From the NCBI GenBank assembly GCA_019448385.1, contig JAGTXO010000040.1:186001-250000 (forward strand): 64,000 nucleotides of DNA, given 5' to 3'. Both the position numbers and the translations under genes were made by a program. A model generated the notes under the pieces. It was given only the letters and a program-made list of their open reading frames with translations. It was not told the DNA's origin and made no database searches. The stretch comes from Diacronema lutheri (taxonomy: Eukaryota > Haptophyta > Pavlovophyceae > Pavlovales > Pavlovaceae). Each line of letters begins with the position of its first letter. Positions within the stretch are counted from its first letter, which is position 1. Shown here in pieces: positions 1-64,000 of this stretch.

Positions 1-3000
1 GCGCGGCCAGCCGGACCTTGAGCGCGCCATCGCCATCGCTGTCGTCATTGGATGCGACGAGCACGCCGACATCCTCGCTGTGCGGATCCGGGGCGCGAGC
101 TTTCGTTCCGTTTGGCTCGCGCTTGGGCATTGCAGATGCGCGGGCGGCGGCCGAGTATACCGCGCTGCCACCCGTGCCCACCTTCGCCATGCGGCGCGGC
201 GCGCAGCAGCGCCACGCGCATGCGAGCGCGAGCAGCGCGAGCGCTGGGATGACCATCACCGCAAGCGGGCAAGGCGACGGGCCAAACGGGCCCGCGCCGT
301 TGTCGCCTACGGGCGTCTCGGCCGTGAGGGCAGCGCCATGCGCGGCGGAGAGGCGCGTGCGCTCTTTGGCGCGGCGGCTACCCGCACTTGCATGCGAGAG
401 CCGCCGCATGTGACCGCGATCCGGCGGCGGCGTCGCAAAAGCGGGCGCGTCGCCGCCGCTCGACAGGGGCAAACGCGTCAGCATGCTCACCTCATTGGCC
501 GTAGGTGGGGGTTCGCTCGGCGGCGGTGGCGGAGGCGGTGGCGATGGACTCGGCGGCGGTGGGCTCGGCGGAGAGCCTGGCGGTGGTGGGCTCGGCGGCG
601 GCTCGCGTGGCTGCGGCGGCGGAGGCGGCGGCGATGGGCTCGGTGGCGGCGGCAAACTCGGCGGCGGCGGGCTTGGCGGCGGTGGGCTCGGCGGCGGCGG
701 AGCAGGTGGTGGAGGGGCTGGCGGCGGCGACGGTGGCGGCGACGGCGGTGAGCACAGGTTTGCGTTGGAGTACGTGCTGGCGCACTCGGGGAAGCCCGAG
801 ACGCAGCCTGCGGCGGGTAAGCGTGAGCGCGCGCACGGCGTGAGTGACGCATCGAAAAGCGCGCGCGCCAGACGCGCCATGCGCATCGCGCGCGCGCGCT
901 CGCACAGTCGTAGAGGCAGAAGCGGAAGGCAAGCTCGTCGCATTGGGTGAAGGCGCACAGATCGAGCGCGTCGCCAAACGGCAGCGCCGGGCAGCACGCC
1001 TCGCTGCCCGGCGGCGCGCACGCGTCGCGCGTCGGCTCGCCGATCCCGCACTGGCTGATGACCGCGTCGAACGAGACGGCGCTTGTGTCGAACAGCGAGC
1101 TCGCCGCATCGACAGCGGTCGCGTTGGCGCCAGACGAGGTGCTGTTGAGCGCGCACAGCCCGCTGAGCTCCGGTAACGACACGTCTGCGATCGGCACGCT
1201 CAGCTCGATGTTCTGCCAGTAGCCCGTCCGCGCACCGCGCACGCGGCTGGCAAGCTCGTTGAAGATGATCCGAATCGCCACGCGCACACGGCCGCGCGAC
1301 ACGTCGATGCGGTCAAAGTCGCGCGTCAGAACGACGCCACCGTCGAGCTCCGCCACGCCCGTCGCGCGTGATTGCAGCTCGCCGTCGATGTAGAGGTCGT
1401 TGCCGTATGACTCGAAGACTCGGTCGCCGAGCCGGAACGCGACGGCCGCGTTGGAGCTCGCGAGCTGCCCAAAGCGGCACTGCAGCGTCTCGACGCGCAG
1501 GTCAGCCTCTGGCACGGTGGCGAGCTCGTAGAGGCCGACGCCTTGGAAGCTGAAGCTCGCGCCCGCCCATGGCGTGAAGTGCGGGTCACCGAACGAGCTG
1601 CACACCTCGACGGGCGTCGGTGGAGGGCCCGGCGGAGGGCTCGGCGGCTGGGCGGGCGGGGGCGGGCCCGGCGGTGGCGAAGGGCGTGGCGAGGGTGGCG
1701 GGGCTGGTGGCGAGGCGGGCGGCGGCGGTGGGCGCGGGTTTACGTCGCCTGGCACCGCGGGTGGCTGTGGAGATGGCGGTGGTGCGCTCGGCGGGAACGG
1801 CGGCGGAGGCGCGGGCGGGCGTGACGGTGGCGGTGGGTCCGGCGGAGGCGCTGGAAGCGGTGATGGCGGCGGCGATGGCGGGTCGCATTGTGTGGCATTG
1901 AGGTACGAGGTGACGCACTCAGGCAAGCCAGAGACGCAGCCTGCGCGATGGCAGCCCGTGGTGCGCGCTCGCCACGGCGCGCGGCGTGAGCGCTTTCGCG
2001 CGGCGTGCTGAGACGCGCGCCGGGCGCGCGCGCGCGTGCGCGCTCACAGTCGTATAGGCAGAAGCGGAGCGCGAGCTCGTCGCACTGGGTGAACGCGCAC
2101 AGGTCCAAGGCGTCGTCGATCGATGGCAGCGCCGGGCAGCACGAGCCCACGCCAGGCGGCTCGCACGTTTGCGGCATAGGCAAGCCGACGCCGCACTGCT
2201 CAAACACGCGCTCATAGCGTGGCACGCTCGTGTTAAAGATCGTCGTCGGCGCGACGAGCAAGGTCTCGTTGGCGCGAGCCGAGCCATTGAGCGCGCACAG
2301 CCCGGTCAGCTCGCTACTGCGCGCATCGCTAATCGGCACGTTGAGCTCGATGTTGTGCCAGTAGCCGACGCGCGCACCGCGTGCGGGCGGCGCAAGCTCG
2401 TTAAAGCGCACGCGCACCGAGACGAGCACGCGGCCGGCGAGGATCTCGACACGGTTGTCGCGGCGCACGAGCGTCGTGCTGCCGTCGGGCAGGACGAAGC
2501 GGCCGTTGGCGCGTGGCTGCAGCTCGCCGTCAATATAGAGATCGTTGCCGTAGACCTCGAAGATGCGACCACCCAGCCGGAACGCGACGGCCGCGTTGGA
2601 GCTCGCAAGCTGCCCGAAACGGCAGTGGAGCGCGTCGACGCGCAAATCAGCCTCGGGAACGGTGGCGAGCTCGAAGAGGCCGACGCCTTGGAAGCTGAAG
2701 CTCGCGCCCGCCCACGGCGTGAAGTGCGGGTCGCCAAACGATTGGCACATCTCGATCGGTGTGGGCGGAGGGCTCGGCGGAGTGGCGCCTGGCGGCTTCG
2801 GGGGCCTTGGAGGCCGGACGGCGGGAAGCGGTGGCAAGGCGCCGGGTGGTGGATCGATTGGCGCCGGGCTGGGGAGCTGCGGGCTTGGTGGTGGGCGCCG
2901 TACAGGAGGTGGTAGCACAGAGGGAGGCGGCCGAGCGGTTGGCACGAGCGGTCGTGGCGACGGGCGTTGCGGCGACACTGCGGGAGCCGCGGGGAAGGGC

Positions 3001-6000
3001 GGTGGCGCGCTGGGCGGCACCGGGCTTGATGAGCTTGGCGGCGGCGGCGGCCGTGGCGGCGCGCTGGGCGTCGGGCTCGGCCGCGGGCTGGGTGTCGGCG
3101 GCGGCGGCGGGCTCGCGGGCTGCGGGCTTGGGGGCGGCGGTGGGCTGGGCGGTGGTGGGCTGGGCGGTGGCGGGCTTGGCGGCGGAGGGCTTGGCGAGCT
3201 TGGCGGCGGTGGCCCTGGCGGCGAGCTTGGCGGCGGGCTCGGCGGCGGGCTGGGCGGCGGCGGCGGCGGCGGGCTCGCGGGCTGCGGGCTCGGGGGCGGC
3301 GGTGGGCTGGGCGGTGGTGGGCTGGGCGGTGGCGGGCTTGGCGGCGGCGGGCTTGGCAAACTTGGTGGCGGTGGTCCTGGCGGCAAGCTTGGCGGCGGGC
3401 TCGGCGGCGGGCTGGGCGGCGGCGGCGGCGGCGGGCTCGCGGGCTGCGGGCTTGGAGGCGGCGGTGGGCTGGGCGGTGGTGGGCTGGGCGGTGGCGGGCT
3501 GGGCGGCGGCGGGCTTGGCGGTGGCGGGCTTGGCGGCGGAGGGCTTGGCAAACTTGGCGGCGGTGGCCCTGGCGGCAAGCTTGGCGGCCGGCTCGGCGGC
3601 GGGCTCGGCGGCGGCGGCGGCGGCGGGCTCGCGGGCTGCGGGCTTGGAGGCGGCGGTGGGCTGGGCGGTGGTGGGCTGGGCGGTGGTGGGCTGGGCGGCG
3701 GCGGGCTTGGCAAACTTGGTGGCGGTGGCCCTGGCGGCAAGCTTGGCGGCGGGCTCGGCGGCGGACTGGGCGGCGGCGGCGGCGGCGGGCTCGCGGGCTG
3801 CGGGCTCGGGGGCGGCGGTGGGCTGGGCGGTGGTGGGCTGGGCGGTGGCGGGCTTGGCGGCGGCGGGCTTGGCAAACTTGGTGGCGGTGGTCCTGGCGGC
3901 AAGCTTGGCGGCGGGCTCGGGGGCGGGCTGGGCGGCGGCGGCGGCGGCGGGCTCGCGGGCTGCGGGCTCGGAGGCGGCGGTGGGCTGGGCGGTGGTGGGC
4001 TGGGCGGTGGCGGGCTGGGCGGCGGCGGGCTTGGCGGTGGCGGGCTTGGCGGCGGAGGGCTTGGCAAACTTGGCGGCGGCGGCCGTGGCGGCAAGCTTGG
4101 CGGCGGGCTCGGCGGCGGGCTGGGCGGCGGCGGCGGCGGCGGGCTCGCGGGCTGCGGGCTTGGAGGCGGCGGTGGGCTGGGCGGTGGTGGGCTGGGCGGT
4201 GGCGGGCTGGGCGGCGGCGGGCTTGGCAAACTTGGCGGCGGTGGCCCTGGCGGCAAGCTTGGCGGCGGGCTCGGCGGCGGGCTCGGCGGCGGCGGCGGCG
4301 GCGGGCTCGCGGGCTGCGGGCTTGGAGGCGGCGGTGGGCTGGGCGGTGGTGGGCTGGGCGGTGGTGGGCTTGGCGGCGGCGGGCTTGGCGAGCTCGGTGG
4401 CGGCGGCCGTGGCGGCAAGCTTGGCGGCGGGCTCGGCGGCGGCGGCGGCGGCGGGCTCGCGGGCTGCGGGCTTGGAGGCGGCGGTGGGCTGGGCGGTGGT
4501 GGGCTGGGCGGTGGTGGGCTGGGCGGCGGCGGGCTTGGCAAACTTGGTGGCGGTGGCCCTGGCGGCAAGCTTGGCGGCGGGCTCGGCGGCGGGCTGGGAG
4601 GCGGCGGCGGCGGCGGGCTCGCGGGCTGCGGGCTCGGGGGCGGCGGTGGGCTGGGCGGTGGTGGGCTGGGCGGTGGCGGGCTTGGCGGCGGCGGGCTTGG
4701 CAAACTTGGTGGCGGTGGCCCTGGCGGCAAGCTTGGCGGCGGGCTCGGCGGCGGGCTGGGCGGCGGCGGCGGCGGCGGGCTCGCGGGCTGCGGACTTGGA
4801 GGCGGCGGTGGGCTGGGCGGTGGTGGGCTGGGCGGTGGCGGGCTGGGCGGCGGCGGGCTTGGCGGTGGCGGGCTTGGCGGCGGAGGGCTTGGCAAACTTG
4901 GCGGCGGCGGCCCTGGCGGCAAGCTTGGCGGCGGGCTCGGCGGCGGGCTCGGCGGCGGCGGCGGCGGCGGGCTCGCGGGCTGCGGGCTTGGAGGCGGCGG
5001 TGGGCTGGGCGGTGGCGGGCTGGGCGGTGGCGGGCTTGGCGGCGGCGGGCTTGGCAAACTTGGTTGCGGCGGCCGTGGCGGCAAGCTTGGCGGCGGGCTC
5101 GGCGGCGGGCTGGGCGGCGGCGGCGGCGGCGGGCTCGCGGGCTGCGGGCTTGGAGGCGGCGGTGGGCCGGGCGGTGGTGGGCTGGGCGGTGGCGGGCTTG
5201 GCGGCGGCGGGCTTGGCGAGCTTGGTGGCGGTGGTCCTGGCGGCAAGCGTGGCGGTGGGCTCGGCGGCGGACTGGGCGGCGGCGGCGGCGGCGGGCTCGC
5301 GGGCTGCGGGCTTGGAGGCGGCGGTGGGCCGGGCGGTGGTGGGCTGGGCGGTGGCGGGCTGGGCGGCGGCGGGCTTGGCGAGCTTGGTGGCGGTGGTCCT
5401 GGCGGCGAGCTTGGCGGTGGGCTCGGCGGCGGACTGGGCGGCGGCGGCGGCGGCGGGCTCGCGGGCTGCGGGCTTGGGGGCGGCGATGGGCTGGGCGGTG
5501 GCTGGCTTGGCGGTGGCGGGCTGGGCGGCGGTGGGCTTGGTGGTGGCGGGCTTGGCGGCGGAGGGCTTGGCAAAATTGGTGGCGGCGGTCGTGGCGGCGA
5601 GCTTGGCGGCGGGCTCGGCGGCGGGCTGGGCGGCGGCGGCGGCGGCGGGCTCGCGGGCTGCGGGCTTGGAGGCGGCGGTGGGCTGGGCGGTGGTGGGCTG
5701 GGCGGTGGCGGGCTGGGCGGTGTGGATGGAGCCGGACTTGTTGGTGGGCTTGAGGAAGGCGGCGGGGAGGGGCTGGCCTGCCGAGGGCTTCGCGGAGGCG
5801 ACCGGTTGGGCGTTGGACGGCTTGGCGGTGGCATTGGTGGTGGCTGCCGTATCGGCAGGCTGCGCGGCGGGGCCTGCAACGCCGGTGGTGGAGCACGGCC
5901 TGGCGCAGAGCCGATGGGCGGGGGACTCAGTGGCTGGCCCGGCGGCATAGGCGGAGGCGCGCTCGGCGACGCGCCCGGCAGCTGGGATTCAGGCGGCGGG

Positions 6001-6611
6001 AGATCGGGTGGCTGCTGGCTTGGAGGCGCGGGCGGCGGCGGGTTGGCAGGCATGGTTGGCGGCGATGGCGGCGCGAGGGGCATCTGCGGAAGCGGCGCCT
6101 GTGGCGATGTCGGCGCGCTCGGCCCGGGCGGCAGGCTTGGCGGCGGGCTCGGCGGAGGGGGCGGTCGCGCTGGCGGGCTCGGCAGTGAGCGCATCGGCGG
6201 GCTCGGGGGCGATGGCGTTGGCGACGACGGGCCCGACGGCGATTGACTTGGCGGCGGCGGTCGGGACGGAGGCGGCGGCACGCGGAGGGGCGGCGTGCCG
6301 AGCGGTGGTGCTGCCAGAGGCGCGCCGGGCGGTGGCGGCCGTGGTGGCGCGAGCAGGGCGGCGGGTGGGCTTGGCGACGGGCGAGCGCTCGGTGCCGGGT
6401 TGGGCGGCAGCGGCGACGGTGAGCCGAGCGGACTCGGCGGCGGCGGCGGAGAGGCCGGGCGTGGCGCAGCGCTAGCGGGCGGGTCAGACGGCGGCGCGGT
6501 GCGTGGTGGCGGCGGCGCGGGCGGCGGCGGGGCGGAACTCAAGGCGAGGGCACTGGCGGCGAGTCCGGCGAGCAGCACGAGCACGCATGCGCGCGAGGGC
6601 GCGGCGGGCAT
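1..6611 (-). CDS. Secreted/membrane proline-rich protein with two VWD-type modules (3-prime end off the window)
   Basis: Three exons on the minus strand: 6611-2048, 1940-906 and 807 to the window edge. The introns (1941-2047 and 808-905) are GT-AG and both phase 1, and each joins FCLYDC to CVSG(L/F)PEC. The chosen ATG at 6611 begins a signal peptide (MPAAPSRACVLVLLAGLAAS); an ATG at 6695 would add 28 residues. Then come about 1,200 residues of SPPPP/PPSP repeats, typical of hydroxyproline-rich wall glycoproteins. Next are two homologous modules opening with SFGDPHFTPWAGASFSFQG, the von Willebrand type D signature, each closing with a Cys-rich LCAFTQCDELA segment. After a second proline stretch there is a hydrophobic segment (plus 205-262, LAVMVIPALALLALACAW), then a basic/acidic tail still open at base 1. 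I infer a type I surface or matrix adhesion protein. The ligand is unknown. Confidence 0.85.
3090..5740 (-). repeat. Coding tandem repeat for SPPPP-rich stalk
   Basis: Degenerate tandem repeat inside exon 1 of the VWD protein. Each unit of roughly 50-70 residues reads as [17 protein letters not shown], then SLPPGPPPPSLPSPPPP, then a variable number of SPPPP blocks, and is repeated about 14-15 times. Unit length varies only by multiples of SPPPP, so the frame is kept. This is selection for a proline stalk of variable length rather than junk DNA. The opposite-strand Gly-Leu frames here are shadows. Confidence 0.9.
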
Positions 6612-6728
6612 CGGAGCGCAAGGAGGACGGCGCGCCCTGCTCGATGAGAGTTTCGAGTTTCGACCCTCAATGTGCGAGCATTGAGTGGGCCGCAATCAAG
6701 GCAACTTAAGATTTTGATTGACTGAGAT

Positions 6729-6851
6729 TGCAGGTTGTTACACAGTAACAATGAGCTTTATCCGGACAGGCAGGAAACCGGAGACCGGCACATCTGCCAG
6801 AGTCGAGGAGCCTCACGAGGACGAGCCCCCTGCTCTGCAACTTTTCTTCGC
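6729..6851 (+). repeat. Split direct repeat A1
   Basis: A 123-bp left-terminal repeat, nearly identical to A2 at 13543-13665. It carries the inverted core TTGTTAC-ACA-GTAACAA close to its outer end. Confidence 0.9.
6735..6751. other. Candidate recombinase core palindrome
   Basis: Perfect 7-bp inverted arms (TTGTTAC/GTAACAA) around a 3-bp ACA spacer lie 6 bp inside the element's left end. The same site recurs in A2 at 13549-13565. Small inverted arms near the crossover point are the expected substrate form for a tyrosine recombinase. The assignment is inference. Confidence 0.5.
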
Positions 6852-8009
6852 GTCCACTTACGGCGAGTTGCGGATCTCCACGTCCTCGCGCGTCGGCGCG
6901 GCTCTCCGTGCTCGCCGGCTCCGACACCCTGTCCACTTTCGCGCTCGATACCCCCCTGTGCGGTTTCTGCATCTTCACGGAGATGCTCGCCGACGACCAC
7001 TCTATCCTCGGCCTTACGCTGGACGACTCGGCGCGCGTCGCCGCACTGGCGTGGGCGGACTCGTACGCCTCGGACGAAGGCCCGTGACCGACGACCGCCC
7101 CTCTCGCCGCGGCGGTTTTTTCGTCGCTCTTCACCTCTGCCCCTCTCGTCTTGGATGCGTACCCCGTCTTCGGCCTCCCGGTGACTTTCTCTAGGGCAGG
7201 CGTGTGGTCTTCCGGGGCGCGCTTCGCCGTGAGCCTTCGCCGCCTTTCTCTCGACCTGTCGGGCAGCCTTACCACCGTTGCTTTCGTCCGCTCCGCTGTC
7301 TCCCAGCTAGCCGAGCCGACTTACGGGGCTGACGACGGCGTCACGTGCACCCAGTTTCCGCTCGCCTCGCTCGCCGCCCTTGGCGACGCGCTTCGCGCGC
7401 GACGCCCGCGCCCGGATTTCAGCCCGACGGTGGAATTTTTGGCGCTCGCGCTCTCGGAGGTTCGTTTTATCATCCCGCACGTCACCTCCGTCGCCCGGCT
7501 GTCTGCAGTGCTCGTCTCACTGTTTTCCGGCGACTCGCACCGCAACCAGTTCCTTTACGACAGCGCCGGATTCGCCGTGGCGTTGTTCCCGACGCTCCGC
7601 GCTGCGGTGCTCGAGGGCGCCCCGGCCGGCTCATCGCCGCAAGCCGGCGCGAACCTCTTCACACTGCGGAGTGTGCGTGGCTCCGCCCGAACGACGGCGC
7701 GACCGTCATCCTTTTTGTCGCCTCTGCCTCCGGCAATTCCGTCTGCGACGAGCTGGGCCGCCTGCCGTGCTCCACCGCTGCGCTGCCGCGCAGCCTTGCG
7801 CTCCGCTGGGCACAAGCAGTTTGCCTGCAAATCCTCGTCGCCGGTGCACGCGCCGCTTGGGCTGCCGAGCCCGTCCTCGGCGCCCTCGTACACGCCGTGT
7901 TCGTCGACGTCGACCTGCCTCTCGCCGACGGCCTGTGGCGCGGCGCCGCCACAGCGACGCCGGATGTCTTACGTGTGGCGGAGTCGGCCGAAGGCACGAC
8001 GCCGGATGG

Positions 8010-8301
8010 GCGCCACCTCCCCTCCCCCCCAGCAGCGCATGGGCGCCACCTCCCCTCCCCCCCCAGCAGCGGATGGGCGCCACCTCCCCTCCCCCCCCAG
8101 CAGCGGATGGGCGCCACCTCCCCTCCCCCCCAGCAGCGGATGGGCGCCACCTCCCCTCCCCCCCCAGGCAGCGCATGGGCGCCACCTCCCCTCCCCCCCC
8201 CCCCCCCCCGGCAGCGGATGGGCGCCACCTCCCCTCCCCCCCCAGCAGCGGATGGGCGCCATCTCCCCTCCCCCCCAGCAGCGGATGGGCGCCACCTCCC
8301 C

Positions 8302-8332
<31 letters not shown>

Positions 8333-8435
8333 AGCAGCGGATGGGCGCCACCTCCCCTCCCCCCCCCAGCAGCGGATGGGCGCCACCTCCCCCCCCCCCA
8401 GCAGCGGATGGGCGCCACCTCCCCCCCCCCCGGCG
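8010..8435. repeat. C-rich minisatellite inside the recombinase element
   Basis: About 14 imperfect copies of a unit of about 20-33 bp built on CAGCGGATGGGCGCCACCTC plus a C run of variable length. Some C runs reach about 19-29 bases (near 8191-8209 and 8304-8332). It is open in all three forward frames, so those long ORFs are composition artefacts. Confidence 0.9.
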
Positions 8436-8586
8436 TCGCTGAGGTGGCGCCCATCCGACGGCCGAAGGCACGCGTGCGCCCAGCACCGCGCGCGCCGACA
8501 AACGCCACTGGGCGCATTGGGAGCAGTTTTGCGCCGCGCACGCGGCGCCTCTCCTCACGCCCACACCGGAGCACCTCGCATGCTTC

Positions 8587-9459
8587 ATGCTCTGGCGCTA
8601 CGACACGATGCGCGCGCAATCATTTGGGGCCCAGCTCAAGCCGGACTCCGCCTTGCTCTCAGTCCTCGGCGTCAAGCGCGAGCTCCGCCTGCGCGGTCAC
8701 CCCGTCGCCTCGGAAAGCGCCACCGGTCGTCTTAAGGCGGGCCTCGAACGGCGGCTCGCCGCCGCCGGCGGTGCGGCTACGCTTCTCGCGCGCCGCAAGC
8801 GCCCGCTCACGCTGCTGCTCGTCCTCGACTTCCTCGCCGCCGGTCAGGGCACTTTCTTTCGCGGTGTCGCGATCGACTGGTCGTCGCCCCCGTTCGGTGC
8901 CGCTCATGCTTTCTACGCCTTCCTCTGGCTCTCTTCCGCACGCGCCGGCGATGCGCTTCGCCTGCGCGCTGCTGCGGTCCACGTGCGCGCCGACGGGGTC
9001 TCCGTGACGCCCGGCGTGTCCAAGACCGACCAAACAGGCACGCGCTGGGGCGACTCGCCCACAGTCATCCCTTTCGGCGGCGAGCTTGACGCCGCGCGCT
9101 ACCTCGCCGACTTGCTCGTCGCGCGCCAGCCGGCGCTCGACACATGGCTCTTCGGTGACACCAGCGGCGCGTGTCTCGCCACAAAGTGGCTCGACGCTCT
9201 CCTCGCGCACTGCCTTGCGCTCGTCGTGCCGCCGGGCGAGGCGCGTGCGTACTCCGCGCACAGCTTCCGCATCGGCGCGGCCACGGCGCTGTTCGCCGCC
9301 GGTGTGTCCCTACACCTCGTCCAGCGCGTTGGCCGATGGGCGTCGCCGTCGTCAGCGTCGATCTACGCGCGGTCGTCCGAGCGCCTCCTCGCCCAGCCCA
9401 TGGCGGTGCTCGCAGGCCTCCCTGTGGTGGCCATGCTGCCTCGCTCGGGCGGCAGCTAG
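8587..9459 (+). CDS. Tyrosine recombinase domain of the Ngaro/DIRS-like element
   Basis: The C-terminal catalytic domain is readable. The first Arg lies in SSARAGDALRL, a Lys in SKTDQTG, the His-x-x-Arg box is HSFRIGAAT (His at 9259), and GRWASPSSASIYAR carries Trp in place of the second His and the nucleophilic Tyr (9364). The HSFRIGAAT...GRW...IY pattern is characteristic of recombinases from DIRS/Ngaro retroelements. The first ATG (8587) lies just after the minisatellite, and the N-terminal domain probably extends upstream. It follows the internal region and precedes the right-hand repeats, the order expected in Ngaro. It would integrate circular element DNA through the A/B repeat ends. 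Confidence 0.8.
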   Translation: MLWRYDTMRAQSFGAQLKPDSALLSVLGVKRELRLRGHPVASESATGRLKAGLERRLAAAGGAATLLARRKRPLTLLLVLDFLAAGQGTFFRGVAIDWSSPPFGAAHAFYAFLWLSSARAGDALRLRAAAVHVRADGVSVTPGVSKTDQTGTRWGDSPTVIPFGGELDAARYLADLLVARQPALDTWLFGDTSGACLATKWLDALLAHCLALVVPPGEARAYSAHSFRIGAATALFAAGVSLHLVQRVGRWASPSSASIYARSSERLLAQPMAVLAGLPVVAMLPRSGGS

Positions 9460-9544
9460 TGTCGTCCTCGCTAGCGCTCGCTCTCGGCTTCTCCTTCTCT
9501 TGTTCTCGCACACGTGCCTGGCTCTGTCGCCCGCATGCTTCGGC

Positions 9545-12500
9545 TCTCGCTCGGCGTCGCCTTCTCGGCGGCCCGGCGCGCCTGTATGCGACGAGGGCCC
9601 CGGCCTGGTCGCTACGGGCGCGCCGGTGGTTCTGTGGCCTCCGCCCAAACCGTCGCGCCCGTTTGCGTCACGGCGCGCCCGCGCGGCTCTGCGCCATGTC
9701 CCTCTGGCCAGATCCACCGCGACAACCGCCTTCACGTTTCGGCTCCCGGGTGATTCCCGGGTCGGCTCCGCTCCATGTCCAACCTGGCTCGACGTCGCCT
9801 TTCCAGGCGGCCCGGCGCGCCTGTGTGAGACGCGGGCTCCGGCCTGGTCGATCCGGGCGCGCCGGTGGTTCTGTGGCCTCCGCCCAAACCGTCGCGCCCG
9901 TTTGCGTCACGGCGCGCCCGCGCGGCTCTGCGCCATGTCCCTCTGGCCAGATCCACCGCGACAACCGCCTTCACGTTTCGGCTCCCGGGTGATTCCCGGG
10001 TCGGCTCCGCTCCATGTCCAACCTGGCTCGACGTCGCCTTTCCAGGCGGCCCGGCGCGCCTGTGTGAGACGCGGGCTCCGGCCTGGTCGATCCGGGCGCG
10101 CCGGTGGTTCTGTGGCCTCCGCCCAAACCGTCGCGCCCGTTTGCGTCACGGCGCGCCCGCGCGGCTCTGCGCCATGTCCCTCTGGCCAGATCCACCGCGA
10201 CAACCGCCTTCACGTTTCGGCTCCCGGGTGATTCCCGGGTCGGCTCCGCTCCATGTCCAACCTGGCTCGACGTCGCCTTTCCAGGCGGCCCGGCGCGCCT
10301 GTGTGAGACGCGGGCTCCGGCCTGGTCGATCCGGGCGCGCCGGTGGTTCTGTGGCCTCCGCCCAAACCGTCGCGCCCGTTTGCGTCACGGCGCGCCCGCG
10401 CGGCTCTGCGCCATGTCCCTCTGGCCAGATCCACCGCGACAACCGCCCTCACGTTTCGGCTCCCGGGTGGTTCCCGGGTCGGCTCCGCTCCATGTCCAAC
10501 CTGGCTCGACGTCGCCTTTCCAGGCGGCCCGGCGCGCCTGTGTGAGACGCGGGCTCCGGCCTGGTCGATCCAGGCGCGCCGGTGGTTCTGTGGCCTCCGC
10601 CCAGACCGTCGCGCCCGTTTGCGTCACGGCGCGTCCGCGCGGCTCTGCGCCATGTCCCTCTGGCCAGATCCACCGCGACAACCGCCCTCACGTTTCGGCT
10701 CCCGGGTGGTTCCCGGGTCGGCTCCGCTCCATGTCCAACCTGGCTCGACGTCGCCTTTCCAGGCGGCCCGGCGCGCCTGTGTGAGACGCGGGCTCCGGCC
10801 TGGTCGATCCAGGCGCGCCGGTGGTTCTGTGGCCTCCGCCCAGACCGTCGCGCCCGTTTGCGTCACGGCGCGTCCGCGCGGCTCTGCGCCATGTCCCTCT
10901 GGCCAGATCCACCGCGACAACCGCCTTCACGTTTCGGCTCCCGGGTGATTCCCGGGTCGGCTCCGCTCCATGTCCAACCTGGCTCGACGTCGCCTTTCCA
11001 GGCGGCCCGGCGCGCCTGTGTGAGACGCGGGCTCCGGCCTGGTCGCTACGGGCGCGCCGGTGGTTCTGTGGCCTCCGCCCAAACCGTCGCGCCCGTTTGC
11101 GTCACGGCGCGCCCGCGCGGCTCTGCGCCATGTCCCTCTGGCCAGATCCACCGCGACAACCGCCTTCACGTTTCGGCTCCCGGGTGGTTCCCGGGTCGGC
11201 TCCGCTCCATGTCCAACCTGGCTCGACGTCGCCTTTCCAGGCGGCCCGGCGCGCCTGTGTGAGACGCGGGCTCCGGCCTGGTCGATCCGGGCGCGCCGGT
11301 GGTTCTGTGGCCTCCGCCCAAACCGTCGCGCCCGTTTGCGTCACGGCGCGGCCGCGCGGCTCTGAGCCATGTCCCTCTGGCCAGATCCACCGCGACAACC
11401 GCCTTCACGTTTCGGCTCCCGGGTGGTTCCCGGGTCGGCTCCGCTCCATGTCCAACCTGGCTCGACGTCGCCTTTCCAGGCGGCCCGGCGCGCCTGTGTG
11501 AGACGCGGGCTCCGGCCTGGTCGATCCAGGCGCGCCGGTGGTTCTGTGGCCTCCGCCCAAACCGTCGCGCCTGTTTGCGTCACGGCGCGCCCGCGCGGCT
11601 CTGCGCCATGTCCCTCTGGCCAGATCCACCGCGACAACCGCCTTCACGTTTCGGCTCCCGGGTGGTTCCCGGGTCGGCTCCGCTCCATGTCCAACCTGGC
11701 TCGACGTCGCCTTTCCAGGCGGCCCGGCGCGCCTGTGTGAGACGCGGGCTCCGGCCTGGTCGATCCGGGCGCGCCGGTGGTTCTGTGGCCTCCGCCCAAA
11801 CCGTCGCGCCCGTTTGCGTCACGGCGCGCCCGCGCGGCTCTGCGCCATGTCCCTCTGGCCAGATCCACCGCGACAACCGCCTTCACGTTTCGGCTCCCGG
11901 GTGGTTCCCGGGTCGGCTCCGCTCCATGTCCAACCTGGCTCGACGTCGCCTTTCCAGGCGGCCCGGCGCGCCTGTATGCGACGAGGGCCCCGGCCTGGTC
12001 GCTACGGGCGCGCCGGTGGTTCTGTGGCCTCCGCCCAAACCGTCGCGCCCGTTTGCGTCACGGCGCGCCCGCGCGGCTCTGCGCCATGTCCCTCTGGCCA
12101 GATCCACCGCGACAACCGCCTTCACGTTTCGGCTCCCGGGTGATTCCCGGGTCGGCTCCGCTCCATGTCCAACCTGGCTCGACGTCGCCTTTCCAGGCGG
12201 CCCGGCGCGCCTGTGTGAGACGCGGGCTCCGGCCTGGTCGATCCGGGCGCGCCGGTGGTTCTGTGGCCTCCGCCCAAACCGTCGCGCCCGTTTGCGTCAC
12301 GGCGCGTCCGCGCGGCTCTGCGCCATGTCCCTCTGGCCAGATCCACCGCGACAACCGCCTTCACGTTTCGGCTCCCGGGTGATTCCCGGGTCGGCTCCGC
12401 TCCATGTCCAACCTGGCTCGACGTCGCCTTTCCAGGCGGCCCGGCGCGCCTGTGTGAGACGCGGGCTCCGGCCTGGTCGATCCGGGCGCGCCGGTGGTTC

Positions 12501-13287
12501 TGTGGCCTCCGCCCAAACCGTCGCGCCCGTTTGCGTCACGGCGCGCCCGCCTGGCTCTGCGCCATGTCCCTCTGGCCAGATCCACCGCGACAACCGCCCT
12601 CACGTTTCGGCTCCCGGGTGGTTCCCGGGTCGGCTCCGCTCCATGTCCAACCTGGCTCGACGTCGCCTTTCCAGGCGGCCCGGCGCGCCTGTGTGAGACG
12701 CGGGCTCCGGCGTGGTCGATCCGGGCGCGCCGGTGGTTCTGTGGCCTCCGCCCAGACCGTCGCGCCCGTTTGCGTCACGGCGCGTCCGCGCGGCTCTGCG
12801 CCATGTCCCTCTGGCCAGATCCACCGCGACAACCGCCTTCACGTTTCGGCTCCCGGGTGGTTCCCGGGTCGGCTCCGCTCCATGTCCAACCTGGCTCGAC
12901 GTCGCCTTTCCAGGCGGCCCGGCGCGCCTGTGTGAGACGCGGGCTCCGGCCTGGTCGCTACGGGCGCGCCGGTGGTTCTGTGGCCTCCGCCCAAACCGTC
13001 GCGCCCGTTTGCGTCACGGCGCGCCCGCGCGGCTCTGCGCCATGTCCCTCTGGCCAGATCCACCGCGACAACCGCCTTCACGTTTCGGCTCCCGGGTGAT
13101 TCCCGGGTCGGCTCCGCTCCATGTCCAACCTGGCTCGACGTCGCCTTTCCAGGCGGCCCGGCGCGCCTGTGTGAGACGCGGGCTCCGGCCTGGTCGCTAC
13201 GGGCGCGCCGGTGGTTCTGTGGCCTCCGCCCAGACCGTCGCGCCCGTTTGCGTCACGGCGCGTCCGCGCGGCTCTGCGCCATGTCCC
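9545..13287. repeat. 239-bp satellite array, about 15-16 copies
   Basis: A motif beginning TCTGTGGCCTCCGCCCA recurs every 239 bp from about 9629 to 13214. Copies differ at a few positions: CCCGGGTGATTCCCGGG versus GGT in place of GAT, and GATCCGGGC, GATCCAGGC or GCTACGGGC near the unit joint. Because 239 is not a multiple of three, every frame is read in turn, which generates long spurious ORFs on both strands. It starts right after the recombinase stop and runs to the A-rich tract before B1. I see no conserved coding frame. Confidence 0.95.
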
Positions 13288-13387
13288 CGCTGGCCAGCGA
13301 GCCCGCGCCCAACCGCCGCTTCCCTTCCAACAACCAGAAAAAAAAAAGAGAAAAAAGAGAAAAAAAAGGAAAAGAAAAGAAAAAGGT

Positions 13388-13539
13388 GCCCTCCGGCGCC
13401 AAAGGTGCTCTCCTGCACCTTTGGGAGGACTCTCAGTCCTCCAAGGCCAACGCCACTCCACAACCAACCCCCTAGAACATATCTCAGCGAGTGTCCACAA
13501 ACCCTTGTGACTCGGTCAAGGCGACCAGACAAGGTCGGA
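13388..13539 (+). repeat. Split direct repeat B1
   Basis: A 152-bp repeat, identical to B2 (13696-13847) except for about one base. It is preceded by an A-rich AAAAAAAGAGAAAAAAG-like tract at about 13338-13385. Confidence 0.9.
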
Positions 13540-13542
13540 TAA

Positions 13543-13665
13543 TGCAGGTTGTTACACAGTAACAATGAGCTTTATCCGGACAGGCAGGAAACCGGAGAAC
13601 GGCACATCTGCCAGAGTCGAGGAGCCTCACGAGGACGAGCCCCCTGCTCTGCAACTTTTCTTCGC
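13543..13665 (+). repeat. Split direct repeat A2
   Basis: A 123-bp copy of A1, placed directly after B1 and 30 bp before B2. It gives the B1-A2-B2 order at the right end of the element. Confidence 0.9.
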
Positions 13666-13695
13666 ACCTCCCGCCCACCCGAACGCGAAGAAGAC

Positions 13696-13847
13696 GCCCT
13701 CCGGCGCCAAAGTTGCTCTCCTGCACCTTTGGGAGGACTCTCAGTCCTCCAAGGCCAACGCCACTCCACAACCAACCCCCTAGAACATATCTCAGCGAGT
13801 GTCCACAAACCCTTGTGACTCGGTCAAGGCGACCAGACAAGGTCGGA
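13696..13847 (+). repeat. Split direct repeat B2
   Basis: The right-terminal 152-bp repeat and mate of B1. The homology stops at GGTCGGA, which I take as the element's right boundary. Confidence 0.9.
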
Positions 13848-14145
13848 CTATATACGGCGCGGTCCGGGCTGGTCCGGCCAGTGTAAGGCTGAGAGTACGA
13901 CCCGGGTCGTACAATCAATGGTTAAAAGCCAGCCAATGAGCGCTCGAGGGGTCGGGGCGAGGCTTATGACGAGCCTAGGACCGAGACACCCTCCTGACCG
14001 GCCGATTTGGAGTAGAATTCGGGGTCGAGCGGGCGCGGCGGACGGAGGGCCCGAGCCGGGCCGACGGAGGGTCCGACCCCGGAATGCGGGCGACCGGAAG
14101 GGCTTGGGTGATTTACGCCTAGTAGAATAGAATGGCGGATTCCGG
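13848..14145. other. Non-coding stretch with an 18-bp perfect palindrome
   Basis: No gene seen. GTACGACCCGGGTCGTAC at 13895-13912 is a perfect palindrome. Further in are two diverged copies of a GGACGGAGGGCCCGAG-like segment. The palindrome's flank (TCGTACTCTCA on the minus strand) reappears at the far end of the second copy of the dispersed repeat near 49083. This stretch may therefore be the tail of that repeat. Confidence 0.5.
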
Positions 14146-14566
14146 GGGGGCTCGCAACTGGCATCGCGCAAGCTGAGGCCCCCTGACTGACCGGACCGCG
14201 CCGAGTGCGCGTGCACCCCGTGGAGGGCGCGGCCAGTCGGACACTCTTCGCGACTGAGCTCGCCGCGGCATACCGTGCGCTGCGCCGGCGCGCTACTTGC
14301 CGTTGGCCGAGCTGCGGGTGTTGCGCACCGCCGTGTTGCGCAGCCAGCGGCTGGATGCGCCGGTGGCCGGAACCTTGGCGCGCTTTGGCTAAGCGACCTC
14401 GGCCTGCACAGACTCGAACGCGTGCGTAAACTCGAGGCGTTGCAGGTGGCGAGCACGTGAGTTCGCGTAGGAGGTCTTGTACTCGGTGGCCTGACTGTCG
14501 ACCGACGAGAGCTTGGGCGAGTTCGGCGGCACGTTGGCTCACTTGGGCTCGGTGCGCGGCTCTGCC

Positions 14567-14599
<33 letters not shown>

Positions 14600-14700
14600 C
14601 TTCGGACTCGCTGCCCGGCTCTGCCTGTGCGGGCGCGATGCACTCGGACTCGATGCCCGGCTCTGCCTTCGTGGGCGCGGTCGCGGGCACGGGCGCGCCC
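14146..14700 (-). repeat. Dispersed repeat R1, copy 1
   Basis: Homologous over about 550 bp to 48520-49085 (plus). Both copies encode, in the R1 sense, AEPGSESE-type acidic repeats, then NVPPNSPKL.SVDSQATE.KT, RLEFTHA.ESVQAEV and ASSRWLRNTAVRNTRSSA.GK followed by a stop, then a C run. This copy carries frame interruptions relative to copy 2, so it looks decayed. The family is unrecognised. It could be the 3-prime part of a transposon gene or a duplicated gene end. Confidence 0.7.
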
Positions 14701-15730
14701 TCGACCCCGTCGCGGTTGAAGACATCGAACTCGACGCACACGCCGTGGTCCTTGAAGTCGGTGGCCTCGCTGTCGTTCGCGTAAGCCTCGGGCGAACTCG
14801 CAACGAGCGACGACATCTCGGCGTGGAGCCAGCACATCTCATGCTGCACCGCGTGTTCAGGTTCTCGAGCGCTCCGTTGAAAGAGTCACTCTCACCGAGG
14901 CGCTCGCTGCATTACACCAGATAGCCATCGAGCTTGTGAGCGTGCTCGTGCGCCCGTGCGAGGTCCTTGGAGAGCGCGTCGGCGCGCGCGCACATGCCGT
15001 CGCATGACTTGGCCGGTGTCATGCTGTGCTTCCAAGGCCTGGTGCTCGGCGTTGAGCGTGTCGTGATCCTCGCGAACGAGCTGCAACCAGCTGCAGCAGC
15101 CGCGCGACGCCGCTGTCGCCGACGATGCGCTGGAGCATGTGGCCCATGAGGTGTGCGCGGCACGTGGCGAGCGCCACATTTTTGCGCAGCAGCGCGAGGA
15201 TCCGGGCGCCGCGGACGAGCCGGCCCATGCACTTGAGCGCGTAGATTCGGCCGCACATGCACGCGCCGACGACCGAGTCGGCGGGCCCGCCGTCGAGCCA
15301 AAAGTTGGCCTCGGCCGCATCGCGGCGGCGGGCGACGCGCTGAAGGATGCGCACGCGGTAGTGCCGGTCGACGAGCAGCTCGTCGCCGAAGATCTCGTCG
15401 GGCAGCAGCTCGGAGACGTTCTGGGGGTACATGCTGTGCGAGCGTGCACGCGACGAGATCTCGTCGGGCGTGCCGTCCGTTCGTTCAGAGCAGAGCGCGT
15501 CGGACCGGCAGACAGACGATGCAGCGCGCGAAGGCACCTGCGGCGCGCGGCGTGGCCTCGCGTGCCGTCACGAAGCCGCCTGCGCGCACTGCGGAGGCGG
15601 CGAGCGCGACGAGGGCGGGCGCGGACGAGGTGCTGAGCGGCGTCACGTACGCGCCCTCGCTCGCCGAGCTCGACGCCGCGGCGCTGACGATGCGCGCGGC
15701 GTACCACACCGACCGCCCCTGAGACGATGC
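14700..15730 (-). pseudogene. Decayed coding relics of an unknown protein
   Basis: Protein-like segments lie in different minus frames. One is ELLPDEIFGDELLVDRHYRV, followed by WLDGGPADSVVGACMCGRIYALK (about 15470-15230). Another is coiled-coil-like, REDHDTLNAEHQALEAQHDT (about 15085-15025). A third is HAEMSSLVASSPEAYANDSE, then VCVEFDVFNRDGVEG (about 14845-14690), running into R1. No single frame links them and no consistent GT-AG splicing was found. Function not recognised. Confidence 0.45.
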
Positions 15731-15850
15731 GCGGCGCCCGCGGAGGACTGGTCCGTTGGCGCGCAAACCGTGGGCGAAAGGGCGCGAAGCCAACGGCCGT
15801 CCGCGCACGTTCAAACGCGCGCATACGGGTGGCATCCTCCCACCTTCGGC

Positions 15851-16163
15851 GCCGCTTTCTAAAAGGGTGTAGGGTGTAGGGTGTAGGATGCAAAACAAGC
15901 CCTCCCCACATTTGGGCCCGACGTCATTCCTTCTTCGAAGCCGTGACGTTACTCACATACGAGTACCTTTACTTAGTGTAGGATGGATCTATTCTCTAAG
16001 TATTTGCATAGTGTAGGGTGTAGGATACGTACGGTTATGAAAGTCCCATAGGGGGGAGAAGGAATGACGCTGTGACGAAAGAAGGAATGACGTCGGGCCC
16101 AAATGTGGGGAGGGCTTGGTTTGCATCCTACACCCTACACCCTACACCCTTTTAGAAAGCGGC
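15851..16163. mobile_element. 313-bp foldback/MITE-like element
   Basis: Inverted arms of about 85 bp, 15851-15935 and 16079-16163, differ at about one base (ATGCAAAACAAGCC versus ATGCAAACCAAGCC). Each arm begins GCCGCTTTCTAAAAGGGTGT and contains three GTGTAGG units. The loop is clearly AT-richer than the host DNA. There is no ORF. The structure is that of a non-autonomous inverted-repeat transposon. I could not define a convincing target-site duplication. Confidence 0.8.
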
Positions 16164-16319
16164 GGCGCCTCGGAGCATGGCGGCTCGACAGCATGGCGCC
16201 TCGACAGCATGGCGTCGTCCAGCGTCACGCCGCGTCGTGGTCCTGCCGCTCCTCCGTGGCGCACGGATGGCGCTCCTCCGTGACGCAGCCGAACGACGCC
16301 GCGGCGTCACGGCCCGGGC

Positions 16320-17900
16320 GCAGTCGCCATCCTGGACGCCACGGATGGCGAACCGGTCGACGAGATCCGGCACGAGGACGTCTGCGCCATCGCCACGCAG
16401 CTCGACTGCGTCTACACGGGGCTCACGGGCTCGATGTTTGGCACCAAGTGGAACGTGTGCGGGGTCATGCTCCCGAAGCGCGCCGAGCAGCGGCCGCAGC
16501 CCGGCTCGGACGCCTTCGCCTCGTACAGCGTGGCCGCCTGGGCCGACACGTTCGACTCCACGGGGCTGTACGTGCCCGACGAGCGCGAGCGCGCGGCGGC
16601 GCTCGCGGCGGTGGCCGGTCTGCGCACGGCGCGCGCGCCGGCCGGGCCGGGCGGGCGCGAGCTCGCGCGCGCGCAGGGCTACGATCGCGCCGAGCAGGCT
16701 GCGAGCGCGGCGGCGGCGCGCGCGGCGATGGCCGAGACCGGCCAGCAGCGCGCGCTCCACGGCGCGGTCGTCGACTCGGCGCTGCGCGGCGTGGGCGACC
16801 GGCTGCACTTTTGCGACGCGCCGGGCGGCACGGGCAAGACGTTCGTCGAGCGCGCCATCATCGCCGCCGTGCGCGCGGATGGGCACGCGGTCGTCGTGTG
16901 CGCGTCCTCGGGCGTCGCCGCCACGCTGCTGCCCGACGGCCGCACCTTCCACTCGACCTTCAAGGTGCCCGTCGGCGCCGACTCGGACGGGCAAGCCGTT
17001 CAATGGCGTGCCGCGCTCCGAGCGCGGGCGCTCCGTGGCCGCCGCGGCGAATGATCGTGGGGGACGAGGCGCCGATGCAGAAGCGGGGCCGCCTCGACTC
17101 GCTCGATCGGTGTTTGCGCGACGTGACGGGCGTCGACGAGCGCTTCGGCGGCAAGACGTTGCTGCTCGCCGGCGACTTTTGCCAGTGCTTGCCGGTGGTG
17201 CGGCGCGGCTCGCGCGCGCAGATCGTGCGCTCCTGCCTCGAGTACTCGGCATCGTGGCAGCACGATCGGCCGTACGCCTTGGTCGAGAACTCTCGCGCCT
17301 CGAACGCGGCGCGCGACACGGGCGACGCGCTCGGCGCGGGCGAGTGGGCGAAGCTGCCGCGCAGCCTCGGCGACGGCGCCTTTCCCGCGGCGGTGCCGCC
17401 TGCGGGGGCCATGCCCGGCGCATTCCCGCTCGATCCCGTGCAGCTGCCCGAGGCGTCTCGGCCTACCCGGCGGAGCTCGTAGCCACTCGCCTCCTCTCGC
17501 TCGGCGAGGGGCTGTGCAGCGGCACGCGGCTGGTCGTGCGCGGCGTGCGCGCCGGCGGCCGGCTGCTCGAGTGCGCGCGCCCCGGCGCGGCCGCCGGGCG
17601 CGACAGCACCGTGCTCATCGCGCGCATCGACCACCACTCGCCCGACGAGGGCACGTTCGCGTTTGCATGGCTGCACCGCCAGTTCCCGGTGCGGCCGGCG
17701 TAACAAGGCGCAGGGTCAAGCGCTCGGGTGCGCGGGCGTGTGGCTCGCCGAGCCGTGCTTCACGCACGGCCAGCTCTACGTGGCCGCTTCGCGCGTCGGG
17801 CACGCGTCGCGCATCCGCTTTGCGCTTGGCCCGGACCATGTGACGCGCACCGTCGTCTTCAAAGAGGTGCTCCGCGCGGTCAGCGGTGGCGAGGCGGCGG
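16320..17900 (+). pseudogene. Helitron-type Pif1 helicase relic
   Basis: The motifs appear in Helitron helicase order. Walker A is FCDAPGGTGKTFVERAI (about 16806-16855), followed by ASSGVAATLL and GRTFHSTFKVPV. Walker B is GDEAPM (about 17061), then LDRCLRDV, then LLAGDFCQCLPVV (about 17161-17200). Later come GLCSGTRLVVRG, then RQFPV, then NKAQGQALG and HGQLYVAASRV (about 17707-17800). The segments sit in three forward frames with at least four switches, and the RQFPV-to-NKAQGQ junction lacks a few residues, so I read it as a decayed gene rather than a spliced one. No HUH Rep domain was found upstream. An Ala/Gly-rich tail follows to about 18400. A host PIF1 is less likely, because the FGG..LLAGDF.Q.LPVV..G.R style is Helitron-like. 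Confidence 0.72.
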
Positions 17901-19318
17901 CGGCGGCGGCGGCATTCGCCGCGGCCGCCGTCGCCGCCGCGCGCGAATGCGCGGCGGCGGCGCGCGGTGGCGGCGGGCGCGGCGGGCGCGGCTCGGACGG
18001 CGCGCGCGGCGCCGGCGGCGGGCGGCGCGCTGGGGGCGGGCGCGACGCCGGCGCGCGGTGCTGCCCAGCACCCGCCGGCGCGACGCCCGTCGCGCCGCTC
18101 GCGGCCGACACGCAGCCGGCGGGTGCTCGCCAACACCGCGCGCCGCGCGACTGGCCCGCGTACCTGCGCGCCCTTCTAGGGCGCGCAGGGCGGCGCCAAT
18201 GCGGCCGGCAAGCAGGGGCCTCAAGCCGGCGCGCTGCCCGACGCCGCGTGGGTCGCCGCCGCGCGCGTGCCGTCGGCGCTGCCGCCGTCCGGCGTCGCGC
18301 TCGCGCCGCTGCCGCAACCTCAGCCGCCGCCGCCGCCGCCGCCTGCCGGCAAGCAGGGCAAGCGCGCAGCGGCGGCGACGGCGGTGCGCGGCCCGGCGAG
18401 CAAGCGGTAGCGGTGCCGCCGAGCCGGGGGCGGGCTCCGTGGGCGACGCGGCTTGGCCCGCCACTCGCACCACTCGCGCCGGGCGCGCACAACGCGCCGT
18501 GGTCCGCTGCGTGGCCGAGCGAAAATGCGGTCCTGGCACGCCATGCGGGAGAGGCCGTACAGCGCGTGAGCTTGGGCCCGTGATTTATTACTCATGGATT
18601 TATTACTCATGCCATGGCGTCGCGCCACGATTACGCCCGTGGCCCCGGCCGCCAGCCTCGCGCCGCTACGCCGTGTCGTCGCGGCCGGCGCACACAGCGA
18701 ACTGTGTGTCCGCGGCACATGCCCGGCTGCTCGCGAGCTGCAAGCTTGCCGAACTGCTCGCGCTAAAATGGCGCGTTGCGGGCGTGCCCGCGCACCGCGC
18801 GTATGTTCCGCGCGTTCCAGGCGCGCCGCGCCGCGCGCCGAAGCGGCGCGCGGCGCACGTGCGGCCGCGAGCCGAAGAGGGGCCGGCGCGACCGGCCGCG
18901 AGGCAGACGCAGACGCTCGGCGTGCCGGTCGACGCGTCGTCCAAATCCGCGTCGGGCGGATGCGCGCCTAGGCCGGCGCTGCGTGCAATCGGCGCGGGTC
19001 GCCGCCGCATGACGAAGCATGCTTCCATCCGGTGCTCGGCCACGCGCTCGGGCGTAACGTTCGCGCCTGTTCGGCCGAGGCGCACTCGCCGTCCCCTCGC
19101 GCCGGCAATGCGCGTGCGTGCCAGCACGCCGGCAGCGGAGGATGCCACGGCAGCGGCGAGCGGGTCCCCGCCGGTGTGCCGCTCGGCGCCCCGTCACGCG
19201 CAACGCGCGCGCCGCCCGCTGAACGCGCACAATTGCCTGGGCAAGATCGTCCCGCGCTCACGCCGCCGTCGCATCGTTCCATGCATGGCGCCCGGCTCGT
19301 CCGTACCGCTTTCGGGCA
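17901..19318. other. No confident gene; short AT-rich direct repeat
   Basis: Very GC-rich DNA with Arg/Ala/Pro-rich open frames that I do not trust. The one clear anomaly is a 15-bp AT-rich unit, GATTTATTACTCATG, tandemly duplicated at 18582-18611. One forward frame (about 18700-19390) has a more balanced composition (KLAELLALKWRVAGVPAHRA) and could hold an upstream exon of the next gene, but nothing confirms it. Confidence 0.4.
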
Positions 19319-22300
19319 GTGCCGCGACGCCCTTTTTCAAAGGCGGGTGCCGCGCTGATTCGTCATCGGCCACCATCCATCTGGCCCTCTAAAGCCGGTT
19401 TGCGCGTGGGCGCCCGTCCGGTGCGAGAAGCGGCTCGCGTCCTCGCGCGGGGCGCCTCCGCGCCAGGCGCCCGGCGCGCGCTCGTCTTGCCGCGCCACCA
19501 CGCTGATCTGCGCCCAACCCTCGCTCGCCTATTCCCCCGTCGTTTCTGCTGCGTAGCCCGCAACAGCGCGCGCATGACGCGTGCACGGCGCAGCGCCTGG
19601 AGCAACTTCCGAGTCGTCGGCCGGCAGCCTGTGGGGGGCGCGTTCATCGGCCCGATGTGGCCGGTGAGAGTGCCCGACGTGCCGCGTGGTGAGCGCCTGC
19701 ACGGCTCGCCGGGTTCGGCGCGTTCCCAGTCGGCCTCTCTCCGACCCGCCGTAAACCTTGCGTGCGCACCCCGCACACCCGGCGCTGCGCGGCGCGGCGC
19801 AGGCGTGAAAAACGAGGGCAACGCGTGCTACGTGAACGCCCTCGCGCAATCGCTCGTCGCCTTGAACGTGCTCCGTCCGATGCCCCGCTCCGCTTCGCGC
19901 CGTGCGGGAAGAGTCGAGAAGGCGCTTTTTCGGGACTTTGGCACGCTGCTCGAGGACACCGAGGCGCCGGCACAGCTGTGTCTTGTGTCCGTCGTCGACG
20001 TCATCTTGGGCCGTGGCACGCGAGGGACGCAGCAGGACGCTGCTGAGTTCTTCCAGATGCTACTCGGCCGAGTGCCCGGGCTCGCTGCTGCCTTCGAAGA
20101 CGACAGACGCGTAGTGCTCGAGCCGATCGCTGTGGCCTCGAGCGAGCGCGGTGAGGGCATCGCCATCCTCGTCAGCATTGGCGGCGATGCGGCGCGCACG
20201 CTCGCACACGCTCTGGGGGGCGTCGCTGGGCCGCCGCAGGGTGGCAGCCCGGACGCGTGCCGCTCGGACGTGCTCATGCCAGCCAGCATTGCCGTCGAGG
20301 TGCCGCGCACGACGCGCGGCAATGGCTCGCAGTGCAAGAACAAGCACGCGTTCGTGTGCGCGCCGCGGCTGCTACTCGGCGGGCGCGACTACCTCCTCGT
20401 CGCCGCCGTCGTGCACTTGGGCGAGGAGTCGACGAGCGGGCACCTTGTCGCCATCGTGCTCCGCAACGGGGCTTGGTTTCTGTGCGACGACGACAACGTG
20501 CGGCGGCGCGCACGGCCGCTTGGCGCCGCGACCGGCGGTTGATCGCAGCCGCAGCCGCCCCGTCCTCCCGCGCGGCACGCGCGCGTGGCCTGAAAGCTCG
20601 CGCCGCGCGCCTGCCGCACGCACGCGCGTTGCCCGCGCAGATGCACAACTTGTCTCAGTCCGACGCGCTGGCGTGGGCAAGTGGTGCGAGCATGCTCTTC
20701 TACAGCCGGCTCGACGCGGAACCGTTGGACCCGGCGCTGGGCTCAGCGTCACCGCCGTCGGCCGCATCGCCTGCGTGGCCGAGCTCGGCGCCCGACGCGC
20801 CGACCCTGTCGGCAGCCTGGTCGCGGGTGCGGCAGATGGCAGCGGTGCCAACAGATGCGACGATCGGCATCGCGGAGACGGCTGCAGACACCTCTGCGGC
20901 GGCGATCGGCCCAGCTGCGTGCGAGGCCCGCCAAGTTGTCTCCGCGACGCGCGCATTGCCAATGGCGGTGAGTGCCTCGCACGCGCACGCCGTCCGCTGT
21001 CCACAGCGTGGCGCCCGGCGCTTGCGTTCGCGCCAGGTAAAGTTTGCGCGTATAGCGTGCAGCACCCTCACGCATCCCCTACGCCTCCCGCCCGCCCGAC
21101 CTCTTGCCCGCCGGCCGCGCGCAGGACCAGCGCACGCCAATTGTTGGGCGCGGCCAAATCTGGGCATGCGCAAATTTTGAGCCGGCAGCGGAGGGCGGGG
21201 ATGCGCAGCACAACTGGCGCAAGCGCACGTGGTGCCCGCAGCACGAGCAGCGCGAGCAGCGCGAGCAGCGCGAGCAGCGCGAGCAGCGCGAGCAGCGCGA
21301 GCAGCGCGAGCAGCGCGAGCAGCGCGTGCAGCGCGTGCAGCGCGAGCAGCGCGAGCAGCGCGAGCAGCCCTGGCAGCCAGCGCGGCCAGGCCTCGGCGCG
21401 GGCGCTGGCGTTCGGCCCGCTGCTCTGCCGCCGAGCCATCCGCGCGCCAGCATGCGCGCGAGCAACCGCTTCGAGCCGCTCTTGTTGGCCGAGGCGGACG
21501 TGCCCGCCACCGAGCCCGCCGCCGCCCAGCCCGCCGCCCAGCCCGCCGCCGAGCCCGCCGCCAAGCCAGCCGCTGCCAAGCCCACCGCCGAGCCCGCCGC
21601 CCAGTCCACGGCCCAGCCTCCCACCGTGCCTGACGCCAAGCCAGCCGACCAGCCCGCCGTCAAATGCGCTGCCGCCAAGCGCGCTGACGACCGCATTGCT
21701 GCCGCTGAGGTAGGCGCCGTCGCCGCCACGCTTGCCGCCGCCACCGAGCCTGGCGGCGTTGCCGAGCTCGCCGCCGCCGCCGACGAGGGCTGCAGGGCGC
21801 GTGCCGACGCGCTCGCCAAGCGCGAGACCCGCCGCGCGCTCCACCGCGAGCAGCTTTTTCGCGAGGACAAGCGCGCGGCCGGCCGCCTGATCGAGCAGTG
21901 CGCGCTGGGCTCTGCGGACGATGCAGCGCGCGCGCGCGCCCTGCTCGAGCGCGTCAAGGCGCGTGGCCACGCGCTGCCTCCGCACCTGCTGCGGTCGCTG
22001 CGCGACCTCGCGTCGCCGCGGCTCGCGCTCGCCGCTGAGGCGGCGGGCGTGCTCGCCGCGTCCGAGATGGGCGAGGCGGACGCACCTGCGGAGGCGCGCG
22101 CGCTACTCATGCACGCCGAGGCCGTGGGCGCCCACCTGCCCGCGCACACAGAGCTCGCGCTGCGCCGCGCCTGCATCCCCACCGCCGAGCAGGCGGAGCT
22201 GCTCGCGACTGCGCGCGAGCTGCTCGCGCCGCGCGACCCCGAAGGCTCGGTGGCTCCGGCGGGCGCGCGTGCCGAGTGCGACGGCGCCGCGCTCGGCACT

Positions 22301-24417
22301 CGCGCGCGCGAGCTCCTCTCGCGACTCGACGAGGCGCACCTCGACGTGCAGCCCTGCATTGCGCGGCAACTGCGCCGGCTCGCCGCCACCGAGCCAGACG
22401 CAAGTTCGAGCGCTGCGCTCGCCGCCACGCCCGGCACCGCCGGTCGCGCGGCCGCCGAGCCGCGGCGCGCGTGGCGCCCGCGCGGGTGGCGTCTCGCGGT
22501 AGGCGCAAAGGGTGCGCGCGCGCGCGCGCGCGCCGCGGCTGCTCCGCTCGACACGGCGCCGCCCGCGGCGGCCGGCGCCGTCCCGCCGCTCGAGCCGCAG
22601 CCCGAGCGCCGTGCAGCCGACGCCGCGGCCGCCGCAGCGGCGCCGGCGGCCGGCGACGACGGCGTGGCACGCGCGCTCGCAGCCGCAGCGCGCGGCGACG
22701 GCCTCGACGGCGTCGATGGCGCCGACGACCTCGTTTGCGCGCCGTGCGACCGAGGCTGCGCGCACGCACGCGACGGCGGCTGCTGCGAGCCTGCCGCGCG
22801 CAGCTCGCCCGACCAGTGCCCGCGCGCACCGCCGCGGCGCGCACGGCGGGCGGCAAAGCGCGCGCGCGACCGGCTGCGGAGATCAATCGACAGGTCAGAG
22901 CGGGCTGTCGGCCGCCGATTGCGTGGCGGCGACGCGCGCCGCGAGCGCAAGCGCAGGTGCGCGACGGGCGGCCAGCACGCACCGCAGCCGCTCCGCCGCG
23001 CGAGTCGCAGCCCGCCGTCGCGCACCGATCGGCCCTCGGCCGAGCATGCCGCCGAGCCTGCCGCCGAGCCCGACAGCCCCCACCGCCGCCCGTGTGCCGG
23101 TGCCGCCGTCGCCGTCGCCACTGTCCGGTGCGCCGTCGGCATCTTCGCGAGTGTCGTCGCCGCCTCTGCCGTCCGGGCCGCCATTGCTCCGGCCGCTCGC
23201 CCGTCTGCAGCCACCGCCTTTTGGCTCGTCGCCGTGTGCTCGGCCGCCGCATGGGCCGCCTTCGCCTCCGCCGCCCGCCCGACCGCCGCCTTGGCCGCGC
23301 CGCAGCCTGCCACGCAATCGTCGGCCGCCGAGCCCACCGCCGCCGCGCCAGCCCCCGCCCAGCCCGCCGCTGCCGAGCCAGCCGCTGCCCAGCCCGCCGC
23401 GGCCGAGCCCGCCGTGGCGCAGCGCGACGTCCAGTCCGCCGCCCCGGCGCTGCTCGCGTGGGCGGGCGACGCGGCTGCGCTCCGGCTGGCCGATGCCGCC
23501 GCGCGCGCCGGCATCCCGCAGGCAGAGGTGGACTGCATTGCGGGCGGCGACATGCTCGCCTCCACTGTGGACGCTTGCTGCGAGGTCGTGCTGCGCGTGC
23601 ACGGGCAGGCCGGCGAAGGGCGCGTCTGCCACGTACCGCTTGCCGCTCAGCCCGCGGTGTTCCAGGACGGCGCCGAGCGCGCCGCGCTGCTGCACCGCCT
23701 GCACAGCGAGGCGACGACGCAGGCGGTCATCGGCATGTGGAGCCCGCCGGGCGGGCGCGGCGGTGCGGGCAGTGACGATGGCACGCCGCCCGCCTCCGGC
23801 CATTTCACCGCGTTGCGCCTCGTGCGCGTCGCGCGCGCGGGCGAGCATCGCTACGACGCGGTGCTTGTCGACACGCTCGCGTCGCCGAGCAGGCAGGCGC
23901 TCAAGCGTGCCAGGTCGATAACCGCCACGCTGCACGCGGCGGGCCTCGACGTCTTGCCCGTGCGCCGCGCGCGGCTGCTCGACAACGCGGCGCAGCGTGG
24001 CGCGACGTGCGGCCTCGCCGTGGTGGGCGCGCTCAACGACGCCGCGCTCGCTGCGGCGGGCGGTGCATCCGCGCCGCGCACGTTCAGCGTGGCGGACATG
24101 TACGCTGTTGGCGAGCACCTCCGCGTCGCGTTGACTGGCGCGGTCAGCGGGCGTGCGCCGAGCGGCGCCTGCGCCGGGGCGGGCGCGGTGCGCGGCGGGG
24201 GCAGCCGCGATCGCGCTGCCGAAGCGCCGCGGCAGACGCGCGGCGCCAAGGCCGCCGCAGACGCCGCCGCCGCTGCCGCCGTTCCGCCGCCGCCGCCACC
24301 TCCGCCGCCCGCGCTGGGCGCCGCCGCCGCCACCACCACCGCCGCTGCCGCTGCTGCCGCCGCCGTGGCCGCGCCGCCACCGCCGCCACCGCCGCCGCGT
24401 GCCGGCGACGAGGGCGA

Positions 24418-24463
<46 letters not shown>

Positions 24464-27400
24464 GCCGCGCGCACGTTCTTGAAGCTCGCGCCCAGGGCGC
24501 GCGCGGCCGCCTCGGCGCGTGAGGCGTTGCGCGCCGCGTGTGCGCGCGCGGACGCGGCGGCGTCGTCACACGCGTCGGCGCCGCACGCGCCCGCCGGTGC
24601 GCGCCGCCGGCGGCGCGCGGGCGCAGGCGAGCTGGCGCTCGCGGCTGCGCGCGCGCTCGCCTCGACGGAGCACGGCGATTTGACGGACGACGCGCTCGAG
24701 GCCGCCGTCGAGCAGGAGCTGGGCGACGAGCGCGGCCAACTGCTGCTGTGCACGCGGGGCGCAGCGGCGCAAAGGCCCGCGCTTTGCCGGCTCCTGAAGC
24801 ACGCGTGCGCGTCGGCGCGCGCGGCGAAGCGCGCGCAATTCACGGTGTTCGTCGTGCGCGCGGCCACGCGCGGCGAGCGGGGGGGCGCCGCCGCGAGGCG
24901 CGTGGACTCGGTGGTCGAGCTGTCGTGCGCGCTGCACGAAAAGGCGGGCGCGCTCGGCGGCCTCCAGAGCGTCTGTGTGCGTGGCTTCGCCCTCGAGCGC
25001 CGCCGGACACTCGACGGTGGCGCCGAGGCCGGCGCGTCCGCCATCGGCCAGGACGAGCAGGTCGAGGCAGAGGCGGGCGAGGCGTGCGTCGCCGGCGTGA
25101 CGATGGCCAAGCAGCTGCGTCAGTTTGCCGAGCAAGCTGCCCGCGACGACGTGCTCTTCCGCGTCGCCGTGTCCGAGGCCGACGCCCACGCCCGGCTGGC
25201 GCGCGTTGCGGGTGACGATGTCGGCGCGTACAGCGTCGTGCTCGCAGTCGCCGGGCTCGTCTGGCTGGCCAAGGCCGACGAGGTTGCGCCGGCGGCCGCC
25301 CGGTCCGCCGCCGCGCCGCCCGCCGCCCCGCCTGCTGCCGCCACGTCCGCCGACGCCGAGCGCGACGCCTCGCCTTCCGACCGCCTGCGCGCGCTGACGC
25401 TCGCCGTGCGAGTCGCGCTCGCGCGCGGCGTGCTGCGCCACCTCCTCGCCGACGCGTCGCCGGGCGCGTCCGCGACCGCTGGCGGTAGTTGCGCGACGCC
25501 CGTCGAGGCGGCCACGTCCGCCGCCGCGCCGCCCGCCACGGGCGTCGTGACGAGTGGCGTCGCGGCGGGCGCTGTGGCGGCCGCACCGGCTGCTGCGGGC
25601 GGTGCGACGGCGGGTGCATCGCCCATCACGCGGCCGGCGAAGCGCGCGCGGCGCACGCTCACCGCCGCTCCAGCCGCCTCGGCCGTTGCGGCCGCTGGAG
25701 GCGCACGCGCGGGCGCACGCGGCGCGGCCGGCGCGCCTCGCGCGCGCGCCGCGCGCGCGCCGGCCGAGTACGTCTGGCTTGCCATCGCGCGCCGGATGCT
25801 GGCGGCGCGACACGCGGCGGCCGCGGGCGGCGACTTTGTCGCGTCGTGCGTCGCCGCGATGCAGGCCGAGTACGGCGACGGCTGTGCCGTCGTCGTCGGC
25901 GACGCGCCTGATGACGCCTTGGTCGAGGCTGCGGCGGCGGCGCTGCTCGAGGGCAAGCACGCGGCGGTGAGCCTCGGCTGCGTCGACCGGCCGGCGGTGC
26001 TCGTCGTGCAGCGCGCCGTGGACGCGCCCACGTCGCGCGTGCACGGGTGGTGCGCGCACGCGGCGGGCGCCGCCGAGTTTGACGAGGGCGCCGCGCACGG
26101 CGTGTTCAACGCGATCGTCGAGCGCGCGTGGGCGCTGCGTCCGGACCCGGCTGACGGCAGCCCGCCGCCCACGCGCACGTGGGAGGTCGAGCAAATCGCT
26201 GGCGACGCGCCCGACCAGGCGGGCGTGGCCGCGCTGCGCGTGCTCTACGCGCTCGTCGCGGCGCACGGCCGCTACCGCTCGGCCGCCGCGCTCTTTGGCG
26301 CGCTCGCGCAGCTGCACGCGCCCGACGCCGCCGGCGCGCGCGCGGAGGTCGTCGCGGCGGCGTGCGCGGTGCCGCACGGCGCGCGGCCGGGCGCCGCGCC
26401 GGCGGCCGCGCGGGACGACGCGAGGGAGCGCGCATGGGAGGGCGCTCAGATCGCCGCGCTCGCCGTCGGCGCGGACGCTGCGCGCAGGCGTGTCGCGCCC
26501 GTGCGCGCGCTCGTCGACGCGCTCGGCACGCCACCGACCTCGGCGATCACGGGCGGGCCGGCGGTCCGGCTCGCGGGCGCGGGCGACGGCGGCCACGGTG
26601 CACGGTGGGTGGGCGGGCAGGCGGCGACGCCCGCCGAGCAGCTGCCGAGGGAGCTGCTGCGCGCCTACCACGAGGCGGTGCTGTGCGTCACGCCCGGCAG
26701 CCTCCAGCTCGGCCCGGCGGCGCTCGACGCGGTCACGCGGCCGCGCGAAAACGACACGCTGGAAGGCCTCCTCGCGCGCGTCAGCTGGCAGTGCGGCGCG
26801 AGGGCGAGCACGTGCGCCATGCTCGCCACGTTTTCCGAGCAGGCGGGCACCGGCTCGCGCGTCGCGCTCAAGGCCCTCCGCACGAGCTCCGACCTGGCCG
26901 GGCTGACGGCGGCTGCGGTCGGGCAGCAGGCGCCGCAGACGCCGCCGCCGCCGCTGCTCGTGATGCTCGGCCGCTGCCCCAGCCCGCTCGTCGGCGGCGG
27001 CCTCTTCCCGCCCGACCGCGCGACGGGCGAGCCGGCGGTGCACGCGGCGACGTCCGAGCTCGCCGTCGAGCTGCTGCGCGACGCGCGCGCGCTGGCCGGC
27101 ACGGACGGGCGGCTCGTCGTGCTGTGCCTCGAGGCGTCCAACCCGCTCTGGTTCTGCCCCAAGGTGCGCGAGCTCGAGCTGCCGCGGACGCGGTCGGACG
27201 GCGTGCGCGCGTCCGGCTGCACCTGCCCTGCGACGTGCAGCGATGCGCGCGGCGCGGCGGGTGGCGCTGCCCGCGGCGCATCGACGCGGCCGGCGGCGCG
27301 CGCGATCAACAAGGCGGTGCTCGACCACTTCGTCGCGCTTTTCGGCCGCGAGGGCTTCGCGACCTTTGAGTTTGCGGGCGGCGGCGAGGCGAGCTGGCTG

Positions 27401-30400
27401 TGCGACAGCGCGGCCGGCAAGACGACCGTCGCGGCGTGCGCGTCGCTCCCGCCGCGCATGGGCGATGGGCAGCTGGCCATCCGGCGGCACACGCTCGGCA
27501 CGGGCGCCGACGCGCCGGCGCACGCCGTCGTCTCGCTCCGCGTCGCGCACGTGAGCCACGCCATCCGCCGCGCGGCGGACGACGGCGGCGCGCGCGCCGA
27601 GCGGATGGCGCGCGCCGCGCGCGCGTTTTGCGATGTGGCGGCCGCGCTGCGCGTCGACGCGATCCTGGCGGAGGTGCCCGAGGACCGCCCGACGGGCACG
27701 CCCTTCCTTGGCGGGCTGCTCGAGTTTTGGAACAAACGCCACGGGAGCTCGACGGCGCCAGCCACGCTCGCGCTCGGAGACGTGCGCGAGGTGGCCAAGC
27801 GGACGGCCGACGCAGCGGCCGGCCGAGCGGACGAGGTCCCTGCGGCTGGCCGTCCGCAGGTCGCGGCGCGCGCGTGCGCTGGCGCGATTGGCGGCGGCGC
27901 GGGCGCGGCGGGCGCCTCGGACGCTGCGCCCCGTGCACTGGCGGGCGCGTCGGGTGCGCGCACGGACGGCGGCCCTGCCGACGCACCGCGCCAGCTGGAG
28001 AGCCGCTACGGCGAGGCGAGCAAGCTCGACCTACCCCAAGATTCCACTACGGGCTGCGTCCTCGACGCTCGCGAGGCCCAGGACCGCGCGCGCGTGCCTG
28101 CTGCGCCCGACGGCACAGCGCTGCGCCGCGTGCTCGACGCCGTCGGCGCGGGCGCGCCCGCGCAGCGCAGCCCGCGCTGGCACGACGAGCGATGGGAGGA
28201 GGTCACGGGCAGCAAGGTTGGCGACGTCGTGAACGACAACGCCGGCGTCGCGCACGAGACGCTCACCGACGAGTACGTGCACCGGCGGCGGCGCGAGGTG
28301 CGGACCAAGGCGACGACCGCGGGCATCCTCGGCGAGGCCGTCGCGCTGCGCAAGCTGGCGGCCGCGTACGGCATCACCGTCGTGTGCAACCTGCCGATGG
28401 TGCGTGCGGACCCGCACGACAAGAGCGCGCCGTTCGCCTTCTCGCCGGACGGGCTCGCCATCCTCCCCGAAGACAACGAGCAGGTCCTCGTCGAGGTGAA
28501 GACGCTCACCAAGGCGGACGCCAAGGCGCACGAGGACGGGCCGCCGCAGCCGCACCGCGATCAGCTGCAGCTCGGCATGCACGTCCTCGGCGTGCGCAAA
28601 GCGCTCTACGTGCAGTACCTCAGGCACGAGGACCGGATCGTCGTGCACGTCGTGACGCGCGGCGTCGGCTGGCTTGCATTCGCGCAGCCGAGGGTGCAGG
28701 CCTTCTGGGCGCGCGTCGTCGAGCGGCGCGCGCGGCTCGAGCGCGCGCGCGCCGACCACCCGGCTGCGAGCCGGCGGCACCGGCGGCAGCAGACGCCGGC
28801 CGGGCCGCCGCTCGTGCTCGCGCTGGACGGGCGCATCCCCGCCGCGCGCGCCGCCGCGCTGCACGCCGTCGCGCACGGCACCGCGAGCGCGGCGGCGGTG
28901 ACGGCGGCGGCGGCGACGGGCGACGCGACGGCGTTGCAAGACGCGATCGCGGCGCTGCGCGCGCCCGTCGGCAATGCGGCGATCGACAGCGCAGCGCGTG
29001 CGGAGGGCGCGGCCGTCGAGCGGGCGATCGCGTACCTCGGGCAGCCGGCGGGCGACGCCGCCGCCCGCGGCACGGCCGAGGCGGCCGAGGAGGAGAGGAC
29101 GGTCGACGCCGACATCTGCGCGTTGCTGCACCAGCTCGGCGCGAGCGTGGCGCACGTGCACGTCGAGGACGCGGATTGCGTCACGCGTGAGCACTGGGGC
29201 GAGGCGGTGCTCGCTGCAGCGGACGACCCGTCGAGCGCCCCCGCCATTTCGAGCGTCATCGTCGCGCACATCGTGCGCCTCGCCGGCTTTGGCGTCGAGC
29301 TCCCGCAGTCGATTCGCGTCGCCCCCAGCACGGCCGACTGGCACGAGGGCTGGCTCGACGTGCAGTGCGTGCTGCTGCGCACGCGCCGGCGCGGGCGGCG
29401 CGACGACGACTTTGTGGCCGTCGTCAGGCGCGGTGGGCGCTGGTTTGCGTGCGAGCCCGGCCGCGCGCGGCGGCTGCAGTGGCGGTCGGTCCTACGCCGC
29501 GCGCGCGGCGGCGTCGACGGGACCGGCGAGGAGGCGTTCGCGATCGTCTACGTGCGGCGCGGCGACGCGGCCGGCGACGCGGCTGGCGACGCGCAGGCCG
29601 CACGGGCGCGCGGCGGGCGCGCGCGCAGGCGCACGCGCGGCGGCACGCGCAAGCGCAAGCGCGGCGCCTCCGCCGGGCTCGAGGCGGCCGCGCCCGCCGG
29701 CGCGCCGGCTGCCGCGCCCGCCGGCGCGCCGGCGGGCGCTGCTCACCGCCCGCCCGCCATGCGCGCCACGGTCGCCGCGCGCACCACGCGCTCTGTGACC
29801 GACGCGCTGCACTCGGCGCCTGCCGCCACGGTTGCACCTGTCTTCGACTGGCGCGCCGGCCGCCCGCCCCCCGCCGCTCGAGCCCGCCACCCGCGGCCGC
29901 GTGGGCGCGCGCCACCGGGCAAGGCCTGGGACAGCGTCTCGGGTGCGTGGGCGGACAAGCCGACTGGTGCTGCCGTCGCCGCCGCGCCGCCGCCGCTGCC
30001 GCCCGCCGCCGCGCCGCCGCCCGCCGCCGCGCCGCCGCCCGCCGTCGCGCCGCCGCCCGCCGCCGCGCCGCCGCCCGCCGCCGCGCCGCCGCCGCCGCCG
30101 CCACCGGCGGCGCTCGGCCGCCGGCAGCACGTCGGCGCGGGCGGCAGCGCGGCGGGCCGGCGGCTCGCGGCCATCGCACGGCGGCAGCGCGGCGTGCGCG
30201 CGCCGCCGCCCGCCGCGCGCTTCCTCGCCACGCTGCCGCCACCGCCACGCGACGGCCTCGCGCGCACGAGCAAGCAGGCGCGCGCGAGGCGCAACGCGGA
30301 CGGACGGCCGGCGCACGCGCGCGCGGCCAACGCGCGCGCCTTCTACCGCGGCGTGGAGCTCGGCGTGCACGCGACGCGCGCCATCGTCGACGCGCGCCAC

Positions 30401-33400
30401 GCCGACCTGCCGCAGGCCGTCTTCGTGGCGGAGGCGCGGGCGATCGTCGCGCGCTCCGCCGGCGGCGGCGCGCTGCTCGCGCCGGACGACGTGCGCGACC
30501 TGTGCGACGCGCAGACGGACGCCGATCGCGCTGCGATCTGGGCGTCGGTGGGCGCGCACGAGGCGACGCGCATCTTCGCGCTCGTCACGCGCAACGCGAG
30601 CTTGGCGGGCGCGGCGCTGCTCGTGCTGCACACGCCGGCGGGCGCGCCGGCGCGCGCGCTCGGGCTCCTGGCGACGCGCTCGCGCGCGCCGTCGACGGGC
30701 GCGCCGCGCGACGCGCACAGGGCGCTGGTGCAGCGGTTGGACGTGCTGATGGACGCGATCGCCGCGGCGCGAGGCGCGTCGCCGCTCGAGCTCGAGCTCG
30801 CGCTCGCGCCCGAGCCGCAGAGCGCGTGCAACGCGCGTGCGGCCGCGCTGCTCTGCCTGCAGGCCGTCGCGGACGCGAGCGGCCGTCCCGCCGCTGAGGA
30901 CGCGCTGGCCGCGCTCGACGACGCGCGCGGCATCGACCGGCACTGCCACGCCGTCCGGCAGCAGATCGAGGCGAAGCTCGCGTGGCGGCGCGCCGACGGC
31001 GCCGTCGGCGTTGACGGCGCCGACGGCGCGCCCGCGCTCGCGCCTGCCGCCGCACCGCCGGCGTGCGCGCCGGCGCACGCTGCCGGCGAGGCGGCGGTCG
31101 ACCAGGCGATCGTCACGCGGGTGCGCGACGCGCTGCGCGCGTGGGCGACGACTGGCACCGCGCCCAGCGCGGCGGTGCTCGACGACGCCTGCGCCGCGTA
31201 CACGGCCCGCGCACGCGCGCGCAAGGACGCGCGCACGGCGCTGGGCCCGACGCGCGCGGCCGAGCTGCTCGCCGCGGCCGCGCGCGGCGGAGCCGACGGG
31301 GCGGATGCCGCGCGCGCGCTGCTCGGCGGCACGCCGCGCCTGCTCGTCGTGCTCCTCTGCGTGCCCGTCGCCGCGCCGTCCGGCGAGCCGCCGCGCCCGG
31401 TCGGGCTGCTCGTCGCCGACCGGCCGACGGACGACTCGCGCCCGGCCGCGCTCGTGCGCTACGACTTTGCGCCGCTCGACGCGGACGTGGCCGTCGCGGT
31501 CGGCGCGCATGCCGTCGCGCTGGCCAGTGCGATCTGGCCGCTGCTCGCGGCCGAGGGGGAGCCGCGGCCATCGCCCGTCGTGCGCTCGCAGCCGCGCGGC
31601 GGCGACGATGGCGCGCGTGCGCTCGCAACGTTCGCGTGCCTCGACGCGCTGATGACCGCCAGCGTCGGCGCGCACGGCCTCGCGGGCGGCGCGGGCATGC
31701 TGCCCGCGCTGGTCGCGCGAGGCGCCGCGGCCGCCCAGCGCGAGCGGCAGCTGCGCGCGGCCGCCGAGAGGCTGGGCGGCACGGTCGCTGGGTGGCCGGA
31801 CACGGGCGCGAGCGCGGCGGGCGCGAGCGTCGACGAGGAGGCGCGCACGTACGAGGTCGAGGCGGTCGTCGACGAGCGCCGCAAGGCGGGCAAGAAGGTG
31901 ACGTTCCAGTTCCGGATCAGGTGGCGGGGCTACGACGAGAGCGCCGACACGTGGGAGCCTGAGGCCAACGTGAGCAGCGACCTCGTCGCCCAGTTCCGCA
32001 AGACGCGCGACGAGCAGAAGCGGCGCGCGGGCGTATCGGGCAGCGGCAGCGGCGGCGCGGGCGCGGCGTCGGCATTGGCGTCGGCGCCGCTTCGCGCGCA
32101 CGGCGAGTCGGGCGCCGCGGGCAAGCGCGCCGCGGCGGGTGCCGCCGCGAGCGCGCGCGACGCCGCGGGCGCGCGCGCGCCGAGCGTTCCCCGCGCGCGC
32201 GGCGTCGAGCGCGCGCGCGTGGACGAGCCCGCTGCGCCGAGCGCGCGCGCCGCCGGCGGCGCGACGGCGCGCACGCGCGTCAGCGTGCTCCCGGGCTTCG
32301 TGGTCAAGCGCTCGACGCTCAACGCGGGGCCGCAGGCGGTGACGGCGCAGCCCGGTGCGCGGAAGGAGCTGCGGCGCATCGCGGCGGCCGTGCACAGGCT
32401 CACGACACAGGCGTACCGCGTCATCAACAAGGTGGTGCGCGACGAGGCTGCGGTGGCGAGCGCGCAGGCCGTCGGCGCGGCGTCGGGCGGCCCGTCGACC
32501 AGCGTGCACACGTCGACCACGATGGACAAGGGAACCGTCCGTGCGATCTTCTCGGCCATCGGCTGGCACAAGGACGAGAGCACGTACGGTGCAGCGCCCC
32601 GAGGCAAGCCCGCCGAGCAAGCCGCCGCGCAGACCAAGGCGGCGACGGCGCGCGCCGTCGGCGAGATGGCCGAGGGCGTCCAGCCCGTCTGCGCGGTGGG
32701 CCTCACGGAGATCCTCGAGGCGGAGGCGACGCAGGTGTCCACCGCGTGCCTGATGCATCCATCGCGCGTCGTGAACGGGCTGCTCCGCGACGTCGTCCGC
32801 GCGGCAGTCGAGCGCGACGAGGCGCTCGTCGCGCTGCCCGAGATGCAGCGAAACGCGCGCGTGCGCGAGCTGTGCGAGCGGCTGCTGCGCGGCGACGTGG
32901 AGGGCGCGCGCGTCGGCTGCCCCGCCGCGCTCGACCGCCACCTGCCCGACATGGTCCTCCACAAGATCGACTACAAGTGCACGCCCACGAAAAGGTGGAA
33001 CTACGACCGGCACACGACGCGCTACTTCCTCGTGCAGATCCGCACCCTGCAGCACGTGGCCGAGGGGCAGGCGCTGCTCTGCCGGCTCGCGCACATCCAC
33101 ACGCAGCTGACCGGACGGCCGCCGCGGTACAATGTGGCGCCGCTGCGCACGCACAATGTGCGCGCGAGGCGCGGCTGCCGCTACCGCCGCCGAGCGCCCA
33201 AGCGCGCGCGCCGCCGCCGTGCGCGCCGCCCCGCGGCCAGGTTGGTCACGCGCCCGCGCGCTCGCGCGCCGCGCGCTGCGCGCAGGTGCCGCGCAACGTG
33301 CGCCTCACCGCGAACGCCATCTGGGAGACGCTCCCGGACGACGAGCGCAAGGAGCTGCGCGCGCGGCTCAAGGCGCTGGACCTGCGCGACCACGATGGCG

Positions 33401-35010
33401 AGCCGATCAAGTGGACAGGCACAAACGGCAACACCCCGCCGATGTCGGACGTGCGCGTCAGGTACGCGGTCTTTGCGACGCGCTTCGACATCTCCAACCG
33501 CGTCTTCGACTACGCCGGGCGCGAGCGGCCGCCGGCCGATCTGCCGTGGCACGCGCGGCGCTCGTGGGTTGGCCTCGCGCCGCTGCCGCGCGTGCCGCTC
33601 CCGGGCCGGCAGCCCGTCAAGTCGGTGGTGACAGATGGCGTCGCCGTGCACGCCGTCGGGACCGTCCTCGTGCCGAAGGCGCAGGCGCCGGCCGGCGGCT
33701 CGGGCGTCCTGCACCGCTGGCGCCGGCCGGACGGGCGCATCGCCGTCGCGCTCGGCTCCGAGCTGCGGCGGGCGATCGACGTCGAGGCGGCGGTCGTCGT
33801 CGCGGCCGACCCGAACATGGGCAACATCACCACCTACTCTGCGCACGTCGGGCGGGCGGCCGTCTGGCGGCAGTTCACGCAGCGCGCGCGCGCGCGCGCC
33901 GCGGGCTTTGCGCGCGAGACGGCCAAGACCAACGCGGCGCGGCGGCGCGTGCGCACCGACGGGCGCGGCGAGGAGTTCAGCGTGGAGGCGGACGAGGCGC
34001 GGCTTGGCGAGGCGCACAGCGCCAAGGTGCTCGACGCGGGCAAATACATCGCCTTCCACCGCGAGAGCGCGCGGGTGCGCGAGCGCGCCGCCGAGCACGT
34101 GTACGACGCGCCGGCGCGCCGGAAGGAGCGCTGGCGGCGCGACAGCGGCGGGCGGTCCAACGCGGCGCGCGTCGCCGAGGCGCTCATCGCGGCGCACTGT
34201 GTCGACGGCGTGACGCGCGACCGGCTGCTCGTGTGCGTGGGCAAGTGGCTGCGCGACCACAAGGGCGCGCAGCCCAAGGGCGCGCCGCCCGCCTTCCAGG
34301 TGGGGCTGCTGCGCGAGCTGCGGCGGCGCGGCGTCGCGGCCGTCTTCGTGCCCGAGCCGTACACGTCGATGCACTGCTCGATGCCGCGGCTCGCCAAGGG
34401 CGGCAGGCTGCAGCGCTGCGGCGCGGAGCTCGCGCAGAACCCGCGCCTGCCCGTGGCAAAGGGCGGCACGCGCACGGTGCACGCGCTCGTCATCTGCCCG
34501 GCGTGCAACGGCGGCAAGAAGCCCGTGCACCGCGACTACAACGCCGCGCGCAACATCTTCTACGACGTGCACGACATGGCGGCGCACGCGGCCGGGCGCG
34601 ACACCACGTCGACGCCTGAGCGCTTTGCCCTCGTGCTCGCCTGGTGGGCGCGCGGCGAGGTGTGGGAGCGTGAGGAGCGCATGGTGCACGGCGAGGGCGA
34701 CGACTGCGACGACGAGTGCGACGGCGACGACGAGGGCGACGACGAGGGCGACGACGACGACGACGACGATGGCAGCGGCGACGGCGGCGGCGGCGAGGGC
34801 GACGGCGACGGCGACGGCGACGGAGGCGGCGGCGGCGACGACGACGATGACGGCGGGGGAGGCGGCGGCGGCGACGGCGGTGGCGACGACGGCGGCGGGC
34901 GCGGCGGCGGTGGCGGCGGCGGCTCTCGCGCCCGCACCCCCGCCCGCGGAGCTGCCAGCGCCAGTGCCGGCGGCGGCAGCGCGCGCGGGCCGAAGCGCGG
35001 CCGGCGTTGA
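19319..35010 (+). CDS. Giant multidomain protein: USP, C48-like proteases, YqaJ nuclease, chromodomain, Fanzor
   Basis: Exons 19319-20497, 20641-21036, 21125-33157 and 33286-35010 join in phase 0 at three GT-AG introns and give up to 5,110 residues. The start is uncertain. The frame has an ATG at 19319, but an acceptor-like CGCAG just before the USP Cys box (19802) suggests more 5-prime exons. In order: USP; EQR repeat and Ala/Pro/Lys-rich linker; helical Ala-rich region; Ulp1-like protease with His, Asp and Cys; poly-Ala/Pro linker; several degenerate protease-like segments; YqaJ-type nuclease; second USP-like strand; chromodomain; Fanzor with RuvC and zinc ribbon; acidic/Gly tail ending PKRGRR, a likely nuclear signal. 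Each module is listed separately. Fanzor genes usually ride on eukaryotic transposons, so I infer the core or cargo protein of a large mobile element in a TE island. No transposase or capsid gene is recognised. A model splitting this into several genes remains possible. Confidence 0.7.
19803..20730 (+). other. USP (peptidase C19) domain of the giant protein
   Basis: Cys box GVKNEGNACYVNALAQSL (catalytic Cys codon 19826), GTQQDAAEFFQMLL, and His box SGHLVAIVLRNGAWFLCDDD (His 20441, Asp 20486-20494). After the intron comes ALAWASGASMLFYSRL, matching the usual USP ending (AYMLFY.R). The domain spans about 260 residues, a compact USP, with all three catalytic elements present. A deubiquitinase acting on ubiquitin or a ubiquitin-like protein is the family expectation. 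The substrate is unknown. Confidence 0.85.
20498..20640 (+). other. Intron 1 of the giant gene
   Basis: GT (GTGCGG) to CAG, phase 0, 143 bp. Joining ...FLCDDDN to MHNLSQSDALAWASG restores the canonical C-terminal strand of a USP, which neither unspliced frame does. Confidence 0.75.
21037..21124 (+). other. Intron 2 of the giant gene, linking USP to the long ORF
   Basis: Donor CAG|GTAAAG, a pyrimidine-rich stretch (CCTCCCGCCCGCCCGACCTC) and acceptor GCGCAG, phase 0, 88 bp. It joins the USP exon in frame to the 12-kb open frame. Without splicing, the USP frame stops at 21180. Confidence 0.6.
21239..21372 (+). repeat. GAGCAGCGC trinucleotide-codon repeat (EQR)n
   Basis: About 14 tandem copies of the 9-mer GAGCAGCGC (two read GTGCAGCGC) encode Glu-Gln-Arg repeats in the giant frame, likely a charged helix. 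The next in-frame ATG is 21452. Confidence 0.85.
23444..24140 (+). other. Ulp1/C48-like cysteine protease module
   Basis: The order His-Asp-Cys fits the Ulp1/adenain clan, not USP or OTU. SGHFTALRLVRV carries His (codon 23801), YDAVLVDTLAS carries Asp (23870), and NAAQRGATCGLAVVGALND carries Cys (24008), resembling the Ulp1 Q..G.DCG.F box. The spacing (about 23 residues His-Asp, 46 Asp-Cys) is reasonable. Ulp1-like proteases are frequent partners of eukaryotic transposon proteins. Confidence 0.65.
25765..26400 (+). other. Degenerate C48-like segment 2
   Basis: Predicted strand-helix pattern like the C48 module (AAVSLGCVDRPAVLVVQRAV, then NAIVERAWAL), ending in GDAPDQAGVAALRVLYALVA (about 26200-26260). 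There the catalytic Cys position appears to be Ala. The homology is my visual judgement and needs profile comparison. Confidence 0.35.
28150..28760 (+). other. YqaJ/lambda-exonuclease-type nuclease module
   Basis: SPRWHDERWEEVTGSKVGDV opens the fold. FSPDGLAIL (Asp 28448), VLVEVKTL (Glu 28493, Lys 28499) and HRDQLQLGMHVLG (Gln 28562) followed by ALYVQYL reproduce the D-(E-x-K)-Q signature of YqaJ/lambda-exonuclease PD-(D/E)XK enzymes. All core residues are present, so an active DNA exonuclease or nickase is plausible. This family is common in phages, large DNA viruses and some eukaryotic transposons. Confidence 0.8.
29100..29570 (+). other. Degenerate USP-like C-terminal segment
   Basis: RRDDDFVAVVRRGGRWFACEP resembles the His box of the upstream USP (GHLVAIVLRNGAWFLCDDD), with Asp/Phe in place of Gly-His. 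It lies in a segment that also contains HIVRLAGFGVELP and WLDVQCVLLRTRR. Read as a non-catalytic duplicate of the USP fold. Tentative. Confidence 0.35.
30560..30900 (+). other. Degenerate C48-like segment 3
   Basis: AGAALLVLHTPAGAPARALG, then VQRLDVLMDAIAAARG, then LALAPEPQSACNARAAALLC. This is the same strand-helix-Q..x.C..AL order as the active module, but without a recognisable His/Asp pair. Tentative homology. Confidence 0.35.
31320..31690 (+). other. Degenerate C48-like segment 4
   Basis: RLLVVLLCVPVAAPSGE, then RPVGLLVADRP, ALVRYDFAPLD and SQPRGGDDGARALATFACL mimic the active module. The Cys of the DCG box is apparently Gly (DDGARAL). It directly precedes the chromodomain. Tentative. 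Confidence 0.35.
31847..32020 (+). other. Chromodomain of the giant protein
   Basis: TYEVEAVVDERRKAGKKVTF, then FRIRWRGYDESADTWEPEAN, then LVAQFRKTRDE. This is the classic chromodomain: Y.VE.I..., a short loop, then (Y/F).I.W.GY.....TWEP..N and a C-terminal helix. Aromatic-cage positions Tyr, Trp and Trp are present, so it may bind methylated histone tails and steer the protein or its element to chromatin. Confidence 0.9.
32290..34640 (+). other. Fanzor (eukaryotic TnpB-like) nuclease module
   Basis: The N-terminal part includes RWNYDRHTTRYFLVQIRTLQ, then NVAPLRTHN, spliced to VPRNVRLTANAIW, matching the Fanzor PLR...VP hallmark. The RuvC-I Asp is in VVVAADPNMGNITTY (codon 33808). The canonical RuvC-II strand reads LLVCVGKW with no Glu, but VFVPEPYTSMHCS carries a Glu (34354), consistent with the relocated glutamate reported for Fanzors. 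A zinc ribbon follows (HCS, QRCG, ICPAC), then the RuvC-III Asp in VHRDYNAARNIF (34534). All expected catalytic parts are present. The family is an RNA-guided DNA endonuclease. The guide RNA would be expected at or beyond the gene's 3-prime end. Confidence 0.88.
33158..33285 (+). other. Intron 3, inside the Fanzor module
   Basis: GTGCGC...GCGCAG, phase 0, 128 bp. It joins NVAPLRTHN to VPRNVRLTANAIW. Not a multiple of three, so splicing is required to continue the Fanzor frame. Confidence 0.85.
34680..35007 (+). other. Acidic and Gly-rich C-terminal tail
   Basis: GAC/GAG/GGC-only sequence encodes (D/G/E)n, then SRARTPARGAASASAGGGSA and a basic GPKRGRR end. It is probably disordered. The last residues could serve as a nuclear localisation signal. 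Confidence 0.7.
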
Positions 35011-35418
35011 CGCACGGCCGAGCCGCGCAGCGGTCGACGCTTTGCGGGCTCTGCCCAGGTCGCGCGCGGCTGGCGACGCGTGCCGCGCGCGGCACGACCG
35101 TGCACGCCGCCACCCGTGGCCGAGCGCGCCGCACCAGCCGGCCCGCTCCAACCGCCGTGCGGATCACGGACGCTCGCTACGGCTCGTCGGCGCGCGTCAC
35201 CTGCGCCGGCGGCCACGGCGCCGTCTGCTCCGGCCTCGTCGCGAGCAGCCCGACCGCTGCTCGCCGCCCGCACGCCGCCGCAGCAACGCTGCGCGTCGTG
35301 CTCCCCCGCTCGCCAAACGCGAAGAGCTCCCTCACAAGGACGTCCTTCCGAACGGCCCGCGCTGCACTCGGGGCGCGATCGTGCCCCTGATCGGATTTGG
35401 CTTGACCATCTATACATT
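35011..35418. other. Gap between Fanzor stop and HDAC stop
   Basis: A 408-bp convergent intergenic stretch without a trustworthy ORF. It must contain the 3-prime UTRs of both genes and, if the Fanzor gene belongs to a mobile element, that element's right end and its guide-RNA region. The last 35 bp (GATTTGGCTTGACCATCTAT onward) are AT-richer. I found no obvious terminal repeat. Confidence 0.5.
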
Positions 35419-36029
35419 TCAGTGACTGCGCGTGCCAAAGTGCGCGGCGGGCTTGTGTTCGCGCCCGTGGTTGGTCGGCGCCGGCAGCAGCGGCCGGCCG
35501 ACGAGCGCGCGCACGTGCGCGGCGCAGTTATCGGCGAGCGAGGACGGCGAGATGCCGAGCACGCCCGCCTCGGTCTCGAAGTGGCCGTACCCGCCCTCGA
35601 GCACGGAGACGACGCGCCCCTCGCACACCTGCGCGCTCGTGCGCGCGTGCGCGCGGCGCGCGCGCGCGCGTGAGCGGCGCGCGGCGGTGAGCGGCGCGCG
35701 GCGGTGAGCGGCGTGCGAGGCGTGCAGCACAGGGGAGGGGGCGGATGGGCCGCACTCTGACGCAAGTCCCACAGGCCCTTTGATGGCGAGCCAATGAGCC
35801 TGGCACGGCCCTCGCGGTCGGTGCACGCACCCGCCGCGCACCGCGCGCTGGAGACGAGGCGGTCGCGCACCGCGCGCTGGGCGTCCGCACGACTGGGCGG
35901 CACACCTGGTTTGCGACTGCCAGAATCTGCTCAGTGAGCCACGAAAAATCGTAGGGTTCGAGGTCAATGCCCTGACGCGGGAAAAGAGGGTACGCGCGGC
36001 GGTGGGCAGGCGATGTTTGGCACCGCCAT

Positions 36030-36062
<33 letters not shown>

Positions 36063-36621
36063 GGGGGGGGGGGGGGGAGGGGGTTTGGAAGGGGGTATGG
36101 TTGTTGGGCGCCGTGCTCACCTGGCAGTAATGCTCGTCGGTGAAGAGGCGCGAGTTGCCCACGTCGCGCCGTCCGGCGTCGAAGCCGGCCGAGATCAGGA
36201 TCAGGTCGGGCGATGCTGCGCGCAGCGCGGGCAACACGCGCGTCGCGAAAGCCTGCCGGTACTGCACGCGCCCGCACGGCAGCGCGAGGGGCTCGGACGG
36301 GCCAGGCCGCACGCGCCCGCCGCGGTGCTGCTGCTGTTGCTGCTGTTGCTGCTGCTGTTGCTGCTGAGCGTGTGCGGCAGACGGCGTGGGCTCGACGGGC
36401 ACAACGCCGCCGCCGCCGCCGCCGCCGCCGCCGCAGCCGCCGCCGCAGCCGCCGCCGCAACCGCCGCCGTTGGCTACCGCGCTCGCCGTGCCGCCCGCCG
36501 CACGCGCGCCCGGTGCACCCGACACACCGGCAGAGCCCGTCGAGCGCGGAGTGTCCGCCTCGCCGCCGGGCTGCGAGCCGCTGCCGCCACCCGCTCGCGC
36601 ACCGTCGGCTGGGAGCAGACG

Positions 36622-36700
<79 letters not shown>

Positions 36701-39700
36701 TGCGCGGCATCCGTCGAGTCGGAGACGCCGTGCTCGCGCGTGGCCGCGGCGGTGGGCCTTCTGCCCGCCCAGAGTGGCGCGAGCGGCACGTTGAGGCAAT
36801 TGGCGTGCAGGTCCTCCGCAGCGTCGTTGTAGCTGCCGCTCGCGCACGCCGCGTCTCCACCCGCGCCGCCCGCCGCGCCGCCGACGCCCGAACCGCCAAA
36901 GAGGCCGCCGCCAGAGCCCGGGTAGAATTGATATTCGCCCGCATCGAGCGACCCGTCCGTATCGAAGATGTGGAGCGAAGCGAAGAAGATGTCGCGTTGA
37001 CCCGCGCGCCGCGCGCGGCCGCGCGGCCGGCGCGCGTCATCCGCGTCGTCGCCGCCGTCGCCACCGCCATCGCCGCCGTCGCCACCGCCGCCACCGCCGT
37101 CGCCACCGCCGCCACCGCCGTCGCGGCGGGCTCTGGCGCACTCGTCCGCCAACGCGGCAAAGTCCGCATCGGTGAGCCGTGCGAGCACGTCCTGCGTGCC
37201 GTTGCCGTGGTGCACGTCCACGTCGACAATTGCGACGCGCCGGATGGCGTCGTGCGTCGCGAGCGCGTGCAGCGCGGCGATTGCGACCGAATTGAAGATA
37301 CAAAAGCCTGCGCAAGAGAAAGCAATTCAAGGGGTGGGCGGGGCGATGGGGGCGGCGCGGGCGTGCAGCGCGGGCGCGCAGAGGTGGAGCGCGCGCATGG
37401 CGGTGCAGCGCTCGGCGCGTGGCGCAGGGCCGGCGCAGCGCACGGGGCACGCGGCGCCGCGCCGCGCCGCGCCCGCGTGGCCGACGCGCCATGAAATCAA
37501 CAGAAGGAAACAAGGAAGGCAGGAAGGATAGAATCAAATAAAGGCGCGCAGCTCGCAGCGCGCGCGCGTCGCGCCGAAAGCTCCGCGCGACCGCCGTCCA
37601 CCACGTGCGCGAACGCGCGTGCGCGCGCACCGCACGACGACGCACCACGAATCAGGCCGTCGCGCCCTGCGTGGTGGCCGGGGGGACGCACGCAGCAGAA
37701 GGCGTTGCGCGCGCTCCCGCCAACGACGGCGTCGACGGCGGCGATTGCCGCGCCCGCCGCGCGCAACGCTGCTTGCAGCGAGCCCTTCGAGAAGGAGGTG
37801 TCCGACGTCACCTCCGAGCCGCCCTCCAAAAGTGCATCCGCGCCCACGCCCGCATCCGCGCGCATGCCGACGCCGACGCCGACGCCGACGCCTGCGCCCG
37901 CGCCCGCCACGCCCGCGCCCGCAACGCCCGCGCCCGCCGCGCCCGCGCCCGCTGCGCTCGCACCCGCCGCCGATCGCGCCGCGCCGCCGCCGCGGCGGCC
38001 GACGTGCACCTGCCGCGCGTCAGCGGCAGGCACGGGCGCGCGCCGTGTCGTGTGGTCGGCCGCATCGCCACCCAACGATGGCGGCGCGCCGGAGGTGCGC
38101 GCGGATGCGCCCGACGGCGACGCGGCAGCGCCACTCGCGGCCGCGCCGGTGGAGGGCTGCGCCTGCGCCTGCGCCTGCGCCTGCGCCTGCGCCTGCGCCT
38201 GCGCCTGCCGCTCCTTGAGCGCCGCATGCCGTCTGCCCGCGTTCGCAGCCGGCCCGCCGGCGCGCGCCGCGCGCGCCGCGCCCTCCGCCGCCGCCACCAC
38301 GGCCGGCGCGCTCGCGGCCGCGTCGCGCTCCGTAGCCTCGCGCGCAACCGCGGCCTGCAGCGCCTCCGCAGCCGCCGCCACGCGCGCGCGCTCCGCTGTG
38401 TACGCGCGCACGTCGAACGCGCCGCGCGCCGGCGGCGAGGTCGATGGCGGCGCGCCGCCGGCGCGCGCGCCGCCTTTCGCACCGGCCGCGCTGCCGCGCA
38501 CGAGCACGCTGTGCGGCCGACGCACGCCGCTCCCGGCGTCAACGGCGTCCACGCCCGCGCCGCCCACCCAGCGCGCCGCCCAGCCCGTCGCGAGCGCTTG
38601 CCCCGCCTCGTCCTCGTGCGCGCTGCCGGCCGCGTCGGCGTCGGCGCCGCCGGCGCCGCCGGCACTGCGCTCGTGCTGCTGCGCCTGCTGCGACTGCTGC
38701 ACATGCGGCGTGAAGGCCACGGGCGCGGAGAAGCGCTTCCCCTCGAGGGACGCGGCGAGTTTAAAAACCGAGTCGACGAAACTCGCAGAGTGCGCGCGCA
38801 GCAGCGCGGCGCGTGGCGCGGGCTCGAAGTCGGAGCTCGTGTGCAGCTCGTGCTTGTCAAACGCGCGCGCCGACGTGAGCCGAGTCATGATCGACGTCAC
38901 GCGCGCCGGCGCCTGCGGCGCGCGGGCGGCGCGCGGGCGCGGCGCGCGGGCGCGGCGTGGCGGGGCGGGGCGGCAACGCGGTGAGCGTGCGCGGCGGGGG
39001 CGGGGCGGCGGTGCGCGCGGGTACCACTGGCCGCACAGCGCGCGCAACGCGCTGCCCCGCAGCCAGCACGAGCGCGCCGTACGGCAGGCGCGCACCTCCT
39101 GGTGGCCGTTTCGTGTCGCGTGTAACAGGCAGTCCGGATGGCTGAGGAGAAGCGTACGGAGCTCGGGCGCGCCAGCGAGGAGGGCGCGCGTCACCGTTAG
39201 CCGCAGCTTGGGCGCGACCCGCCCCTCGTAGCACGCCGCGAGCTCGATCACGCCGTCACCGCGCGGCGTGCGCGCGCGCGCGTCCGCCCGGGCGGCGAGC
39301 AGCGCGGACGCAACGTGCACGTGGCCGAGCCGGCACGCGCGGTGAAGCGGCGTCTCGCCGTCGGCAGAGCGCGCGTCGAGAGGTGCGCCGGCCTCAGCGA
39401 GCGCGACGCACGTCGGCGCGTCGCCGATCGCCGCTGCCCAGTGCAACGCTGCGGCTCGAGCGGCGCGCAGGTCGGGGCGGCGGCGGACGGCGGCGGATGG
39501 GCGACAATGGGAGGCACGCGCACGGGGCAGCGGCGCGACGCGTGAGGGGCGCGCGCGTGCGGCGCGTGCTTGCCGACGCGCGGCGTGCGCCCCTCACGGC
39601 GCGCGCAGCCATCGGCGCAGCGCGCGCACGCCGGCCGCGCGCGGCCTGAGGCCATCGCCGGCAGTGTGCCCGCACGCGCGCGACCAGCCGCGCGCGCGCG

Positions 39701-40190
39701 CACCAGTGTAGCCACTCAGGTCGCTCGCGGCCGTGTCCGGCTCGTGGGCGAGGATGAGGCGGACAAGGCGCTCGCTCACGCCCGCGTTTGCATGCAGCCC
39801 CGCTGCAGTGATCAGCGGCGTGAAGCCGAGCTCGTCCTTGGCGTCGACGAGAGCGCGCGCCGCGAGCGCAGCGAGCGCGGCCGCGACGGCCGGCTCGTCC
39901 GCCGCGACGATCGCGTCATGCAGGGCTGTGCGTCGGCCGGCTTTGCAGGCGGCGGGCGTGCGCGGCGGAAGGAAGGGCAGGTCACGCGCGCCGCCCGTCC
40001 CGAGAAGCGCTAGCTCCGTGTCGAGCACGAGGTTGGGCCGCTTGGCCGCGCCCGCCGAGTGCGGCGGCGAAGCGCTGGGCGGGCGCTTCGCGCCGCCGGC
40101 GGAAGGCGAGGCAGGCAACGCGCCGATGGGTGGCGGTGGCACCTTGATGCGCGGCGGCAGCATCGCGCCGTTGGGCACTGTGTCGCCCAT
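35419..40190 (-). CDS. Ankyrin-repeat histone deacetylase
   Basis: Six exons: 40190-39704, 39448-39096, 38912-37646, 37307-36121, 35971-35906 and 35628-35419. They sum to 1,190 codons in frame. The N-terminus holds ankyrin repeats, one rebuilt across intron 1 ([19 protein letters not shown], then [20 protein letters not shown]). The deacetylase domain follows: [31 protein letters not shown] spliced to [29 protein letters not shown]...[22 protein letters not shown], the 22-residue exon [20 protein letters not shown], then [10 protein letters not shown]. The His-His pair, the zinc-ligand Asp and His, and the final Tyr are present, so catalysis is expected. Gly/Asp-rich and GA/polyQ inserts lie within the catalytic domain. 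It likely removes acetyl groups from histones or other proteins. The ankyrin fusion suggests partner-directed targeting. Confidence 0.9.
36031..36083 (-). repeat. Poly-G tract in an HDAC intron
   Basis: A run of G broken by A at 36062 and near 36078. It lies in intron 35972-36120 of the deacetylase gene; in the sense strand it is a C tract just upstream of the acceptor, acting as an extreme polypyrimidine tract. Confidence 0.9.
36328..36712 (-). repeat. PolyQ, polyGly and (Gly-Ala)n codon repeats in the HDAC
   Basis: CTG/TTG runs (36328-36365) give about 13 Gln. A CCG-type run (about 36402-36470) gives Gly-rich sequence. A CCCGCG hexamer array (about 36620-36705) gives (GA)n. All lie inside exon 4, between the NVPLAPLW and RVQYRQAF segments of the catalytic domain, forming an insertion of about 150 residues. 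Confidence 0.85.
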
Positions 40191-40375
40191 GGGCGCGCGT
40201 CGCGTGTCGTGGCGCTCCTCGGCTGGGAGGCCCCAGTGCCAAAAGGCGCGCTTTTTTTAAAGGCCGGCGCAAGACGTGCTGTACTACTGCTTTACAACTC
40301 GGGAGAGTCTCCCAGAGTTTTCAAACGTGGCCCACGGCCGGCCACTCGCCGGGGGCCTCTCTCGTCGAGCGCCAG
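40191..40375. promoter_or_regulatory. Shared divergent promoter region, HDAC/kinesin
   Basis: Only 185 bp separate the two divergent start codons, so both promoters must lie here or overlap the genes. It contains a TTTTTTTAAAGG stretch at 40251-40262 and an AT-richer patch at 40275-40325. No definite TATA box is called. Confidence 0.55.
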
Positions 40376-43300
40376 ATGGCGCCGCCCTCGTCAACGAGCT
40401 GCAACGTACGTGTCGTCGCGCGCTTCCGCCCGCTAACCGAGCGCGAACTCGACGGCGTTGATGATCCGCCCGTCGAGCTTGCCATCGACCCGTCCGCGCG
40501 GCGCGTCGTGCTGACTGCCGACGCGGTGCGCGAGTCGTACACGCTCGACCGCGTCTTCGGCACCGCGGCGAGCCAGCGCGATGTTTACGAAAACGCGGCC
40601 GAGCCGCTCGCCGCAGACGTTTGCTCCGGCTTCAACGCCACCTTCATGGCCTACGGCCAGACCGGCTCGGGCAAGACGTACACGATGTGCGCGCCACCTC
40701 GCTTTGGCTCGACGCGCGCGCGCGCCACGCTGCGCCGACGCGGCGCGGCCCGCTCCGCCCGGTGAGCGTCGCTGCTCTGACCACCCTCGTTTACGCCATT
40801 GCTCGCCGCAGGCACGGCCCGTGCGCCGCGGGCGAGCTGCCCGAACCCGCCGCGGCCGGCGTGCTGCCGCGCGTGACGGCGCACGTGTTTGAAACGATCC
40901 GCTCCGACAACCGCGGCGCGTCGTTCATGATCTCGGTCTCATATTTAGAGGTGTACAAGGAGCGCGTGCGTGACTTGCTCAACCCGAGCAAGGGCAACCT
41001 CAAGATCTCCGAGAGCGCGCAGCGCGGCGTCTTTGTGCGCGATGCGACGACCGTGTATGCCAGCCGCGCGCCGCGCTGCCGCACGCGATGCAGTGCGATA
41101 CAGCAGCCGCGCGCGCAGCTTGATTGCTGCCGCCGCACGGAGCCGCCGCCCATCGATCGCGCGGCCGCGCGGCCTGCGGAGCCGAGCGCCCGCGCGTGGC
41201 GGCTCATCGGCGCCCAGCGCGGCGGCACGTCGCGCGCGCCTGCATCCGCACCCGCCCTCCTCCGTCCTCCGCACCCGCCCTCCTCCGTCCTCCGCGCCGC
41301 AGGTATGTCGGCTGCGAGGCGGACGTCCTCGGCCTCCTCCGGCTCGGCAACGCCTCGCGTGCGGTCGCAGCGACGTTGATGAACGAGCACTCGTCGCGCT
41401 CGCACTCCATCTTCTCGCTCGTCGTGCGCGCGACGCTCGCGGATGGCTCGACGAACGCCGGTGCGGCGCGGCCGCGCGCGTTGCCGCGCGCGCCGCGCGC
41501 CGCGCCGACCGTATCGACCGCGCGACGCGCGACGCGTGGCAGGCCTGCTGAACGCCGTTGACCTCGCGGGGTGCGAGAAGGTTTTCAAAACGGGCGCTTC
41601 GGGTGACACGCTTTTGGAAGCGCAGCAGATCAATAAGAGCCTCTCCGCGCTGGGCAACGTGATCTCGGCGCTCGCGGACGCAAAGGCGCACGTGCCGTAC
41701 CGGGACTCGTGCGGCGCGCGCCGGCCGTTCGTAGCCCAACGCGGCTGCCGCACCTGCCGCACCCACCCCCTACCAACCGGCCTTTGCCGATCCGACCGCA
41801 AGCGCATGGCTCGATCGCGCAGCGCGCGCTCCCATGTCTGCTTTCGCACAGCGCGCGCTGGCCTGCCCTTGCACAGCGCGCGCTTCGGCCCTGCCCAGCT
41901 CGCCGAGTATTTTTACACCCCCCAGTGATAACCCCCCCATTCCCCCCCCCCCCCCCCCCCCTCCTCCCCCAAACAGAAAGCTGACGCGGCTGCTCACCGA
42001 ATCGCTTGGCGGGAACGCGAAGACGACGCTCCTCGTCGCCTGTTCGCCCGCGCGCATTCACCTGCCCGAAACGCTCTCCACGCTCCGCTTCGCCGCGCGC
42101 GCCAAGAAGATTCTAAATGTGGTCACTGCAAACGTGCAGGAGTCGGCCGCGACGCTGGCGTCAATCAATACGGCGCTGCGCGCGCAGGTGCGGCGCGCCG
42201 ACCCAACCGCTCGCCGCTGCACCGGCCTGCGTGTGCCTCAACCCGCCGGGCTCGCCGTGCACGCCTCGCGCGCGCACGTGGCGCGGCGACGCGCGGCGCC
42301 GCCGCGCGGCAGTTGCGCCCCGCCCGCCCGGCAGCACACGAGCGCCGCCCGCCGCTTCCGCTGCGTGTGACACGCCGCGCGTGCGTGCACCAGGTGGACA
42401 GCCTTGCGCGCCAGCTGCGCGCGGCGCAGGCGAGCTGCGGCGTGCCAGGCGCGCCCGTCGGCGCGCGCGGCGCGCCCGCGCGCGCGGGCGGAACCGGCGC
42501 GGGCGGCGATGGCGGCGGCTTGGACGGCGCACACCGTGGCGGTGGCGGTGGCGGCGCGAGCGGTGACGGGCGCGCGCACGCCGAGGCGGTCGTCGCGCGC
42601 GCGCTCGCCGACGCGGCGGCGCGCAAGGCGCTCGAGGCGGAGTTGGAGGACAAAGCGGCGGCGCTCGACGATGCGCGCGATGCGGCGGACGCGGCGGCCG
42701 CCGAGGTGGACGCGCTCGGCAGCGCGCTCGCGGCGCGCGGCGCGCTGCTCGCAGTGGCGGAGGCGAGCGCGCGCGAACTTGAGGTGGCCGCGCGCACCCT
42801 CGCTGCCGAGCTGACGGAGGCAGAACTTGAGGGCGCCGTGCGCATGCAGCGCGACAGGTGAGCGCAGGCCCGGCTTGGTGCTTCTGCCCTGCCGCTTCCC
42901 CTCTCGCTCCCCCCTCTTTGCGTCACCGTTGACGGTCCCTGTTCCAGTGGCCGCTATATGCGCGCGCAGCTGCTCCACGCCTCGCGCGCTCCGCCGCTCC
43001 GCTCAACGCGCGCAACCGACGCGCGCCACTGCTGCTGCGGGGTTTTCAGATTGTTATTCCACTTCCTCTCTCCCTCCTTCCCAACCCCCACTTACTCCCC
43101 CTGCCCGCCCGCCCGCGCGCAGGTACGAGATGAACGTGCAGGCGGCGCGAATTGCGGCGCTCAGCGCGGCGCTCGCCGAGCAGCCGACGGGCGATAATGG
43201 CGGCTGCGTGGAGCTGCAGGATGGCGCCGCCTTTGCGAGCGAGGATGCGGGCGACGCGCTCGAGCGGTGCGCCACCGACCCGGCGGAGGGCGCGGAGGCG

Positions 43301-46300
43301 GCGGTCGCCGCCGCCGCGGCGAAAGCGCGCGAGCACGACACGAGCGCGCGCGCGGCGGCCGTCGCCGCGGCGGCGGACCGGCCGCAGCGGCTGCTCGCGA
43401 TGCTTGCCGCGACACGCGCCGAGCTCGCTGCAACGCACCGCACAAATCTGTCGCTGTCTGTGACGCTCGAGGGCAGCGCGCATCGCGAGGCGCAACTGAC
43501 GCTCGCGAGCGGCGCGGCGCGCGCGGCGGACGCGGATGCGCGGCGCGCCCGCGCCGAGGCGGACACGCTGCGCTCGCGCTGCGCCGAGCTCGAGCTGCGC
43601 GCCGCCGCCGCCGAGGCCGCGGCAGAGGAGGCGATGTGTGCGGTCGCGGCGGCAGTCTCGCCACCGCACCACGCGCGCGCGCACGCCGAGCGCCGACGGC
43701 CGGCTGGCGCGGACGGCGGCCTGAGCGGCGACGGCGGCGACGGCGGCGCAGACCACGAGTCGGACGACGGCGAGCGCGGCGACGGTGCGCGGCCGCCGGC
43801 GTCGCGCGACACGCGCGGCGACGCGCGGCGCTGCGCGGCGTACACGGGCGCCTACCCGTCGTGGCTGCACGCGTCGGGCGGCCATTTCGGCAACGTTGTC
43901 CGCCCGGCGCCGATCGGCCCGGCGGCGCACTCGCAGTGGCTCCTCACGCTGACCGCGGCCGCGCCGCCGCTCGCCGTGCCGGCGGACGCGTTCGCGCGGC
44001 GCGAGACGTTTGGGCAGCACCTGCTGCGCGGGCGCCGAGCGCAGCCTTCGCCGGGTGGCAAGGGCGGTCAGTCGCAGCAGGTGCAGCCAGCACAGAACGG
44101 CCGCGGCGGCCCTGGGCCTCCCGCAACGGACTCGCGCGGCGAAACAACGCAGCCCCACTGCGCCAACAGCAATGGCGGCCCGATCTCGCCGCTCGCGGCC
44201 GGCACAAGCTCCATGGCGACGCCCGCGCGCAGCGGCGCCGTCGGCGGGCATAGCGTGGCGACGCCGTCGAGCGTGCGCGCGTTTGCGTTGCAGAGCGCGC
44301 TGCGCGCGGATGTAGCCCGGTTGGAGAGCGCGCGCACCGCGCTCGCGCGCCAGGTGGCCGAGCTGCAAGCGAGGCGTGAGGCGCTTACGGGTAGCGCCGA
44401 ATCGGGCGCAACGCACGACGCGCGCGCAGCCGCTGCACGACCGTCGCCCCTCACGCCAACGCTGGCGGCGCGCGCTGCGCTAGCCGCAAACGCACCGCCG
44501 GCTGAGCTGGGCGTAGTCGCGCAGGCGGCGCCCGCGAGTGAAGGCTCGTCTGTGGCAACGCCACCGTGCGCGCACGCGTGTTCTCCGCCCGGCTCGAACG
44601 CGCTGCCCGCCTCTGCCGACCAGCGCGCCGAGTCGGACCTGCGCGCGCGACTCTTTGCCTCGGAGGCGCGCGTGCGTGCGCTCGCGCGCGAGGTCGACGA
44701 TCGGGCGCGCGACGCGGTGGCCTCGCGCCGTCTACTCGTCGGCGGCGTCGAGGCGCGCGGCGAGGTGAGTCATCCGGCCAACGCGAGCGCGCGGCGCGCT
44801 CTGGACGCGCACGTCGGCGATGCGGGTGCCCTGTCCAGCGATTCGCTGGCCGTGACGCCGCCGTCACCGGCCGGGTGTGCGCTCGGGGCGGGCTGCAACG
44901 CGCCGCCATCGGCCGCGCAGCCGTCGCCCTTTGGCCAGCGCTTCTCCGCGGTGAAGGTGCCGCTCGCCTACTCGCCCTCCTTCGAGCAGCGCGAGGCGCA
45001 CGCCGCCGCGCCCGAGGCGGTCGGTGCGGACACGCTCGCAGACGATGCGGCATGCGCGGCGAACGACGACGCGTACGGGCGCGCACACGGGCGTGATGGC
45101 GTGCCACAGCGGGCAATGTCGCCACAGCTCGCCTTTGCAAAGGTGCCCGCCGCTACATGCGCGCAAGCATCGCCGTGCACGGACAGCTTGCACCCTGACG
45201 AACGCGCTGCGCCGCGCCGCGAGGCCAACGTGCACGACATGCCCTCCCCTCCTCCGCCCGTTGCCCCTGCCGTGGCTGCGCCTGCTTCGTCGGCATTCGC
45301 GCCATCGGCATCCGCAGCGCGCGCGCCGCGCATCTTGGCCACACCGCCCGCCGAGCCGCCGACGCCGCGCTCGCGCCGTGCGCAGCCGCCGCGTTCGCCG
45401 TGCGCGGCTGAAGCGGAGGTCGGAGCCCGCAGCCCGCTCGCAGCCGCTTCGCGCACACTGCCGCTGCTGCCGCTGCTCGCCTCGCCAGCGCGTGCGGACG
45501 GCGCGGTCGATCAGCCGCTGCGCGCCGAGAATGCGGCGCGTTCCCCCGAGTCGGACGGCGCGCGAAGCGTGCGTGACGCGATCGAGGAAGGCTCGGCGGC
45601 CGCGTGTCGCGCCGCGCACGTGGGCGCGGCGGCGAGCGCTGACGCGCTCGCGCGTGAGGCGGCGGCCATCGTGCGCATGCGTGCTGCGGAGGCGGCGGTC
45701 GAGGCGGCAAACGCCTCGGCCGCCGAGCGCGAGGGCGCGATGCGCGCCGAGGTGGCGGCGGCGCATGCGCTCGCGGACGCGCTCGGTGCCGAAGCCGAGA
45801 TGGCGCGCGCCGAGCTGCGCGACGCGGCGGCGCAGCGTGGCGCCGAGGCCGCCGCGCTCGACGCACTGCGCGCAGAGCACGCCGCCGAGCACGCCGCCGC
45901 GCGCGCCGCGTGCGCGGCGGCTGCTAACGCGGAGGCGGCCGCTCGTGCGCAGCTGCGTGACGAGACGGCGCGCTGGCGCAAGGCGATGGCGGCGCTCGAG
46001 GCGGAGCGCGGCAACGTGCGCGTGCTGCTGCGCGTGCGCCCACTCTCCGACGCGGAGGCGGCGCGCGCTGAGCCGGCCACGCTCGTCGTCCTGGACGATA
46101 ACACGGCCGCGCTCTACGACGGACCGTCGCCGGCGCGCTGCACCGCAGACGCGGGCGCACAGCGGCGTGGCGGGCCTGCCGACCGCTTGGCGCGCGGCGC
46201 AAGTGCGCGCGAGGCGATCGCGGGCGCGATCTTGCCGAGCGGCTTTGGCACCGACGGCGGCGCCAGCAGCTCGTCCGCCGTGAGCGCGGCCGCGCCCTGT

Positions 46301-48511
46301 GATGCGGCCGCCGCGCCGGGCGCCAAGCCTCCGCTCGTCTTCGACTTTTCGCGCGCCTTTGCGCCCTCGGTCTCGCAGGCCGCCTTCTTCGACATGTCGG
46401 GCGTCGGCGCGCTCGTCGACGATGTGCTCGACGGTCGGGCTGCATCCGTGCTGGCCTACGGCCAGACAGGCTCTGGCAAGACCTTCACAATGTTTGGCCC
46501 GTCGCAGCAGCTCGCACCGAAGCGCGCGCTAGCCGGCGGTGGCATGGACGGCGCGACGCCGCCGCTCGGCGACGGCGCGGGCCTCGTGCAGCGCGCGGTC
46601 GCGCTGCTCTTCGAGCGCGTCAGCGCAAGCGCGAGCATGGACGCGAGCACTTACGCGCGCGTGAGCATAAGCGTGACGCTCGTTGAGCTCCACAATGACG
46701 CGTTGCGCGACCTGCTCGCGCCCGCCGACCATGCGGGCGGAGGCCGCGCCGGCGCGAGTGCGCTGGCGCGCGCGAGCGCGAGCGGCATTGCGCCCAGCGC
46801 TGTCGCCTCCGCGCCGCCCACGCTCTCGATTCGGGAGGACGCGTGGGGCGGCGCGTACGTGCGCGGCGCGACGTGCGCGCAGGTACACAGCGCTGCCGAG
46901 CTGCTCGCGCATGTGTGCACGGCCCTTGCGCGTCGCGCGACGTCAACAACACACCTCAATGCCGAGTCCTCGCGCTCGCATTTGCTCCTCGCCGTCGGCG
47001 TGCACACGCGCGCGCCGGACAGCGCGCCACGCACAGCGAGCGGAGCGGCCGCGGCGGCTGCGAGCGGCACGCTGCGCGGCAAGCTCGTGTTTGCAGACCT
47101 GGCGGGGAGCGAGCGCGTGGGGAGGTCGGGCGCGGCTGACGATGCGGGGCTGATGCGCGAGGCGCGCAGCATCAACAAGTCGCTCGCCGCACTCTCAGAC
47201 GTTGTCTGCGCGCTCACGCAGAAGGTGTGCGACCGAACAAGACCGTGGGCGCAATCGGCCTCGTGCGCTGATGCGGACGATCACGCCGGGCGATCGCGGC
47301 TGCGACTCACCCCCGCGCGTCTGTTCGCGCACCCGTCGCCACCGCTCGGTTCGCGCAGGAGTCGCACGTGCCGTACCGCAACGCCAAGCTCACGGCGCTG
47401 CTCAAGGACTCGCTTGGTGGCACGGCGCGCGCGCTCCTCGTCGTCGCCGCGTCGCCCGCGCTCGACTCGCGCGACGAGACACTCTGCGCGCTGCACTTCG
47501 CGGCACGCGCGCGGCTCGTCGTCAACTCGGCGCCACGGCACGTCGAGACGCGCGCCATTACGCGGTTGCAGCGCCGTGTGTCCGAGCTGGTGCGTGCAAT
47601 GGCGGTGATGCGCGGCCGCCGTGCGTCGTGGGCAGGCCCGCGCGCGGTGGAGGGGATTGGTTGCGCCGCGCATGCACGCTGGCAAGCGTGCGCTTGCGCA
47701 GGAGAAGTCACGCTACCCGAACGTGCCAGAAGCATGCCACAGCATGACTCACTTCACCCCAGCAGCTCGCACAGCAGACAGAGCGCGCAGCGATCGCGTG
47801 CCGTGCGCGCACGCGCGCGCTCGCTTGCGCCGCGCGCTCATCGGCGCACGATGCGCGCGCCCTCCCGCACGCGCAAAGGAGGCGGCATTGGCTGCCGCTG
47901 GCACTGCGCAGGCGCACGATTTCCTCGCCGCTTTCGATGACGCGACGAGCCCTGCTTGCACAGACGCCGACGCGGAGGGTGCAACAACGGTGCTGACTGA
48001 AGCCGAGACCGCTTCAGATATGGCACCTGCCGCACCACCGCGCGCAGGAAGCGGCAGCCCGCCCCTGCCGGCCGAGCGAGTGCCACCCAGCGGCCTCGCG
48101 CACGCCGCTGCCATGCGCCGCGAGGGCGGCGAGAACAGGCCAGCAGCCGCCAACCTGCACACTGGCTCCTCGTGCGGCTCGGCGGGCTTCGCGCCAGGCG
48201 CCGGCAAGGCGCGCACGGGCCACGCAACGCTTGGCGCGCAGATCTTGACGTCCGCACCGAACAACGCGGCGCGGCCCTCCTCCGCCTCGGCGCACGCCCA
48301 GGGCGCGAAGCACCACGTGCGCACGGCGAGCGCCTTGGCATCGAGCGTCACTGCCGACGCGCGCGCAGCGACGGCGGCGGCCAGGCGAGCTTTGCCGCCT
48401 GCCGCGAACGCTGTGCGCCCGTGGCCGCAGCGCCTGGTGGGGCAGCCAACGCCGAGCAAGCCTCGCGACGGTACGCACACACTGCGCAATCCGGGCCTGT
48501 CCGGCCAGTAG
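40376..48511 (+). CDS. Dual-motor kinesin: N-terminal kinesin-1-like plus C-terminal kinesin-14-like motor
   Basis: Nine exons: 40376-40686, 40812-41054, 41303-41460, 41543-41708, 41977-42187, 42394-42857, 43123-47224, 47359-47604 and 47912-48511. They sum to 2,167 codons in frame. Motor 1 starts at once ([19 protein letters not shown]), with P-loop [11 protein letters not shown], switch [12 protein letters not shown], switch [10 protein letters not shown] and HVPYRDSKLTRLL, resembling kinesin-1. Coiled coils (exon 6 to about 43630) and a disordered Pro/Ser/Ala-rich middle follow. A heptad neck (about 45640-46010) leads into motor 2: [72 protein letters not shown]. The neck-GNVRV..RVRPL junction is the kinesin-14 hallmark. 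Exon 7 alone links the coiled-coil tail of motor 1 to all but the end of motor 2. It could crosslink or slide microtubules with opposed polarity. The last intron (47605-47911) is the least certain. Confidence 0.85.
41936..41976 (+). repeat. C-rich tract abutting a kinesin splice acceptor
   Basis: A C run of about 27 bases (41944-41970), interrupted by T, ends CCCCCAAACAG at the acceptor of exon 5. It acts as an extended polypyrimidine tract, paralleling the one in the HDAC gene. Confidence 0.8.
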
Positions 48512-48519
48512 GGCGAGCT

Positions 48520-49048
48520 AGTGAGTGCGCCGCGCCCGCGCAGGCAGAGCCGGGCATCGAGTCGAAGTGCACCGCGCCCGCACAGGCAGAGCCGGGCAGC
48601 GAGTCCGAGAGCGTCGCGCCCGCGCCCGCGCCTGCGCCGGCAGAGCCGCGCACGGAGCCCAAATGCGTCAACGTGCCGCCGAACTCGCCCAAGCTCTTGT
48701 CGGTCGACAGCCAGGCCACCGAGCACAAGACCTACTACGGACTCACCGTGCTCGCCGCCTGCAAGCGCCTCGAGTTCACGCACGCGCCTGAGTCTGTGCA
48801 GGCCGAGGTCACTTGGTCCAAGCGCGCCAAGGTTCCGGCCATCGGCGCATCGAGCCGCTGGCTGCGCAACACGGCCGTGCGCAACACCCGCAGCTCGGCC
48901 AAGGGCAAGTAGAGCTGCCCGAGCAGCGGCGCATCCGCAGCGAGCTCAGTCGCGAGCATTGTCCCAGGCCGCGCCCTCCATGGAGTGCACGCGCACTCGG
49001 CACGGTCCGGTCAGTCAGAGCGCCTCAGCTCGCGCGATGACAGTTGCG

Positions 49049-49080
<32 letters not shown>

Positions 49081-49085
49081 AATCG
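48520..49085 (+). repeat. Dispersed repeat R1, copy 2
   Basis: Homologous to 14146-14700 (minus). This copy reads through in one frame (to a stop at 48910-48912): AEPGIESKCTAPAQAEPGSE, EPRTEPKCVNVPPNSPKLLS, then YYGLTVLAACKRLEFTHAPE and ASSRWLRNTAVRNTRSSAKG. It then ends in a run of 30 or more Cs (49050-49079) and TCGTACTCTCA. It abuts the kinesin stop at 48511. The frame also continues upstream into the kinesin 3-prime region in another frame, so the true left boundary is not certain. Family unknown. Confidence 0.7.
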
Positions 49086-49090
49086 TACTC

Positions 49091-50473
49091 TCAATGCCCT
49101 CGCAGCCGCTGCGCATCTCGCGCGCCCTCGCCGCCCGGCTCGCCGGCGGTGCCAGAGGATGCGCGCTCGGCCGTTTTGCCCGGCCCGCGCCCACCCCGCC
49201 CACGGCCGTTTCGCGCCGCCGTCCGCTCCGCCCGCGTCCGCTTGCGCTTGGGCGCGGGCGCGAGCGCGGCGCCCGGGCGCTTGTCGTCGACCTCGCCGCA
49301 CAGGACGGTGAGCTGCGCAAAGTCGGTCGCAAAGGAGGAGATCTCGCGGCCCTGCGAGCGCAGGCCAACGTACTCGTCGTCGAGGAAGGCGCTAAGGATG
49401 CGCGAGCGGTTCTTCTCGATGTACACGACGCTGTTGTCGCCCGTCTCCAGCGCCGACCAGGAGCACGTCCATTCTTCGCACTCGATCTTGCCGAGCGCCT
49501 CGACGAGCCCGGTTGCAGAGAAGGGGAGGAGAAGGGGGGAGAAGCGCAGCGGCTGGTCCGGGTAGGAGCGGACGATGGGCACGCCGCCGAGGTCGACGAC
49601 GATGCGCACGAGCTCGCAGAGCGCCTTGTGGAAGGCCTCCTTTTTTTGCTTGACTGCCGCCCCGAGCGCCCCGTCCGCCGTGGTCCCCGTGCCCCCTGCG
49701 CCGTGGTCGTACTTGGGCATGTGCGACTTGACCCAGCTCGCGATGCGGGTCGGGTACTCGCCGCCGAGCGGCTTCATCTCCCGGCGGAGCGCCGCACGCG
49801 CGACGGCCGCCACCTTGCGGCCAAAAACATCGGGAAGGTCCGACGCGCCGTCCATCAGCGCCCTTCGCGCGTCGGGATCGGCCTTGTAGGCGGTTCGCAC
49901 GGCGAGCAGGACGGCGCGCGAGAAGTTCTTCTCGACGAGTTTGCCAAGTGTCGTCACGTACTCTCGATTGTTGAGGCTCAGCAGCCCGAGGAGCCCCGAC
50001 GTGGAAAAGCCAGGCTCGCTATCGGCGAGCGAGAGCGCCTCTCTGTAGTGCTTCTCGATCGCCTTGCGCACGCTGTCGCGCAGCGTCGCTGTCGCGCCCG
50101 GCACCGACTGCGCTCTGGATGGTTGAGCGATCACGGATGGCGGAGCAATCACGTATTGGATGGCGGCAAGAAGCCCGTCCGGCTTAAAGAGCTGCAGCAT
50201 GTTAGCCCAGCCATTGCGGCGAGCCACACCGACGACGACGGGCACGAGGAGCCTGGAGGTGCGGACGATGGGCTCGATCCGGCGAGCGAGGACGCGGAGC
50301 GCCTCATGGTTCTCTGGCCGCAATGCGCGCTTAGCTGGCATTATGCGCGAGCGCACCCCCGCGATCCTGCTCGCGAGTTCTTTGCTCTGCGCCGCTCTGC
50401 GCCGTTCGCGCTTGGCCCGGGACATCGGCATCGCTCTCTCCCCTTTTGAGTCCCTGTGGCTCTCTCGGATCAC
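49091..50473 (-). CDS. Orphan 460-residue protein, unrecognised
   Basis: A single uninterrupted frame with balanced composition, including Ile, Lys, Tyr, Trp and Asn, unlike the Ala/Arg-rich shadows around it. ATG at 50473 or, more likely, 50431 (MPMSRAKRERRRAAQSKE). A basic N-terminus precedes a mostly helical body (LLGLLSLNNREYVTTLGKLV, DLPDVFGRKVAAVARAALRR) and a beta-rich part (GGVPIVRSYPDQPLRFSPLL, DNSVVYIEKNRSRILSAFLD). It ends in the basic tail PKRKRTRAERTAARNGRGRG, a likely nuclear signal. The frame ends inside the far edge of R1, and its start lies 31 bp from the hAT-like element. It could be a mobile-element protein or a lineage-specific gene. No family recognised. Confidence 0.65.
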   Translation of the reverse strand: MIRESHRDSKGERAMPMSRAKRERRRAAQSKELASRIAGVRSRIMPAKRALRPENHEALRVLARRIEPIVRTSRLLVPVVVGVARRNGWANMLQLFKPDGLLAAIQYVIAPPSVIAQPSRAQSVPGATATLRDSVRKAIEKHYREALSLADSEPGFSTSGLLGLLSLNNREYVTTLGKLVEKNFSRAVLLAVRTAYKADPDARRALMDGASDLPDVFGRKVAAVARAALRREMKPLGGEYPTRIASWVKSHMPKYDHGAGGTGTTADGALGAAVKQKKEAFHKALCELVRIVVDLGGVPIVRSYPDQPLRFSPLLLPFSATGLVEALGKIECEEWTCSWSALETGDNSVVYIEKNRSRILSAFLDDEYVGLRSQGREISSFATDFAQLTVLCGEVDDKRPGAALAPAPKRKRTRAERTAARNGRGRGGRGPGKTAERASSGTAGEPGGEGARDAQRLRGH

Positions 50474-50503
50474 AGGTCGAGCCGGCGTTTTTCGCGTTTT
50501 GGG

Positions 50504-51525
50504 CAGTGCTCGGCGTTTACGCCGAGCGAAGAAATTTTCTGAACGTTTAGACTGGGCCGTGGGCTTGTTTACACCTGAACGAACCGTTCATTTACATACT
50601 AACGACGCTTACAGGCGGGTCAGCAGGAGGGGCGCGCACGGGGCCGAGGCTGGACAAACGGAGCGAGCGAAAGGGCGCACGCAACATCAGGCCGAAATCA
50701 GGGCGTCGACCCTGTGCACGCCGGCAGCGGGAACGGCCGGGACGGCAAGGACGTGGCAGGACGCGTCATGGGCGGACACCCACACACGCCTAGCCACCCC
50801 TCGCCGGCCCCCGCCGGCCGCCGCCGCCGTCGCCGCGCCGGAAGCAGAGGCCGTCCACACCGCCGCAGGCGTCCACATCCGCCTGGACGCCGTGAGCCGC
50901 GTGGCGGTGCGGCGGCGCCTGTCCGCGCGCCATCTGCGCGCGCGCGAGCAGGAGCTGCGCGTGCCCACGCACGACGCACGCGGCGAGCTGGAGGCGCATG
51001 TGGCGCTCGAGGGCCGCGCGGGCGACGTCGCGCGAGGGCGCGCCCATGCGCGCCATCCACGCGTCCGCGCCCATGTGCGAGAAGGTGACGAGCAGGTCGG
51101 CGAGGCCGGCCGACCACTCGCCGAACGAGCCGATGACCAGCGCGCGGATCGGCGGGAACGAGTTGAGGCGCGCCTGCATCGGGCCCACCTGGCCCGGCTG
51201 CATGCCGAAGAGCTCCTCGTCGAGTTGAGCGCGCGATCTAAATGAGCGGGGACGGTCTGGAGTACTTTCATCGCCGAATGAGCGGGGATGTCGAGTTGAG
51301 CGGGGACGGTGCCGGCTCGTGATGATGGCGCGAGGCGGTTACTGCCGCTGCGTAACGCGTGACGTTCACGTAAACGTTCATGAACGTTTATGTGAACATG
51401 AACGGTTACGCACCTCAGGTCCGAACGAGCGCGCGATCTAAATGAGCGTTCATGAACGTTTGTTCATGAAAGTTCATCTGTTCACGTTCATCGTTCATGA
51501 ACGCCTTTCGTAAACGCCGAGCACG
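50504..51525. mobile_element. hAT-like DNA transposon, non-autonomous, 1,022 bp
   Basis: Terminal inverted repeats: left CAGTGCTCGGCGTTTACG (50504-50521), right complement CGTGCTCGGCGTTTACG (ending 51525). An exact 8-bp target-site duplication, GTTTTGGG, flanks it at 50496-50503 and 51526-51533. The CAGTG start and 8-bp duplication fit hAT. Subterminal zones are AT-rich and full of the palindromic motif GTTCATGAACG (51374-51503). GCGCGCGATCTAAATGAGCG occurs twice (near 51228 and 51428). No transposase is seen; the GC-rich middle appears to be a captured gene fragment. Intact ends and an exact duplication suggest a recent insertion. Confidence 0.85.
50790..51203 (-). pseudogene. Captured coding fragment inside the hAT-like element
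   Basis: The minus frame reads MQARLNSFPPIRALVIGSFG, then EWSAGLADLLVTFSHMGADA, WMARMGAPSRDVARAALERH and MRLQLAACVVRGHAQLLLAR, before turning into Arg/Gly-rich sequence. The first about 75 residues look like real protein, while GC content and codon use match the host rather than the element's AT-rich ends. Its source is unknown. Confidence 0.5.
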
Positions 51526-51533
51526 GTTTTGGG

Positions 51534-52181
51534 GAGGGGCGGCCTATGGGTACGATGGTCCGTCCAATCACGTCATCACCGAAGGCGTGTGTATGCCGGA
51601 GGCGTTCGTCTTCGCGACGTCCGAAAACGACAAATTGCTTTAACATCGTTGGGCCTTTGGGGACCCCCTTTGTACTTCGCCCTTTGTACTTCGCCCACGT
51701 CCTTGCGCCGGCGCCGTTCATCGCCGCCGCTGCGCGTTGGCAATCTGTCGCGATGCAGGCGACGCGCGCGCTCACAACGCCCAAGCCGCCGCACACCTTG
51801 CCGCGAGGAGGTCACCTTGCCGCGGCGCCGCACACCTTGTTGCGGCGCCCCACGCTCGCGCACTGCGTGCGCAGCCGAGATGGCGCGTGGTAAACGTTTT
51901 ACGCGCCGGCACGGCGCTGTGCCGCGCTCATGCCGGGCGGACACGCATGCCGCCGCCTCTCCAGCCTCGTGGCACCCAAAGCTCGAGGCTGCGGCGGCCG
52001 GTCAGCGCCCCAGCTGGCGCGGCCGGCGGCGCGGCCGCGCTGCCCGCTGGCGCAAGCGAGGTCGCGAGCGCCGACGCGTTCAAAGCGACACTGCGCGCGT
52101 CCGCCCTCGAGCAGCATGGTTCAGGGGTCTTTACCGCCATGAACAACGCGCCCGCATCCACGTCGAGTTGCCAGCCTGGAA
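51534..52181. other. Gap with no confident gene
   Basis: A short plus frame (51546-51893; contains IVGPLGTPFVLRPLYFAHVL) is the only part with mixed composition. A small direct duplication, TTTGTACTTCGCCC, occurs at 51670 and 51684. The 3-prime UTR of the downstream minus-strand gene should lie at its right end. Nothing else is supportable. Confidence 0.4.
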
Positions 52182-55100
52182 TCACTGGGGGGGCTGCGGT
52201 GCAAACGTGTACGGCGGCGCGGGATATGCGGACCCGTGAGGCGGCTGCGGGCCGTGCGCATGCGCGTGGTCGTACGGTTGAGCGTGACGCCCCAGCGGCT
52301 GCGGCATGAAGGCACCGGCTGGAGGCATGGCGCCGTACAGCAGCTGCACGGGGCCGGAGGGCGGCGGGAGCGAATAGTTGTGTGCGGGATAACCCATCTG
52401 CTGCGGCGGGGGCGGCAGCGGGTAGGACGTCGGCGGTGCGCCAAAGTGTGGCTGCGCGTGCTGCTGTACGTACGAGGGCTGCAGGAAGGGCTGCGCGTTG
52501 GGCGGCTGCGCCAACGGCGGGTGTGCTGACGGGAGCGGAGGCTGCGGCACGGCCGACGGATGGTAGTGTGCCTGCGCCTGCGCCTGCGCGTACTGCTGCG
52601 CCTGCGCCTGCGCCTGCGCCTGCGCCTGCGCCTGCGCCTGCGCCTGCGCCTGCGCCTGCGCCTGCGCCTGCGCCTGCGCCTGCGCGTACTGGTGCGCCTG
52701 CGCCTGCGCCTGCGCGTGCTGGTGCGCGTGCGCCTGCTGCACCGCCTGCTGCGTCGCCTGCTGCGCCGCCTGCAGCGCAACCTGCTGCGCGTGCGCCTGT
52801 GCGTGCGCGTGCGCCTGCTGCTGCGCCTGCTGCGTCGCCTGCTGCTGCAACTGCGGCTGCAACTGCGGCTGCGGCGGCGGCTGGGGCGGCGGCTGGGGCG
52901 GCGGCTGCGGCGGCGGCTGCGGCGGCGGCTGCGGCGGCGGCTGCGGCGGCGGCTGGGGCGGCGGCTGGGGCGGCAACTGCGGCGGCGGCGGCGGCGGCGG
53001 CTGCGGCGGCGGCTGCGGCGGCGGCTCGGGCGGCGGCTGCGGCGGCGGCTCGGGCGGCGGCTGCGGCGGCGGCTGCGGCGGCGGCTGCGGCGGCGGCTGC
53101 GGCGGCTGCTGCTGCGGCGCCAACTTCTCCACACCTCGCGACGCCACTTGCTCGCCAGCTTGCCGTGCGTGGGCAGCGCAGCCGCCCGTCGACGCGCCCG
53201 CGCCAACGCGCTCGGCCATGCCCCGTTCGTCCTGCGCCGTGCGTGCCGCCTTCGCGTCGGCCGTGGTCTCGGCCGCTGGCGCACCGCCGGTGGCCGCGCC
53301 AGCGTCCGCTCGCGCCTCAGCTGTGCCCGCCGCTCGCGCCTCAGCTGTGCCCGCCGCTCGCGCCTCAGCTGTGCCCGCCGCTCGCGCCTCAGCTGTGCCC
53401 GCCGCTCGCGCCTCAGCTGTGCCCGCCGCTCGCGCCTCAGCTGTGCCCGCCGCTCGCGCCTCAGCTGTGCCCGCCGCTCGCGCCTCAGCTGTGCCCGCCG
53501 CTCGCGCCTCAGCTGTGCCCGCCGCTCGCGCCTCAGCTGTGCCCGCCGCCGCCGAGTCGACGAGTGCAGCGCGCCGCGGGAGGGTCGCGGGCAACGGGCT
53601 GGGCGTTGCCGGACCGGCGTGTGGTGCTGCCGGACCGGCGTGTGGTGCTGCTGGACCGGCGTGTGGTGCTGCCGGACCGGCGTGTGGTGCTGCCGGACCG
53701 GCGTGTGGTGCTGCCGGACCGGCGTGTGGTGCTGCGGGCACGGGCAGCGCGACGGCGCGGGCCGCCGCGGAGCGCCTGAGGAGAGAACCTGTGCAGTCAA
53801 CCAGCCAGTCATTCAGACAGGTCAGCCGATGCGTCCAGTCAGTGACGCGCGGCGTAAGCACAGGTGTGCGCAACACGCGCGGCGTGGTGGACGGCGGTGG
53901 TCAGCGACACGCGGCGGCGGCGCGCGGCGCAGCGGCTGCTTGGCGCGCACGCGCGCTCGGCCGCGCGCTCCGGCCGCGCGACGGATCCGACGGCGACGCG
54001 GCGGCGGCGGCGCGGCGGCGCGCGCACCGTGTTGGTCAAGACTCTGCCTAGAGGCAGGCAGCGCCGTGCCGCGCAGCACGTCCGCGCAGCGCGACGCGAG
54101 ACGTCCAAAGCCGCCGAGCCGCACGCACTCGCGCGAGCGCGCCGACGAGCCCCATCGCGCGCCGAGCCCGACGCACGTGGACGCGCCCGAGGGGGTCGAC
54201 GGCGTCCGCGCGGCGGGCGGCGAGAGCGGGCCGTTGATCGACTCAATCTCGATCGTCGCCGCCCACCAACTCGGGTCGGGTGCGGGCGTGCGCGCGCCGC
54301 CGCCCGCGCCGCCCGCCGCGTCGGCGTCGGCGTCGCCGAGCGCGACGACGAGGAACGCGCCGTCGGCGAGCGAGACGCCGGCGCCTGCATACTCGCACGC
54401 GCCCGGCGGTGCCGAGGCGCCGCCCGGCGACCACTCGCCGCCCGCTCGCGGGCCGGCCGGCGGTGGCTCGTCGAGCGGCGGCTGCGGCACGGGAAGCGCG
54501 GGCGGCGCGGGCGCGCGCCCGACGTCGGCGGGCGATGGGCCGCGCGCGCCGCCGTGCGCATGGGCGGCCGGTTGGTGGAGGGCGCACGAAGCGCACGATG
54601 GCGGCGGCGCGCCTCCGGGCGGCGGCGGCCCTGTGCGCTGCGCGCCGTAGCCGCCGCCTCCGCCGCCGCAGCCACGCTCCGGCAAGCCGTGCGGCGGGCC
54701 GTGTTGGCCGAGGGGCTGCGGGTAGCCGGCGTGCGGCGGCGGGAGCGGCGGCGGCGCGTAGCCCGGCGGTGGCAGCGCGCGCCGTGCGCGCGCATCGGCG
54801 CACGGCCCGCCGCCGCCGCACCCGCCGGGCGGCGCGGCGCCGCACCCCACCGCACCGCCGTAGCAGCCGCCGCACGCGCCGGGCGGCGGCAGCCCTTGGT
54901 GGACGTGCGCGTATGCGTGCGCCGTGGGCGGCGCGGTCATGCCGCCGTACCCGTCGGCTGAGCCGCGCCGGTCGAAGGGTTGTGGCGGGTAACCACCGGC
55001 GGCGGGCAATGGCGGCGGCGGCTGCGCGCCGTCGCGACTCCATCGGCGCTCGGGCGGTGGTAGCCGGTCTGCGTGATTGCGTTCTGGGTCCAGCACGCGC

Positions 55101-57295
55101 TCGCGCTCGTAGGGCAGAGGCGGGCCGTGGCCGCCGCCGCCGGCGGCGTGGAAGGGCGGCGGCGGCGGGTACGGCGGCGCGCCAGCGTACGGCGGCGCGC
55201 AGTTGCGCCCGCCGCCATTCTGCCGGCTGTCCGGTGGCGGCTGCTCGCGCGCCGGACCGCCGCCGCACGCGTGGTAGTGCGCGCCGCCGCGCGCGTCCGC
55301 GCCGCGCCTGCCGTCGTCGCCTGCGGGCCCGGACTGCCGGCCGCGGTCGTAGCGCTCGCGCGCGCCATCGTAGGAGCCGTCGCGGAGCGCGTCGCGCGGC
55401 GGCTGCGCGTACGGCGGCGGCTGCTGGGGCGGCTGGTGTAACGGCTGGTGAAACGGCGGTGGCATCGTCGGCGGCGGCAGCTCGGCCGCCGCGCGCGCGC
55501 CGGGCGGTGCGTCCGCGGCGCGCCGCGCGCGGCGGCCGCCGCCGCACGCGCCGCCGCCGCCGACGCCGGGCGGGCTGGGCGTGGGGCTGCAGCTGCTGCT
55601 GCGGCTGCTGCTGGCGCTGCTGCTGCTGCTGCTGCTGCGGCTGTGCCGCGCGCTGCGCCTGCGCCGCTTGCGCGGGCTGCGGCTGCGGCTGCGACTGCCG
55701 CTGCGGCGCAGCCGCCGTCGCTGGCGGTCAGGGCTGCGGCTGCGGCTGCGGCTGCGTCGGCGGCTGCGGCTGCGGCTGCGCGCGGCATGCGGCTCGCCAC
55801 GCCGGTGCGGTCGCTTGCCGCTCGCACCCTGCGAAACCGACGCCGGTGGCTGCCGCGATCCGTCCACACCCGCGCGCGCGCGCTCAACGTCGGCGGCCGC
55901 GCCCGCGGGCGAGGGCGACGGCGCTGGTCGCCAATGCAGCGTGCCGCTGCCGCCGCCGCCCGTCGGCGCCGGCGCGCCAGGCTGTGCGCCGGCGTTTGCG
56001 GGCGGCGTGCGGCTGACGGGCGGCGGCGGCCCCACGCCCGGCGCTCCAGGGCGCTCGCCGCCATCGTGTGGGCACGCGGAGCGCGCGCCCGCGCCCGCGC
56101 GCGCGCCAACGCCTGCGCCTGCGCCTGGCCAGTTGACGCCAGGCGTGCGGCCGTGCTCGGCGGCGGCAGCCAATGTCTGCTCGCCGGCCCCTCTCGCAGC
56201 GCAATCGCATGACATCGCGCGCTGTGTGGGCGGCTCGGACGGCCGCGGCCCGCCGCGGCCGCCGCGGCCGCCGCCGTCCGCAGCGGCGCCGGGCATGCCC
56301 GGCGGCGGCCGGCGCGCAGCTGGGTGCTTGGCGCGCTGCGACGCGCGCAACGCCGCCTCAATCGCAGCAGGCACGGCCGCGTTCGCGCTCGCGCCGTTCA
56401 TGCCGGCCGACGGCGCGGCGGATGCGCCGGTCGTCGTGGCCTCCGCGCCGCCCGTCGCGCCGTGCTGCGTAACTGCCGCCGGCCGCACGCCCATGCCGAC
56501 GAGGATTGAACTGCACACGTCGACACGCGCCTTGCGCGCAGCGACATTGCCGCCAGTTGTCCCAAGGACGGCGCCTGCGCTCGCGGCGCGGCCGACGGCG
56601 ACTGCGGCCGCGCCGGCCGCGCGCGTTGGTTGTGCCGCGGCGGGCTGCTGCGCGCTCGGCGCACGCGGAGGCGCGCTACCGCCACCACCAACGCCGCCGC
56701 CGCCGCTGCCGCCCTTGCCGCCGCCGCCGCCCTTGCCGCCGCCGCCACCGTTGCCGCCGCTGCCGCCGCCCACCGCGGCGGCTGCGTCGGCGCGCGCCTT
56801 TGCGCCGTCCACGGACGTGGCGGGCGCGGCGGGCGCGGCGGGCGCGGCGGGCGCGGCGGGCACGGCGGGCGCGGCGGGCGAGCGCTGTGGTGGCGGCGCG
56901 CCCGCCGCGGGCCCACCACGCGCCTGCGGGACGGGCGCCACCACGGACTGGCCATTGTCGGGCCCGCGCCGCTCGGTCGAGCCGTGCGCGGCCTGCGAGC
57001 GCGTAGGCTCGGATGGCGGCTCGGCGGGCGGCGAGGGCGCCGAGGCGGTGGCTGGCGGCGTCGTAGCCTGGCCAGCCTCGCCCGTCGCGCCGCCGGTCGG
57101 CGGCGGGCTGCACGCGCCACTCTCCAACGGCGAGGACGAGCCCAGGCGCGGCGCGGGTACCTCGCCGGGCTCGAGCGCGCCGGCAGGTTCGGGTGCGCCG
57201 TCGGCCGACGCGGCCTCAGTCGGCGGCGGTGCCATCGAGCGAAGGCGGCGAGTCTGCCCGCCGCTCGCGGCGCGGGCCGTCTGCTTCGCCGGCAT
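52182..57295 (-). CDS. RS-, Pro- and Gln-rich low-complexity nuclear-type protein
   Basis: Two exons, 57295-54028 and 53788-52182, join across a GT-AG phase-1 intron (53789-54027) to give 1,624 residues. An ATG at 57358 would add 21. Order: Pro/Ala-rich N-terminus; an RS block ([20 protein letters not shown], then [20 protein letters not shown], then poly-Ser; about 55740-55590); a Pro/Gly/Tyr-rich region with [20 protein letters not shown]; a short globular piece ([13 protein letters not shown]..., [38 protein letters not shown]; about 54350-54060). After the intron come AAGTAEAR and APHAGPA repeats, (PPQP)n, (QA)n, and a QP-rich end. RS domains occur in splicing and mRNA-processing factors, so a scaffold in nuclear condensates is a reasonable inference. 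No RRM was recognised. Confidence 0.7.
52560..53110 (-). repeat. (Gln-Ala)n and (Pro-Pro-Gln-Pro)n codon repeats
   Basis: TGCGCC hexamers (52567-52690) encode (QA)n. GGCGGCTGC/GGGGCGGCT 9- and 12-mers (about 52870-53105) encode PPPQ repeats. All lie in exon 2 of the RS/PQ protein and stay in frame. Confidence 0.9.
53312..53550 (-). repeat. 24-bp tandem repeat, about 10 copies (AAGTAEAR)
   Basis: Near-perfect repeats of a 24-mer containing CGCCTCAGCTGTGCCCGCCG. Each adds eight residues, AAGTAEAR, to the RS/PQ protein. High copy identity suggests recent expansion. Confidence 0.9.
53610..53740 (-). repeat. 21-bp tandem repeat, 6 copies (APHAGPA)
   Basis: GGACCGGCGTGTGGTGCTGC plus one base, repeated six times with almost no change. 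It encodes the seven-residue unit APHAGPA near the 5-prime end of exon 2. Confidence 0.9.
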
Positions 57296-57396
57296 CGCTG
57301 CGCGCGCGCGCGCAGCCTGTGGAACCCCGCGCGCCCGCGCTCGCGTCGCGCCACGCAAGTCGAGAGGAACCCAGCTGCCGTTTGAAAACAGGCGCG
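57296..57396. promoter_or_regulatory. Short divergent promoter, RS protein/HSP90
   Basis: About 100 bp separate the preferred starts of two divergent genes (38 bp if the RS gene starts at 57358). It contains a CGCGCGCGCG run and the AT-richer GCCGTTTGAAAACAGGCG just before the HSP90 ATG. No heat-shock element (nGAAn arrays) is apparent. Confidence 0.45.
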
Positions 57397-58325
57397 ATGG
57401 CGCGCGCTCGCGCGCTCATCGCGCTCACGCTGCTCGTCGGGGCGCCGCTGGCGACGCCGAGCTCGCGGCCGTCGCGGCTCATCGGCATGCGTGGCGGCGT
57501 CGAGCCCGTCACTGCCGACGGCGCGCACGCGCCGCCGCCGCCGCCACCGCCGCCGCTACCAGCGGCGCGCGAGACGTTTGCCTTCCGCGCGGAGATGACG
57601 CAGCTCATGTCGCTGCTCGTCCAGTCGCTCTACTCGGACAAGGACGTCTTCCTGCGCGAGCTCATCTCCAACGCGGCCGACGCGATCGGCAAGGCGCGCG
57701 CGGCCGCCCACGCTGACGCCGCCGCCGTCGACGGCGGCGCGCCCCGCGCCGACGACCAGCACGAAATCCGGCTGCGCGCCGACCCGGTCGCGCGCACGCT
57801 CACCGTCGAGGATACGGGCGTCGGGATGAGCCGCGACGAGCTGATCGGCTTCTTGGGCACGGTTGCGCGCTCGGGCACCAAGGAGTACATGCGCACCACC
57901 GCTGACGCGACCGCGGCCGGCGCGCGAGCCGAGCCGCTCGGCGCCGAGCGCGGGCTGATTGGCCAATTTGGCGTCGGGTTTTATGCCGCCTTCCTCGTCG
58001 CGCAGCGCGTGGCGCTCTTCACGCGCGCGGCGGGCGGGCCGTTGCTCGTGTGGGAGTCGGGCGCGGGCGACACGTCCTTCACGCTGCGCGAGCCAACCGC
58101 CGCCGAGGTGCGCGCGCGCGCGGGCGACACGTGCCGGCTCGCCGACGGTGCCATCGGCAGTGCGGTCGTGCTCGAGCTGCGCGCCGCCGAAGCGGGCTAC
58201 GCCGATGAGGCGCGGCTCGCGCAGCTCGTGCGGATGCACTCCGCCTTTGTCGACGCGCCCATCCGTCTGTGGGCACGCCGCCGGCGGTTGCCATCCGACC
58301 CGCCCGCCGCGGGCGCGCGACGCGA

Positions 58326-58362
<37 letters not shown>

Positions 58363-60151
58363 GACGGCTCGGTGTGGGACTGGCGGCCGCTTAACGCGCT
58401 CTCGCCGCTCTGGCTGCGCGAGCCCAACGCGGTCGCGCCCGCCGAGTACGACGCCTTCTACGCCGCGTTGTGCGACGACGACCGCCCGCCGCTCGCGCGC
58501 GTGCATTTTGAGGCGCGCGCAGGCGCGGGCGAGCTGCGAGCGCGCGCGCTGCTCTTCGTGCGCAGCCGCGCGCGGCGCGCGCCGGCCGGCGCCTTCGACG
58601 GCGCGCGCGCGTGCGGGCTGCGGCTCTACGTTCGGCGCGTGCTTGTGTGCGACCTGCTCGCGCAGCCGCGCGCCGCCGGCGTCGACGCGCGTGCCGACGA
58701 CGACGGCGCGCGCGCGGCGTTACCCAACTGGGCGGCGCGGATGCTGAACGGCGTCGTGCAATGCGACGAGCTGCCGCTGCATGCGTCGCGCGAGACGGTG
58801 CAGCGCACGCGCGCGCTCTCGCAGTTGCTCCGGCTGCTCGTCGCCCGCCTCCTCTCGCATCTCGAAACGATGGCTGCCGAGAACACGATGGCTGCCGAGA
58901 ACACGATGGCTGCCGAGAACACGATGGCTGCCGAGGGCGCCGAGCGCACGCCCTTCGACGCGCTCTACGCCGCGCACGGCGACGCGCTCAAGCTGGGCGT
59001 CACGGAAGACGAGGGCTCGCGCGAGCGGCTCCTCGGCCTCATCCGCTTCGCGTCCACCGCCAACGCGCCGCCCGCCGACGCCGACGCCGCCGACGCCGCC
59101 GCGCCGCTACTCGCCTCGCAGATGGTCAGCTTAGACGCGTACGTTGGCAGGATGGCTGCCGGCCAGCCCGCCATCTACTACCTCGCGGGAGAATCGCTGC
59201 GCGCCGTGCGAGCCATGCCCGCGCTCGAGCGCGTCACGTCTCGCGGTTACGAGGTCTGCGCCGCACGCGCCACGCGCAGCCGCCGCGGCGCGCGGCGCGC
59301 GCGCCGGAGCGCTCACACTCACGCCTCGCCCGCGCGCCCGGCCGGCGCGTCTCCGGCCGGCGCGTCGGCGCGCAGGTGCTCCTCCTTGCCGAGCCGATTG
59401 ACGAGTACGCGCTCGCGGCGGTGCGCGCGTACCGTGGCAAGCCGCTGCTCTCCGCTGCGTCCGAGGAGCTCGACGACGAGCACGGCCGGGCGAGCGGCGC
59501 GGCGGCGGCGCTGCCGGCGCCTGGCGACGTCGGCGACGACGTGGACGCCGTCGCGAGCGCCGAGCTGTGCTCGCAAATGGCGGCGGCGCTCGCTGGGCGC
59601 GTCGACCGTGTACGCGCGCCGCGCGCGCGCGCGCCGCGCCGGACGGCTGGAAGCCCATGTGGCATCGCGCCGCCGACGTCGGTTCGTTCCCACCGCTGCG
59701 CGCGCACGACCGCCGCCGGCCCGTCGCCGACGCGCCGCGATGCGCCGCGCGTCTGCCGATCGCGCCGCTCGTGCTTGTCCAGGTGGTCGCGTCCGCGCGC
59801 CTCGTCGCGTCGCCGTGCGCGCTCGTCAACGCGGCGAGCGGCCACGGCTGGTCAGCTGGCATGGAGCGGCTCCTGCGCGCGCACGCCGAGCGCGCAGCGG
59901 CGGACGGCGGACCGAGCGTGCCGCCGGCGCGCAGGAGCCTCGAGCTCAACGTGCGCCACCCGATCGTGCACGAGCTCGGGCGCCGCGCGCGCGAGCGCGC
60001 TGCCGACCCGTCCGTGCGCGAGCACGCGCAGCTGCTGTACGGCACGGCGCTGCTCGACGCCGGCTTTGGCCTCGAGGACCCGTCCGACTTCACGCGGCGC
60101 GTCCACGCGGTGGCTGCGCGCGGCCTCGGCCTGTGCGCCGAAGGGGGATGA
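57397..60151 (+). CDS. HSP90-family chaperone with N-terminal signal
   Basis: Three exons, 57397-59253, 59376-59609 and 59783-60151, sum to 819 residues in frame. The hydrophobic N-terminus (ARALIALTLLVGAPLAT) points to the ER or, as a bipartite leader, a plastid. The ATPase domain is clear: LMSLLVQSLYSDKDVFLREL, ISNAADAI, LTVEDTGVGMSRDELI, GTVARSGTKEY, IGQFGVGFYAAFLVA. Middle domain: PLWLREPNAVAP, KLGVTEDEGSRERLLGLIRF. The C-terminal domain includes VLLLAEPIDEYALAAVRAYR and, after intron 2, VVASARLVASPCALVN and NVRHPIVHELGRRA. It ends GLCAEGG with no KDEL and no MEEVD, so a classic GRP94 or cytosolic form is unlikely. A four-copy 18-bp repeat (about 58869-58940) inserts NTMAAE units. Loss of the acidic linker is notable. 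Confidence 0.9.
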
Positions 60152-60240
60152 CACATTCATCCCTTGTTGAGTTGCGAATGCCTCAAAAAACAACAAACAC
60201 ACTGTCCGGCGACCAGCTCAAGACGGGCGGCCAGCAGGTG

Positions 60241-62043
60241 TCACACCTCCCACTCCCGGTGACTTCTCGCAACGACACCTTGCGGCGAGCTGGTCGCTCG
60301 CGCGCTGGCGCGCGCTTTCGACCAGCCGCTCGCCGGGCTGCTGGCAATCGGATCCTTTGCGAGGATCGTGCGCAGCACCGCCTCGATGTCGACGACCGCG
60401 TCCTTCTCGCGGTTGTTCACCTTCCACGCCGGCGGGCAACGGCCGCGCGGGTCGACGGCGGCGCGCGGCGCGGGCACGATCGCGTTGCGCCTGCGCATCT
60501 GGTAGGGCACGCCATGGGCCTCCTCGGTGCACGGCGCCGTGCGCAGCTCGATCACGAGCGCATCGGGCGGGAGCGCGTGACCGAGCGTCAGTCCCGCACC
60601 GTGCACGCCGAGAAGGGTTGACGAATTCGAAACGACTGCGAGCTGTGCCTCGAGTGGCATACACTCGAGCGAGACGACAGTCACGTCGAAGCCTTCGGCA
60701 CGCAGCGCGTCCGTCAGGTAGCCCAGGTTGACGATGCGCCGATTCTTCAGCCGGTGCACGACCGTTACGCGCGGCGCCGCCCACGCGCGCTCGACGCGGC
60801 CGACGGTGCGAGCGAGCCCGAGCCGTGCGCGCGCGCGCTCGACGATCTCAGGAAAGCCGCGGAACGACGCGTTGCCCGCCGGCCAGCCGGGCCATGCACG
60901 CGCCGCTTCGGCCTCCGCCGCAACCGCCGCCATGTCGCCTCCGCGCACGTCGTCGCGCGCGCGCGCGCGCGCGCCCGCGCGCCCGAGGCGAGCGCACGCT
61001 GCGAGCCCGGCGTTGGCCTCGCCGCTGCTCTCGGCGTGCACGTGGCGGAAGCAGAAGGCGGTGGCCATCGCGTCGCGCGGGCGAAAGTAGGTGCGCGCGC
61101 CGTCCGTCGCGAGCTCCCACAGCCGGCCGAGCGTCGTGCGGCCGAGGATCGGCTCGCCGTGCTCGAGCAAGAAGCTCAGATCACGAGTCGCCGCTATGGA
61201 ACCACAGCTCATCGCGCGCATGAGCCAGCCGACCTCCTCGAGGATGGCGTGGAAGATGTTGTCGCCGCCGTACCGGAAGCGCGGCGTCGTCACCACCCAC
61301 GTGCCCTCGAGCCAGAGCGGCGCGGCGGGCAGCGCGGCCTCGGACCGCACCTCGCGCAGCAGCCTGCGCAGCTCGCGCTTCTCGCGCGGGTGGCCCCACC
61401 AGTCCGTGTGCAGCAGGACGGGAGGCGCGTCGCGATCGGAGAAGGCGTAGAACGTGTCGTTGTGCAGGCACACGTTGCGCAGGTGCACCACGCGCGACGG
61501 CGGCCGCGCCGCGCACCGGTCGAAGGCGCACCAGCTCAGCTCGGCGCGCCGTGCACGCGTGCGCGCGGCCGGCGCGGTGCCGGCGCGCAGCGGAAGCTGC
61601 CGCATGTTGGTGCGTGTCGTGCGGTTCGGGTCCATCGCAAAGGGCGGGCACGCCGTGCTCGCCGCCGAGATCCCCGCCGGCGCGAATCGCACGCCGAGCG
61701 CGGTCGCGTCTGCGAGTTCGACGGGCGCGTCGTCGGACCAAAGCCCCTCCGCCGGCCACAGCGCGCGCGCGAGGCCGAGCGCGGCCACGCAGAGCGCAAG
61801 CGCGCACAACGCCAGTATCGCCTGCTGCCACCCGCACGCGCGCACGGCCTCGGCCTCGTCGGCCTCCGGGTCGTCGCCGTCCCACCCAGGGTCGTGCCGG
61901 ATCGGCACGAACGCGGCCGCCATTTTGGCGCGCTTCGATCGAGTCGCGGCCTCTGAACTACCCCCATAGGCGACTGGCGAGCTGCTACCGGGGGCGCCCA
62001 GGGCCCAGGGGGCGCCTGCCTGCACGCCGGCTTGTCGCGACAT
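60241..62043 (-). CDS. GT61-family (DUF563) glycosyltransferase, type II membrane
   Basis: The preferred start is 62043 (MSRQAGVQAGAP); the longest frame starts at 62157 and a later ATG is at 61923. A cytoplasmic tail and one membrane anchor (QAILALCALALCVAALGLAR) precede a lumenal domain. GT61 features: VVTTPRFRYGGDNIFHAILE (the N/W-HAI.E acceptor-loop region), then VTVVHRLKNRRIVNLGYLTD, and the signature LLGVHGAGLTLGHALPPDAL followed by VIEL (near 60595). The same fold serves plant xylosyltransferases and animal EOGT. A Golgi enzyme adding sugars to wall or secreted glycoproteins is expected. The donor cannot be named. It converges on HSP90 with 89 bp between the stops. Confidence 0.8.
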   Translation of the reverse strand: MSRQAGVQAGAPWALGAPGSSSPVAYGGSSEAATRSKRAKMAAAFVPIRHDPGWDGDDPEADEAEAVRACGWQQAILALCALALCVAALGLARALWPAEGLWSDDAPVELADATALGVRFAPAGISAASTACPPFAMDPNRTTRTNMRQLPLRAGTAPAARTRARRAELSWCAFDRCAARPPSRVVHLRNVCLHNDTFYAFSDRDAPPVLLHTDWWGHPREKRELRRLLREVRSEAALPAAPLWLEGTWVVTTPRFRYGGDNIFHAILEEVGWLMRAMSCGSIAATRDLSFLLEHGEPILGRTTLGRLWELATDGARTYFRPRDAMATAFCFRHVHAESSGEANAGLAACARLGRAGARARARDDVRGGDMAAVAAEAEAARAWPGWPAGNASFRGFPEIVERARARLGLARTVGRVERAWAAPRVTVVHRLKNRRIVNLGYLTDALRAEGFDVTVVSLECMPLEAQLAVVSNSSTLLGVHGAGLTLGHALPPDALVIELRTAPCTEEAHGVPYQMRRRNAIVPAPRAAVDPRGRCPPAWKVNNREKDAVVDIEAVLRTILAKDPIASSPASGWSKARASARATSSPQGVVARSHREWEV

Positions 62044-62194
62044 GTTGACGTCAGACACAGCGGGTCGGCACGACGGCTGCGCCCACTGCGCGGCTGCCAG
62101 CGGCGCAGCGGGAACGCACAGCTTCTTCCGAATGCACGCACCGCTCGCGAGGTGCACGCAGTGCGCACCACGCGGTTACGCCTCACGGCCCCTC

Positions 62195-63028
62195 TCATGA
62201 GCAGCCGATGAGCGAGTGTCTGCCGGCGGCGGGTTCGGCGCTGCAGGAGCGAGCCTCGCGTGCATCGCACACGTCACGCAGGTGCAGCAGCAGCGCGTGC
62301 GTATGCAGTGCCCAGCTGACGCACACGGCTGTGTAATGGAAAACTCGCTGGAAGAGTCCCGAGTCGTACGCATAGCCTCTCAGCGCCAGAGTCGCGCCAG
62401 CGCCGTACACGAGGCCGTACTGGAAGGCCACGAGGCCAAACACAGCGACTCCGCAGGGCAGGTGCGCCGTGTCGCGCCACCATTCGCCCCCATCCGCGGC
62501 CGCACGTGCTCGCGCCACCTGCTCGGCGAGGAACAAGGCCGCGCCAGCTATCTCGCAGAGGACGAGCGCGCCTTCCGACGCGCCAAACCACATATCGCAC
62601 GCCACCGCTTTGCGCATGGCGGCGCCATTGACTGCCGAGCGTGCGAGGTGCATCGCAGCGACGGTGGCGCACGCAGCGGCCGCCACGGACGCGACAGCAA
62701 GCGCGGTGGCCTGTTGGAAAGCGCTCACGAGCACATCGGGCGCCAAGTCGTAGCCGAGCGTCGCACGGTACGCGCTACCCGCGTACCCCAGCGCGGACAG
62801 CGCGTAAAACTGCCACTGCCCGGCGCCGCTCACCGCGCGCCTCGGGTAGTCGCGGTGCACGATCATTCCGCACAGGAAGACGACCGCGGTGCCCACGTGG
62901 TGGTGCCTGTGCGTCGGCATCGACGTGAGCAACGACGAGGCGAAGAAAAGTGCCGCGACGAGGGAGGCGGTCGCGTCCGTCGCCCATCCGCCCTCGGTGG
63001 TGTCGACAATCCCGTCATTCCATCCCAT
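62195..63028 (-). CDS. Multi-pass membrane protein, about seven segments, unrecognised
   Basis: 277 residues, one exon, starting MGWNDGIVDTTEGGW. Hydrophobic segments include ASLVAALFFASSLLTSM, HVGTAVVFLCGMIVH, WQFYALSALGYAGSAYRA, ATALAVASVAAAACATVAAM, LVLCEIAGAALFLAEQV, AVFGLVAFQYGLVYGAGATL and FHYTAVCVSWALHTHALLLH. A His cluster (HRHHHVG) lies between the first two. The tail is Cys/Ser-rich. No family recognised. Its stop lies 151 bp upstream of the GT61 start, on the same strand. Confidence 0.7.
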   Translation of the reverse strand: MGWNDGIVDTTEGGWATDATASLVAALFFASSLLTSMPTHRHHHVGTAVVFLCGMIVHRDYPRRAVSGAGQWQFYALSALGYAGSAYRATLGYDLAPDVLVSAFQQATALAVASVAAAACATVAAMHLARSAVNGAAMRKAVACDMWFGASEGALVLCEIAGAALFLAEQVARARAAADGGEWWRDTAHLPCGVAVFGLVAFQYGLVYGAGATLALRGYAYDSGLFQRVFHYTAVCVSWALHTHALLLHLRDVCDAREARSCSAEPAAGRHSLIGCS

Positions 63029-63512
63029 CCGCGTTGTCGTCCTCGTCCGCCAGCCCGGCCAATCTTAATGCCGTCGCAAAAGGAAAGGGCGGGAAGAAGA
63101 AGGTCCCTACGTAAGTAGTACATATGTTGCTATTCACATCCAAAAGGCATCAAAAAAGCGGAGGCATCGCATTAATTTTCCCCGCCTGCAGATCCGCTTC
63201 CCGCCGCTTCCACACTTCAAGCCATCGCCTCTGCTCGGGCTCGCCTTGTCGAGGGCAAGGCGAGCCCGAGCAGGTTGCGCTCGACAAGGCGATTGGTGAC
63301 TGCGCGAATCACCGCAGCAACTGGGCACTCGCGCAGGCGCGCGACGCCACGCCAGCCGGCGCATCGCACGGCGCGGCACCGGCGCTGGCAGCCGTCGAGC
63401 GGCCGATGCGGCCGATGCCGTCTTTTCTCGCAAAATTGGCCGCCGCCAAACGGGCGGCACGCCCGCTCGCCGCTCGGGCAAGCACCGGCGCGTCGGCGCG
63501 CGACACGCGCGA
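63029..63512. other. Intergenic stretch with AT-rich block and strong hairpin
   Basis: 63100-63185 is notably AT-rich for this locus. At 63231-63273 two perfect 18-bp arms (CTGCTCGGGCTCGCCTTG and its complement) flank a 7-base loop, TCGAGGG. A partial third arm, CTCGACAAGGCGA, follows at about 63280. No ORF is trusted. It lies between the LRR gene's stop and the membrane-protein start, both minus strand. Confidence 0.6.
63231..63273. repeat. Perfect 18-bp inverted repeat, 7-base loop
   Basis: The arms are 63231-63248 and 63256-63273. It could form a very stable stem in RNA read from either strand. Possible roles are 3-prime end formation or the relic of an inverted-repeat element. Function unknown. 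Confidence 0.75.
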
Positions 63513-64000
63513 TCACCTGCCCGCGGCGCCGCCCCTCCCCGTGCGCCTGCCAGCCCACGCCTCGCGCAGCCGCTCGAGCGCCTCGTCGTTCACGAGGTTG
63601 CCACTGTGGCGTGGCGCACGGGACGGACAGGGCGGCGGGAGGTGGCGAAGGGCTGAGCTGGTTTTCGGGGGGAAAGGAAGGAAAAGGTACGTCGCTCGAC
63701 CGCCCGCGCCGCCGGCCGCGCACGCCTCGCGCGCGCGCGCGCGCGCGCGGCACGCACTCGAGGTCGAGCGCGGTGAGCGCGCTGTTAGCACCGAGCGCGT
63801 ACGCGAGCGCGAGCGTGCCCTCCTCGCCCACGCGGTTTGCGGACAGATCGAGGATGGCGAGCGTGCGGTTGGCAAGGAGCGCGTCGGCGAGCGCGATCGC
63901 ACCCGCGTCGTGCACGAGGTTGTCGCGCAGGTCGATCACGCGCAGCGCGCGGTTAGTGCGTAGCGCGCGCGCGAGCGCGATCGCGCCCTCGTCGCACACG
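63513..64000 (-). CDS. Leucine-rich-repeat (RNI-type) protein, 5-prime part off the window
   Basis: Exon from the window edge to 63758, then 63603-63513, with a GT-AG intron (63604-63757). Tandem 28-residue repeats: NRALRVIDLRDNLVHDAGAI, then NRTLAILDLSANRVGEEGTL, then NSALTALDLDGNLVNDEALE, the last being completed by splicing. It ends RLREAWAGRRTGRGGAAGR. The L..LDL..N.(V/I)...G...LA.AL pattern is the ribonuclease-inhibitor type used for protein binding. Only the C-terminus is seen, so the rest of the architecture is unknown. Confidence 0.8.

Follow-up and report, generated by a model that had tools for sequence, protein, structure and literature searches.

The region analysed here represents a single copy of a mobile element of the marine alga Diacronema lutheri, very large in size and active in the recent past. 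We consider it probable that this element belongs to a family of giant Fanzor-carrying DNA transposons, that it encodes a Pif1 helicase, a USP and an exonuclease-chromodomain-Fanzor protein of at least 4,476 residues, and that it may spread by a repair-copying mechanism driven by the Fanzor. An earlier note on this DNA had joined a USP, an Ulp1-like protease, a YqaJ nuclease, a chromodomain and a Fanzor in one product. Based on the reading frame and intron 3, an all-in-one protein of exonuclease, chromodomain and Fanzor is likely, while inclusion of the USP is unproven and that of an Ulp1 protease unsupported. The window, i.e. the whole 64,000-nt stretch of DNA that was analysed, corresponds to C17:186001-250000 of the 43,492,796-bp assembly (103 contigs) in which we searched for further copies. 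Its features are compiled in Table 1.

Table 1. Features of the element in the window (positions in the window).
Feature	Position	Strand	Remarks
Whole mobile element, 21-kb class	13849..35415	+	21,567 bp; ends TATATACGGCG...GACCATCTATAC
Palindrome close to left end	13890..13917		
98% inverted repeat	15847..16167		arms 15847-15935 and 16079-16167
Pif1-type helicase gene pieces, two frames	16434..17479	+	Pfam PIF1 4.2e-19 and 2.6e-23
USP exon 1, first ATG to intron 1	19574..20497	+	Cys and His boxes present; Pfam UCH 7.3e-15
Intron 1, GT-AG, phase 0	20498..20640	+	junction also in annotated P0005 and P0006
USP exon 2 (ALAWASGASMLFYSRL)	20641..20967	+	
Putative intron 2, GTGAGT..CAG, phase 0	20968..21124	+	would fuse USP to giant frame; unsupported
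Giant exon	21125..33157	+	first in-frame ATG 21452
Ulp1-like H..D..Q..C order, by eye	23447..24142	+	no profile match
RecE/lambda-type (YqaJ) exonuclease domain	28154..28729	+	
Chromodomain	31850..32002	+	Pfam 5.1e-12; PDB 2dnt (CDYL) 4.3e-11
Fanzor N-terminal part	32264..33157	+	same frame as chromodomain
Intron 3, GT-AG, phase 0	33158..33285	+	same junction (THN/VPRN) in P0002
Fanzor RuvC and zinc ribbon exon, D/G-rich tail, stop	33286..35010	+	
Palindrome close to right end	35370..35387		

Limits, ends and copy number of the element

Other genomic copies match the window from about position 13849 up to position 35415, and their flanks beyond either limit are unrelated. The exact right-end 18-mer occurs 219 times in the genome and the exact left-end 24-mer 210 times, with 0 occurrences of the reversed control in each case. 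Among the first 100 listed places for each kind of end, 67 left/right pairs delimit complete copies with a mean length of 28.1 kb, which fall into classes of ~21.5 kb (13 copies), ~26 kb (7), ~29 kb (9) and 30.5-32.5 kb (35), plus three of other lengths. Extrapolated to all right ends (0.67 x 219 x 28 kb), the element would account for ~4.1 Mb, or 9-10% of the genome. Membership of a giant mobile element, as suggested in the earlier note, is thus borne out by ends that are shared and flanks that differ across copies, and at 21,567 bp the element is larger than had been described.

The sequence TATATA precedes GGCG in 29 of 30 different left ends, with a C ahead of TATATA in 24 of the 30. On the right, 34 of 35 ends with at least 20 flank bases each read CATCTATAC, and a further right end, located at a contig end, reads CATCTATAA. 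For this flank table, a spurious right-end row (L010, of 36) was removed, repeated flanks were counted once, and right ends with fewer than 20 flank bases (L043, which reads TATAA, L080, L095 and L096) were excluded. TATA is present at both element ends. No consistent target duplication emerged from the 20 copies fetched at both ends (three right flanks being cut by contig ends), and a 13-bp direct repeat flanks one copy. Folding of the end DNA gave a z-score of -1.87 on the left (13849-13950) and an unremarkable -0.74 on the right (35340-35416). A near-match DNA search with the left end returned none in phages. Telomeres were considered for those contigs that stop at element ends; inspected by eye, seven fetched ends were devoid of telomere-like repeats, which makes assembly breaks likelier.

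A giant coding frame and its domains

The stop-to-stop frame at 21056-33631 comprises 4,191 aa. In an order-2 Markov control of 200 sequences modelled on the same 12.6 kb, the longest six-frame ORF averaged 1,176 aa and reached at most 2,403 aa. Third-position GC amounts to 0.92 over 23430-33157 and to 0.97 in the Fanzor exon, and coding periodicity agrees along the frame. Longer than the Markov maximum and coding-like in third-position GC and periodicity, the 12-kb open frame singled out in the earlier note is real coding sequence. Splicing of all four exons would yield a frame of 5,119 aa (5,002 from ATG 19574 and 4,476 from ATG 21452). Across the genome, stops were absent from the YqaJ match in 150 of 150 scored copies (236 candidates), and the surrounding frame measured at least 4,000 aa in 109 of these, at least 5,000 aa in 7 and less than 4,000 aa in 41, the longest being 6,136 aa.

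The exonuclease domain matched the RecE-like exonucleases of PHROGs (phrog_434; 9.3e-16) and the lambda-exonuclease model of NCBIfam (TIGR03033; 7.2e-6), the latter at 26.2 bits and thus far below the model cut-off of 68.05. With Pfam YqaJ, the match was sub-threshold in the scan of window frames (0.016), and in the genome search this copy scored 23.2 bits against a cut-off of 22, which all 150 scored matches (203 candidates) exceeded. The PHROGs, NCBIfam and genome-search Pfam matches settle the identity of the YqaJ nuclease, whose E, PDG, ExK and Q motifs, which we take to be catalytic, could be located in the domain. The exonuclease stretch also matches 41 phage records (best 4e-6, 29% identity); features in these records were named tail, tape-measure or hypothetical proteins by their depositors. 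The chromodomain is recovered by both Pfam and PDB searches, and its Y, W and Y residues presumably form the aromatic cage.

For the Fanzor, the zinc ribbon matched Pfam PF07282 at 4e-6 (27.3 bits, cut-off 26.3; in the genome search, this copy reached 31.3 bits), and the RuvC D, YTSxxC, C4 and RD motifs are all present, while the NCBIfam TnpB model reached a mere 13.9 bits (cut-off 100). Gene model P0002 (KFE25_006464) reads ...PLRTHN and continues across the junction with VPRNVRLTANAIWETL, which is intron 3 exactly; after this junction, P0002 leaves the Fanzor for SAM-domain sequence. Unspliced frame calls (P0001, P0004) were set aside as evidence. Introns 1 and 3 are supported by independent gene models, which may be partly ab initio; according to the available text of the genome paper, annotation used BRAKER2 with RNA-seq (PMC8379373).

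A second Fanzor lineage in the genome (L100, a 1,681-aa frame) matches in RuvC-II, the zinc ribbon and RuvC-III (8e-7), and the whole Fanzor aligns to this paralogue with a score of 136, reached by 0 of 300 shuffles. Taken in parts, the similarity was not significant for the N part alone (score reached by 125/500 shuffles), the first 170 residues of exon 4 (205/500) or the stretch around the junction (247/500). The case for the N part and exon 4 belonging together relies on P0002, the reading frame and the fact that the frame is free of Mets from fusion residue 4059 to residue 4334; Mets 4044 and 4059 lie just ahead of the chromodomain, which starts at residue 4109. Through the phase-0 intron 3, which recurs in P0002, the RuvC/zinc ribbon exon is joined to the giant frame, as had been claimed. 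Fanzor exons across the genome are 98-100% identical and free of stops (76 of 76 scored; 452 candidates). Comparison with the PDB gave chance-level matches only, Cas12f (0.31) among them, and the 3′ region had no Rfam match and an RNA fold that is not unusual (z -0.77).

The Ulp1-like protease fared differently. With Pfam, no match to Ulp1/C48 was obtained on ten pieces at E up to 10, a two-sequence profile did not match the PDB, and none of the nine genomic matches to PF02902 fell in the window; single-sequence AlphaFold2 modelling of the stretch returned a mean pLDDT of 47.9, too low to use. Profile searches thus confirm the USP, YqaJ, chromodomain and Fanzor zinc ribbon of the earlier note and leave Ulp1 unconfirmed.

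USP and Pif1 genes across length classes

The USP upstream of the giant frame combines Cys and His boxes in one domain, its His box resembling that of USP46 (1.8e-5), and both its UCH match and its first intron, present in independent models, uphold the original reading of this gene. The models in question, P0005 and P0006, read ...CDDYN and continue with IYNVPESDALAW, the intron 1 junction in its 31-kb-type version. Both stop soon after entering exon 2 and are fused to different sequence that is probably of the host. A search with the USP gave five hits, of which one was the frame in the window itself, one lay on an ENA contig, two were D. lutheri proteins and one was a weak foreign USP (P0007, 3.4e-4).

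Among complete copies, a USP was found in 13/13 of the 21-kb class, 33/35 of the 31-kb class, 2/9 of the 29-kb class, 0/7 of the 26-kb class and 1/3 of the others; as 141 of 237 candidates were scored in this search, diverged USP copies may be missed. The distance between USP and YqaJ is 16 kb in the 31-kb class compared with 8 kb in the 21-kb class. In one 26-kb copy that was read, no USP was detected between Pif1 and the giant frame (tblastn best E 7.8; no DNA similarity). The USP is thus probably optional cargo next to the giant gene.

Alignment of the window with a 31-kb copy (C9b) revealed 99.8% identity over the left 2.4 kb, 91-96% in Pif1 and 90% in the USP region up to window position 21000. 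Beyond this point, C9b carries 10.3 kb with low-complexity similarity only where the window has 2.4 kb, and from 23430 onward identity returns to 98%. After Pif1, one 26-kb copy holds a single 5,339-aa frame spanning the stretch that is split over two frames in C9b. Of the 20 copies fetched initially, eight were of the window type over the stretch taken and ten matched in the USP region only (~90%, at another distance); two, cut by contig ends (L020, L022), had no match in that stretch. These comparisons mark the exonuclease-chromodomain-Fanzor frame as the part that stays constant in the family, and the USP as an optional one.

The Pif1 gene lies upstream of the giant gene on the same strand. 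In the 31-kb copy, Pif1 matches both PIF1 (1.8e-24) and Pif1_2B (6.2e-13) in Pfam and has a longer N-terminal region, compared with which the window gene has ~300 bp fewer across the 2B domain and the N-terminal stretch; a Pfam match to the 2B domain was absent from the window Pif1. Between the window and one 31-kb copy, dN/dS was 1.14 for Pif1 and 1.08 and 1.67 for the two USP exons, values around or above one that do not show purifying selection on USP or helicase. Indels of 6 and 3 nt separate the USP genes of the window and the 31-kb copy within the exon 1 domain, with none in exon 2. To all appearances the 21-kb class is a shortened form, which may depend on the 31-kb class.

Mechanism, alternatives and relation to known systems

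For TnpB, the guide comes from the flank of the element; lambda/RecE exonucleases act in recombination by resecting ends, and methylated histone tails are recognised by chromodomains of this type. From the domain list and what is known of TnpB and Fanzor, we propose that an RNA reading out of the right end into the flank would direct the Fanzor to cut sites without the element, whereupon the RecE-type exonuclease would resect, the helicase would unwind, and repair would copy the element in. The chromodomain would tether the protein to methylated-histone chromatin, and the USP, where present, would shield the element or repair factors from ubiquitin-dependent loss. Cutting, resection and copying would be joined in one protein so as to occur in place, with a joint chromatin-binding and cutting activity being predicted from the domains. 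A proposal in the available text of PMC10432273 is that TnpB, by making a guided cut, helps an insertion sequence to be copied through repair. Neither DDE, HUH nor recombinase domains were matched in the frames scanned, which is an absence of match and not proof, and a tyrosine-recombinase motif scan gave nothing convincing. More tentatively, the element could represent a transposon superfamily that dispenses with a canonical transposase, relies on RNA-guided copying, draws both the guided cut and the resecting exonuclease from one giant chromatin-tethered protein, with a Pif1 helicase alongside, and makes up about one tenth of the genome.

How much of the coding sequence ends up in one protein can be read in other ways. 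In the 21-kb class, all four exons might be spliced into one protein of ~5,000 residues starting with the USP, which we regard as doubtful. A GTGAGT donor at 20968 and a CAG acceptor ending at 21124 would preserve an open frame in phase 0, exon 2 is open with the donor next to it in 18 of 20 fetched copies (those holding the region), and every complete 21-kb copy has the USP. However, none of the D. lutheri gene models compared uses the intron 2 junction, the 21- and 31-kb types cease to be homologous at 21000, i.e. 32 bp past the putative donor, coding signal in the stretch 21125-21451 is weak outside a 9-bp repeat, and the giant frame has an ATG of its own. Moreover, given that it was found in none of the seven complete 26-kb copies and in two of nine 29-kb copies, the USP is not needed by the family. 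As for the three GT-AG phase-0 introns noted earlier, all exist as sequence and junctions 1 and 3 recur in gene models, but the fusion through intron 2, and with it the USP as an obligatory part, is not supported. The long frame might instead be a compact arrangement from which separate promoters produce separate exonuclease, chromodomain-Fanzor and USP proteins. Mets 4044 and 4059 could start a chromodomain-Fanzor protein and N-terminal modules vary between length classes; yet separate genes would not need the frame of at least 4,000 aa that most scored copies keep, and with no Met from 4059 to 4334, a Fanzor without chromodomain would lose its own N-terminal part. This makes the arrangement unlikely in our view.

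With respect to transposition, rolling-circle movement as a Helitron-type element, with the Rep protein supplied in trans, would fit the Pif1 helicase, the lack of a consistent target duplication and the palindromes near both ends, and Fanzor1 has been published in Helitron2 elements of a green alga (available text of PMC3627910). The ends nonetheless differ from the 5′-TC..CTRR-3′ rule given there, Helitron_like_N occurs at one genome locus (on C63) and in no copy of this element, and none of 11 HUH-like strings in the frames scanned, which came from the window element and from a 31-kb copy, was followed by the Tyr motif sought, so that we consider this origin improbable. Large DNA viruses carry a helicase and a lambda-type exonuclease, and the element might accordingly be what is left of a giant virus or Polinton that had integrated; but capsid, DNA polymerase (PolB) and rve integrase had no Pfam match in the frames scanned and IMG/VR scans returned no relative, rendering such remains highly implausible. 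We therefore retain the Fanzor-carrying DNA transposon that copies itself by repair as the preferred reading.

The element bears on what Fanzors do in nature. It is young and abundant, and its Fanzor shares a frame with a chromatin reader and an exonuclease of recombination, which turns guided cutting as a driver of copying by repair into a directly testable idea. Should the single protein be real, it would count as a very large transposon protein and as a guided nuclease that is naturally aimed at chromatin. For the whole arrangement, no relative was found elsewhere (0 among 1,436 scored for the giant region), and the Fanzor query gave two hits, one ENA contig and one D. lutheri sequence. No report combining YqaJ, transposon and chromodomain was found in the open-licence literature, and the open-licence texts searched, as far as available, describe no Fanzor-chromodomain fusion. 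According to the available text of the genome paper, repeats amount to 22.9%, the main types annotated being LTR and LINE (PMC8379373); extrapolated, a large part of the genome repeats would be due to the element.

Among known systems, the TnpB-like protein published from an algal DNA transposon is similar in its setting, i.e. a eukaryotic DNA transposon of an alga with palindromes near both ends, and its motif D-X(125,275)-[TS][TS]XX-[C4]-X(5,50)-RD, in the text available, fits the D. lutheri Fanzor. In contrast to that carrier as described there, the D. lutheri element measures 21-31 kb, no Rep was found in its copies, and its Fanzor forms the C-terminus of a giant exonuclease-chromodomain frame. 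Phage RecE/lambda exonuclease (YqaJ) recombinases share most of the domain (phrog_434, TIGR03033), whereas the D. lutheri exonuclease resides in a eukaryotic transposon, in frame with chromodomain and Fanzor, and an annealase partner was not recognised in the element. Chromodomain-bearing LTR retrotransposons exist and likewise hold the chromodomain within a transposon polyprotein, but the D. lutheri element frames scanned are without a reverse transcriptase or integrase match. Such retrotransposons are named in the available text of PMC12477816. Finally, the giant DNA transposons (Polinton/Maverick, giant KDZ and EnSpm; available texts of PMC6431247 and PMC12477816) resemble the element in exceeding 20 kb and carrying accessory enzymes; it differs from them in that the frames scanned have no DDE transposase, polymerase or capsid match, and in that an RNA-guided nuclease sits in its main frame.

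USP divergence and gene models that join element and other exons

Compared with a single 31-kb copy of the element, the window's USP exon 1, taken over 19800-20497, differs at 12.2% of positions and its intron 1 at 4.9%, and the exon differences show no third-position bias. This excess of exon over intron difference would reflect either rapid USP divergence or a mosaic created by recombination. Three public gene models (P0002, i.e. KFE25_006464, P0005 and P0006) splice element exons to other exons, which are probably host exons; these joins may represent exonised element exons or chimeric models.

Surroundings of the element and contig ends

The flanks of the element in the window hold a tandem array, an inverted fragment of the element itself and a kinesin gene (see table). 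On the opposite strand, the histone deacetylase frame has its stop codon 3 bp from the element's end. Elsewhere in the genome, some contigs begin or stop only a few bases from one of the element's ends (C1, C5, C6, C10, C12 (start), C43 (end), C32 and C49 (start)); telomere-like repeats were absent from those ends that were read, and these termini are probably assembly breaks at the element repeat.

Features in the window and example loci of the genome searches
Feature	Position	Strand	Remark
Tandem array	window 9549-13297		239-bp unit, 15.7 copies, 98% alike; directly left of element
Histone deacetylase frame	window 35416-37221	-	
Kinesin gene	window 42827-47608	+	match 7.2e-49
Inverted fragment of element's left part	window 48527-49057		~88% similarity
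Higher-scoring PF07282 loci (examples)	C9:378667, C25:226266, C75:1073490, C71:952894; L100		PF07282 genome search
Helitron_like_N match	C63:35738-36019		8.3e-23; sole match found in the genome

Other Fanzor lineages in the genome

Searching the genome with PF07282, the profile matching the Fanzor zinc ribbon, returned at least 31 rows that outscore the element's own copies among the 150 of 306 candidates scored; 14 of these 31 reach 43.9-44.5 bits, and the higher-scoring rows sit in frames of at most 1,779 aa. By their profile matches, these loci are Fanzor lineages other than the element's own. Three of them (on contigs C75, C71 and C78) have a Pif1 match 7-12 kb upstream, and the C25 locus carries the element's left-end sequence ~24 kb upstream. 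Together, the Pif1-associated loci and C25, with its shared left end, perhaps constitute a sister element family.
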